From positions 343,163 through 407,162 of the forward strand of contig NW_018396400.1 in NCBI RefSeq assembly GCF_000003195.3: 64,000 nt of DNA, written 5' to 3'. This DNA comes from Sorghum bicolor (lineage: Eukaryota; Streptophyta; Magnoliopsida; Poales; Poaceae). How positions within the stretch are numbered: position 1 is the first letter of the stretch; the number at the start of each line of letters is the position of its first letter. This document shows positions 1-64,000 of the stretch, piece after piece. The translations under genes and the position numbers were made by a program. The notes beneath the pieces were generated by a model that was given only the letters and a program-made list of their open reading frames with translations, was not told where the DNA came from and searched no databases.

Positions 1-1192
1 CACACATCATCTACGAGTTCTATTGGGTGCTTCCAAATATATTTCGAAGCATATGGTACGTTCGATGCAATTTGTGCACCTATCTTGCTTCAAGATTAGC
101 ACTATCTCCAAACAAAGCAAACCGACCTTCCACTTGAGCCCCTTTACCCAGGAGTATCATCGGGTGCATCCAAAATGGTTTCTTAGCCTATGATGCATTA
201 GGCGCAAACTGTGTACCTATCTTGCACCAAAACTAACTCTGTCTCAGAACAGACCAAAGCGAGATTCTATATGACACATGTCATCTAGGAGTTCTATTGG
301 GGTGCGTCTAAATGGATTTCATAGCATATGGTATGTTCCATGCAAACCGTGCACCTATCTTGCATCAAGATTAGCAAGATCTCCAAACATATCGAACTGA
401 GCTTCCACTTGAGCCCCATTACCCAGGAGTATCATCGGGTGCATCCAAAATGGTTTATTTGCCTATGATGCATTAGGCACAAACTGTGTACCTATCTTGC
501 ACCAAAACTAACTCTGTCTCCAAACAGACCAAAGCGAGATTTCATATGACACATATCATCTAGGAGTTCTATTGGGATGCGTCCAAATGGATTTCTTAGC
601 ATATGGTATGTTTCATACAAACCGTGCACCTATGTTGCATCAAGATTAGCACTATATCCAAACAGATCGAACCGACCTTCCACTTGAGCCTCTTCACCTA
701 GGAGTACCATCGGGAACTTCCACAACGATTTCTGAGCCTATGGTGCACTGGGCACAAACCATGCAACTATCTTGCACCGAAACTAATACTATTTCCAACT
801 GGACCGAAGCGAGATTCCATATGATATACTTCATCCAATAGTTCCATTGGGTGCATCTACAGTTCCATCGGGTGTGTCCAAATTGATTTCTGAGCATATG
901 GTATGTTCCATGCAAACCGTGCACCTATCTTGAATCAAGATAAGAACTATCTCCAAACAGACAGAACCAAGATTCCACATGAGCCTATTCACCAAGGAGT
1001 ACCATCGCATGCGTCCAAAATAGTTTCTTAGCCTATGGTGCATTAGGCACAATCCGTGTACCTATCTTGCTCCGAAACTAACACTATCTCCAAAGAGACC
1101 GAAGTGGGATTCTATATGACACACGTCATCTAGGAGTTCTATTGGGTGCTTCCAAATATATTTCGAACCATATGGTACGTTCGATGCAATTC

Positions 1193-2035
1193 ATGCACCT
1201 ATCTTGCATCAAGATTAGCACTATCTCCAACATAGCAAACTGAGCTTCCACTTGAGCCCCTTTACCCAGGAGTATCATCCGGTGCATCCAAAATGGTTTC
1301 TTAGCCTATGATGCATTAGGCGCAAACTGTGTACCTATCTTGCACCAAAACTAACTCTGTCTCCAAACAGACCAAAGCGAGATTCTATATGACACATGTC
1401 ATCTAGGAGTTCTATTGGGGTGCGTCCAAATGGATTTCTTTGCATATGGTATGTTCCACGCAAACCGTGCACCTATCTTGCATCAAGATTAGCAAGATCT
1501 CCAAACAGATCGAACTGACCTTCCACTTGAGCCTCTTCACCTAGGAGTACCATCGGGAACTTCCACAACGATTTCTGAGCCTATGGTGCACTAGGCACAA
1601 ACCATGCAACTATCTTGCACCGAATCTAATACTATCTCCAACTGGACCGAAGCGAGATTCCAGATGATACACTTCATCTAGCAGTTCCATTGGGTGCATC
1701 TACAGTTCCATCGGGTGTGTCCAAATTGATTTCTGAGCATATGGTATGTTCCATGCAAACTGTGCACCTATCTTGCATCAAGATTAGAACTATCTCCAAA
1801 CAGACAAAACCAAGATTCCACATGAGCCTCGTCACCAAGGAGTACCATCGCGTGCGTCCAAAATAGTTTCTTAGCCTATGGTGCATTATGCACAAACCGT
1901 GTACCTATCTTGCACCAAAACTAACACTATCTCCAAAGAGACCGAAGTGAGATTCTATATGACACACGTCATCTAGGAGTTCTATTGGGTGCTTCCAAAT
2001 ATATTTCGAAGCATATGGTACGTTCGATGCAATTC
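1193..2035 (+). repeat. Reference 6-monomer higher-order repeat unit (843 bp)
   Basis: One complete 6-mer: monomers A, B, C/E hybrid, F, G, H. Five are about 137 bp and F is 158 bp, giving 843 bp. Units of this period run in tandem from roughly 480 to 4000; the F-specific block recurs at intervals of 843, 844 and 843 bp. The third monomer begins like C of the 8-mer ('AACAGATCGAAC') and ends like E ('GTACCATCGGGAACTTCC'). The 6-mer therefore lacks one C-D-E interval, i.e. a 274-bp dimer. Single 6-mer units also occur at about 6.2-7.1 kb and 60.4-61.3 kb. Confidence 0.85.
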
Positions 2036-5000
2036 GTGCACCTATCTTGCATCAAGATTAGCACTATCTCCAAACAAAGCAAACTGAGCTTCCACTTGAG
2101 CCCCTTTACCCAGGAGTATCATCGAGTGGATCCAAAATGGTTTCTTAGCCTATGATGCATTAGGCGCAAACTGTGTACCTATCATGCACCATAACTAACT
2201 CTGTCTCCAAACAGACCAAAGCGAGATTCTGTATGACACATGTCATCTAGGAGTTCTATTGGGGTGTGTCCAAATGGATTTCTTTGCATATGGTATGTTC
2301 CATGCAAACCGTGCACCTATCTTGCATCAAGATTAGCATGATCTCCTAACAGATCGAACCGACCTTCCACTTGAGCCTCTTCACCTAGGAGTACCATCGG
2401 GAACTTCCACAACAATTTCTGAGCCAATGGTGCACTGGGCACAAACCATGCGACTATCTTTCACCGAAACTAATACTATCTCCAACTGGACCGAAGCGAG
2501 ATTCCATATGATACACTTCATCTAGTAGTTCCATTGGGTGCATCTACAGTTCCATCGGGTGTGTCCAAATTGATTTCTGAGCATATGGTATGTTCCATGC
2601 AAACCGTGCACCTATCTTGCATCAAGATTAGAACTATCTCCAAACAGACAGAACCAAGATTCCACATGAGCCTCGTCACCAAGGAGTTCCATCGCGTGCG
2701 TCCAAAATAGTTTCTTAGCCTATGGTGCATTAGGCACAAACCGTGTACCTATCTTGCACCGAAACTAACACTATCTCCAAAGAGACTGAAGTGAGATTCT
2801 ATATGACACACGTCATCTAGGAGTTCTATTGGGTGCTTCCAAATATATTTCGAAGCATATGGTACGTTCGATGCAATTTGTGCACCTATCTTGCATCAAG
2901 ATTAGCACTATCTCCAAACAAAGCAAACTGAGCTTCCACTTGAGTCCCTTTACCCTGGAGCATCATCGGGTGCATCCAAAATGGTTTCTTAGCCTATGAT
3001 GCATTAGGCGCAAACTGTGTACCTATCTTGCACCAAAACTAACTCTGTCTCAGAACAGACCAAAGCGAGATTCTATATGACACGTGTCATCTAGGAGTTC
3101 TATTGGGGTGCGTCTAAATGGATTTCTTAGCATATGGTATGTTCCATGCAAACCGTGCACCTATCTTGCATCAAGATTAGCACTATCTCCAAACAGATCG
3201 AACCGACCTTCCACTTGAGCCTCTTCACCTAGGAGTACCATCGGGAACTTCACAACGATTTCTGAGCCTATGGTGCACTGGGCACAAACCATGCAACTAT
3301 CTTGCACCGAAACTAATACTATCTCCAACTGGACCGAAGCGAGATTCCATATGATACACTTCATCTAGTAGTTCCATTGGGTGCATCTACAGTTCCATCG
3401 GGTGTGTCCAAATTGATTTCTGAGCATATGGTATGTTCCATGCAAACCGTGCACCTATCTTGCATCAAGATTAGAACTATCTCCAAACAGATAGAACCAA
3501 GATTCCACATGAGCCTCTTCACCAAGGAGTACCATCGCGTGCGTCCAAAATAGTTTCTTAGCCTATGGTGCATTAGGCACAAACCGTGTACCTATCTTGC
3601 ACCAAAACTAACACTATCTCCAAAGAGACCAAAGTGAGATTCTATATGACACACGTCATCTAGGAGTTCTATTGGGTGCTTCCAAATATATTTCAAAGCA
3701 TATGGTACGTTCGATGCAATTCGTGCACCTATCTTGCATCAAGATTAGCACTATCTCCAAACAAAGCAAACTGAGCTTCCACTTGAGCCCCTTTACTCAG
3801 GAGTATCATCGGGTGCATCCAAAATGGTTTCTTAGCCTATGATGCATTAGGCGCAAACTGTGTACCTATCTTGCACCAAAACTAACTCTGTCTCCAAACA
3901 GACCAAAACGAGATTCGATATGACACATGTCATCTAGGAGTTCTATTGGGGTGCGTCCAAATGGATTTTCTTAGCATATGGTATGTTCCATGCAAACCGT
4001 GCACCTATCTTGCATCAAGATTAGAACTATCTCCAAACACACAGAACCAAGATTCCACATGAGCCTCTTCACCAAGGAGTACCATCGCGTGAGTCCAAAA
4101 TAGTTTCTTAGCCTATGGTGCATTAGGCACAAACAGTGTACCTATCTTGCACCGAAACTAACACTATCTCCAAAGAGACTGAAGTGAGATTCTATACGCC
4201 ACACGTCATCTAGGAGTTCTATTCGGTGCTTCCAAATATATTTCTAAGCATATGGTACCTTCGATGCAAATCATGCACCTATCTTGCATCAGGATTAGCA
4301 CTATCTCCGAACAAAGCAAACTGAGCTTCCACTTGAGCCCCTTTACCTAGGAGTATCATCGAGTGCATCCAAAATGGTTTCTTAGCCTATGATGCATTAG
4401 GCGCAAACTGTGTACCTATCTTGCACCAAAACTACCTCCGTCTCCAAACAGACCAAAGCGAGATTCCAGATGACACATGTCATCTAGGAGTTCTATTGGG
4501 ATGTGTCCAAATGGATTTCTTAGCATATGGAATGTTCCATGCAAACCGTGCACCTATCTTGCATCAAGATTAGCACTATCTCCAAACAGATCAAACTAAC
4601 CTTCCACTTGAGCCTCTTCACCGAGGATTGTCATCGGGTGCTTGCATAATGGTTTCTGTGCCTATGGTGCATTATGTGCAAACCATGCACCAATCTTGCA
4701 CCTAAACTAACACTGTCTCCAAACAGATTGAAGCGAGATTCCATATGACACACATGATCTAGGAGTTCTATCGGGTGCGTCCAAATTGATTTCTGAGAAT
4801 ATGGTACGTTCCATGCAAACCGTACACCTATCTTTCATCAAGATTAGCACTATCTCCAAACAGAGCAAACTGAGCTTCCACTTGAGCCCCTTTACCCAGG
4901 AGTATCATCGGGTGCATCCAAAATGGTTTCTTAGCCTATGATGCATTAGGCGCAAACTGTGTACCTATCTTGCACCAAAACTAATACTTTCTCCAACTGG

Positions 5001-5389
5001 ACCGAAGCGAGATTCCATATGATACACTTCATCTAGTAGTTCCATTGGGTGCATCTACAGTTCCATCGGGTGTGTCCAAATTGATTTCTGAGCATATGAT
5101 ATGTTCCATGCAAACCGTGCACCTATCTTGCATCAAGATTAGACCTATCTCCAAACAGACAGAACCAAGATTCCACATGAGCCTCTTCACCAAGGAGTAC
5201 CATCGCATGCGTCCAAAATAGTTTCTTAGCCTATGGTGCATTAGGCACAAACCGTGTACCTATATTGCACCAAACTTACACTATCTCCAAAGAGACCGAA
5301 GTGAGATTCTATATGACACACGTCATCTAGGAGTTCTATTGGGTGCTTCCAAATATATTTCGAAGCATATGGTACATACGATGCAATTC

Positions 5390-6507
5390 GTGCACCTATC
5401 TTGCATCAAGATTAGCACTATCTCCAAACAAAGCAAACTGAGCTTCCACTTGAGCCCCTTTACCCAGGAGTATCATCGGGTGCATCCAAAATGGTTTCTT
5501 AGCCTATGATGCATTAGGCGCAAACTGTGTACCTATCTTGCACCAAAACTAACTCTGTCTCCAAACAGACCAAAGCGAGATTCTATATGACACATGTCAT
5601 CTAGGAGTTCTATTAGGGTGCGTCTAAATGGATTTCTTAGCATATGGTATGTTCCATGCAAACCGTGCACCTATCTTGAATCAAGATTAGCACTATCTCC
5701 AAACAGATCGAACCGACCTTCCACTTGAGCCTCTTCACCTAGGAGTATTATCGGGTGCTTCCATAATGGTTTCCGAGCCTATGGTGCATTATGCGCAAAC
5801 CATGCACCAATCTTGCACCTAAACTAACACTGTCTCCAAACAGATTGAAGCGAGATTCCATATGAGACACATGAGCTAGGAGTTCTATCGGGTGTGTCCA
5901 AATTGATTTCGGAGAATATGGTATGTTCCATGCAAACCGTACACCTATCTTTCATCAAGATTAGCACTATCTCGAAACAGACCGAACCGAGCTTTCGCTT
6001 GTGCCTCTTCACCTAGGAGTACCATCGAGAACTTCCACAACGATTTCTGAGCCTATGGTGCACCGGGCACAAACCATGCAACTATCTTGCACCGAAACTA
6101 ATACTATCTCCAACTGGACGGAAGCGAGATTCAATATGATACACTTCATCTAGTAGTTCCATCGGGTGCATCTACAGTTCCATCGGGTTTGTCCAAATTG
6201 ATTTCTGAGCATATGGTATGTTCCATGCAAACTGTGCACCTATCTTGCATCAAGATTAGAACTATCTCCAAACAGACAGAACCAAGATTCCACATGAGCC
6301 TCTTCACCAAGGAGTACCATCGCGTGCGTCCAAAATAGTTTCTTAGCCTATGGTGCATTAGGCACAAACCGTGTACCTATCTTGCACCAAAACTAACACT
6401 ATCTCCAAAGAGACCGAAGTGAGATTCTATATGACACACGTCATCTAGGAGTTCTATTGGGTGCTTCCAAATATATTTCGAACCATATGGTACGTTCGAT
6501 GCCATTC
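5390..6507 (+). repeat. Reference 8-monomer higher-order repeat unit (1,118 bp)
   Basis: One complete 8-mer. Monomer starts: A 5390, B 5527, C 5665, D 5802, E 5939, F 6076, G 6234, H 6371; the next A starts at 6508. Monomers are 137-138 bp except F, which is 158 bp. A, C, E and G belong to one class and B, D, F and H to the other, so the unit is four dimers. The form dominates from about 8.0 to 21.0 kb, where the F block recurs at 1,112-1,122-bp intervals. Confidence 0.85.
6155..6196 (+). repeat. 21-bp internal tandem duplication marking monomer F
   Basis: Two adjacent 21-bp copies (6155-6175 and 6176-6196), each beginning AGTTCCATCGGG, lengthen monomer F to 158 bp. The same doubled block occurs once per higher-order unit through all three satellite blocks, so it arose before the arrays were amplified and is a natural phase marker for counting units. 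Confidence 0.85.
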
Positions 6508-7859
6508 GCGCAAATATCTTGCATCAAGATTAGCACTATCTCCAAACAAAGCAAACTGAGCTTACACTTGAGCCCCTTTACCTAGGAGTATCATCGGGTG
6601 CATCCAAAATGGTTTCTTAGCCTATGATGCATTAGGCGCAAACTGTGTACCTATCTTGCACCAAAACTAACTCTGTCTCCAAACAGACCAAAGCAAGATT
6701 CTATATGACACATGTCATCTAGGAGCTCTATTGGGGTGCGTCCAAATGGATTTCTTAGCATATGGTATGTTCCATGCAAACCGTGCACCTATCTTGCATC
6801 AAGATTAGCACTATCTCCAAACAGATCGAACCGACCTTCCACTTGAGCCTCTTCACCTAGGAGTACCATCGGGAACTTCCACAACGATTTTTGAGCCTAT
6901 GGTGCAATGGGCACAAAACATGCAACTATCTTGCACCAAAACTAATACTATCTCCAACTGGACCGAAGCGAGATTCCATATGATACACTTCATCTAGTAG
7001 TTCCATTGGGTGCATCTACAGTTCCATCGGGTGTGTCCAAATTGATTTTTGAGCATATGGTATGTTCCATGCAAACCGTGCACCTATCTTGAATCAAGAT
7101 TAGAACTACCTCCAAACAGACAGAACCAAGATTCCACATGAGCCTCTTCACCAAGGAGTACCATCGTGTGCGTCCAAAATAGTTTCTTAGCCTATGGTGC
7201 ATTAGGCACAATCCGTGTACCTATCTTGCACCGAAGCTAACACTATCTCCAAAGAGACCGAAGTGAGATTCTATATGACACACGTCATCTAGGAGTTCTA
7301 TTGGGTGCTTCCAAATATATTTTGAAGCATATGGTACGTTCGATGCAATTCGTGCACCTATCTTGCATCAAGATTAGCACTATCTCCAAACAAAGCAAAC
7401 TGAGCTTCCACTTGAGCCCCTTTACCCAGGAGTATCATCGGGTGCATCCAAAATGGTTTCTTAGCCTATGATGCATTAGGCGCAAACTGTGTACCTATCT
7501 TGCACCAAAACTAACTCTGTCTCCAAACAGACCAAAGCGAGATTCTATATGACACATGTCCTCTAGGAGTTCTATTGGGGTAGCATATGGTATGTTCCAT
7601 GCAAACCGTGCACCTATCTTGCATCAAGATTAGCACTATCTCCAAACAGATCGAACCGAGCTTCCACTTGAGCCTCTTCACCTAGGATTATCATCAGGTG
7701 CTTCCATAATGGTTTCTGCACCTATGGTGCATTATGTGCAAACCATGCACCAATCTTGCACCAAAATTAACACTGTCTCCAAACAGATTGAAGCGAGATT
7801 CCATATGACACACATGATCTAGGAGTTCTATCAGGTGCGTCCAAATTGATTTCTAAGAA

Positions 7860-9200
7860 TATGGTATGTTCCATGCAAACCGTACACATATCGTTCATCA
7901 AGATTAGCACTATCTCCAAACAGACTGAACCGAGCTTTCACTTGAGCCTCTTCACCTAGAGTACCATCGGGAACTTCCACAACAATATCTAAGCCTATGG
8001 TGCACTGGGCACAAACCATGAAACTATCTTGCACCGAAACTAATACTATCTCCAACTAGACCGAAGCGAGATTCTCTATGATACACTTCATCTAGTAGTT
8101 CCATCCAGTGCATCTACAGTTCCATCGGGTGTGTCCAAATTGATTTCTTAGCATATGGTATGTTCCATGCAAACCGTGCACCTATCTTGCATCAAGATTA
8201 GAACTATCTCCAAACAGACAGAACCAAGATTCCACATGAGCCTCTTCACCAAGGTGTAGCATCACGTGCGTCCAAAATAGTTTCTTAGCCTATGGTGCGT
8301 TAGGCACAAACCGTGTACCTATCTTGCACCGAAACTAACACTATCTCCAAAGAGACCGAAGTGAGACTCTATATGACACACGTCATCTAGGAGTTCTATT
8401 GGGTGCTTCCAAATATATTTCGAAGCATATGGTACGTTCGAAGCAATTGGTGCACCTATCTTGCATCAAGATTAGCACTATCTACAAACAAAGCAAACTG
8501 AGCTTCCACTTGAGCTCCTTTACCCAAGAGTATCATCGGGTGCATCCAAAATGGTTTCTTAGCCTATGATGCATTAGGCGCAAACTGTGTACCTATGTTG
8601 CACCAGAACTAACTCTGTCTCCAAACAGACCAAAGCGAGTTTCTATATGACACATGTCATTTGGGAGTTCTATTGGGGTGCGTCTAAATGGATTTTTTAG
8701 CATATGGTATGTTCCATGCAAACCGTGCACCTATCTTGCATCAAGATTAGCAGTATCTCCAAACAGATCGAACCAAGCTTCCACATGAGCCTCTTCACCT
8801 AGGATTATCATCGGGTGCTTCCATAATGGTTTGTGAGCCTATGGTGCATTATGCGCAAACCATGCACCAATCTTGCACCTAAACTAACACTATCTCCATA
8901 CAGATTGAAGCGAGATTCCATATGACACACATGATCTAGGAGTTCTATCGGGTGCGTCCAAATTGATTTCTGAGAATATGGTATGTTCCATGCAAACCGT
9001 ACACCTATCTTTCATCAAGATTAACACTATCTCCAAACAGACCGAACCGAGCTTTCACTTGAGCCTCTTCACCTAGGAGTACCATCAGGAACTTCCACAA
9101 TGGTTTCTGAGCCAATGGTGCACTGGGCACAAACCATGTAACTATCTTGCACCGAAACTAATACTATCTCCAACTGGACCGAAGCGAGATTCCCTATGAT
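7860..9200 (+). repeat. Segment duplicated at 12332-13670 (offset ~4.47 kb)
   Basis: Several rare variants occur in the same order at both places: 'TCGTTCATC' at 7891 and 12362, 'AACAATATCTAAGCC' at about 7981 and 12453, 'TATCTCCATACAGATT' at about 8891 and 13361, and 'GCCAATGGTGCAC' at 9111 and 13581. All offsets are 4,470-4,472 bp, four 8-mer lengths. This looks like a multi-unit duplication within the array. Edges are approximate because flanking monomers are also similar. Confidence 0.65.
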
Positions 9201-12200
9201 ACACTTCATCTAGTAGTTCCATCCTGTGCATCTACAGTTCCATCGGGTGTGTCCAAATTGATTTCTGAGCATATGGTATGTTCCATGCAAACCGTGCACC
9301 TATCTTGCATCAAGATTAGAACTATCTCCAAACAGACAGAACCAAGATTCCACATGAGCCCCTTCACCAAGATGTACCATCGCGTGCGTCCAAAATAGTT
9401 TCTTAGCCTATGGTGCGTTAGACACAAACCGTGTACCTATCTTGCACCGAAACTAACACTATCTTCAAAGAGACCGAAGTGAGACTCTATATGACACACG
9501 TCATCTAGGAGTTCTATTGGGTGCTTCCAAATATATTTCGAAGCATATGGTACGTTCGAAGCAATTGGTGCACCTATCTTGCATCAAGATTAGCACTATC
9601 TACAAACAAAGCAAACTGAGCTTCCACTTGAGCTCCTTTACCCAAGAGTATCATCGGGTGCATCCAAAATGGTTTCTTAGCCTATGATGCATTAGGCGCA
9701 AACTGTGTACCTATCTTGCACCAGAACTAACTCTGTCTCCAAACAGACCAAAGCGAGTTTCTATATGACACATGTCATTTGGGAGTTCTATTGGGGTGCG
9801 TCTAAATGGATTTTTTAGCATATGGTATGTTCCATGCAAACCGTGCACCTATCTTGCATCAAGATTAGCACTATCTCCAAACAGATCGAACCAAGCTTCC
9901 ACATGAGCCTCTTCACCTAGGATTATCATCGGGTGCTTCCATAATGGTTTCTGAGCCTGTGGTGCATTATGTGCAAACCATGCACCAATCTTGCACCTAA
10001 ACTAACACTGTCTTCAAACAGATTGAAGCGAGATTCCATATGACACACATGATCTAGGAGTTCTATCGGGTGCGTCCAAATTCATTTCTGAGAATATGGT
10101 ACGTTCCATGCAAACCGTACACCTATCTTTCATCAAGATTAGCACTATCTCCAAACAGACCGAACTGAGCTTTCACTTGAGCCTCTTCACCTAGGAGTAC
10201 CATCGGGAACTTCCACAACGATTTCTGAGCCTATGGTGCACTGGGCACAAACCATGCAACTATCTTGCACCGAAACTAATACTATCTCCAACTGGACCGA
10301 AGCGAGATTCAATATGATACACTTCGTCTAGTAGTTCCATCAGGTGCATCTACAGTTCCATCGGGCGTGTCCAAAAATATTTTTGAGCATATGGTAGGTT
10401 CCATGCAAACTGTGCACCTATCTTGCATCAAGATTAGAACTATCTCCAAACAGACAGAACCAAGATTCCACGTGAGCCTCTTCACCAAGGTGTACCATCG
10501 CGTGCGTCCAAAATAGTTTCTTAGCCTATGGTGCGTTAGGCACAAACCGTGTACCTATCTTGCACCGAAACTAACACTATCTCCAAAGAGACCGAAGTGA
10601 GACTCTATATGACACACGTCATCTAGGAGTTCTATTGGGTGCTTCCAAATATATTTCGAAGCATATGGTATGTTGGATGCAATTCATGCACATTTCTTGC
10701 AGCAAGATTAGCACTATCTCCAAACAAAGCAAACTGAGCTTCCACTTGAGCCCCTTTACCCAGGAGTATCATCGGGTGCATCCAAAATGCTTTCTTATCC
10801 TATGATGCATTAGGCAAAAACTATGTACCTATCTTGCACCAAAACTAACTCTGTCTCCAAACAGACCAAAACGAGATTCTATATGACACATGTCATCTAG
10901 GAGTTCTATTGGGGTGCGTCTAAATGGATTTTTTAGCATATGGTATGTTCCATGCAAACCGTGCACCTATCTTGCATCAAGATTAGCACTATCTCCAAAC
11001 AGATCGAACCAAGCTTCCACTTGAGCCTCTTTACCTATGATCATCATCGGGTGCTTCCATAATGATTTCTGAGCCTATGGTGCATTATGCGCAAACCATG
11101 CACCAATCTTGCACCTAAACTAACACAGTCTCCAAACAGATTGAAGCGAGATTCCATATGAGACACATGATCTAGGAGTTCTATCGGGTGCGTCCAAATT
11201 GATTTCTGAGAATATGGTATGTTCCATGCAAACCGTACACCTATCTTTCATCAAGATTAGCACTATCTCCAAACAGACCGAACCGAGCTCACACTTGAGC
11301 CTCTTCACCTAGGAGTACCATCGGGAACTTCCACAACGATTTCTGAGCCTATGGTGCACTGGGCACAAACCATGCAACTATCTTGCACCAAAACTAATAT
11401 ATCTCCAACTGGACCGAAGCGAGATTCAATATGATACAATTCATCTAGTAGTTCCATCGGGTGCATCTACAGTTCCATCCTGTGTGTCCAAATTGATTTC
11501 TGAGCATATGGTATGTTTCATGCAAACCGTGCACCTATCTTGCATCAAGATTAGAACTATCTCCAAACAGACAGAACCAAGATTCCACATGAGCCTCTTC
11601 ACCAAGGAGTACCATTGCGTGCGTCCAAAATAGTTTCTTAGCCTATGGTGCATTAGGCACAAACTGTGTACCTATCTTGCACCGAAACTAACACTATCTC
11701 CAAAGAGACCGAAGTGAGACTCTATATGACACACGTCATCTAGGAGTTCTATTGGGTGCTTCCAAATATATTTCGAAGCATATGGTACGTTGGATGCAAT
11801 TCGTGCACATATCTTGCATCAAGATTAGCACTATCTCCAAACAAAGCAAACTGAGCTTCCACTTAAGCCCCTTTACCTAGGAGTATCATCGGGTGCATCT
11901 AAAATGGTTTCTTATCCTATGATGCATTAGGCACCAAACTGTGTACCTATCTTGCACCAAAACTAACTCTGTCTCCAAACAGACCAAAGCGAGATTCTAT
12001 ATGACACATGTCATCTAGGAGTTCTATTGGGGTGCGTCTAAATGGATTTCTTAGCATATGGTTTGTTCCATGGAAACCGTGCACCTATCTTGCATCAAGA
12101 TTGGCACTATCTCCAAACAGATCGAACCGACCTTCCACTTGAGCCTCTTTACCTAGGATTATCATCGGGTGCTTCCATAATGGTTTCTGAGCCTATGGTG

Positions 12201-15200
12201 CATTATGCGCAAACCATGCACCAATCTTGCACCTAAACTAACACTGTCTCCAAACAGATTGAAGCGAGATTCCATATGACACACATGATCTAGGAGTTCT
12301 ATCAGGTGCGTCCAAATTGATTTTTGAGAATATGGTATGTTCCATGCAAACCGTACACCTATCGTTCATCAAGATTAGCACTATCTCCAAACAGACTGAA
12401 CCGAGCTTTCACTTGAGCTTCTTCACCTAGGAGTACCATCGGGAACTTCCACAACAATATCTAAGCCTATGGTGCACTGGGCACGAACCATGCAACTATC
12501 TTGCACCGAAACTAATACTATCTCCAACTAGACCGAAGCGAGATTCCATATGATACACTTCATCTAGTAGTTCCATTGGGTGCATCTACAGTTCCATCGG
12601 GTGTGTCCAAATTGATTTCTGAGCATATGGTATGTTCCATGCAAACCGTGCACCTATCTTGCATCAAGATTAGAACTATCTCCAAACAGACAGAACCAAG
12701 ATTCCACATGAGCCTCTTCACCAAGGAGTACCATCGCGTGCGTCCAAAATAGTTTCTTAGCCTATGGTGCATTAGGCACAAACCGTGTACCTATCTTGCA
12801 TCGAAACTAACACTATCTCCAAAGAGACCGAAGTGAGATTCTATATGACACACGTCATCTAGGAGTTCTATTGGGTGCTTCCAAATATTTTGAAGCATAT
12901 GGTACGTTCGAAGCAATTGGTGCACCTATCTTGCATCAAGATTAGCACTATCTCCAAACAAAGCAAACTGAGCTTCCACTTAAGCTCCTTTACCCAAGAG
13001 TATCATCGGGTGCATCCAAAATGGTTTCTTAGCCTATGATGCATTAGGCGCAAACTGTGTACCTATCTTGCGCCAAAACTACCTCTGTCTCCAAACAGAC
13101 CAAAGCGAGTTTCTATATGACACATGTCATCTAGGAGTTCTATTGGGGTGTGTCCAAATGGATTTCTTAGCATATGATATGTTCCATGCAAACCGTGCAC
13201 CTATCTTGCATCAAGATTAGCATTATCTCCAAACAGATCGAATAAAGCTTCCACATGAGCCTCTTCACCTAGGATTATCATCGGGTGCTTCCATAATGGT
13301 TTCTGAGCCTATGGTGCATTATGCGCAAACCATGCACCAATCTTGCACCTAAACTAACACTATCTCCATACAGATTGAAGCAAGATTCCATATGACACAC
13401 ATGAGCTAGGAGTTCTATCGGGTGCGTCCAAATTGATTTCTGTGAATATGGTATGTTCCATGCAAACCGTACACCTATCTTTCATCAAGATTAACACTAT
13501 CTCCAAACAGACCGAACCGAGCTTTCACTTGAGCCTCTTCACCTAGGAGTACAATCAGGAACTTCCACAATGGTTTCTGAGCCAATGGTGCACTGGGCAC
13601 AAACCATGTAACTATCTTGCACCGGAACTAATACTATCTCCAACTGGACCGAAGCGAGATTCCCTATGATACACTTCATCTAGTAGTTCCATCGGGTGCA
13701 TCTACAGTTCCATCCGGTGTGTCCAAATTGATTTCTGAGCATATGGTATGTTTCATGCAAACCGTGCACCTATCTTGCATCAAGATTAGAACTATCTCCA
13801 AACAGACAGAACCAAGATTCCACATGAGCCTCTTCACCAAGGAGTACCATCGCGTGCGTCCAAAATAGTTTCTTAGCCTATGGTGCATTAGGCACAAACT
13901 GTGTACCTATCTTGCAACGAAACTAACACTATCTCCAAAGAGACCGAAGTGAGACTCTATATGACACACGTCATCTAGGAGTTCTATTGGGTGCTTTCAA
14001 ATATATTTCGAAGCATATGGTACGTTGGATGCAATTCGTGCACATATCTTGCATCAAGATTAGCATTATCTCCAAACAAAGCAAACTGAGTTTCCACTTG
14101 AGCCCCTTTACCCAGGAGTATCATCAGGTGCATCCAAAATGGTTTCTTATCCTATGATGCATTAGGCGCAAACTGTGTACCTATCTTGCACCAAAACTAA
14201 CTCTGTCTCCAAACAGACCAAAGCGAGATTCTATATGACACATGTCATCTAGGAGTTCTATTGGGGTGCGTCTAAATGGATTTCTTAGCATATGGTATGT
14301 TCCATGTAAAACCGTGCACCTATCTTGCATCAAGATTAGCACTATCTCCAAACAGATCGAACCGACCTTCCACTTGAGCCTCTTTACCTAGGATTATCAT
14401 CGGGTTCTTCCATAATGGTTTCTGAGCCTATGGTGCATTATGCGCAAACCATGCACCAATCTTGCACCTAAACTAACACTGTCTCCAAACAGATTGAAGC
14501 GAGATTCCATATGAGACACATGATCTAGGAGTTCTATCGGGTGCGTCCAAATTGATTTATGAGAATATGGTATGTTCCATGCAAACCGTACACCTATCTT
14601 TCATCAAGATTAGCATTATCTCCAAATAGACCGAACCGAGCTTGCACTTGAGCCTCTTCACCTAGGAGTACCATCGGGAACTTCCACAACGATTTCTGAG
14701 CCTATGGTGCACTGGGCATAAACCATGCAACTATCTTGCACCGAAACTATTACTATCTCCATCTGGACCGAAGCAAGATTCCATATGATACACTTCATCT
14801 AGTAGTTCCATTGGGTGCATCTACAGTTCCATCAGGTGTGTCCAAATTGAATTCTGAGCATATGGTATGTTCCATGCAAACCGTGGACCTATCTTGCATC
14901 AAGATTAGAACTATCTCCAAACAGACAGAACCAAGATTCCACATGAGCCTCTTCACCAAGGAGTACCATCGCGTGCGTCCAAAATAGTTTCTTAGCCTAT
15001 GGTGTATTAGGCACAAACCGTGTACCTATCTAGCACCAAAACTAACACTATCTCCAAAGAGACCGAAGTGAGATTCTATATGACACACATCATCTAGAAG
15101 TTCTATTGGGTGCCTCCAAATATATTTTGAAGCATATGGTACGTTCGATGCAATTTGTGCACCTATCTTGCATCAAGATTAGCACTATCTCCAAACAAAA

Positions 15201-17324
15201 CAAACTGAGATTCCACTTGAGCCCCTTTACCCAAGAGTATCATCAGGTGCATCCAAAATGGTTTCTTAGCCTATGACGCATTAGGCGCAAACTGTGTACC
15301 TATCTTGCACCAAAACTAACTCTGTCTCCAAACAGACCAAAGCGAGATTCTATATGACACATGTCATCTAGGAGTTCTATTGGGGTGCGTCTAAATGGAT
15401 TTTTTAGCATATGGTATGTTCCATGCAAACCGTGCACCTATCTTGCATCAAGATTAGCACTATCTCCAAACCGATCGAACCGAGCTTCCACATGAGCCTC
15501 TTCACCTAGGATTATCATCGGGTGCTTCCATAATGGTTTCTGAGCCTATGGTGCATTATGTGCAAACTATGCACCAATCATGCACCTAAACTAACACTGT
15601 CTCCAAACAGATTGAAGCGAGATTCCATATGACACACATGGTCTAGGAGTTCTATCGGGTGCGTCTAAATTGATTTCTGAGAATATGGTACGTTCCATGC
15701 AAACCGTACACCTATCTTTCATCAAGATTAGCACTATCTCCAAACAGACCGAACCGAGCTTTCACTTGAGCCTCTTCACCTAGGAGTACAATCGGGAACT
15801 TCCACAACGATTTCTGAGCCTATGGTGCACTCGGCACAAACCATGGAACTATCTTGCAACGAAACTAATACTATCTCCAACTGGACCGAAGCGAGATTCA
15901 ATATGATACACTTCACCTAGTAGTTCCATCGGGTGCATCTACAGTTCCATCGGGTGTGTCCAAATTGATTTTCTGAGTATATGGTATGTTCCATGCAAAC
16001 TGTGCACCTATCTTGCATCAAGATTAGAACTATCTCCAAACAAACAGATCCAAGATTCCACGTGAGCCTCTTCACCAAGGAGTACCATCGCGTGCGTCCA
16101 AAATAGTTTCTTAGCCTATGGTGCATTAGGCATAAAACGTGTACCTATCTTGCACCAAAACTAACACTATCTCCAAAGAGACCGAAGTGAGATTCTATAT
16201 GACACACGTCATCTAGGAGTTCTATTGGGTGCTTCCAAATATATTTCGAAGCATATGGTACGTTCGATGCCATTCGTGCACCTATCTTGCATCAAGATTA
16301 GAACTATCTCCAAACAGATAGAACCAAGATTCCACATGAGCCTCTTCACCAAGGAGTACCATCGCGTGCGTCCAAAATAGTTTCTTAGCCTATGGTGCAT
16401 TAGGCACACACCGTGTACCTATCTTGCACCAAAACTAACTCTATCCCCAAACAGACGAAAGCGAGATTCTATATGACACATGTCATCTAGGAGTTCATTT
16501 GGGGTGCGTCTAAATGGATTTCTTAGCATACGGTATGTTCCATGCAAACCGTGCACCTATCTTGCATCAAGATTAGCACTATCTCCAAACAGATCGAACC
16601 AACCTTCCACTTGAGCCTCTTCACCTAGGATTATCATCGGGTGCTTCCATAATGGTTTCTGAGCCTATGGTGCATTATGCGCAAACCATGCACCAATCTT
16701 GCACCTAAACTAACACTGTCTCGAAACAGATTGAAGCTAGGTTCCATATGACACACATGATCTAGGAGTTCTATCGGGTGCATCCAAATTGATTTCTGAG
16801 AATATGGTACATTCTATGCAAACCGTACACCTATCTTTCATCAAGATTAGCACTATCTCCAAACATACCGAACCGAGCTTTCACTTGAGCCTCTTCACCT
16901 AGGAGTACCATCGGGAACTTCCACAACGGTTTCTAAGCCTATGGTGCACTGGACACAAACCATGCACCTATCTTGCACCGAAACTAATACTTTCTCCAAC
17001 TAGACTGAAGCGAGATTCCATATGATACACTTCATCTATTTGTTCTATCGGGTGCATCTACAGTTCCATCGGGTGTGTCCAACTTGATTTCTGAACATAT
17101 GGTATGTTCCATGCAAACCGTGCACCTATCTTGCATCAAGATTAGAACTATCTCCAAACAGACAGAACCAAGATTGCACATGAGCCTCTTCACCAAGGAG
17201 TACCATCGCGTGCGTCCAAAATAGTTTCTTAGTCTATGGTGCATTAGGCACAAACCGTGTACCGATCTTGCACCGAAACTAACACTATCTCCAAAGAGAC
17301 TGAAGTGAGATTCTATATGACACA

Positions 17325-19557
17325 CGTCATCTAGGAGTTCTATTGGGTGCTTCCAAATATATTTCGAAGCATATGGTACGTTCCATGCAATTCGTGCACC
17401 TATCTTGCATCAAGATTAGCATTATCTCCAAACAAAGCAAACTGAGCTTCCACTTGAGCCCCTTTACCTAGGAGTATCATCGGGTGCATCCAAAATGGTT
17501 TCTTAGCCTATGATGCATTAGGCGCAAACTGTGTACCTATCTTGCACCAAAACTAACCCTGTCTCCAAAGAGACCAAAGCGAGATTCTATATGACACATG
17601 TCATCTAGGAGTTCTATTGGGGTGCGTCTAAATGGATTTCTTAGCATATGGTATGTTCCATGCAAACTGTGCACCTATCTTGCATCAAGATTAGCACTAT
17701 TTCCAAACAGATCGAACCAACCTTCCACTTGAGCCTCTTCACCTAGGATTATCATCGGGTGCTTACATAATGGTTTCTGAGCCTATGGTGCATTATGCGC
17801 AAACCATGCACCAATCTTGCACCTAAACTAACACTATCTCCAAATAGATTGAAGCTAGATTCCATATGACACACATGATCTAGGAGGTATATCGGGTGCA
17901 TCCAAATTGATTTCTAAGAATATGGTACGTTCCATGCAAACCGTACACCTATCTTTCATCAAGATTAGCACTATCTCCAAACAGACCGAACCGAGCTTTC
18001 ACTTGAGCCTCTTCACCTAGGAGTACCATAGGGAACTTTCACAACGATTTTTGAGCCTATGGTGCACTGGGCACAAACCATGCAACTATCTTGCACCGAA
18101 ACTAATACTATCTCCAACTGGTCCGAAGCGAGATTTCATATGATACACTTCATCTAGTAGTTCCATCGGGTGCATCTACAGTTCCATCGGGTGTGTCCAA
18201 ATTGATTTCTGAGCATATGGTATGTTCCATGCATACCGTGCACCTATCTTGCATCAAGATTAGAACTATCTCCAAACTGACAGAACCAAGATTCCACATG
18301 AGCCTCTTCACCAAGGAGTACCATCGCGTGAGTCCAAAATAGTTTCTTAGCCTTTGGTGCATTAGGCACAAACCGTGTACCTATCTTGCACCGAAACTAA
18401 CACTATCTCCAAAGAGACTGAAGTGAGATTCTATATGACACACGTCATCTAGGAGTTCTATTGGGTGCTTCCAAATATATTTCTAAGCATATGGTACGTT
18501 TGATGCAATTCGTGCACCTATCTTACATCAAGATTAGCACTATCTCCAAACAAAGCAAACTGAGCTTCCACTTGAGCCCTTTTACCCAGGAGTATCATCG
18601 AGTGCATCTAAAATGGTTTCTTAGCCTATGATGCATTAGGCGCAAACTGTGTACCTATCTTGCACCAAAACTACCTCTGTCTCCAAACAAACCAAAGCGA
18701 TATTCTATATGACACATGTCATCTAGGTGTTCTATTGCGGTGCGTCCAAATGGATTTCTTAGCATATGGTATGTTCCATGCAAACCGTGCACCTATCTTG
18801 CATCAAGATTAGCTCTATCTCTAAATAGATCGAACCGACCTTCCACTTGAGCCTCTTCACCTAGGAGTATTATCGGGTGCTTCCATAATGGTTTCCGAGC
18901 CTATGGTCCATTATGCGCAAACCATGCACCAATCTTGCACCTAAACTGTCTCGAAACAGATTGAAGCAAGATTCCATATGACACACATGATCTAGGAGTT
19001 CTATCGGGTGTGTCCAAATTGATTTCCGAGAATATGGTATGTTCCATGCAAACCGTACACCTATCTTGCATCAAGATTAGCACTATCTCCAAACAGACCG
19101 AACCGAGCTTTCACTTGAGCCTCTTCACCTAGGAGTACCATTGGGAACTTCCACAACGGTTTCTGAGCCTATGGTGCACTGGACACAAACCATGCACCTA
19201 TTTTGCACCGAAACTTATACTATCTCCAACTAGACTGAAGCGAGATTCCATATGATACACTTTATCTAGTTGTTCTATCGGGTGCATCTACAGTTCCATC
19301 GGGTGTGTCCAAATTGATTTCTGAACATATGGTATGTTCCATGCGAACCGTGCACCTATCTTGCATCAAGATTAGAACTATCTCCAAACAGATAGAACCA
19401 AGATTCCACATGAGCCTCTTCACCAAGGAGTACCATCGCGTGCGTCCAAAATAGTTTCTTAGCCTATGGTGCATTAGGCACACACCGTGTACCTATCTTG
19501 CACTGAAACTAACACTATCTCCAAAGAGACCGAAGAGACATTCTATATGACACACGT
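17325..19557 (+). repeat. ~2.23-kb double unit, repeated from 19557 to the 21014 insertion site
   Basis: Two consecutive 8-mers differ from each other but match the next pair. 'CCAAAGAGACCAAAGCG' (monomer B) is at about 17573 and 19795, 'AACTTTCACAACGATTTTTGAG' variants are at about 18033 and 20265, and 'CTAGGTGTTCTATTG' is at about 18724 and 20953. Offsets are about 2,222-2,232 bp. The second copy is interrupted by the Tekay-like element and resumes at 35766, where 'AGCTCTATC' matches the first copy at about 18812. Confidence 0.65.
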
Positions 19558-21009
19558 CATCTAGGAGTTCTATTTGGTGCTCCCAAATATATTTCGAAGC
19601 ATATGGTACGTTCCATGCAATTCGTGCACCTATCTTGCATCAAGATTAAAACTATCTCCAAACAAAGCAAACTGATTTTCCACTTGAGCCCCTTTACCTA
19701 GGAGTATCATCGGGTGCATCCAAAATGCTTTCTTAGCCTATGATGCATTAGGCGCAAACTGTGTACCTATCTTGCACCAAAACTAACTCTGTCTCCAAAG
19801 AGACCAAAGCGAGATTCTATATGACACATGTCATCTAGGAGTTCTATTGGGGTGCGTCTAAATGGATTTCTTAGCATATGGTATGTTCCATGCAAACCGT
19901 GCACCTATCTTGTATCAAGATTAGCACTATCTCCAAATAGATCGAACCAACCTTCCACTTGAGCCTCTTCACCTAGGATTATCATCGGGTGCTTCCATAA
20001 TGGTTTCTGAGCCTATGGTGCATTATGCGCAAACCATGCACCAATCTTGCACCTAAACTAACACTGTCTCCAAACAGATTGAAGCTAGATTCCATATGAC
20101 ACACATGATCTAGGAGTTCTATCGGGTGCATCCAAATTGATTTATGAGAATATGGTACGTTCCATGCAAACCGTACACCTATCTTTCATCAAGATTAGCA
20201 CTATCTCCAAACAGACCGAACCGGGCTTTCACTTGAGCCTCTTCACCTAGGAGTACCATCGGGAACTTTCACAACGATTTTTGAGCCTATGGTGCACTGG
20301 GCACAAACCATGCAACTATCTTGCACCGAAACTAATACTATCTCCAAATGGACCGAAGCGAGATTCCATATGATACACTTCATCTAGTAGTTCCATCGGG
20401 TGCATCTACAGTTCCATCGGGTGTGTCCAAATTGATTTCTGAGCATATGGTATGTTCCATGCAAACCGTGCACCTATCTTGCATCAAGATTAGAACTTTC
20501 TCCAAACAGACAGAACCAAGATTCCACATGAGCCTCTTCACCAAGGAGTACCATCGCGTGCGTCCAAAATAGTTTCTTAGCCTATGGTGCATTAGGCAGA
20601 AACTGTTTACCTATCTTGGACCGAAACTAACACTATCTCCAAAGAGACCGAAGTGAGATTCTATATGACACATGTCATCTAGGAGTTCTATTGGGTGCTT
20701 CCAAATATATTTCTAAGCGTATGGTACGTTTGATGCAATTCGTGCACCTATCTTGCATCAAGATTAGTACTATCTCCAAACAAAGCAAACTGAGCTTCCA
20801 CTTGAGCCCTTTTTCCGAGGAGTATCATCGAGTGCATCTAAAATGGTTCTTAGCCTATGATGCATTAGGCGCAAACTGTGTACCTATCTTGCACCAAAAC
20901 TACCTCTGTCTCCAAACAAACCAAAGCGAGATTCTATATGACACATGTCATCTAGGTGTTCTATTGGGGTGCGTCCAAATGGATTTCTTAGCATATGGTA
21001 TGTTCCATG

Positions 21010-21014
21010 CAAAC
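21010..21014 (+). repeat. Target-site duplication, left copy (CAAAC)
   Basis: CAAAC directly precedes the LTR start TGTAACACC and recurs as 35766-35770 directly after the 3' LTR end TGTGACA. Joining the flanks at this pentamer gives an uninterrupted satellite monomer boundary. This shows a single intact integration without later rearrangement. Confidence 0.95.
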
Positions 21015-21016
21015 TG

Positions 21017-21032
21017 TAACACCTCCGTGTTA
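21017..21032. other. Inverted repeat at the LTR edge
   Basis: TAACAC-CTCC-GTGTTA forms a 6-bp stem with a 4-base loop two bases inside the LTR terminus. The same hairpin is at 31755-31770 in the 3' LTR. It may simply be part of the terminal integrase recognition region; I assign no proven role. Confidence 0.5.
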
Positions 21033-23297
21033 AGCATGCATTATGCATATAACTAATTAACCTTAAACCTTCATTTAAGCATGGCATAAGCATCATCAAG
21101 CACTAACCCTAAATGCATCATTATTTTATGTGTTGCATTTGTTTTAATTTAATTAATTGCTTGAGTGTTGTTTTGTTAATTAATTGTCTTGCAAACAACT
21201 TGATCAAGTTTGGATCCATGTGCCTAGCCTTTCAAAATGATTTAGCAAAATTTATTGCAAAAGATTTGGTGCATTTTGGAGCAAAAGAAAATAAATTGGA
21301 AAAAATTTCCTATTATTCCCAAGATTCAAAATAAATTTGTGGTTCAAAAATTATTTAGAATTTTGAGTTGAGACCTAAATGAAAGTTGTTCAGCTTGAAA
21401 TTCTCTGCAACTTTTATTTTGGGCACTTTTCATGAAAAAGCTTTTAAATTTGCCAAATAATTGCATTTGAGTTGGATTAAAAAAAATAAAAAAATAAAAG
21501 GGGAACCAGCGCGAACCGGCAGGCCGGATTCGGCCCACACCGGCCCACCCGCCGCGTCCGCGTCCGCGCTCGCGCGCCGCGTGGCCGACCGGCCGCAGGC
21601 CAGGAGCGCCACGCGCTCGACGTCGCCTGGCCGCCGCGCCGCGTGGCCGGCGATGCCTGGCGAGCGGGCCCTACGACCGTGTACACCCGAAATGGGACGC
21701 GCCTCGTCCCATTTCACTCTCGCACTCGCTCAGCTGCGCCCTGCTCGCTCTCCCTCGCTCTCGCCGCGGCAGCCGCTGCAGCGCGCACGCCACCGCGACG
21801 CTCGCCGTCGCCGGCGTGTTCGGCCGTCACCGTGCCCGTTCAAGCCTCGCCTGCGCACGCTCGAGCTTCGCCACCACCTGCGCCACCCATCCGCTCGCTT
21901 CCCGCCACTGCCATCGTCGGTAAGGAGGCCGATTTGGCCGGTTCTTCCGCACCGCCATGGGCCGAACTCCGCAAGCTCGCGCGCCGCCGCGTCTCTGCCT
22001 CCCTGCTCCCTCCTTTTCTCTCTCTGCGCGCACCGGAGCCGCTAGACCTCGAATCGAGCGTCCGCACGCTCTATCGGAACAATGCGCGCGTAACGGCCAC
22101 CGCGCATTGCTCGTCGGAGCTTTTCTCCGCCGCCGAGCTGCCATGCACGCGGCCGAAAACCTCCAGCGCCCGACACACACACCAAACCTTAGGACTAGAT
22201 CCGCCTCGCACTCGCACGCGCGGTGCGCTCCTCGTCGGGGCCAACCGGCGCCGGAGACGGCCACCGCACCTCTGTGCCGACCGCCGGAGCGTCGGCCGCC
22301 GCCTCGGCCTGGCCGTGGGGTCTTGGGCCGAGGGGCTCAGCCTGGCAGCGGCCGCGGCCTGCTGGGCCGGCCCAGGCGCTAGGGTTTCAGCCCTTTTTTC
22401 TTTTATTTGATTTTCAGAAAAATGTTTTGATTAAGTTTGAATTTGTAGCTAGAGCAAATGAGATCCAAATTTGATGAAATTTGTTTTGTTAGACTTCTAC
22501 TGAGTAGATCTGTCATTGAAAAATATGAGATGTATTTTTGGTGAATATTTTCTGTGTAGATTTATTTAGTTGCTTAAATAGCTGAAATCTGAGTAAATGC
22601 ATAGTAAATAGTTTGTTGCTCTGAAAAATGTGATTCTTGTTTTGCTAGACTCTATGTGTGATGTAGTTGCTGGAAAAATTTAATGGAATGCAGTTACTGT
22701 ACAAAAATATTGGAAAATGAATTAATTTCATTTTGAGCTGATTCTTGTATGATTTTTAATAAATAAAATACGTGGAATTATGCCTTGATAATTTTTGCTA
22801 ACTTCTCTTGTGCTAAGTAGTATTAGACAAAAATATGAAATCTGTTGTTTGACACTTTTCACTGCACAAAGTTATTAAATGTGCATTTCTGACCAGTAGC
22901 TTCATCTTTTTGTGTAGGCTGCTGTACTTAGCAAACTGTGTTGAAAAATTTATCATGGTTCTGTTATAGCATAGTGTAGCTCCTGTAATTTTTGTAGAAT
23001 TTTCTGAACTGTCTAGACAGAGGTCACAGTTCAGGCCTATTTATTCACATGAAAAGATAAGTAATAGGATTAAAACGATTTAATGGTTTTTATATCCATT
23101 CTTGTGCATTTTCGATTATGTGATGCTTGCTGGTTCCTTGTTTGAGCATCATAGCTGAAATGTGATGCTGGTAATGAATCCTAGTTTTTCTCGTGTTTTT
23201 GCGTTTTTGTGTGTGTGCCTAGCCACACCGCTCTTCTTTGTGCACTTCTCTAAGTGTTTAGAGAAGAAGTATGCACTTACTCCGTAAATGAGTTAGG

Positions 23298-23687
23298 TTG
23301 TTAGTAGAAAAGAGATGCGCACCTATTCTATCAAAAGATTTATTAATCATCTTCATCCATGATCATCATACATCGTACATTCATGATACTTATGCACGTG
23401 CATCGCATCATACAGGTTCGCAAGAGGACCTCCCGTATTCGGAGATAGAGGAGAATGTTCAGGAGGAGCCCCAGCCGGAGGTCTCACAAGAAGAAGGCGA
23501 AGAGGAACTGCCGGAGTGCCCAGACCACCGCGCGTCTGACTTTGTGCAAGGCAAGCACCGGAGCATCCCCTTACCTATGCTTTCTAACAGTCTAATTATG
23601 CTTTTTGATTGTTGCATTAAGTATAGGAGTTGTGTGACACCGTTGCTGCATATTATCCTTGCTTTACCATTGATTATCCTACCTTGA
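23298..23687 (+). other. Acidic short ORF within the 5' LTR (129 codons)
   Basis: The middle of this ORF, after an AG splice-acceptor-like site ending at about 23415 (CATACAG), reads as an acidic, Glu/Pro-rich peptide (EEPQPEVSQEEGEEELPE) followed by a basic segment. The reading frame is also open in the 3' LTR at 34028-34417 with at least two amino-acid changes (S to L, E to K). It looks more protein-like than neighbouring LTR ORFs and could be an LTR-encoded exon, but nothing proves translation and two near-identical LTR copies are not independent evidence of conservation. Confidence 0.3.
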
Positions 23688-24731
23688 TATACCCTGCTAG
23701 TCTAGGGCGAGTTTATGCTTAGCCTGCTTAGACGGTAGAAGTCGGGTGATTTCCTGTCATCCGCGAGATAGGTGGTTACCTATGATTGATGGAAATTCTC
23801 ATGTTGCTAATCATCTGGTTAATGGCTATGGATGATAAATGGAGACCGGACGGAGTCTTGTGGGGTTGTTGGACCATAGTGATTCTGTCTGTGTCGATTA
23901 AGGACCGTACCGTTGTTGTACCCCAAGTCATGTTGAACGCACGCCTCATGTTTAGCTGGCCGGATAAGTCGTTCCGACCGTGAAGCCCAACACTATCCGG
24001 GCCGATTCTCGATCCGTTCGCACCGTATTGGAGATGGATGGGGGACCACGGGGGCGCGAAGAGTAAGTCCGAGGTCCAGCATGGCTGGCTAAGGCAGTCG
24101 GGCGGTTCCCGGGTACGGAGGTTCTATGCGAGTCCGCGTGCTTGTCTTCCTGGATACGTGCCATGGTGATCTGTAACTCGCTTTAGCGGGTGAGTGTGGT
24201 TTGCATGAGGAATACCCCTGAGCTCAGTAGTAATCGATTCGAATCGCCATCGTTCCTGGACAGTGAACACTTGACTTGAGCTGCACCATCGTAGTAATGA
24301 TTATGGAATGTGGTTAATGATGATGATGGGTTAAGTTGATGAATATGATTATGGATACTACTTACTTGCTTAATCATGATTAATACTATAATGTTGCTTA
24401 GTACAGGTGCCCACTTAGTATAAGTAGGAATGATTAAGCTGAGCTATTTATTAAATGTTACTACTGCTTTTCCGCCAAAAGAGTCAAGCTATCCCCTGAT
24501 AAAGCCGGTCATCCTCCTTGGAGTCTTTTCTTTTGAGTTAGTCGGGTAAGTCTAGCTGGGTACCTTCTCGTACTCAGGGTTTTTCCCGCTTGTTGTTTGT
24601 GCAGACGGGCATACCTACCACGGGTATTGCGAGACCTGTCTTTTCCCAGTGGACTAGAAGGCCTTGGGAAAGGCTGATCTTAATACTCTCTCTCCAACTG
24701 CTTTTGATGGATGGACTCTGGACTGGCACTG

Positions 24732-24738
24732 TATAAAT
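24732..24738 (+). promoter_or_regulatory. Candidate TATA box of the 5' LTR
   Basis: TATAAAT lies 296 bp before the LTR end, a reasonable place for the U3/R boundary of an element transcribed from its LTR. The same motif is at 35462-35468 in the 3' LTR. The LTR is AT-rich here, so chance occurrence is possible. Confidence 0.3.
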
Positions 24739-25036
24739 CTTTAAAAGTGTGAGTTGGGTTGAGGTTTTAAAACTATCTTGTTTCCGCTATTTGGACTTGA
24801 GGAACTTGGTTTGTAATAACTTTATTTCCGCACTCTGATGTTGTTGAACTATTTGCGAAATGTTGTAACATGCGAATGGTGACGCTAAACTTGTACGACC
24901 TTGGTTGATGATGTTTGGTTTGAAATCCTTCGAGATTTCCAGACTACCGGGTTTATAGCGGCTTAAGTGTGACAATTGCTTGTTTAGCGAGTGATGTTTC
25001 ACTTATGCTTTTATAATTGGTCGGTTCTGTGACAGC

Positions 25037-25052
25037 AGGTATCAGAGCAAGG
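25037..25052 (+). promoter_or_regulatory. Primer-binding site, initiator tRNA-Met type
   Basis: GGTATCAGAGCAAGG, starting 3 bases after the LTR end, matches the plant initiator tRNA-Met complement (GGTATCAGAGC core). It is where minus-strand reverse transcription would start. The first base of the usual TGG is A here. Confidence 0.85.
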
Positions 25053-25864
25053 TTTGGCGATTACTGTTCACATGTCTATTTAAAACAAAAGAAATTGCTT
25101 TCAAAACTGGATTTCAACTTATAGATCTATAAGCCTTTTTGAGAAAAATTTCGTTTACAAAACTAAGAGTGTGCCAGTGGTCATATCCTTTATGCCCAAA
25201 TAAGGACTTTAGGTGGCTATTTAAGTACTAACTTGGGGGCTTGCATCATATTTTGATTTCACTGTTGCCCATGCAGCAAGGTAATTGTATGGGTGCCATT
25301 CGCTTGAATGGTAATGTATGGTTCCCTTTGCCTCTACGCTTCGGTAAGTGGGAGTTGTGAGAGCATGGTTGTCCAACTGGCAATCTAGGGGAGTGCTAGT
25401 GTGATACCGGAAGTACTTACATGTCAAAACCATGTACTTACCAAGGTGTTTAATTGTGGGTTGTGCCGTCTGTTGAGACGATGCCGTCTTTGGACAAGGA
25501 TCGGGTAGTTGTACTACATGTGCGTGTATTTGGGAATGCACGTGCGTGTGAGTGCTTAATCTTTATTTTTCTGCAATGCATTTGTTCATACTGTTGGGAT
25601 GGGCTGAAGTGGATTTTCTGCAGGTACATAACAGCGATTCGTGTAGAACGACTAGTTTTACGCTATGAGAGAACGTTGTATGCCACCGTATATCCGCTAG
25701 AATTATTTTTTTTTGCTAAGTTTTTGAGGACGTAAGATGCGTGCATACATCATGGTTTGTTCATCCCATGTTGTTACATTTACCTTCCCTTATAAACTGA
25801 TTCTTCTGTTAATTAAAAACTGGTTGATTAATAACTTGACTCATCCGGGGTAAATTTCTCACAG
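25053..25864 (+). other. Leader between primer-binding site and ORF1, with splice-like signals
   Basis: No convincing coding region is seen in these 812 bp. Good 5' splice-donor matches occur at 25281 (CAAG|GTAATT) and 25344 (TTCG|GTAAGT). The leader ends in AATTTCTCACAG, a textbook 3' splice acceptor, directly against the ATG of the next ORF. A spliced transcript joining the LTR leader to ORF1 is a reasonable inference. A T-run is at about 25708-25716. Confidence 0.5.
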
Positions 25865-26914
25865 ATGGCTCGCACAAAGCAGACCGCTCGCAAGTCCACT
25901 GGAGGACGTGCGCCACGTGGACAGCTCGCGCCTCGCACCACTTTCCGGGAGGGCTACTTCTTGGAGGAGTTTGGGATGCCCACGCTTCTTTTGCGTGTGC
26001 TGGCCCTTGTGGGGTATACAGAGGAGCAGCGACCTGTATACTCCTGGGTGACTGAGGAGCCGAGCGATAGAGACGACCTAGTCGCTGTGGAGGTTACCGT
26101 CCCACCACTCCACGAGGACTCGGAGTGGGAGGGGTGGCGCATTCGTGCCTATGGAGTCACGCCGGGAGAGGGGGCTAGCAGAGTTGCCTTCTCTGTCCTA
26201 CGCATCATCATGGAGTGTTTTCCGCTGAGCCTAGCACAGGCTATGGCGGGAGTGTTTCCTCGTGGTGACCCTGCTAACACCTTCTGGGAGCAGTCTCCCA
26301 ACATGGCACGCTGGCCTGGACTTCATGAGATTGAAGACAGTGACAACGCAGCAATGAGTGCTATGTTTGCTATGATGCAGACCTTGGATGCTACCCAGTC
26401 TTGCATGTACAAGATCAATGACTGGAACAAGACCTTGACGGAGAGGCAAGAGAAGAAGAAGAAGAGGCACTCGGATCATGTCAGAGATCTGAGGCTCCAG
26501 ATAGACCTTCTCACTGCTACCAGGGATGACGCTGAGGCCCGTGAGAGAGCTGCCAACAAGGAGATCGCTACCTTGCGTGCACGTGTGGCACGCTATGAGC
26601 AGTACGAGCGGAATGCCGACAGGATGATGGCCCAGTTGGTCACTGAGAGGAATGAAGCCCGGAACGATGCTCACCAGCTGGGGCACTGGCTCTTTGACCG
26701 AGAGCAGTACATCACTCAGCTACACGAGGACTACCACGTGCTGTACAACCAGCTTCACCACGTTCCCGCGCCTGGAGCTGCTGAGATGGAGCCTGGGGTT
26801 ATCAACCCCAATGGAGGCGAGGAGGACGCTGACCTTCCACCTGCACCTGCGCCTGCACCCGACGACCACGTGGTTCTTGCTGCCGAGTCTGACGTTGGTA
26901 GCGAGCACGAGTAG
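25865..26914 (+). CDS. Element-encoded protein with a histone H3-tail N-terminus (ORF1, 349 aa)
   Basis: Residues 2-14 read ARTKQTARKSTGG, identical to histone H3 positions 1-13; over H3 1-21 the match is 19 of 21. K4, R8, K9 and S10 are kept, whereas K14, K18 and K23 are replaced by R, G and R. There is no histone fold afterwards. Residues 27-165 form a Trp-containing globular region I do not recognise. Residues 196-201 are a basic patch (EKKKKR, possible nuclear signal), about 185-297 are predicted coiled coil, and 305-349 are an acidic Pro/Ala-rich tail. The frame is intact although the neighbouring gag-pol is broken. The start is chosen because the H3 match begins at this ATG, which directly follows a splice-acceptor-like CTCACAG. 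Extra ORFs upstream of gag are known in some grass gypsy elements; one with an H3 tail is not something I recall. A nuclear, chromatin-interacting role is inference. Confidence 0.8.
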   Translation: MARTKQTARKSTGGRAPRGQLAPRTTFREGYFLEEFGMPTLLLRVLALVGYTEEQRPVYSWVTEEPSDRDDLVAVEVTVPPLHEDSEWEGWRIRAYGVTPGEGASRVAFSVLRIIMECFPLSLAQAMAGVFPRGDPANTFWEQSPNMARWPGLHEIEDSDNAAMSAMFAMMQTLDATQSCMYKINDWNKTLTERQEKKKKRHSDHVRDLRLQIDLLTATRDDAEARERAANKEIATLRARVARYEQYERNADRMMAQLVTERNEARNDAHQLGHWLFDREQYITQLHEDYHVLYNQLHHVPAPGAAEMEPGVINPNGGEEDADLPPAPAPAPDDHVVLAAESDVGSEHE

Positions 26915-27260
26915 GCTAGTAGTTCCATCGCTAGTCATAGTGGCGCTTTTGTCTCTTTCGTTGTTGGCATGTAACCCTTATGAGTATAACTCATGTGTGT
27001 TGGATCGTCATATGTTGTGGTGCTACCTGAACACCTCAAGTCCAGTGTATGTATGCTGGCAATTTTGGATGATGTATGCCTCAGATGATGTCTTTTATTC
27101 AGTAATATAAGTAGTGATGTTATGGATTGTGGAAATGAATCTTTATGCCTGCGTATTGTTGAATGAATTCATTTCTTCCAATAATGCACTGGCATGATTA
27201 TTACATTCGCTTACAATGTTGTAACATCACCTAATGATTACTTGATGCTGAAATATGTAG
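26915..27260 (+). other. Spacer between ORF1 and gag
   Basis: This 346-bp AT-rich stretch has no convincing ORF. It ends AAATATGTAG directly before the gag ATG, again a possible splice acceptor. That mirrors the arrangement in front of ORF1 and suggests gag could be expressed from a differently spliced mRNA. Confidence 0.45.
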
Positions 27261-28249
27261 ATGGTTGACACTCGCCGTACCGCTAGTGGCTCTCTGGTGG
27301 GAGATGGTTCCGGCCAGGGCGATGGAGGCAATGGAAATGGTGGAAATGGTAATGGAGGCAATGGGGGTAATGGAGCAAACCCAAGGACCAAACTGCCACC
27401 TCCACCTCCCAACCCATTGACAGCTGAGCAGCTCTTCCAGCAGTTCCTCGGCAGTCAGCGCAACATGGAGGCCACATTGCGTGACATTGCAGCAAACACC
27501 AGTCACGGAGGCCACCGTGACCGCCCAGTGAATCAGTATAGCACTTTCAAGGATTTTCTGGACACGGATCCGCCAAAGTTCTTGCAAGCTAAGGAACCGC
27601 TCGAGGCTCTCGAGTGGATCAATACCATGGAAGACAAGTTTCGCCTGCTCCGCTTGACTGAGTCGCTGAAGGTTGAGTATGGTGCCCATCAACTGCAGGG
27701 GCCGGCTGGAATTTGGTGGTCCCACCAACGCACCACTTTTCCGCCGAATGCTCCTATCACCTGGCGCAGTTCACCCAGATATTCCGCAGCACCTATGTCC
27801 CACCAGGTCTGATGGCCATGAAAGTGTCTGAGTTCATGAGGCTCACTCAAGGCAGTAAAAGTATGAATGAATATCTGCAAGAGTTCAATAAACTGTCCCG
27901 TTATGCTCCGTCATATGTGGACACTGAAGAGAAGAAGATAGAAAGTTTCAAAAGAGGCCTCAATACAAAGATGGCTAAAACCATGGGTATCAATTCGAGG
28001 ACTACATTCAATGCGTTCATCAGCGACTGCTTGACTCAAGAAAATAATAACAATCTGCATGCCGCTTCCAAGAATCGCAAGAGAGGCTTCGAGGGAGGAT
28101 CTTCCCAGTTCCGACCTCCAATGCCTAACCGTCAGCAGTATCGCCCTCCTGTTCAGAACTCAAGGTTTCGTGCACCTGCTCCCAAGAGGAATGCTCCACC
28201 ACCTCCGAAGAATCAGAGGGGCTATCGCCCACCTGCACCCCAAGCTTAA
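27261..28249 (+). pseudogene. gag segment (capsid), frameshifted and truncated
   Basis: Starts MVDTRRTASG, has a Gly/Asn-rich low-complexity stretch (about residues 17-45), then the retrotransposon gag core (DPPKFLQAKEPLEALEWI ... LQGPAGIWW). The core shifts frame at about 27763 and continues with a YVPPGLMAMKVSEFMRLTQ block to a basic Pro/Arg-rich tail. The frame then meets TAA at 28247. Gag would form the cytoplasmic particle that packages element RNA. The ATG directly follows an AG dinucleotide. Confidence 0.85.
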
Positions 28250-28285
28250 GCTAAGACTAGAGGTTCCACGGCAGCTTCTTCCGCC

Positions 28286-29386
28286 GTGAGAGGCCCGTGC
28301 TTCAACTATAACCAACCAGGTCACTTCGCCAAGTACTGCCCATACCCGAAGAAGCAGACAACCTACCAAGCCCGTGCTCACCACACCTCTGTGAATGAGA
28401 TTCCTGATGGCGAACCAGTCACTGCGGGTACGTTTCTTGTCAACAAACATCCTGCAGTTGTTTTATTTGATTCTGGATCATCGCATTCTTTCATGAGTCA
28501 AGCATATGCACGGTCACATGAGTTAAAACTTAAGCAATTGGATTATGGGTACCGCATCAGTTCTGCTGGTGCTGACGTCCTATCTAATCAAATGCTTGAG
28601 CATGCAACTTTTGAAATTGGAGATAAAGCATATAGAGTTAATTTGGTAGTGTTACCTGGGTTAACTATGGATGTGATCTTGGGTATGGATTGGATGAAAG
28701 ATAAGCAAGTGGTGATTGATACTGGGAATAGAACCGTTACCCTCACAGATCCTCAGGGTAATGACACTTTTCAAGTGGTATTACCTCGAGTTGCAGACAT
28801 GACCAAGTTAACCTATGCTATTCGAGCTTCTTCGCTTGCCGAGATTCCAGTAGTCTGTGAATTCCCTGATGTCTTTCCTGAAGATTTGCCTGGGTTGCCT
28901 CCTAAAAGAGACATTGAGTTTGCAATTGATTTAGTGCCTGGTACAGCTCCAATCTGCAAGAGACCGTATCGTATGCCTCCCAATGAGTTAGCAGAGCTGA
29001 AGAAACAGTTGTATGAGCTGAAGAAGTTGGGTTTCATCAGGCCAAGTACTTCTGAATGGGGTTGTCCAGCTTTGTTTGTGAAGAAGAAAGATCATTCCTT
29101 GAGGCTATGTGTTGACTATCGGCCGCTCAATGCCGTGACAATCAAGAACAAGTATCCTCTGCCGAGAATTGATATTTTGTTTGATCAGTTGTCTAAAGCT
29201 AAAGTGTTTTCCAAGATTGACTTGAGATCAGGGTATCACCAGATCAGGATTCGTCCTGAAGATATACATAAGACTGCTTTCGTTACTAGATACGGGTTGT
29301 ATGAATATCTTGTTATGTCTTTCGGCCTAACAAATGCTCCTGCATACTTTATGTATCTTATGAATTCAGTCTTTATGCCCGAATAG
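28286..29386 (+). pseudogene. zinc knuckle, protease and N-terminal reverse transcriptase segment
   Basis: Opens with a gag zinc knuckle ([14 protein letters not shown]) whose second cysteine is tyrosine, so metal binding should be impaired. An aspartic protease follows with the active-site DSG at 28469 ([11 protein letters not shown]) and flap-side ILGMDWM. The RT then runs through the fingers/palm with RSGYHQIRI and [14 protein letters not shown] at 29384, nine codons before the RT catalytic pair, cuts the frame. The true frame continues on both sides; the start given is simply the first ATG after the previous stop. Confidence 0.85.
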
Positions 29387-29395
29387 GATAAGTTC

Positions 29396-31135
29396 GTGAT
29401 TGTATTCTTGGATGACATTCTGATCTACTCTGCAAATGAAGAAGAACACGCCCAGCATCTGCGAGTTGCACTTACCAGACTAAGAGAGCATAAGTTGTAT
29501 GCCAAGTTCAGTAAATGTGAGTTTTGGTTAAAGGAAGTTGCCTTCCTTGGCCATATCATTTCTGAAAATGGCATATCAGTCAACCTGTCAAAGGTACAAG
29601 AGGTCATGGATTGGCAACCGCCCACGTCTGTGCATGAAGTTCGGAGTTTTCTAGGAATGGCAGGATATTATCGCCGTTTCATTCCAGATTTCTCTAAGAT
29701 TGCCAAGCCAATGACAAGTCTACTACAGAAAGAACACAAGTTTGTCTGGACAGAAGAGTGTGAGGCAGCTTTCCGCACCCTGCGAGAATTGCTAACCACT
29801 GCTCCTGTTTTGGCACAGCCTGATATCGAGAAGCCGTTTGAGGTGTACTGTGATGCATCGAAGACCGGTTTAGGGTGTGTGCTGATGCAAGAAGGCCGAG
29901 TGATCGCTTATGCTTCACATCAGTTGAGAAAGCATGAAGTCAACTATCCCACGCATGATCTTGAGTTAGCTGCAGTTGTGCATGCCTTGAAGATATGGAG
30001 GCACTATCTGTTGGGAAATGTATGCAATATCTATACAGATCACAAAAGTCTCAAGTACATTTTTACCCAACCTGAGCTTAACATGAGACAACGAAGATGG
30101 TTAGAGCTAATCAAGGACTATGACTTGACAGTGCACTATCACCCTGGCAAGGCAAACGTAGTTGCGGATGCTTTGAGTCGCAAGTTACATCATCATGCTG
30201 TGAAGCCGATGGTTGAAGAGAGGTTCAATCTGATGCATCCTGCAGTCCTGCATGATATCCAAGTTCGATGTTCTCTTGACCAGCAGATCATTGAAGGCCA
30301 AAAGACTGATCCTGGCATATATCACCTCAAAGAAAGAATGAAGAAGGAATCAATTCCGCATTTCAGAATCGATGACAGTGGTGTACTTTGGTTCGATACT
30401 CGTCTTGTCGTGCCGAAGGACCGAGAACTCAAGAACAAGATAATGGATGAGGCTCACCTTTCCAAGCTATCCATTCACCCTGGAAGCAACAAGATGTATC
30501 ATGACCTAAGACCCCGCTATTGGTGGACCAAGATGAAGAAAGAGATAGCAGCATATGTGGCTCGATGCGATACTTGTTGTCGTGTCAAGGCCATTCACAT
30601 GAAGCCGGCAGGTTTGTTAAAGCCGTTACCAGTTCCTGCTTGGAAGTGGGATGACATAAGTATGGATTTCATCACGGGTCTGCCAACTACACAAAAGGGT
30701 AATGATTCAATTTGGGTAGTCGTTGATCGACTAACCAAGTCAGCTCACTTCTTACCTGTCAAGACAACATACAGACCACCTCAATATGCTGACCTCTACA
30801 TTAAAGAGATTGTCCGTTTACATGGGGTACCCAAGACCATCGTATCTGATAGAGGATCGCAGTTCACCGCTCACTTTTGGACCCGTTTACATGAGGGTAT
30901 GGGTACTAAGTTGCTGCACAGCACTGCTTATCATCCTCAGACTTCGGGTCAGACTGAAAGACTTAATCAAATTCTTGAAGACATGTTGAGAGCTTGTGTG
31001 CTGTCTGCCAAGGGTTCGTGGGAATCTTGGCTACCTCTGGCTGAGTTTTCCTACAACAATAGCTATCAAGGGAGTATCAAGATGGCGCCGTTTGAAGCTT
31101 TATATGGCAGAAAGTGTAGAACTCCGTTGAACTAG
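29396..31135 (+). pseudogene. Reverse transcriptase palm, RNase H and integrase core segment
   Basis: The RT catalytic FLDD starts at about 29405, with its two Asp codons at 29411-29416. RT thumb and connection follow ([12 protein letters not shown]), then RNase H (CDAS with Asp at 29852; [15 protein letters not shown]). Integrase has an HHCC zinc domain at about 30450-30590 and the DDE core with Asp 30665, Asp 30848 and Glu 30956, all present. A TAG at 31133 cuts the frame before the C-terminal domain. All catalytic residues I can check are intact despite the stops. Confidence 0.88.
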
Positions 31136-31699
31136 GTAGAAGCGGGAGAAAGGAGATACTACAGTATTGACTTTGTTCCCGAAGCTGAAAAGAAGGTTCG
31201 AACCATCCAAGAACACATGAAAGCTGCACAGTCCCGACAAAAGAGTTATGCTGATATTAGAAGAAGACCATTAATGTTCGAAGTGGGTGACTATGTTTAT
31301 CTCAAGGTTTCACCGATAAAAGGTACACAAAGGTTTGGAGCCAAGAGGAAGCTTGCACCAAGATATGTGGGTCCATACAGGATTCTTGAAAGAAGAGGTG
31401 AAGTTGCTTACAAGTTGCAGTTGCCTGAGTCAATGAGTTCCATCTTTCCGATCTTTCACGTCTCTCAGTTGAAGAAGTGTTTACGAGTACCCGAAGAAAG
31501 GGTCGATGAGCGAGATTTGAAGCTAGCAGCTGATCTTGTCTATAAAGAAGAACCAGTAAGAATTGTGGATAGCAAAGAAAGAATTACTCGGAATCGCTTG
31601 GTGCGCACTTACAAGGTTGTGTGGAGCTACCATGATGATAGAGATGCATCATGGGAAACTGAGGATTACCTGAAAGAAGTTTATCCCGAATTCCATTAA
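31136..31699 (+). pseudogene. Integrase C-terminus with chromodomain
   Basis: In-frame continuation after the TAG. It includes a basic integrase C-terminal region (GDYVYLKVSP, GPYRILERRGEVAYKLQLP, FPIFHVSQLKKC) and ends in a chromodomain-like module at about 31540-31699 (EEPVRIVDSKE, then VVWSYHDDRDASWE). Its aromatic and acidic residues sit where chromodomains bind methyl-lysine peptides. In chromoviruses this module steers integration toward marked chromatin. This context matters because the same element encodes an H3-tail mimic upstream. Confidence 0.8.
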
Positions 31700-31739
31700 A
31701 CCTGGTTAGTAAACCCAAATCTCGGGACGAGATTTCTTT

Positions 31740-31752
31740 AAGGGGGTAGGGC
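31740..31752 (+). promoter_or_regulatory. Polypurine tract (plus-strand primer)
   Basis: AAGGGGGTAGGG followed by C lies directly before the 3' LTR start at 31753. RNase H would leave this tract as primer for plus-strand DNA. The purine run, with one internal T, is typical of chromoviruses. Confidence 0.85.
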
Positions 31753-34700
31753 TGTAACACCTCCGTGTTAAGCATGCATTATGCATATAACTAATTAACC
31801 TTAAACCTTCATTTAAGCATGGCATAAGCATCATCAAGCACTAACCCTAAATGCATCATTATTTTATGTGTTGCATTTGTTTTAATTTAATTAATTGCTT
31901 GAGTGTTGTTTTGTTAATTAATTGTCTTGCAAACAACTTGATCAAGTTTGGATCCATGTGCCTAGCCTTTCAAAATGATTTAGCAAAACTTATTGCAAAA
32001 GATTTGGTGCATTTTGGAGCAAAAGAAAATAAATTGGAAAGAATTTCCTATTATGCCCAAGATTCAAAATAAATTTGTGGTTCAAAAATTATTTAGAATT
32101 TTGAGTTGAGACCTAAATGAAAGTTGTTCAGCTTGAAATTCTCTGCAACTTTTATTTTGGGCACTTTTCATGAAAAAGCTTTTAAATTTGCCGAATAATT
32201 GCATTTGAGTTGGATTCAAAAAAAATAAAAGGGGAACCAGCGCGAATCGGCCCACACCGGCCCACCCGCCGCGTCCGCGTCCGCGTCGCCGCGCGCCTCC
32301 CGCGCACCGCGTGGCCGACCGGCCGCAGGGCAGGAGCGCCACGCGCTCGACGTCGCCTGGCCGCCGCGCCGCGTGGCCGGCGATGCCTGGCGAGCGGGCC
32401 CTACGACCGTGTACACCCGAAATGGGACGCGCCTCGTCCCATTTCACTCTCGCACTCGCTCAGCTGCGCCCTGCTCGCTCTCCCTCGCTCTCGCCGCGGC
32501 AGCCGCTGCCGCGCGCACGCCACCGCGACGCTCGCCGTCGCCGGCGTGTTCGGCCGTCACCGTGCCCGCTCAAGCCTCGCCTGCGCACGCTCGAGCTTCG
32601 CCACCACCTGCGCCACCCATCCGCTCGCTTCCCGCCGCGGCCATCGTCGGTAAGGAGGCCGATTTGGCCGGTTCTTCCGCATCGCCATGGGCGGAACTCC
32701 GCAAGCTCGCGCGCCGCCGCGTCTCTGCCTCCCTGCTCCCTCCTTTTCTCTCTCTGCGCGCACCGGAGCCGCTAGACCTCGAATCGAGCGTCCGCACGCT
32801 CTATCGGAACAATGCGCGCGTAACGGCCACCGCGCATTGCTCGTCGGAGCTTTTCTCCGCCGCCGTGCTGCCATGCACGCGGCCGAGAACCTCCAGCGCC
32901 CGACACACACACCAAACCTTAGGACTAGATCCGCCTCGCACTCGCACACGCGGTGCGCTCCTCGTCGGGGCCAACCGGCGCCGGAGACGGCCACCGCACC
33001 TCCGTGCCGACCGCCGGAGCGTCGGCCGCCGCCTCGACCTGGCCGTGGGGTCTTGGGCCGAGGGGCTCAGCCTGGCAGCGGCCGCGGCCTGCTGGGCCGG
33101 CCCAGGCGCTAGGGTTTCAGCCCTTTTTTCTTTTATTTGATTTTCAGAAAAATGTTTTGATTAAGTTTGAATTTGTAGCTAGAGCAAATGAGATCCAAAT
33201 TTGATGAAATTTGTTTTGTTAGACTTCTACTGAGTAGATCTGTCATTGAAAAATATGAGATGTATTTTTGGTGAATATTTTCTGTGTAGATTTATTTAGT
33301 TGCTTAAATAGCTGAAATCTGAGTAAATGCATAGTAAATAGTTTGTTGCTCTGAAAAATGTGATTCTTGTTTTGCTAGACTCTATGTGTGATGTAGTTGC
33401 TGGAAAAATTTAATGGAATGCAGTTACTGTACAAAAATATTGGAAAATGAATTAATTTCATTTTGGGCTGATTCTTGTATGATTTTTAATAAATAAAATA
33501 TGTAGAATTATGCCTTGATAATTTTTGCTAACTTCTCTTGTGCTAAGTAGTATTAGACAAAAATATGAAATCTGTTGTTTGACACTTTTCACTGCACAAA
33601 GTTATTAAATGTGCATTTCTGACCAGTAGCTTCATCTTTTTGTGTAGGCTGCTGTACTTAGCAAACTGTGTTGAAAAATTTATCATGGTTCTGTTATAGC
33701 ATAGTGTAGCTCCTGTAATTTTTGTAGAATTTTCTGAACTGTCTAGACAGAGGTCACAGTTCAGGCCTATTTATTCACATGAAAAGATAAGTAATAGGAT
33801 TAAAACGATTTAATGGTTTTTATATCCATTCTTGTGCATTTTCGATTATGTGATGCTTGCTGGTTCCTTGTTTGAGCATCATAGCTGAAATGTGATGCTG
33901 GTAATGAATCCTAGTTTTTCTCGTGTTTTTGCGTTTTTGTGTGTGTGCCTAGCCACACCGCTCTTCTTTGTGCACTTCTCTAAGTGTTTAGAGAAGAAGT
34001 ATGCACTTACTCCGTAAATGAGTTAGGTTGTTAGTAGAAAAGAGATGCGCACCTATTCTATCAAAAGATTTATTAATCATCTTCATCCATGATCATCATA
34101 CATCGTACATTCATGATACTTATGCACGTGCATCGCATCATACAGGTTTGCAAGAGGACCTCCCGTATTCGGAGATAGAGGAGAATGTTCAGGAGGAGCC
34201 CCAGCCGGAGGTCTCACAAGAAGAAGGCAAAGAGGAACTGCCGGAGTGCCCAGACCACCGCGCGTCTGACTTTGTGCAAGGCAAGCACCGGAGCATCCCC
34301 TTACCTATGCTTTCTAACAGTCTAATTATGCTTTTTGATTGTTGCATTAAGTATAGGAGTTGTGTGACACCGTTGCTGCATATTATCCTTGCTTTACCAT
34401 TGATTATCCTACCTTGATATACCCTGCTAGTCTAGGGCGAGTTTATGCTTAGCCTGCTTAGACGGTAGAAGTCGGGTGATTTCCTGTCATCCGCGAGATA
34501 GGTGGTTACCTATGATTGATGGAAATTCTCATGTTGCTAATCATCTGGTTAATGGCTATGGATGATAAATGGAGACCGGACGGAGTCTTGTGGGGTTGTT
34601 GGACCATAGTGATTCTGTCTGTGTCGATTAAGGACCGTACCGTTGTTGTACCCCAAGTCATGTTGAACGCACGCCTCATGTTTAGCTGGCCGGATAAGTC

Positions 34701-35765
34701 GTTCCGACCGTGAAGCCCAACACTATCCGGACCGGTTCTCGATCCGTTCGCACCGTATTGGAGATGGATGGGGGACCACGGGGGCGCGAAGAGTAAGTCC
34801 GAGGTCCAGCATGGCTGGCTAAGGCAGTCGGGCGGTTCCCGGGTACGGAGGTTCTATGCGAGTCCGCGTGCTTGTCTTCCTGGATACGTGCCATGGTGAT
34901 CTGTAACTCGCTTTAGCGGGTGAGTGTGGTTTGCATGAGGAATACCCCTGAGCTCAGTAGTAATCGATTCGAATCGCCATCGTTCCTGGACAGTGAACAC
35001 TTGACTTGAGCTGCACCATCGTAGTAATGATTATGGAATGTGGTTAATGATGATGATGGGTTAAGTTGATGAATATGATTATGGATACTACTTACTTGCT
35101 TAATCATGATTAATACTATAATGTTGCTTAGTACAGGTGCCCACTTAGTATAAGTAGGAATGATTAAGCTGAGCTATTTATTAAATGTTACTACTGCTTT
35201 TCCGCCAAAAGAGTCAAGCTATCCCCTGATAAAGCCGGTCATCCTCCTTGGAGTCTTTTCTTTTGAGTTAGTCGGGTAAGTCTAGCTGGGTACCTTCTCG
35301 TACTCAGGGTTTTTCCCGCTTGTTGTTTGTGCAGACGGGCATACCTACCACGGGTATTGCGAGACCTGTCTTTTCCCAGTGGACTAGAAGGCCTTGGGAA
35401 AGGCTGATCTTAATACTCTCTCTCCAACTGCTTTTGATGGATGGACTCTGGACTGGCACTGTATAAATCTTTAAAAGTGTGAGTTGGGTTGAGGTTTTAA
35501 AACTATCTTGTTTCCGCTATTTGGACTTGAGGAACTTGGTTTGTAATAACTTTATTTCCGCACTCTAATGTTGTTGAACTATTTGCGAAATGTTGTAACA
35601 TGCGAATGGTGACGCTAAACTTGTACGACCTTGGTTGATGATGTTTGGTTTGAAATCCTTCGAGATTTCCGGACTACCGGGTTTATAATGGCTTAAGTGT
35701 GACAATTGCTTGTTTAGCGAATGATGTTTCACTTATGCTTTTATAAATTGGTCGGTTCTGTGACA
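31753..35765 (+). repeat. 3' LTR of the Tekay-like element (4,013 bp)
   Basis: Starts TGTAACACC, ends TGTGACA. By eye it differs from 21015-25034 at roughly 30 bases plus indels: one of about 14 bp near 32247, and rearranged GC-rich bases at about 32280-32310. It carries the same internal GC-rich block, the acidic short ORF (34028-34417) and the TATAAAT at 35462. Confidence 0.95.
34028..34417 (+). other. Acidic short ORF within the 3' LTR
   Basis: Counterpart of 23298-23687 with at least two amino-acid changes. The frame remains open. It is listed only so both copies are on record; coding status is unproven. Confidence 0.3.
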
Positions 35766-35770
35766 CAAAC
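35766..35770 (+). repeat. Target-site duplication, right copy (CAAAC)
   Basis: Matches 21010-21014. The satellite resumes at once with a C-type monomer (CGTGCACCTATC), in register with the B-type monomer that ends at 21014. Confidence 0.95.
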
Positions 35771-38700
35771 CGTGCACCTATCTTGCATCAAGATTAGCTC
35801 TATCCCCAAATAGATCGAACCGACCTTCCAATTGAGCCTCTTCACCTAGGAGTATTATCGGGTGCTTCCATAATGGTTTCCGAGCCTATGCTCCATTATG
35901 CGCAAACCATGCACCAATCTTGCACCTAAACTGTCTCCAAACCGATTGAAGCGAGATTCCATATGACACACATGATCTAGGAGTTCTATCGGGTGTGTCC
36001 AAATTGATTTCTGAGAATACGGTACGTTCCATGCAAACTGTACACCTATCTTTCATCAAGATTAGCACTATCTCCAAACAGACCGAACCAAGCTTTCACT
36101 TGAGCCTCTTCACTTAGGAGTACCATCGGGAACTTCCACAATGATTTCTGAGCCTATGGTGCACTGGGCACAAACCATGCAACTATCTTGCACCGAAACT
36201 AATACTATCTCCAACTGGACTGAAGCGAGATTCCATATGACACACTTCATCTAGTAGTTCCATCGGGTGCATCTACAGTTCCATCGGGTGTGTCCAAATT
36301 GATTTCTGAGCATATGGTATGTTCCATGCAAACCGTGCACCTATCTTGCATCAACATTAGAACTATCTCCAAACAAAGCAAACTGAGCTTCCACTTGAGC
36401 CCCTTTACCCAGGAGTATCATCGGGTGCATCCAAAATGGTTTCTTAGCCTATGATGCATTAGGCACAAACTGTGTACCTATCTTGCACCGAAACTAACTC
36501 TGTCTCCAAATAGACCAAAGCGAGATTCTATTTGACACATGTCATCTAGAAGTTCTATTGCGATGCGTCCAAATGGATTTCTTAGCATATGGTTTGTTCC
36601 ATGAAAACCGTGCACCTATCTTGCATCATGATTAGCACTATCTCCAAACAGATCAAACCGACCTTCCACTTGAGCCTCTTCACCTAGGAGTACTATCGGG
36701 TGCTTCCATAATGGTTTCCAAGCCTATGGTGCATTATGCGCAAACCATGCACCAATCTTGCACCTAAACTGTCTCCAAACAGATTGAAGCGAGATTCCAT
36801 ATGACACACATGATCTAGGAGTTCTATCGGGTGCGTCCAAATTGATTTCTGAGAATACGGTACGTTCCATGCAAACCGTACACCTATCTTTCATCAAGAT
36901 TAGCACTATCTCCAAACAGACCGAACCGAGCTTTCACTTGAGCCTCTTCACCTAGGAGTACCATCAGGAACTTCCACAATGATTTCTGAGCCTATGGTGC
37001 ACTGGGCACAAACCATGCAACTATCTTGCACCGAAACTAATACTATCTCCAACTGGACTGAAGCGAGATTCCATATGACACACTTCATCTAGTAGTTCCA
37101 TCGGGTGCATCTACAGTTCCATCGGGTGTGTCCAAATTGATTTCTGAGCATATGGTATGTTCCATGCAAACCGTGCACCTATCTTGCATCAACATTAGAA
37201 CTATCTCCAAACAGACAGAACAAAGATTCCATATGAGCCTCTTCACCAAGGAGTACCATCGCTTGCATCCAAAATAGTTTCTTAGCCTATGGTGCATTAG
37301 GCACAAACCGTGTACCTATCTTGCACCGAAACTAACTCTATCTCGAAAGAGACCGAAGTGAGATTCTATATGACACACGTCATCTAGGAGTTCTATTGGG
37401 TGCTTCCAAATATATTTCTAAGCATATGGTACGTTCGATGCAATTCGTGCACCTATGTTGCATCTAGATTACACTATCTCCAAACAAAGCAAATTGAGCT
37501 TCCACTTGAGCCCCTTTACCCAGGAGTATCATCGGGTGCATCCAAAATGGTTTCTTAGCCTATGATGCATTAGGCGCAAACTGTGTACCTATCTTGCACC
37601 AAAACTACCTCTGGCTCCAAACAGACCTAAGCGAGATTCTATTTGACACATGTCATCTAGGAGTTCTATTGGGTGCGTCCAAATGGATTTCTTAGCATAT
37701 GGTATGTTCCATGCAAACCGTGCACCTATCTTGCATCAAGATTAGCTCTATCTCCAAACAGATCGAACTGACCTTCCACTTGAGCCTCTTCACCTAGGAT
37801 TATCATCGGGTGCTTCCATAATGGTTTCTGAGCATATGGTGCATTATGCGCAAACGATACACCAATCTTCCACCTAAACTAACAATGTCTCCAAACAGAT
37901 TGAAGCGAGATTCCAAATGACACACATGATCTAGGAGTTCTATCGGGTGAGTCCAAATTGATTTATGAGAATATGGTATGATCTATGCAAACCGTACACC
38001 TATCTTTCATAAAGATTAGCACTATCTCCAAACAGACCGAACCGGGCTTTCACTTGACCCCCTTCACCTAGGAGTACCATCAGGAACTTCCACAACGATT
38101 TCTGAGCCTATGGTGCACTGGGCACAAACCATGCAACTATCTTACACCGAAACTAATACTATCTCAAACTGGACTGAAGCGAGATTCCATATGACAAACT
38201 TCATCTAGTAGTTCCATCGGGTGCATCTGCAGTGCCATCAGGTGTGTCCAAATTTATTTCTGAGCATATCGTATGTTCCATGCAAACCGTGCACCTATCT
38301 TGCATCAAGATTGGAACTATCTTCAAACAGACAGAACCAAGGTTCCACATGAGCCTCTTCACCAAGGAGTACCATCGTGTGCGTCCAAAATAGTTTATTA
38401 GCCTATGGTGCATTTGGCACAAACCGTGTACCTATCTTGCACCAAAACTAAAATTATCTCCAAAGAGACCAAAGTGAGATTCTATATGACACAAATCATC
38501 TAGGAGTTCTATTGGGTGCTTCCAAATATATTTCTAAGCATATGGTACGTTCGATGCAATTCGTGCACCTATCTTGCATCAAGATTAGCACTATCTCCAA
38601 ACAAAGCGAACTGAGCTTCCACTTGAGCCCCTTTACCCAGGAGTATCATCGGGTGCATCCAAAATGGTTTCTTAGCCTATGATGCATTAGGCGCAAACTG

Positions 38701-39904
38701 TGTACCTATCTTGCACCAAAACTACCTCTGTCTCCAAACAGACCTAAGCGAGATTCTATATGACACATGTCATCTAGGAGTTCTATTGGGTGCGTCCAAA
38801 TGGATTTCTTAGCATATGGTATGTTCCATGCAAACCGTGCACCTATCTTGCATCAAGATTAGCACTATCTCCAAACAGATCGAACCGACCTTCCACTTGA
38901 GCCTCTTCGCCTAGGATTATCATCGGGTGCTTCCAGAATGGTTTCTGAGCATATGGTGCATTATGCGCAAACGATGCACCAATCTTCCACCTAAACTAAC
39001 AATGTCTCCAAACAGATTGAAGCGAGATTCCAAATGACACACATGATCTAGGAGTTCTATCGGGTGAGTCCAAATTGATTTATGAGAATATGGTACGTTC
39101 TATGCAAACCGTACACCTATTTTTCATCAAGATTAGCACTATCTCCAAACAGACCGAACCGGGCTTTCACTTGAGCCTCTTCACCTAGGAGTACCATCAG
39201 GAACTTCCACAACGATTTCCGAGCCTATGGTGCACTGGGCACAAACCATGCAACTATCTTGCACCGAAACTAATACTATCTCCAACTGGACTGAAGTGAG
39301 ATTCCATATGATACACTTCATCTAGTAGTTCCATCGGGTGCATCTACAGTTCCATCGGGTGTGTCCAAATTGATTTCTGAGCATATGGTATGTTCCATGC
39401 AAACCGTGCACCTATCTTGCATCAAGATTAGAACTATCTCCAAACAGACAGAACCAAGATTCCACATGAGCCTCTTCACCAAGGAGTACCATCAGGAACT
39501 TCCACAATGATTTCTGAGCCTATGGTGCACTGGGCACAAACCAAGCAACTATCTTGCACCGAAACTAATACTATCTCCAACTGGACTAAAGCGAGATTCC
39601 ATATGACACACTTCATCTAGTAGTTCCATCGGGTGCATCTACAATTCCATCGGGTGTGTCCAAATTGATTTCTGAGCATATGGTATGTTCCATGCAAACC
39701 GTGCACCTATCTTGCATCAACATTAGAACTATCTCCAAACAGACAGAACAAATATTCCATATGAGCCTCTTCACCAAGGAGTACCATCGCTTGCATCCAA
39801 AATAGTTTCTTAGCCTATGGTGCATTAGGCACAAACCGTGTACCTATCTTGCACCGAAACTAACACTATCTCGAAAGAGACCGAAGTGAGATTCTAAATG
39901 ACAC

Positions 39905-42900
39905 ACGTCATCTAGGAGTTCTATTGGGTGCTTCCAAATATATTTCTAAGCATATGGTACGTTCGATGCAATTCGTGCACCTATCTTGCATCAAGATTAG
40001 CACTATCTCCAAACAAAGCAAACTGAGCTTCCACTTGAGCCCCTTTACCCAAGAGTATCATCGGGTGCATCCAAAATGTTTTCTTAGCCTATGATGCATT
40101 AGGCGCAAACTGTGTACCTATCTTGCACCAAAACTAACTCTGTCTCCAAATAGACCAAAGCGAGATTCCATATGACACATGTCATCTTGGAGTTCTATTG
40201 CGATGCATCCAAATAGATTTCTTAGCATATGGTATGTTCCATGAAAACCGTGCACCTATCTTGCATCAAGATTAGCACTATCTCCAAACAGATCAAACCG
40301 ACCTTCCACTTGAGCCTCTTCACCTAGGAGTACTATCGGGTGCTTCCATAATGGTTTCCAAGCCTATGGTGCATTATGCACAAACCATGCACCAATCTTG
40401 CACCTAAACTGTCTCCAAACAGATTGAAGCGAGATTCCATATGACACACATGATCTAGGAGTTCTATCGGGTGCGTCCAAATTGATTTATGAGAATATGG
40501 TACGTTCTATGCAAACCATACACCTATTTTTCATCAAGATTAGCACTATCTCCAAACAGACCGAACCGGGCTTTCACTTGAGCCTCTTCACCTAGGAGTA
40601 CCATCAGGAACTTCCACAACGATTTCCGAGCCTATGGTGCACTGGGCACAAACCATGCAACTATCTTGCACCGAAACTAATACTATCTCCAACTGGACTG
40701 AAGTGAGATTCCATATGATACACTTCATCTAGTAGTTCCATCGGGTGCATCTACAATTCCATCGGGTGTGTCCAAATTGATTTCTGAGCATATGGTATGT
40801 TCCATGCAAACCGTGCACCTATCTTGCATCAAGATTAGAACTATCTCCAAACAGAGAGAACCAAGATTCCACATGAGCCTCTTCACCAAGGAGTACCATC
40901 GCGTGCGTCCAAAATAGTTTCATAGCCTATGGTGCATTAGGCACAAACCGTGTACCTATCTTGCACCGAAACTAACACTATCTCGAAAGAGACCGAAGTG
41001 AGATTCTAAATGACACACGTCATCTAGGAGTTCTATTGGGTGCTTCCAAATATATTTCTAAGCATATGGTACGTTCCATGCAATTCGTGCACCTATCTTG
41101 CATCTAGATTAGCACTATCTCTAAACAAAGCAAACTGAGCTTCCACTTGAGCCCCTTTACCCAGGAGTATCATCGGGTGCATCCAAAATGATTTCTTAGC
41201 CTATGATGCATTAGGCGCAAACTGTGTACCTATCTTGCACCAAAACTACATCTGTCTCCAAACAGACCTAAGCGAGATTCTATATGACACATGTCATCTA
41301 GGAGTTCTATTGGTTGCGTCCAAATGGATTTCTTAGCATATGGTATGTTCCGTGCAAACCGTGCACCTATCTTGCATCAAGATTAGCACTATCTCCAAAC
41401 AGATCGAACCGACCTTCCACTTGAGCCTCTTCACCTAGGATTATCATCGGGTGCTTCCATAATGGTTTCTGAGCATATGGTGCATTATGCGCAAACGATG
41501 CACCAATCTTCCACCTAAACTAACAATGTCTCCAAACAGATTGAAGTGAGATTCCAAATGACATGATCTAGGAGTTCTATCGGGTGTGTCCAAATTGATT
41601 TCTGAGCATATGGTATGTTCCATGCAAACCGTGCACCTATCTTGCATCAACATTAGAACTATCTCCAAACAGACAGAACAAAGATTCCCTATGAGCCTCT
41701 TCACCAAGGAGTACCATCGCTTGCATCCAAAATAGTTTCTTAGCCTATGGTGCATTAGGCACAAACCGTGTACCTATCTTGCACCGAAATTAACACTATC
41801 TCGAAAGAGACCGAAGTGAGATTCTATATGACACACGTCATCTAGGAGTTCTATTGGGTGCTTCCAAATATATTTCTAAGCATATGGTACGTTCGATGCA
41901 ATTCTTGCACCTATCTTGCATCTAGATTAGCACTATCTCCAAACAAAGCAAACTAAGCTTCCACTTGAGCCCCTTTACCAAGGAGTATCATCGGGTGCAT
42001 CCAAAATGGTTTCTTAGCCTATGATGCATTAGGCGCAAACTGTGTACCTGTCTTGCACCAAAACTACCTCTGGCTCCAAACAGACCTAAGCGAGATTCTA
42101 TTTGACACATGTCATCTAGGAGTTCTATTGGGTGCGTCCAAATGGATTTCTTAGCATATGGTATGTTCCATGCAAACCTTGCACCTATCTTGCATCAAGA
42201 TTAGCACTATCTCCAAACAGATCGAACTGACCTTCCAATTGAGCCTCTTCACCTAGGATTATCATCGGGTGCTTCCATAATGGTTTCTGAGCCTATGGTG
42301 CATTATGCGCAAACGATGCACCAATCTTCCACCTAAACTAACAATATCTCCAAACGGATTGAAGCGAGATTCCAAATGACACACATGATCTAGGAGTTCT
42401 ATCGGGTGCGTCCAAATTGATTTATGAGAATATGGTACGTTCTATGCAAACCGTACACCTATCTTTCATCAAGATTAGCACTATCTCCAAACAGACCGAA
42501 CCGGGCTTTCACTTGAGCCTCTTCACATAGGAGTACCATCGGGAACTTCCACAACGATTTCTGAGCCTATGGTGCCCTAGGCACAAACCATGCAAATATC
42601 TTGCACCGAAACTAATACTATCTCCAACTGGACCGAAGCGGGATTCCATATGATACACTTTATCTAGTAGTTCCATCGGGTGCATCTACAGTGCCATCGG
42701 GTGTGTCCAAATTGATTTCTGAGCATATGGTATGTTCCATGCAAACCGTGCACCTATCTTGCACCAAGATTGGAACTATCTTCAAACAGACAGAACCAAG
42801 GTTCCACATGAGACTCTTCACCAAGGAGTACCATCGCGTGCGTCCAAAATAGTTTCTTAGCCTATCGTGCATTTGGCACAAACCGTGTACCTATCTTGCA

Positions 42901-42951
42901 CCGAAACTAACACTATCTCCAAAGTGACCGAAGTGAGATTCTATATGACAC
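39905..42951 (+). repeat. 3,047-bp segmental unit, copy 1
   Basis: A 3,047-bp stretch of satellite monomers is repeated immediately downstream (42952-45998). Matching landmarks: 'AAAATGTTTTC' at 40073 and 43120, the D/F hybrid at about 41570 and 44617, and the F monomer at 42665 and 45712, all offset by 3,047. Only scattered single-base differences are seen. Edges are approximate. Confidence 0.75.
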
Positions 42952-45900
42952 ACGTCATCTAGGTGTTCTATTGGGTGCTTCCAAATATATTTCTAAGCAT
43001 ATGGTACGTTCGATGCAATTCGTGCACCTATCTTGCATCAAGATTAGCACAATCTCCAAACAAAGCAAACTGAGCTTCCACTTGAGCCCCTTTACCCAAG
43101 AGTATCATCGGGTGCATCCAAAATGTTTTCTTAGCCTATGATGCATTAGGCGCAAACTGTGTACCTATCTTGCACCAAAACTAACTCTGTCTCCAAATAG
43201 ACCAAAGCGAGATTCCATATGACACATGTCATCTTGGAGTTCTATTGCGATGCATCCAAATAGATTTCTTAGCATATGGTATGTTCCATGGAAACCGTGC
43301 ACCTATCTTGCATCAAGATTAGCACTATCTCCAAACAGATCAAACCGACCTTCCACTTGAGCCTCTTCACCTAGGAGTACTATCGGGTGCTTCCATAATG
43401 GTTTCCAAGCCTATGGTGCATTATGCACAAACCATGCACCAATCTTGCACCTAAACTGTCTCCAAACAGATTGAAGCGAGATTCCATATGACACACATGA
43501 TCTAGGAGTTCTATCGGGTGCGTCCAAATTGATTTATGAGAATATGGTACGTTCTATGCAAACCGTACACCTATTTTTCATCAAGATTAGCACTATCTCC
43601 AAACAGACCGAACCGGGCTTTCACTTGAGCCTCTTCACCTAGGAGTACCATCAGGAACTTCCACAACGATTTCCGAGCCTATGGTGCACTGGGCACAAAC
43701 CATGCAACAATCTTGCACCGAAACTAATACTATCTCCAACTGGACTGAAGTGAGATTCCATATGATACACTTCATCTAGTAGTTCCATCGGGTGCATCTA
43801 CAATTCCATCGGGTGTGTCCAAATTGATTTCTGAGCATATGGTATGTTCCATGCAAACCGTGCACCTATCTTGCATCAAGATTAGAACTATCTCCAAACA
43901 GACAGAACCAAGATTCCACATGAGCCTCTTCACCAAGGAGTACCATCGCGTGCGTCCAAAATAGTTTCATAGCCTATGGTGCATTAGGCACAAACCGTGT
44001 ACCTATCTTGCACCGAAACTAACACTATCTCGAAAGAGACCGAAGTGAGATTCTAAATGACACACGTCATCTAGGAGTTCTATTGGGTGCTTCCAAATAT
44101 ATTTCTAAGCATATGGTACGTTCCATGCAATTCGTGCACCTATCTTGCATCTAGATTAGCACTATCTCTAAACAAAGCAAACTGAGCTTCCACTTGAGCC
44201 CCTTTACCCAGGAGTATCATCGGGTGCATCCAAAATGGTTTCTTAGCCTATGATGCATTAGGCGCAAACTGTGTACCTATCTTGCACCAAAACTACATCT
44301 GTCTCCAAACAGACCTAAGCGAGATTCTATATGACACATGTCATCTAGGAGTTCTATTGGTTGCGTCCAAATGGATTTCTTAGCATATGGTATGTTCCGT
44401 GCAAACCGTGCACCTATCTTGCATCAAGATTAGCACTATCTCCAAACAGATCGAACCGACCTTCCACTTGAGCCTCTTCACCTAGGATTATCATCGGGTG
44501 CTTCCATAATGGTTTCTGAGCATATGGTGCATTATGCGCAAACGATGCACCAATCTTCCACCTAAACTAACGATGTCTCCAAACAGATTGAAGTGAGATT
44601 CCAAATGACATGATCTAGGAGTTCTATCGGGTGTGTCCAAATTGATTTCTGAGCATATGGTATGTTCCATGCAAACCGTACACCTATCTTGCATCAACAT
44701 TAGAACTATCTCCAAACAGACAGAACAAAGATTCCCTATGAGCCTCTTCACCAAGGAGTACCATCGCTTGCATCCAAAATAGTTTCTTAGCCTATGGTGC
44801 ATTAGGCACAAACCGTGTACCTATCTTGCACCGAAACTAACACTATCTCGAAAGAGACCGAAGTGAGATTCTATATGACACACGTCATCTAGGAGTTCTA
44901 TTGGGTGCTTCCAAATATATTTCTAAGCATATGGTACGTTCGATGCAATTCTTGCACCTATCTTGCATCTAGATTAGCACTATCTCCAAACAAAGCAAAC
45001 TAAGCTTCCACTTGAGCCCCTTTACCAAGGAGTATCATCGGGTGCATCCAAAATGGTTTCTTAGCCTATGATGCATTAGGCGCAAACTGTGTACCTGTCT
45101 TGCACCAAAACTACCTCTGGCTCCAAACAGACCTAAGCGAGATTCTATTTGACACATGTCATCTAGGAGTTCTATTGGGTGCGTCCAAATGGATTTCTTA
45201 GCATATGGTATGTTCCATGCAAACCTTGCACCTATCTTGCATCAAGATTAGCACTATCTCCAAACAGATCGAACTGACCTTCCAATTGAGCCTCTTCACC
45301 TAGGATTATCATCAGGTGCTTCCATAATGGTTTCTGAGCCTATGGTGCATTATGCGCAAACGATGCACCAATCTTCCACCTAAACTAACAATATCTCCAA
45401 ACGGATTGAAGCGAGATTCCAAATGACACACATGATCTAGGAGTTCTATCGGGTGCGTCCAAATTGATTTATGAGAATATGGTACGTTCTATGCAAACCG
45501 TACACCTATCTTTTATCAAGATTAGCACTATCTCCAAACAGACCGAACCGGGCTTTCACTTGAGCCTCTTCACATAGGAGTACCATCGGGAACTTCCACA
45601 ACGATTTCTGAGCCTATGGTGCACTGGGCACAAACCATGCAAATATCTTGCACCGAAACTAATACTATCTCCAACTGGACTGAAGCGAGATTCCATATGA
45701 TACACTTTATCTAGTAGTTCCATCGGGTGCATCTACAGTGCCATCGGGTGTGTCCAAATTGATTTCTGAGCATATGGTATGTTCCATGCAAACCGTGCAC
45801 CTATCTTGCACCAAGATTGGAACTATCTTCAAACAGACAGAACCAAGGTTCCACATGAGACTCTTCACCAAGGAGTACCCTCGCGTGCGTCCAAAATAGT

Positions 45901-45998
45901 TTCTTAGCCTATCGTGCATTTGGCACAAACCGTGTACCTATCTTGCACCGAAACTAACACTATCTCCAAAGAGACCGAAGTGAGATTCTATATGACAC
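42952..45998 (+). repeat. 3,047-bp segmental unit, copy 2
   Basis: Second copy of the 3,047-bp unit. A third, more diverged and partial copy seems to continue from about 46000 to 47650: 'TTGCGATGCATCCAAATAG' is at about 40198, 43245 and 46291, and an F monomer is at about 46824. Confidence 0.7.
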
Positions 45999-47814
45999 AC
46001 ATCATCTAGGTGTTCTATTGGGTGCTTCCAAATATATTTCTAAGCATATGGTACGTTCGATGCAATTCGTGCACCTATCTTGCATCAAGATTAGCACAAT
46101 CTCCAAACAAAGCAAACTGAGCTTCCACTTGAGCCCCTTTACCCAGGAGTATCATCGGGTGCGTCCAAAATGGTTTCTTAGCCTATGATGCATTAGGCGC
46201 AAACTGTGTACCTATCTTGCACCAAAACTAACTCTGTCTCCAAATAGACCAAAGCGAGATTCCATATGACACATGTCATCTAGGAGTTCTATTGCGATGC
46301 ATCCAAATAGATTTCTTAGCATATGGTAAGTTCCCTGAAAACCGTGCACCTATCTTGCATGAAGATTAGCACTATCTCCAAACAGATTGAACCGACCTTC
46401 CACTTGAGCCTCTTCACCTAGGAGTACTATCGTGTGCTTCCATAATGGTTTCCGAGCCTATGGTGCATTATGCGCAAACCATGCACCAATCTTGCACCTA
46501 AACTGTCTCCAAACCGATTGAAGCGAGATTCCATATGACACACATGATTTACGAGTTCTATCGGGTGCGTCCAATTTGATTTCTGAGAATACGGTACGTT
46601 CCATGCAAACCGTACACCTATCTTTCATCAAGATTAGCAATATCTCCAAACAGACCGAACCGAGCTTTCACTTGAGCCTCTTCACCTAGGAGTACCATCG
46701 GGAACTTCCACAATGATTTCTGAGCCTATGGTGTACTGGGCACAAACCATGCAACAATCTTGCACCGAAACTAATACTATCTCCAACTGGACTGAAGTGA
46801 GATTCCATATGATACACTTCATCTAGTAGTTCCATCGGGTGCATCTACAGTTCCATCGGGTGTGTCCAAATTGATTTCTGAGCATATGGTATGTTCCATG
46901 CAAACCGTGCACCTATCTTGCATCAAGATTAGAACTATCTCCAAACAGACAGAACCAAGATTCCACATGAGCCTCTTCACCAAGGAGTACCATCGCGTGC
47001 GTCCAAAATAGTTTCTTAGCCTATGGTGTATTAGGCACAAACCGTGTACCTATCTTGCACCGAAACTAACACTATCTCGAAAGAGACCGAAGTGAGATTC
47101 TAAATGACACACATCATCTAGGAGTTCTATTGGGTGCTTCCAAATATATTTCTAAGCATATGGTACGTTCGATGCAATTCGTGCACCTATCTTGCATCTA
47201 GATTAGCACTATCTCCAAACAAAGCAAACTGAGCTTCCACTTGAGCCCCTTTACCCAGGAGTATCATCGGGTGCATCCAAAATGGTTTCTTAGCCTATGA
47301 TGCATTAGGCGCAAACTGTGTACCTATCTTGCACCAAAACTACATCTGTCTCCAAACAGACCTAAGCGAGATTCTATATGACACATGTCATCTAGGAGTT
47401 CTATTGGTTGCGTCCAAATGGATTTCTTAGCATATGGTATGTTCCATGCAAACCGTGTACCTGTCATGCATCAAGATTAGCACTATCTCCAAACAGATCG
47501 AACCGACCTTCCACTTGAGCCTCTTCACCTAAGATTATCATCGGGTGCTTCCATAATGGTTTCGGAGCATATGGTGCATTATGCGCAAACGATGCACCAA
47601 TCTTCCACCTAAACTAACAATGTCTCCAAACAGATTGAAGCGAGATTCCAAATGACACACATGATCTAGGAGTTCTATCGGGTGTGTCCAAATTGATTTC
47701 TAAGAATATGGTACGTTCCATGCAAACCGTACACCTATCTTTCATCAAGATTAGCACTATCTCCAAACAGACCGAACCGAGCTTTCACTTGAGCCTCTTC
47801 ACCTAGGAGTACCA

Positions 47815-48414
47815 TCGGGAACTTCCACAACGATTTCTGAGCCTATGGTGCACTGGGCACAAACTAATACTATCTCCAACAGGACCGAAGCGAGATTCCA
47901 TATGATACATTTCATCTAGTAGTTCCATCGGGTGCATCTATAGTTCCATCGGGAGTGTCCAAATAGATTTCTTAGCATATGGTATGTTCCATGCATACCG
48001 TGCACCTATTGGGGTGCGTCCAAATAGATTTCTTAGCATATGGTATGTTCCATGCATACCGTGCACCTATTTTGCATCAAGATTAGCACTATCTCCAAAT
48101 AGATCGAACCGACCTTCCACTTGAGCTTCTTCACCTAGGATTATCAACGGGTGCTTCCATAATGGTTTCTGAGCCTATGGTGCATTATGCACAAACCATG
48201 CACCAATCTTGCACCTAAACTAACACTGTCTCCAAACAAATTGAAGCGAGATTCCATATGACACACATGATCTAGGAGTTCTATCGGGTGCGTCCAAATT
48301 GATTTCTGAGAATATGGTACGTTCCATGCAAACCGTACACCTATCTTTCATCAAGATTAGCACTATCACCAAACATACCAAACCGAGCTTTCACTTGAGC
48401 CTCTTCACCTAGGA
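47815..48414 (+). repeat. ~600-bp satellite segment, copy 1 (offset 2,794 bp)
   Basis: Contains a distinctive broken monomer: a 'GTGTCCAAATAGATTTC' stretch through 'CACCTATT' is followed at once by 'GGGGTGCGTCCAAATAG', i.e. a partial monomer repeated after a short deletion. The whole block reappears at 50609-51208 with no differences I could find. Confidence 0.7.
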
Positions 48415-50608
48415 GTACCATCGGGAACTTCAACAACGGTTTCTGAGCCTATGGTGCACTGTGAACAAACCATGCACCTATCTTGCACCGAAACTAATAC
48501 TATCTCCAACTGGACTGAAGCGAGATTCCATATGATACACTTCATCTAGTAGTTCCATCGGGTGCTTCTACAGTTCCATCGGGTGTGTCCAAATTGATTT
48601 TTCAGCATATGGTATGTTCCATGCAAACCGTGCACCTATCTTGCAACAAGGTTAGAACTATCTCCAAACAGACAGAACCAAGATTCCATAATGGTATCCG
48701 AGCCTATGGTGCACAAACCATGCACCAATCTTGCACCTAAACTAACACTGTCTCCAAACAGATTGAACCAACATTCCATATGACACACATGATCTAGGAG
48801 TTCTATCGGGTGCGTCCAAATTGATTTCTAAGAATATGGTATGTTCCATGCAAACCGTACACCTATCTTGCATCAAGATTAGCTCTATCTCCAAACAGAT
48901 CGAATCGACCTTCCACTTGAGCCTCTTCACCTAGGATTATCATCGGGTGCTTGCATAATGGTTTTTGAGCCTATGGTGCATTATGCGCAAACCATGGACC
49001 AATCTTGCACATAAACTAACACTGTCTCCAAACAGATTGAAGCGAGATTCCATATGAAACACATGATCTAGGAGTTCTATTGGGTGCGTCCAAATTGATT
49101 TCTGAGAATATGGTACGTTACATGCAAATCGTGCACCTATCTTGCATCAAGATTAGCACTATCTCCAAACAGATCGAACCGACTTTCCACTTGAGCCTCT
49201 TCACCTAGGATTATCATCGGGTGCTTGCATAATGGTTTCTGAGCCTATGGTGCATTATACGCAAAGCATGCACCAATCTTGCACCTAAACTAACACTATC
49301 TCCAAACAGATTGAAGCAAGATTCCATATGAAACACATGATCTAGGAGTTCTATCGGGTGCGTCCAAATTGATTTCTAAGAATATGGTACATTCCATGCA
49401 AACCGTACACCTATCTTTCATCAAGATAAGCACTATCTCCAAATAGACCAAACCGAGCTTTCACTTGAGCCTTTTCACATAGGAGTACCATCGGGAACTT
49501 CCACAACGGTTTCTGAGCCTATGGTGCACTGGGCACAAACCATGCACCTATCTTGCACCAAAACTAATACTATCTCCAACTAGACTGAAGTGAGATTCCA
49601 TATGATACACTTCATCTAGTAGTTCTATCGGGTGCATCTACAGTTCCATCGGGTGTGTCCAAATTGATTTTTGAGCATATGGTATGTTCCATGCAAACCG
49701 TGCACCTATCTTGCATCTAGATTAGAACTATCTCCAAACAGACAGAACTAAGATTCCACATGAGCCTCTTCACCAAGGAGTACCATCGCGTGCGTCCAAA
49801 ACAGTTTCTTAGCCTATGGTGCATTAGGCACAAACCGTGTACCTATCTTGAACCGAAACTAACACAATCTCCAAAGAGACCGAAGTGAGATTATATATGA
49901 CACACGTCATCTAAGAGTTCTAATGGGTGCTTCTAAATATATTTCTAAGCATATGGTATGTTCGATGCAATTCGTGCACCTATCTTGCATCAAGTTTAGC
50001 ACTATCTCCAAACAAAGCAAATTGAGCTTCCACTTGAGCCTCTTTACCCAGGAGTATCATCGGGTGCATCCAAAATGGTTTCTGAGCCTATGATGCATTA
50101 GGCGCAAACTGTGTACCTATCTTGCACCAAAAGTAACTCTGTCTCCAAACAGACCAAAGCGAGATTCTATATGACACATGTCATCTAGGTGTTCTATTGG
50201 GGTGCATCCAAATTGATTTCTTAGCATATGGTATGTTCCATGCAAACCGTGCACCTATCTTGCATCAAGATTAGCACTATCTCCAAACATATCGAACTGA
50301 CCTTCCACTTGAGCCTCTTCACCTAGGATTATCATCGGGTGCTTGCATAATGGTTTCTGAGCCTATGGTGCATTATACGCAAACCATGCACAAATCTTGC
50401 ACCTAAACTAACACTGTCACCATATAGATTGAAGCGAGATTCCATATGACACACATGATCTAGGAGTTCTATCGGGTGTGTCCAAATTGATTTTTAAGAA
50501 TATGGTACGTTCCATGCAAACCGTACACCTATCTTTCATCAAGATTAACACTATCTCCAAACAGACCGAACCGAGCTTTCACTTGAGCCTCTTCACCTAG
50601 GAGTACCA

Positions 50609-51208
50609 TCGGGAACTTCCACAACGATTTCTGAGCCTATGGTGCACTGGGCACAAACTAATACTATCTCCAACAGGACCGAAGCGAGATTCCATATGAT
50701 ACATTTCATCTAGTAGTTCCATCGGGTGCATCTATAGTTCCATCGGGAGTGTCCAAATAGATTTCTTAGCATATGGTATGTTCCATGCATACCGTGCACC
50801 TATTGGGGTGCGTCCAAATAGATTTCTTAGCATATGGTATGTTCCATGCATACCGTGCACCTATTTTGCATCAAGATTAGCACTATCTCCAAATAGATCG
50901 AACCGACCTTCCACTTGAGCTTCTTCACCTAGGATTATCAACGGGTGCTTCCATAATGGTTTCTGAGCCTATGGTGCATTATGCACAAACCATGCACCAA
51001 TCTTGCACCTAAACTAACACTGTCTCCAAACAAATTGAAGCGAGATTCCATATGACACACATGATCTAGGAGTTCTATCGGGTGCGTCCAAATTGATTTC
51101 TGAGAATATGGTACGTTCCATGCAAACCGTACACCTATCTTTCATCAAGATTAGCACTATCACCAAACATACCAAACCGAGCTTTCACTTGAGCCTCTTC
51201 ACCTAGGA
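50609..51208 (+). repeat. ~600-bp satellite segment, copy 2
   Basis: Apparent exact copy of 47815-48414, including the broken monomer (GGGGTGCG at 50805 versus 48011). Similarity becomes ordinary where copy 2 reads 'CTAGGATTATC' and copy 1 'CTAGGAGTACC'. Confidence 0.7.
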
Positions 51209-51506
51209 TTATCATCGGGTGCTTCCATAATGGTTTCTGAGCCTATGGTGCATTATGCGCAAACCATGCACCAATCTTGCACCTAAACTAACACTGTCTC
51301 TAAACAGATTGAAGCGAGATTTGATATGACACACATGATCTAGGAGTTCTATCGGGTGCGTCCAAATTGATTTCTAAGAATATGGTACGTTCCATGCAAA
51401 CTGTACACCTATCTTTCATCAAGATCAGCACTATCTCCAAACAGACCGAACCGAGCTTTCACTTGAGCCTCTTCACCTAGGAGTACCATCGGGAACTTCC
51501 ACAACG

Positions 51507-51511
51507 ATTTC
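51507..51511 (+). repeat. Target-site duplication, left copy (ATTTC)
   Basis: ATTTC before the LTR start TGATGAGGAC, repeated at 59205-59209 after the LTR end GCGCATCA. The site lies inside an E-type monomer (CACAACGATTTC|TGAGCC). Confidence 0.95.
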
Positions 51512-52425
51512 TGATGAGGACATCAACACCAGCGATACATCCTCTCCGACACAACCCATAGCTGGTCCTCTTACTCGTGCTCGTGTTCGTCAACTTAATA
51601 ATCAAGTGAGTTCCTTGATAAGCTCGTGTCCATCTTGTTTAGACAATGGAAACGCGTGTACTCTTGTTTTGATTAGAAACCAAGGAGAAGACCGAAAGGG
51701 AGAAGGACTCACGCTCGCTGGATTCGGACAGCAGCAAAGCGCCAACTGGTGACTGTTACCACGGTTGCATACGGATACGGATTCAGGCGCTTCAGGACTT
51801 GTTGGAAAGCTTATCAAGTCTACTTTCATAGGAATCAAGTCCCACGTCAATACCTGTTCGGCAGCAGCGGCAATGATCCAATTACCGTCGATAGGTCTTG
51901 CTGTCCAGGGTGCTGCGTCACCTCATTTTGGGCTGATGGCCCATGTATCAAGTTGGGTCCATTTGGGACGCGTCCTAGGGTTGGAGAACGACCCCAACAC
52001 CTCTTTGGTCGTCAATCCATCTACTTATATCCCTCTAGAGCTGCCATGGTCGTTGGGTTTTGTTTAGATCAAGTTTAGCCTTCGCTACTTGCTTGTAGGC
52101 GCGCGTGCAGGATCAGCCGCCCGTCTCCTTGTCTTCGGAACCCCATTGTTGATTCAGATTCAGTTTGAAACCTTCAATTCATCTTGCAAATTCAGTGCTT
52201 GTTTCCTCGTTCTTGCTAGTTCTTCGATTGCTTGCAGGACGGGAGCCCTAGGGGCTGGTTGTCGCGCTCCACAAGATCGTGATGGCTATTGGACGTGGTG
52301 TATCGGTTGCTAAGGCGCGGTCTTGAGGGCTGTAGTCAGGCCGTGAACGTCATCTCCATCCACCAATCGAGTTATCCCCGTCTCTCATCAAAAGATCAGG
52401 CAAAAACCCTAGCGGGTGCGCATCA
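51512..52425 (+). repeat. 5' LTR of the CRM-like element (914 bp)
   Basis: Termini TGATG...CATCA are inverted repeats of 5 bp. The first 220 bp correspond to the pol C-terminus seen in the 3' LTR. Here the frame has CAG at 51729 where the 3' LTR has TAG, and stays open to TGA at 51750. The stop that ends pol in the 3' LTR is therefore a difference between the two LTRs. Confidence 0.95.
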
Positions 52426-52427
52426 GT

Positions 52428-52444
52428 TGGTAATCAGAGCAAGG
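52428..52444 (+). promoter_or_regulatory. Primer-binding site, tRNA-Met type
   Basis: TGGTAATCAGAGCAAGG begins two bases after the LTR end. It resembles the initiator tRNA-Met complement with one extra A inside the GGTATCAGAGC core. Confidence 0.8.
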
Positions 52445-53542
52445 TTCTTCGGTGAGAGACTTCTAATCCTTTGCTGTTTTTAATTAATTTCCTATAGTCC
52501 AGAAAAGCTAAAAAAAATATAGTAGATTAGTTTTTTCCATAATCCTATTAAACCTTTGTGCCTTGGCTAGTACCGTTTTAGTTAGGGCTTGTTGAATTTG
52601 CGTTGCTTCGGTTTGTGTCGAGTTGCTGGTCTTAGTGTCTAGTCCTTTAGAGTTTCGAGTTCTTGTCACCATCTATACACAGCCGAGTATTTCCATATCT
52701 TCTCTCTGTCGAATATGTTGCGAAGTCCGAATTGAATTGTGGTCTTGGTCTGGATCGAGTAGAGTTCCAATCTGAGTTCCACCAACGTGATAAAAAAAGA
52801 AGGAAACCGAGTAGAACTCAGCAATAGGTGGAATCTGTTTTGTGGTTGTTTCTGAGTGGAAACCGAATAGAACTTGGAGTCCGCTTGTTAATATAGCCTG
52901 AACTCCGTCTATGTGAGTCCTTCTGTGATCCAAAAAGAAAGATAACTCCATACTTGTTCGGCCATACTTTACCGGAATACCCCTGTACTTTCGGAAAAAA
53001 GTGTGTGTAGCGAATTGCTCTTTTGTATTCTTTTGTTCATATAATCAGTTTTTGAGGTTGCCCAAAAAAAAGAGAAAAAAAAAGAGAAAAAAAAGAAAAA
53101 GATTCAAAAGAAAAAAAAAGAAGGGGCTGTTTTTCATATTGTTTTTAGGTTTGTTCCACCTTGTTTTCGGGGGTGTGCTGTGGTTTTCCTTTGTGTCCAG
53201 GCTCGCGTCTCTAGCACGGTCTAGCCTAGGACCAGCACAGTACCATCGTCGAACGCTTATTCAGCTCGCTATTATAACTAACGTGGTGCTAGTTCGTTCC
53301 TTGTTTCAGCCCACCTATAGCTCCACATACTCTACAGCTTGACAGGTCTTGTGCTGCAGCACCGATACACTTCGTCCATTGTTGTACACTTGTTGGCAGA
53401 CGACCCCTCCTGTCAAGCAAGGTAAGAATTGGTAAGAACTTGTGTTACAGGTTGAGTGTGAGCGACTTGCTGTAGCTACATCCTAGTAGTTGTAGGGCTT
53501 TTATTTCTTCACTTGCCTTTTTGTTGTCTTTGTCTTTGAACC
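52445..53542 (+). other. Leader of the CRM-like element
   Basis: About 1.1 kb without a convincing ORF. It contains a long A-rich purine stretch at about 53065-53125 (runs of AAAAAAAGAG) and donor-like CAAG|GTAAGA at about 53420. Untranslated leaders of this size occur in CRM elements. The purine tract might affect replication or translation, but no function can be shown. Confidence 0.5.
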
Positions 53543-55812
53543 ATGCCAGGGGCAGATGATGGTAACGAAACACCACATACACCTGGCACTAAGGGCATCA
53601 TACAACATTTTGAAAGGAAAGTGAAGCTGCACACAGAGGGACTTGATAACGACTTGCAGGTGACAAATGAAAAGCTGGGGCAGTTGGAGGCTACGCAGAT
53701 TGCCACAAACAGCAAGCTCACAAGTTTGGAGGAATCCGTTGCTAGTGTGGACAAAAGCCTTGCTGCTCTCCTAAGGTGATTTGATGATTTCCACACCGAA
53801 GATAAAGAGAAGCATAAAGAAGAAAAGGAGGGAGATCGAGAGCACGGTAGTCATGAAGATGACTACACTGGTGATACTGAACATGATGATCAAGACACTC
53901 GTGATCGACGTCGCCTTCGTCACAACCGTAGAGGTATGGGTGGCAACCGCCGACGCGAGGTACACAATAATGATGATGCTTTCAGTAAGATTAAATTTAA
54001 GATACCCCCTTTTGATGGTAAATATGACCCTGATGCTTACATCACTTGGGAGATTGCTGTTGATCAAAAGTTTGCATGTCATGAATTTCCTGAGACTACA
54101 CGTGTTAGGGCTGCTACTAGTGAGTTTACAGATTTTGCTTCTGTTTGGTGGATAGAATATGGAAAGAAAAATCCTAATAACTTACCTAGAACTTGGGATG
54201 CGCTGAAAAGGGCCATGAGAGCTAGATTTGTTCCATCTTACTATGCGCGTGATATGATAAATAAGTTGCAGCAATTAAGACAAGGTGCTAAAAGTGTAGA
54301 AGAATATTATCATGAATTACAAACGGGTATGTTGCGTTGTAACCTAGAGGAGGATGAGGAACCGGCTATGGCTAGATTTTTGGGTGAGTTAAATCGGGAA
54401 ATTCAGGACATCCTCGCTTACAAAGAATACAATAATGTAACCCGTTTGTTTCATCTTGCTTGTAAAGCTGAAAGGGAAGTGCAGGGACGACGTGCTAGCG
54501 CAAGGAGTAATATTTCTGCAGGGAAGGCTAATTCATGGCAGCAACGCGTGGCTTCAACTCCATCTACACGTATTTCTACTCCATCATCTAGTGACAAGAC
54601 TCGAGCTGCCCCCACCAATTCAGTTGCGAAGATGATGCAAAAGCCTGCTGTGAGTACTTCATCCGTGGCCTCGACGGGTAGAACAAGCAACATACAATGT
54701 CACCGGTGCAAGGGATATGGGCACATGATGCGTGACTGTCCAAACAAGCGAGTTATGATTGTCAGGGATGATGGTGAGTACTCATCTGCTAGTGATTTTG
54801 ATGAGGATACACTTGCACTGCTTGCGACTGACCATGCAGGTAATGAAGATCAAATAGAAGAACATATTAATGCAGGTGAAGTGGACCACTATGAGAGGTT
54901 GATCGTGCAGCGAGTGCTTAGTGCACAAATGGAGATGGTGGAGCAAAATCAGCGACACATTTTATTCCAAACAAAGTGTGTCATCAAAGAGCGTTCTTGT
55001 CGCATGATCATTGATGGAGGTAGCTGCAACAACTTGGCAAGCAGCGATATGGTGCAGAAGCTTGCCCTCAACACCAAACCACACCCGCATCCCTACTAAA
55101 TCCAATGGCTGAACAACAATGGTAAGGCAAAGGTAACTAGACTTGTGAGAATTAGTTTTTCCATCGGATCCTACAAAGATATTGTTGAATGTGATGTTGT
55201 GCCTATGCAAGCTTGTAACATTCTGCTAGGTAGACCTTGGCAATTTGATAGAGATTCTATGCATCATGGTAGATAAAATCAGTATTCTTTTCTATACCAT
55301 GATCGCAAAATTGTGTTGCATCCTATGTCCCCTGAAACTATTATGCAAACTGATGTTGCTAGGGCTACTAAAGCAAAGAGCGAGAGCAATAAAAATGATA
55401 AATCTGTAATTGGTAACAAAGATGAGATAAAACTGAAAGGACGTTGTATGATAGCTACCAAATCAGATATTAATGAGTTCAATGCATCCACTTCTGTTGC
55501 TTATGCTTTGATATGCAAGGATGCTTTGATTTCAATTGAGGATATGCAATGTTCTTTGCCCCCTGCTGTTGCTAACGTTTTGCAGGAGTATTCTGATGTG
55601 TTTCCAAGTGAGGTACCAGCGGGGCAGCCTCCACTACGCGGGATTGAGCACCAAATTGATCTTATTCCTGGAGCAGTTTTGCCAAATCGTGCACCATACA
55701 GGACAAACCCGGAGGAAACAAAGGAAATTCAGCGACAAGTGCAAGAACTACTAGACAAAGGTTATGTCCGAGAATCTCTTAGTCCTTGTGCTGTTCCAGT
55801 AATTTAGTGCCT
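53543..55812 (+). pseudogene. gag, protease and start of RT, CRM-like, broken
   Basis: Starts MPGADDGNETPHTPG. A short coiled-coil-like segment (residues about 15-75) ends at a TGA (53777). The frame then continues through an acidic stretch, an Arg-rich patch (RDRRRLRHNRR) and the gag core (FKIPPFDGKYDPDAYITWEI; WWIEYGKK). An intact zinc knuckle follows at about 54700 (CHRCKGYGHMMRDC), and an aspartic protease with D-G-G at 55013. TAA stops at 55097 and 55274 interrupt the protease region. A one-base loss at about 55804 shifts the frame just after CAVPVI at the start of RT. The parts are collinear, so this is a decayed intact gene. Confidence 0.85.
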
Positions 55813-56921
55813 AAGAAAGATGGAACATGGCGTATGTGTGTTGATTGTAGAGCTATTAATAATATCACCATTCGATATCGACACCCTATTCCACGATTAG
55901 ATGATATGCTAGATGAGCTGAGTGGTGCTGTTGTGTTTTCAAAAGTTGATTTACGTAGTGGGTACCACCAGATTCGTATGAAATTGGGAGATGAATGGAA
56001 AACTGCTTTCAAAACTAAGTTCGGTTTGTATGAGTGGTTAGTCATGCCTTTTGGGTTAACTAATGCACCTAGTACTTTCATGAGATTAATGAATGAGGTT
56101 TTGCGTGCTTTCATTGGGAAATTTGTTGTCGTATATTTTGATGACATATTGATTTACAGCAAATCATTGGATGAACATCTTGATCATTTACGTGCTGTTT
56201 TTAATGCACTACGCGAGGCACGTTTATTTGGTAACCTTGAGAAGTGCACCTTTTGCACCGATCGAGTGTCTTTTCTTGGTTATGTTGTGACTCCACAGGG
56301 AATTGATGTTGATCAAGCCAAGGTGGAAGCTATACAGGGATGGCCTGTCCCAAATACTATCACCCAGGTGCGGAGTTTCCTAGGACTTGCTGGATTCTAT
56401 CGCCATTTTGTGAAGGATTTCAGCACCATTGCTGCACCATTGAATGAGCTTACAAAGAAGGGGGTGCCTTTTGATTGGGGCAAAGCACAAGATAATTCAT
56501 TCAACATGTTGAAAGATAAGTTAACTCATGCACCTCTCCTACAACTTCCTGATTTTAATAAGACTTTTGAGCTTGAATGTGATGCTAGTGGAATTGGTTT
56601 GGGAGGTGTTTTATTACAAGAGGGAAAACCTATTGCATATTTTAGTGAGAAATTGAGTGGGCCTGTTCTCAATTATTCAACTTATGATAAAGAACTCTAT
56701 GCTCTTGTTAGAACATTAGAGACATGGCAGCATTATTTGTGGCCCAAAGAGTTTATTATCCATTCTGATCATGAATCTTTGAAACATATTCGTAGTCAAG
56801 GAAAACTGAATCGTAGGCATGCAAAATGGGTTGAATTTATTGAATCTTTTCCTTATATTATTAAGCACAAGAAAGGGAAGGAAAATATTATTGCTGATGC
56901 TTTATCACGGAGATATACTTG
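55813..56921 (+). pseudogene. Reverse transcriptase and RNase H segment, CRM-like
   Basis: Continues one frame over from the gag part. RT has [20 protein letters not shown] and the catalytic YFDD with its Asp pair at 56140-56145, then the thumb/connection ([12 protein letters not shown]). RNase H has CDAS with Asp at 56581, [10 protein letters not shown] and ADALSRR just before the gap. No stops occur in this part. It would copy element RNA into DNA and remove the RNA strand. Confidence 0.88.
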
Positions 56922-57021
56922 NNNNNNNNNNNNNNNNNNNNNNNNNNNNNNNNNNNNNNNNNNNNNNNNNNNNNNNNNNNNNNNNNNNNNNNNNNNNNNN
57001 NNNNNNNNNNNNNNNNNNNNN
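56922..57021. other. Assembly gap (100 N)
   Basis: Exactly 100 unknown bases between the RNase H end and the start of integrase. A round number usually means a gap of unknown length. The flanking protein regions normally lie close together, so the true missing sequence may be much shorter than 100 bp. Confidence 0.9.
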
Positions 57022-58510
57022 TTACAAGATATTTGGGTTAGAAACAATTAAAGACCAATATGTTCATGATGCTGATTTTAGAGACGTGTTGCTGCATTGT
57101 AAAGATGGAAAAGGGTGGAATAAATTCATCGTTAGTGATGGGTTTGTGTTTAGAGCTAACAAGCTATGCATTCCAGCTAGCTCTGTTCGTTTGTTGTTGT
57201 TGCAGGAAGCGCATGGAGGTGGCTTGATGGGACATTTTGGAGCAAAGAAGACCGAGGACATACTTGCTGGTCATTTCTTTTGGCCAAGGATGAAGAGAGA
57301 TGTGGAGAGGTTTGTTGCTCGTTGCACAACATGACAAAAGGCAAAGTCACGGTTAAATCCCCACGGTTTGTATTTACCTCTTCCTGTTCCTAATGCTCCT
57401 TGGGAGGATATATCTATGGATTTTGTGTTGGGACTACCAAGGACTAGGAGGGGACGTGATAGTGTGTTTGTGGTTGTTGATAGATTTTCTAAGATGGCAC
57501 ATTTCATACCATGTCATAAAACTGATGATGCTACAAATATTGCTGATTTGTTCTTTCGAGAAATTGTTCGCTTACATGGTGTGCCCAACACAATTGTTTC
57601 TGATCGTGATGCTAAATTTCTTAGTCATTTTTGGAAGACTTTGTGGTTCAAATTGGGGACTAAGCTTTTATTTTCCACCACTTGTCATCCCCAAACTGAT
57701 GGTCAAACTGAAGTTGTTAATAGAACTTTATCCACTATGTTAAGGGCTGTTTTAAAGAAGAATGTTAAGATGTGGGAAGAATGCTTGCCTCATATTGAGT
57801 TCGCCTATAATCGTTCATTGCATTCTACTACAAAAATGTGTCCTTTTGAGATTGTCTATGGCTTCTTGCCACGTGCTCCTATTGATTTAATGCCTTTGCC
57901 AAGTTCTGAAAAAATAAATTTTGATGCTAAGCAACGTGCTGAATTGATGTTAAAATTGCATGAAGCCACTAAACAAAACATAGAGCGCATGAATGCTAAG
58001 TACAAATGCGCTGGAGATAAAGGTAGAAAGCAATTGATTCTGGAACCTGGGGATTTGGTTTGGTTGCATTTGCGAAAAGATAGATTTCCAGAACTGAGAA
58101 AATCCAAATTGATGCCTAGAGCTGATGGTCGTTTTAAAGTGCTGCAACGAATTAATGAGAATGCATATAAGCTTGATCTTCCTGCAGATTTTGGGGTTAG
58201 TCCCACATTTAACATTGCAGATTTGAAGCCTTATTTGGGTGAGGAAGATGAGCATGAGTCGAGGACGACTCAAATGCAAGCAAGGGAGGATGATGAGGAC
58301 ATCAACACCAGCGATACATCCTCTCCGACACAACCTATAGCTGGTCCTCTTACTCGTGCTCGTGTTCGTCAACTTAATAATCAAGTGAGTTCCTTGATAA
58401 GCTCGTGTCCATCTTGTTTAGACAATGGAAACGTGTGTACTCTTGTTTTGATTAGAAATCAAGGAGAAGACCGAAAGGGAGAAGGACTCACGCTCGCTGG
58501 ATTCAGATAG
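57022..58510 (+). pseudogene. Integrase segment running into the 3' LTR, CRM-like
   Basis: The HHCC zinc domain starts at about 57210 (EAHGGGLMGHFGAKK), but its last cysteine position is a TGA stop (57332), which both truncates the frame and removes a metal ligand. The catalytic core then follows in the same frame with Asp 57419 (MDFVLGLP), Asp 57602 (VSDRDAKF) and Glu 57710 (DGQTEVVNR). A C-terminal barrel ([15 protein letters not shown]) ends at [11 protein letters not shown]. The tail crosses the LTR start at 58291 and stops at TAG 58508. No chromodomain is seen; the acidic/basic tail takes its place, as in CRM integrases. Confidence 0.85.
58281..58290 (+). promoter_or_regulatory. Polypurine tract inside the pol frame
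   Basis: CAAGGGAGGA directly precedes the 3' LTR start. Because pol reads through into the LTR, this plus-strand priming site is also coding sequence (the AREDD portion of the integrase tail). Confidence 0.75.
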
Positions 58511-59204
58511 CAGCAAAGCGCCAACTGGTGACCATTACCATGGTTGCATACGGATACGGATTCAGGCGCTTCAGGACTTGTTGGAAAGCTTATCAAGTCT
58601 ACTTTCATATGAATCAAGTCCCACGTCAATACCTGTTCGGCAGCAGCGGCAATGATCCAATTACCGTCGATAGGTCTTGCTGTCCAGGGTGCTGCGTCAC
58701 CTCATTTTGGGCTGATGGCCCATGTATCAAGTTGGGTCCATTAGCGACGCGTCCTAGGGTTGGAGGACGACCCCAACACCTCTTTGGTCGTCAATCCATC
58801 TACTTATATCCCTCTAGAGCCGCCATGGTCGTTGGGTTTTGTTTAGATCAAGTTTAGCCTTCGCTACTTGCTTGTAGGCGCGCGTGCAGGATCAGCCGCC
58901 CGTCTCCTTGTCTTCGGAACCCCATTGTTGATTCAGATTCAGTTTGAAACCTTCAATTCATCTTGCAAATTCAGTGCTTGTTTCCTCGTTCTTGCTAGTT
59001 CTTCGATTGCTTGCAGGACGGGAGCCCTAGGGGCTGGTTGTCGTGCTCCACAAGATCGTGACGGCTATTGGACGTGGTGTATCGGTTGCTAAGGCGCGGT
59101 CTTGAGGGCTGTAGTCGGGCCGTGAACGTCATCTCCATCCACCAATCGAGTTATCCCCGTCTCTCATCAAAAGATCAGGCAAAAACCGTAGCGGGTGCGC
59201 ATCA
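58291..59204 (+). repeat. 3' LTR of the CRM-like element (914 bp)
   Basis: Same length as the 5' LTR with about 17 substitutions and no indels by eye. Its first 220 bp are read as the integrase C-terminus. Ends GCGCATCA. Confidence 0.95.
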
Positions 59205-59209
59205 ATTTC
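59205..59209 (+). repeat. Target-site duplication, right copy (ATTTC)
   Basis: Matches 51507-51511. The E-type monomer resumes in register (ATTTCTGAGCC). Confidence 0.95.
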
Positions 59210-61958
59210 TGAGCCTATGGTGCACTGGGCACAAACCATGCATCTCCAACTGGACCGAAACTAATACTATCTCCAACTGGACCGAAGCGAGATTCCATAA
59301 GATACACTTCATCTAGTAGTTCCATCGGGTGCATCTACAGTTCCATCGGGTGTGTCCAAATTGATTTCTGAGCATATGGTATGTTTCATGCAAACCGTGC
59401 ACCTATCTTGCATCAAGATTAGAACAATCTCCAAACAGAAAGAACCAAGATTCCACATGAGCCTCTTCACCAAGGAGTACCATCGTGTGCGTCCAAAATA
59501 GTTTCTTACCCTATGGTGCATTAGGCACAAACCGTGTACCTATCTTGCAACGAAACTAACACTATCTCCAAAGAGACCGAAGTGAGATTCTATATGACAC
59601 ACGTCATCTAGGAGTTCTATTGGGTGCTTCCAAATAATATATTTCAAAGCATATGGTACGTTCCATGCAATTTGTGCACCTATCTTGCATCAAGATTAGC
59701 ACTAGCTCCAATCAAAAGCAAACTGAGCTTCCACTTGAGCCCCTTTACCCAGGAGTATCATCGGGTGCATCCAAAATGGTTTCTTAGCCTATGATGCATT
59801 AGGCGCAAACTGTGTACCTATCTTGCACCAAAACTAACTCTGTCTCCAAACAGACCGAAGCGAGATTCCATATGACACATGTCATCTAGGAATTCTATTG
59901 GGGTGCGTCCAAATGGATTTCTTAGCATATGGTATGTTCCATGCAAACTGTGCACCTATCTTGCATCAAGATTAGCACTATCTCCAAATAGATCGAACCG
60001 ACCTTCCACTTGAGCCTCTTCACCTAGGATTATCATCGGGTGCTTCCATAATGGTTTCTGAGCGTATGGTGCATTATGCGCAAACCATGAACCAATCTTG
60101 CACCTAAACTAACACTGTCTCCAAACAGATTGAAGCGAGATTCCATATGACACACATGATCTAGGAGTTCTATCGGGTGCGTCCAAATTGATTTCTAAGA
60201 ATATGGTACGTTCCATGCAAACCGTACACCTATCTTTCATCAAGATTAGCACTATCTCCAAACAGACCGAACCGAGCTTTCACTTGAGCCTCTTAACCTA
60301 GGAGTACCATCGGGAACTTCCACAACGATTTCTGAGCCTATGGTGCACTGGGCACAAACCATGCAACTATCTTGCACCGAAACTAATACTATCTCCAACT
60401 GGACCGAAGCAAGATTCCATATGATACACTTCATCTACAGTTCCATCGGGTGCATCTACAGTTCCCTCGGGTTTGTCCAAATTGATTTCTAAGCATATGG
60501 TATGTTCCATGCAAACCGTGCACCTATCTTTCATCAAGATGAGAACAATCTCCAAATAGACAGAACCAAGATTCGACTTGAGCCTCTTCACCAAGGAGTA
60601 CCATCGCGTGCGTCCAAAATAGTTTCTTACCCTATGGTGCATTAGGCACAAACCGTGTACCTATCTTGCACCGAAACTAACTCTATCTCCAAAGAGACCG
60701 AAGTGAGATTCTATATGACACACGTCATCTAGGAGTTCTATTGGGTGCTTCCAAATATATTTCTAAGCATATGGTACGTTCGATGAAATTCGTGCACCTA
60801 TCTTGCATCAAGATTAGCACTATCTCAAACAAAAGCAAACTGAGCTTCCAGTTGAGCCCCTTGACCCAGGAGTATCATCGGGTGGATCCAAAATGGTTTC
60901 TTAGCCTATGATGCATTAGGCGCAAACTATGTACCTATCTTGCACCAAAACTAACTCTATCTCCAAACAGACCAAAGCGAGATTCTATATGACACATGTC
61001 ATCTAGGAGTTCTATTGGGGTGCGTCCAAATGGATTTCTTTGCATATGGTATATTCCATGCAAACCGTGCACCTATCTTGCATCAAGATTAGCATGATCT
61101 CCAAACAGATCGAACTGACCTTCGACTTGAGCCTCTTCACCTAGGAGTACCATCGGGAACTTCCACAACGATTTCTGAGCCTATGGTGCACTGGGCACAA
61201 ACCATGCAACTATCTTGCACCGAATATAATACTATCTCCAACTGGAACGAAGCGAGATTCCATATGATACACTTCATCTAGTAGTTCCATTGGGTGCATC
61301 TACAGTTCCATCGGGTGTGTCCAAATTGATTTCTGAGCATATGGTATGTTCCATGCAAACTGTGCACCTATCTTGCATAAAGATTAGAACTATCTCCAAA
61401 CAGACAGAACCAAGATTCCACATGAGCCTTTTCACCAAGGAGTACCATCGCGTGCATCCAAAATAGTTTCTTAGCCTATGGTGCATTAGGCACAAACCGT
61501 GTACCTATCTTGCACCGAAACTAACAATATCTCCAAAGAGACTGAAGTGAGATTCTATATGACACACGTCATCTAGGAGTTCTATTGGGTGCTTCCAAAT
61601 ATATTTCGAAGCATATGGTACGTTCGATGCAATTCGTGCACCTATCTTGCATCAAGATTAGCAATATCTCCAAACAAAGCAAACTGAGCTTCCACTTGAG
61701 CCCCTTTACGCAGGAGTATCATCGGGTGCATCCAAAATGGTTTCTTAGCCTATGATGCATTAGGAGCAAACTATGTACCTATCTTGCACCAAAACTAATT
61801 CTGTCTCCAAACAGACCAAAGCGAGATTCTATATGACACATGTCATCTCGCAGTTCTTTTGGGGTGCCTCTAAAAGGATCTCTTAGCATTTGGTTTGTTC
61901 CCTGCGCCTCCCCTCACCGGTCTTGCATCAAGCGATGCGTGATCCATCGGGTGACCGA
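59205..61958 (+). repeat. Centromeric tandem satellite, right block before the gap
   Basis: Same family. A scrambled short F monomer lies at about 59240-59290 (a duplicated 'CTCCAACTGGACCGAA'), then an 8-mer (F at about 59310 to about 60430) and a 6-mer (to about 61275) with the C/E hybrid carrying 'AGCATGATCTCC', also seen at about 2335 in the left block. The last 110 bases before the gap are noisy. Confidence 0.88.
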
Positions 61959-62947
61959 NNNNNNNNNNNNNNNNNNNNNNNNNNNNNNNNNNNNNNNNNN
62001 NNNNNNNNNNNNNNNNNNNNNNNNNNNNNNNNNNNNNNNNNNNNNNNNNNNNNNNNNNNNNNNNNNNNNNNNNNNNNNNNNNNNNNNNNNNNNNNNNNNN
62101 NNNNNNNNNNNNNNNNNNNNNNNNNNNNNNNNNNNNNNNNNNNNNNNNNNNNNNNNNNNNNNNNNNNNNNNNNNNNNNNNNNNNNNNNNNNNNNNNNNNN
62201 NNNNNNNNNNNNNNNNNNNNNNNNNNNNNNNNNNNNNNNNNNNNNNNNNNNNNNNNNNNNNNNNNNNNNNNNNNNNNNNNNNNNNNNNNNNNNNNNNNNN
62301 NNNNNNNNNNNNNNNNNNNNNNNNNNNNNNNNNNNNNNNNNNNNNNNNNNNNNNNNNNNNNNNNNNNNNNNNNNNNNNNNNNNNNNNNNNNNNNNNNNNN
62401 NNNNNNNNNNNNNNNNNNNNNNNNNNNNNNNNNNNNNNNNNNNNNNNNNNNNNNNNNNNNNNNNNNNNNNNNNNNNNNNNNNNNNNNNNNNNNNNNNNNN
62501 NNNNNNNNNNNNNNNNNNNNNNNNNNNNNNNNNNNNNNNNNNNNNNNNNNNNNNNNNNNNNNNNNNNNNNNNNNNNNNNNNNNNNNNNNNNNNNNNNNNN
62601 NNNNNNNNNNNNNNNNNNNNNNNNNNNNNNNNNNNNNNNNNNNNNNNNNNNNNNNNNNNNNNNNNNNNNNNNNNNNNNNNNNNNNNNNNNNNNNNNNNNN
62701 NNNNNNNNNNNNNNNNNNNNNNNNNNNNNNNNNNNNNNNNNNNNNNNNNNNNNNNNNNNNNNNNNNNNNNNNNNNNNNNNNNNNNNNNNNNNNNNNNNNN
62801 NNNNNNNNNNNNNNNNNNNNNNNNNNNNNNNNNNNNNNNNNNNNNNNNNNNNNNNNNNNNNNNNNNNNNNNNNNNNNNNNNNNNNNNNNNNNNNNNNNNN
62901 NNNNNNNNNNNNNNNNNNNNNNNNNNNNNNNNNNNNNNNNNNNNNNN
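61959..62947. other. Assembly gap (989 N)
   Basis: Unknown sequence between two B-type monomers. ORFs predicted across it are artefacts. The matching B-monomer positions on the two sides are 1,138 bp apart, which is neither 843 nor 1,118 bp, so the gap size is probably inexact. Confidence 0.95.
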
Positions 62948-64000
62948 AACAGACCAAAGCGAGATTCTATATGACACATGTCATCTAGGAGTTCTATTGG
63001 GGTGCGTCCAAATGGATTTCTTTGCATATGGTATATTCCATGCAAACCGTGCACCTATCTTGCATCAAGATTAGCATGATCTCCAAACAGATCGAACTAA
63101 CCTTCGACTTGAGCCTCTTCACCTAGGAGTACCATCGGGAACTTCCACAACGATTTCTGAGCCTATGGTGCACTAGGCACAAACCATGCAACTATCTTGC
63201 ACCGAAACTAATACTAAATCCAACTGCACCGAAGCGAGATTCCATATGATACACTTCATCTAGTAGTTCCATCGGGCGCATCTACACTTCCATCGGGTGT
63301 GTCCAAATTGATTTCTGAGCATATGGTATGTTCCATGCAAACCATGCACCTATCTTGCATCAAGATTAGAACTATCTCCAAACAGACAGAACCAAGATTC
63401 CACATGAGCCTCTTCGCCAAGGAGTACCATCGCGTGCGTCCAAAATAGTTTCTTAGCCTATGGTGCATTTGGCAGAAACCGTGTACCTATCTTGCACCGA
63501 AACTAAGATTCTATATGACACACATCATCTAGGAGTTCTATTTGGTGCTTCCAAATATATTTCAAAGCATATGGTACGTTCCATGCAATTCGTGCACCTA
63601 TCTTGCATCAAGATTAGCACTATCTCCAAACAAAGCAAACTGAGCTTCCACTTGAGCCCCTTTACCCACGAGTATCATCGGGCGCATCCAAAATGGTTTC
63701 TTAGCCTATGATGCATTAGGCGCAAACTGTGTACCTATCTTGCACCAAAACTAACTTTGTCTCCAAACAGACCGAAGCGAGATTCCATATGACACATGTC
63801 ATCTAGGAGTTCTATTGCGGTGCGTCCAAATGGATTTCTTAGCATATGGTATGTTCCATGCAAACCGTACACCTACCTTGCATCAGGATTAGCACTATCT
63901 CCAAACAGATCGAATCGACCTTTCACTGGAGCCCTCTCACCTAGGAGTATTATCGGGTGCTTCCATAATGGTTTCTGAGCCTATGGTGCATTATGCGCAA
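62948..64000 (+). repeat. Centromeric tandem satellite, right block after the gap
   Basis: The satellite continues in the same orientation, starting in a B monomer and passing a C/E hybrid (AGCATGATCTCC at about 63072), F, G, a shortened H (about 50 bp lost at about 63505), A, B and C. It runs to the window edge without genes. Confidence 0.88.

Follow-up and report, generated by a model that had tools for sequence, protein, structure and literature searches.

The sequence analysed here, hereafter the window, is a stretch of 64,000 nucleotides of the 709-Mb sorghum genome G000 (contig C14:343163-407162), most of which is a tandem satellite with units of 137 bp, presumably the sorghum centromere repeat, interrupted by two LTR elements. 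The first element is flanked by a CAAAC target site duplication (21010..21014 and 35766..35770) and bounded by a 5' LTR of 4020 bp (21015..25034, TGTAACAC...CTGTGACA) and a 3' LTR of 4013 bp (31753..35765), with both LTRs and all features between them on the forward strand. The 5' LTR is followed by a primer binding site (GGTATCAGAGCA, 25038..25049), which we take to be of the initiator-Met tRNA type, while a polypurine tract (AAGGGGGTAGGGC, 31740..31752) precedes the 3' LTR. The internal region contains an open reading frame of 349 codons (25865-26914), a gag region preceded by a TAG (27261..28249), a region for protease, RT, RNase H and integrase that consists of two open pieces (28286..31135), and the C-terminal portion of the integrase, which includes SH3-like and chromodomain-like segments (31217..31699; PF24626, E 1.2e-25). 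In this copy gag-pol is disrupted, with a frame change in gag and in-frame stops, and the upstream frame is intact.

Pfam searches in which these pieces were submitted separately recovered the domain order gag, protease, RT, RNase H and integrase (Retrotrans_gag, E 4.4e-13; RVP_2, 1.9e-30; RVT_1, 2.5e-17; RNase H, 5.3e-35; H2C2, 5.5e-18), with rve in the integrase at E 3.0e-6 and 27.9 bits, under the cut-off of 32.6, and Chromo (PF00385) at the integrase C-terminus at E 0.0012 and 19.2 bits, which also falls short of its cut-off (25.1). The two LTRs differ by 31 substitutions over 3999 aligned sites (K2P 0.0078), which at the substitution rate used for LTR dating, 1.3e-8 per site and year, gives an age of approximately 0.3 My. 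As in grass elements with a 5' additional ORF (aORF, or ORF0), the LTRs exceed 3 kb (4020 and 4013 bp) and a sense ORF (25865-26914) lies between the leader and gag (27261). The host element is thus best explained as a Tekay-like grass chromovirus (Ty3/gypsy) and the ORF as its aORF, the Tekay label being based on this anatomy and on published descriptions of such elements. The second element in the same satellite (51512-59207) is also of the Ty3/gypsy type, presumably of the centromeric CRM kind, and has LTRs of approximately 917 bp that differ at 18 of 917 sites. Runs of N occupy 56922-57021 (100 bases) and 61959-62947 (989 bases), and ORFs listed across them are unreliable.

The aORF protein starts with MARTKQTARKSTGGRAPRGQLAPR (longer N-terminal stretch, MARTKQTARKSTGGRAPRGQLAPRTTF), and its first 24 codons (25865..25936, ARTKQTARKSTGGRAPRGQLAPR) encode Met followed by a mimic of histone H3 residues 1-23. 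The first 13 residues of H3 are reproduced without change and 19 of its first 21 are identical, K14 being replaced by R and K18 by G, and the likeness ends at H3 residues 21-23. A phmmer search against PDB sequences returned 134 matches at E <=10, the 60 listed being all histone H3-family chains, and the best of them (E 1.5e-5, 27.5 bits) aligned residues 1-24 of the protein with residues 1-24 of an H3 chain. Translation and phmmer therefore bear out the H3-tail start, identical over positions 1-13 and in 19 of 21 residues, that the original prediction had described. The segment is basic (7 K/R in 24 residues) and, in the manner of histone mimics, is a contiguous histone motif that includes a modifiable lysine, the K9-S10 pair being present in 21 of 21 aligned tails. 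Since Met is usually removed when it is followed by Ala, processing of the start would expose Ala1 and give the ARTK start of H3. No histone domain (PF00125) was found among the Pfam families for the window protein at E <=1, and a predicted dsRBD fold and a coil stand in place of the histone fold, whose absence had been foreseen. A truncated histone gene was considered and rejected, as the protein lacks a histone fold and none of the 60 histone-family matches in the genome lies on contig C14.

Beyond the tail, a variable linker (25937..25972) leads to a domain with a predicted dsRBD fold (alpha-beta-beta-beta-alpha, about aa 35-124; annotated as aa 37-125, 25973..26239), which is followed by a long predicted helix or coiled coil (aa 155-297, 26327..26755; pLDDT >90 for approximately 181-290) and an acidic disordered C-terminus (aa 298-349, 26756..26911; 12 D/E and no K/R). 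These correspond to the globular region, coiled coil and acidic tail that had been proposed for the remainder of the protein. A KKKKR stretch in the coil (26450-26470) may constitute a nuclear import signal on its own. The folds nearest to the dsRBD-like domain are DRB7.2 (with DRB4) and the second dsRBD of DCL4 (with DRB4), although further dsRBDs, some of them RNA-binding, differ by no more than about 1-2 Z units. While the fold is shared with DRB7.2 and DCL4, sequence identity is 12% (13-17% in another comparison), a Pfam match is lacking and any sharing of partners would be conjectural. The four Pfam families reported at E <=1 for the window protein include no dsRBD, and neither do the 25 of 67 families listed for nine other members of protein set A3. 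RNA-binding (type A) dsRBDs are marked by a KKxAK motif where helix 2 begins, and protein-binding dsRBDs, as a rule of the family, lack it; in the window protein this position reads GASRVAFSVLR, KKxAK is absent and the domain is acidic (7 K/R versus 14 D/E among 89 residues). On the predicted structure, the fold is probably of the protein-binding type, and its resemblance to DRB7.2 and DCL4 points to a possible second arm, directed at RNA silencing. A tailless relative has the same predicted dsRBD fold, and a sister group carries the dsRBD-coil protein with no tail attached.

To establish how widely the tail occurs, the genome was searched with the window protein (116 matches scored from 3015 first-look candidates) and with a protein of a second subfamily, fam2 (117 scored from 3402), and all 116 and all 117 matches, respectively, aligned from residue 1. 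Both match lists lean towards complete copies because they hold the best-scoring places only, and both queries contained the tail. An H3 tail was present in each of the 72 distinct related copies whose start was read, comprising five fam1 copies (the window copy and four others 89-95% identical to it), 63 fam2/2b copies (proteins approximately 42-46% identical to the window protein) and four fam4 copies (from six fam4-like places listed); L095-L098 are duplicates of copies already counted, and L075 was counted for the tail and excluded from pN/pS. The fam4 proteins (L100, L103, L104 and L106) carry the tail followed by a Ser/Asp-rich stretch, a leucine-spaced helical-looking stretch and an acidic end and, as read from their sequence, are without the dsRBD-like part; gag-like sequence lies downstream in those fam2 and fam4 loci that were checked for it. 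The tail is also found in a protein of Aristida adscensionis (P0010) and in 12 further proteins, P0006 and P0009 among them; alignments over the full length, with the tail counted, put such proteins at 24-27% identity to the window protein. A profile search identified 297 homologues among 8000 scored candidates, of which the best 120 were listed; the tail formed part of the queries for homologues as well. Among 126 proteins from the protein searches, 13 were tailed and 65 had a recognised tailless start by pattern, while 47 were left unclassified by the patterns, many being cut off or plainly of the tailless type, and the 14th pattern match (P0007) is a real histone. All 13 tail-clade rows whose frame reaches the start carry the tail, and P0008 begins inside it; as regards ten tailless loci (L009-L018), the start was read in five. 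Tailless aORFs thus outnumber tailed ones (65 versus 13 rows among the proteins compared), which indicates that the tail is unnecessary for the spread of such elements. Viral contigs contained no tail-coding match and, when searched with P0006 or P0003, yielded no relatives.

Since the same tail occurs in 72 of 72 copies and in 13 homologous proteins from elsewhere, a chance match or artefact was rejected, as had been supposed from the length of the match, and a tail unique to this copy is likewise contradicted by its presence in several subfamilies and in Aristida. The description of the element as centromere-resident holds for the window copy, which is inserted in the 137-bp satellite with its CAAAC duplication, and fails for the family: C1, C5 and C7 harbour the remaining four fam1 copies, of which one sits at position 76.0 Mb of an 80.9-Mb sequence, and fam2 places were found on all of C1-C10.

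The individual residues of the tail differ in their constancy. In an alignment of 21 tail rows, which are not all independent of each other and which exclude P0007 (a true fish histone) and, for the column counts, P0075 (one G missing), A1, T3, A7, K9, S10, G13, P16, L20 and A21 are invariant, and R2 is present in 20 rows and K4 in 14. Every row has R in place of both K14 and K23, and none has K at position 18. With K14, K18 and K23 all gone, K9 is the sole lysine kept throughout the 21 rows, and K9-S10 is also present in all 72 copies. The fam2 tail reads ARTRLTARKSTGGRAPR, in which K4 and Q5 are altered and K9 is retained, while the fam4 tail reads ART-R/H-QTARKSTGGRVPRHQLAPR with small differences among copies; K4 is therefore absent from both subfamilies, and R2 or R8 varies in a few rows. 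Rarer changes comprise loss of Ala1 (MPRTR) in one of 66 fam2/2b sequences, T11I in another one, and a stop codon inside the tail of one fam4 copy.

Comparison of fam1 with fam2 over H3 positions 1-17 showed that 15 of 17 residues are kept (88%), eight of those 15 codons differing synonymously (pS 0.54), with a dN/dS of 0.08 (0.06 against fam2b). In the body of the protein, 118 of 295 residues are kept (40%), with a dN/dS of 0.21 at a dS near saturation, and the difference in residues kept between tail and body is significant (Fisher p 1.5e-4). Conserved residues in the presence of synonymous divergence imply that the tail has been kept as protein and is not recently copied DNA. Over H3 1-23 the dN/dS is 0.15, equal to that of body residues 37-180 (0.15), for which dS is saturated. 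Within fam2 (60 copies in register) pN/pS is 0.38 for the tail and 0.33 for the body, and the nonsynonymous deficit in the tail relative to the rest is not significant (p 0.14); this comparison has little power because the copies are 98-100% identical as proteins. Random drift of the tail codons is contradicted by the protein-level conservation with synonymous change, and the original proposal of histone-tail mimicry under selection finds support in the several subfamilies, the Aristida protein and the dN/dS of 0.08 over H3 1-17. Judged from these sequence comparisons, the mimicry is very probably maintained by selection.

The original prediction had left it undecided whether the tail was captured or had evolved independently. 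The former is favoured, since the tails share the derived K14R, loss of K18 and K23R, and stop at, or close to, the point where the first coding exon of H3.3-type genes ends. The acquisition was probably a single event, for which coding exon 1 of an H3.3-type gene of the host is the simplest source. A history of repeated recapture from the host is disfavoured because K14R, loss of K18 and K23R are common to the tails. A CENH3 source was rejected, as the locus presumed to be CENH3-like (L054) reads MARTKHQAVRK. The codons of the fam4 copy L100 agree with those of the H3.3-type gene L049 at 10 of 16 positions versus 2-4 of 16 for three H3.1 genes, while those of the window copy agree at 9 of 19 with the best gene of either type (H3.3 and H3.1), and GC3 differs between the genes; codon usage therefore gives a weak preference for H3.3 over H3.1 as the source. 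Three other intron-bearing H3-like loci of sorghum (L051, L052 and L053) seem to end exon 1 earlier, and no start was found in the H3-like locus L050. L051-L053 have altered tails themselves (MARTKCTARKS, MARTKSTARNS and MARTKCWARRS, respectively), two of them without K9.

The aORF start is abutted by a splice-acceptor-like CAG (25862..25864, forward strand), and an AG is found at this position in 18 of 18 copies (5 fam1, 5 fam2/2b, 4 fam3 and 4 fam4), tailless ones included. An AG likewise abuts the gag start (27258-27260 in the window copy) in three of three fam1 copies examined. Among L047, L048 and L049, a clear acceptor immediately 5' of the ATG is present only in L049. Donor-like sites are not conserved among copies, so that spliced expression, with the aORF and gag starts serving as acceptors, stays a conjecture drawn from sequence.

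H3K9 methylation is a main mark by which plants silence retrotransposons, and the needs of plant SET-domain writers centre on H3 residues 7-10. In plants, H3K9me2 and CHG methylation form a loop through which retrotransposons are silenced (PMC9033089, PMC6318295). Residues 5-10 of H3 are mostly kept in the aORF tails; animal HP1 chromodomains read these residues, whereas ADCP1 reads R2-K4-K9me2 (PMC6318295). Readers of the ADCP1 type would not bind all tails, because fam2 and fam4 have lost K4 and because R2 and R8 are not constant. It is reasonably likely that the H3K9 machinery is the partner of the tail. The coil would oligomerise the protein and so display several tails together, and these would engage the machinery of H3K9 methylation (SUVH-type writers, chromodomain or BAH readers) as a decoy, whether substrate or ligand, and so blunt the transcriptional silencing of the element. 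While the mimicry is well supported, the decoy is what we infer, and such an anti-silencing outcome falls slightly short of an even chance. The reading as a whole, namely that the aORF encodes a selected, H3K9-centred histone mimic on a dsRBD-fold coiled-coil protein, which most likely serves H3K9 silencing as a multivalent decoy, is evenly poised. A more elaborate, two-layer suppressor may also be envisaged, in which coil-displayed H3K9 tails titrate the H3K9me2-CHG loop and the DRB7.2-like dsRBD titrates siRNA partners of the DRB4/DCL4 type, the tail being a captured H3.3 exon purged of the acetylatable K14, K18 and K23, never of K9 and often not of K4, and read as a silencing substrate instead of an activating tail; in this full form the proposal is speculative and probably wrong.

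Other functions could be served by the same tail. A host-methylated K9 might tether the integration complex to heterochromatin or satellite through H3K9me2 readers or the integrase chromodomain of the element itself, as the position of the window copy inside the 137-bp satellite and the chromodomain-like integrase end would allow; plant type II chromodomains are reported to be without an identified partner (PMC6317226), and an element-made tail is thus a possible one. Such targeting is nevertheless rather unlikely, given that the four other fam1 copies are spread over three chromosome sequences and fam2 over C1-C10, and that the Chromo match is under the Pfam cut-off. The tail might also act only as a nuclear import signal, or for riding H3 chaperones: it is basic, with 7 K/R in 24 residues, and yeast Kap123 is reported to recognise an import signal within the H3 tail (PMC5677370). 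A tail serving this purpose would have little reason to preserve S10, T11, G12, G13 and its start position yet drop K14, K18 and K23; the KKKKR stretch of the coil could already serve, and tailless relatives manage without a tail, all of which makes this function improbable. Retroelements are known to capture host sequence, and the resemblance between tail and body pN/pS in fam2 is what a functionless, hitch-hiking piece of histone gene from a chance capture would show. The dN/dS of 0.08 between fam1 and fam2 in H3 1-17 despite large synonymous change, the presence of the tail in fam4, which is without the dsRBD-like part, and its retention in 13 of 13 complete tail-clade rows render such a relic highly improbable.

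Interference with RNA silencing, in which the dsRBD fold intercepts partners of the DRB4 or DCL4 type and the tail merely localises the protein, is compatible with the decoy and the two are not exclusive. It draws on the nearest folds being those of DRB7.2 with DRB4 and of the second DCL4 dsRBD with DRB4, and on an acidic domain without KKxAK, like protein-binding dsRBDs. Likeness of fold shows no partner, a Pfam dsRBD match is lacking for the window protein, other dsRBDs including RNA-binding ones score almost as closely in Z units, and fam4 is tailed in the absence of a dsRBD-like part; we accordingly assign it a low probability.

Some of these features have precedents. Steinbauerova et al. 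2011 (Genetica) reportedly found part of the 5' extra ORFs of Poaceae chromoviruses to be partly similar to the histone H3 gene and ascribed this to capture of cellular sequence, so that the bare H3 resemblance of such ORFs is probably already known. Those ORFs agree with the sorghum aORF in position, lineage and plant family, whereas here the tail alone is present, at the exact N-terminus, centred on K9 and under selection, with its end at or close to the boundary of an H3.3-type exon and with a dsRBD-coil protein attached. In the portions available of papers citing that study, the H3 resemblance is not repeated. For the aORF proteins of maize Tekay and sorghum Sb7, a weak structural match to a protein containing a DRBM (TM 0.35-0.37) was described together with a long helix at the C-terminus, both resembling the window aORF (PMC11728184), and the word histone is absent from the main text of that paper. 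Similarly, the grass elements Retrosat2, RIRE3, RIRE8 and Sorsat2 have long LTRs (>3 kb) and an ORF preceding gag-pol, like the window element, and hydrolase or acyltransferase functions of their ORF0 were inferred from models (PMC3485330), in a paper whose main text contains no occurrence of histone. Viral proteins that copy the H3 tail around a modified lysine, as the aORF does, include influenza NS1 (ARSK) and SARS-CoV-2 ORF8 (ARKS, disputed) (PMC10208167, PMC10833455); these motifs are short, whereas the aORF has 13 contiguous residues at the true N-terminus and belongs to a plant LTR retrotransposon. An H3 tail in such elements was undescribed in the titles and abstract starts among the literature matches listed, the 2011 paper being one that may describe it, and a literature search for the exact mimic string found no paper. 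Within the open-access literature searched, a selected, K9-centred, exon-bounded exact tail on a dsRBD protein seems new.

If the favoured decoy reading is true, an element protein that starts with an H3K9 substrate would counter silencing directly, by acting on the mark itself, and the 5' aORFs of grass chromoviruses, long orphans, would gain a function. The lineage has kept this H3K9 substrate while most of the protein changed, and the tailed, K4-less, dsRBD-less and tailless versions constitute a natural test set.
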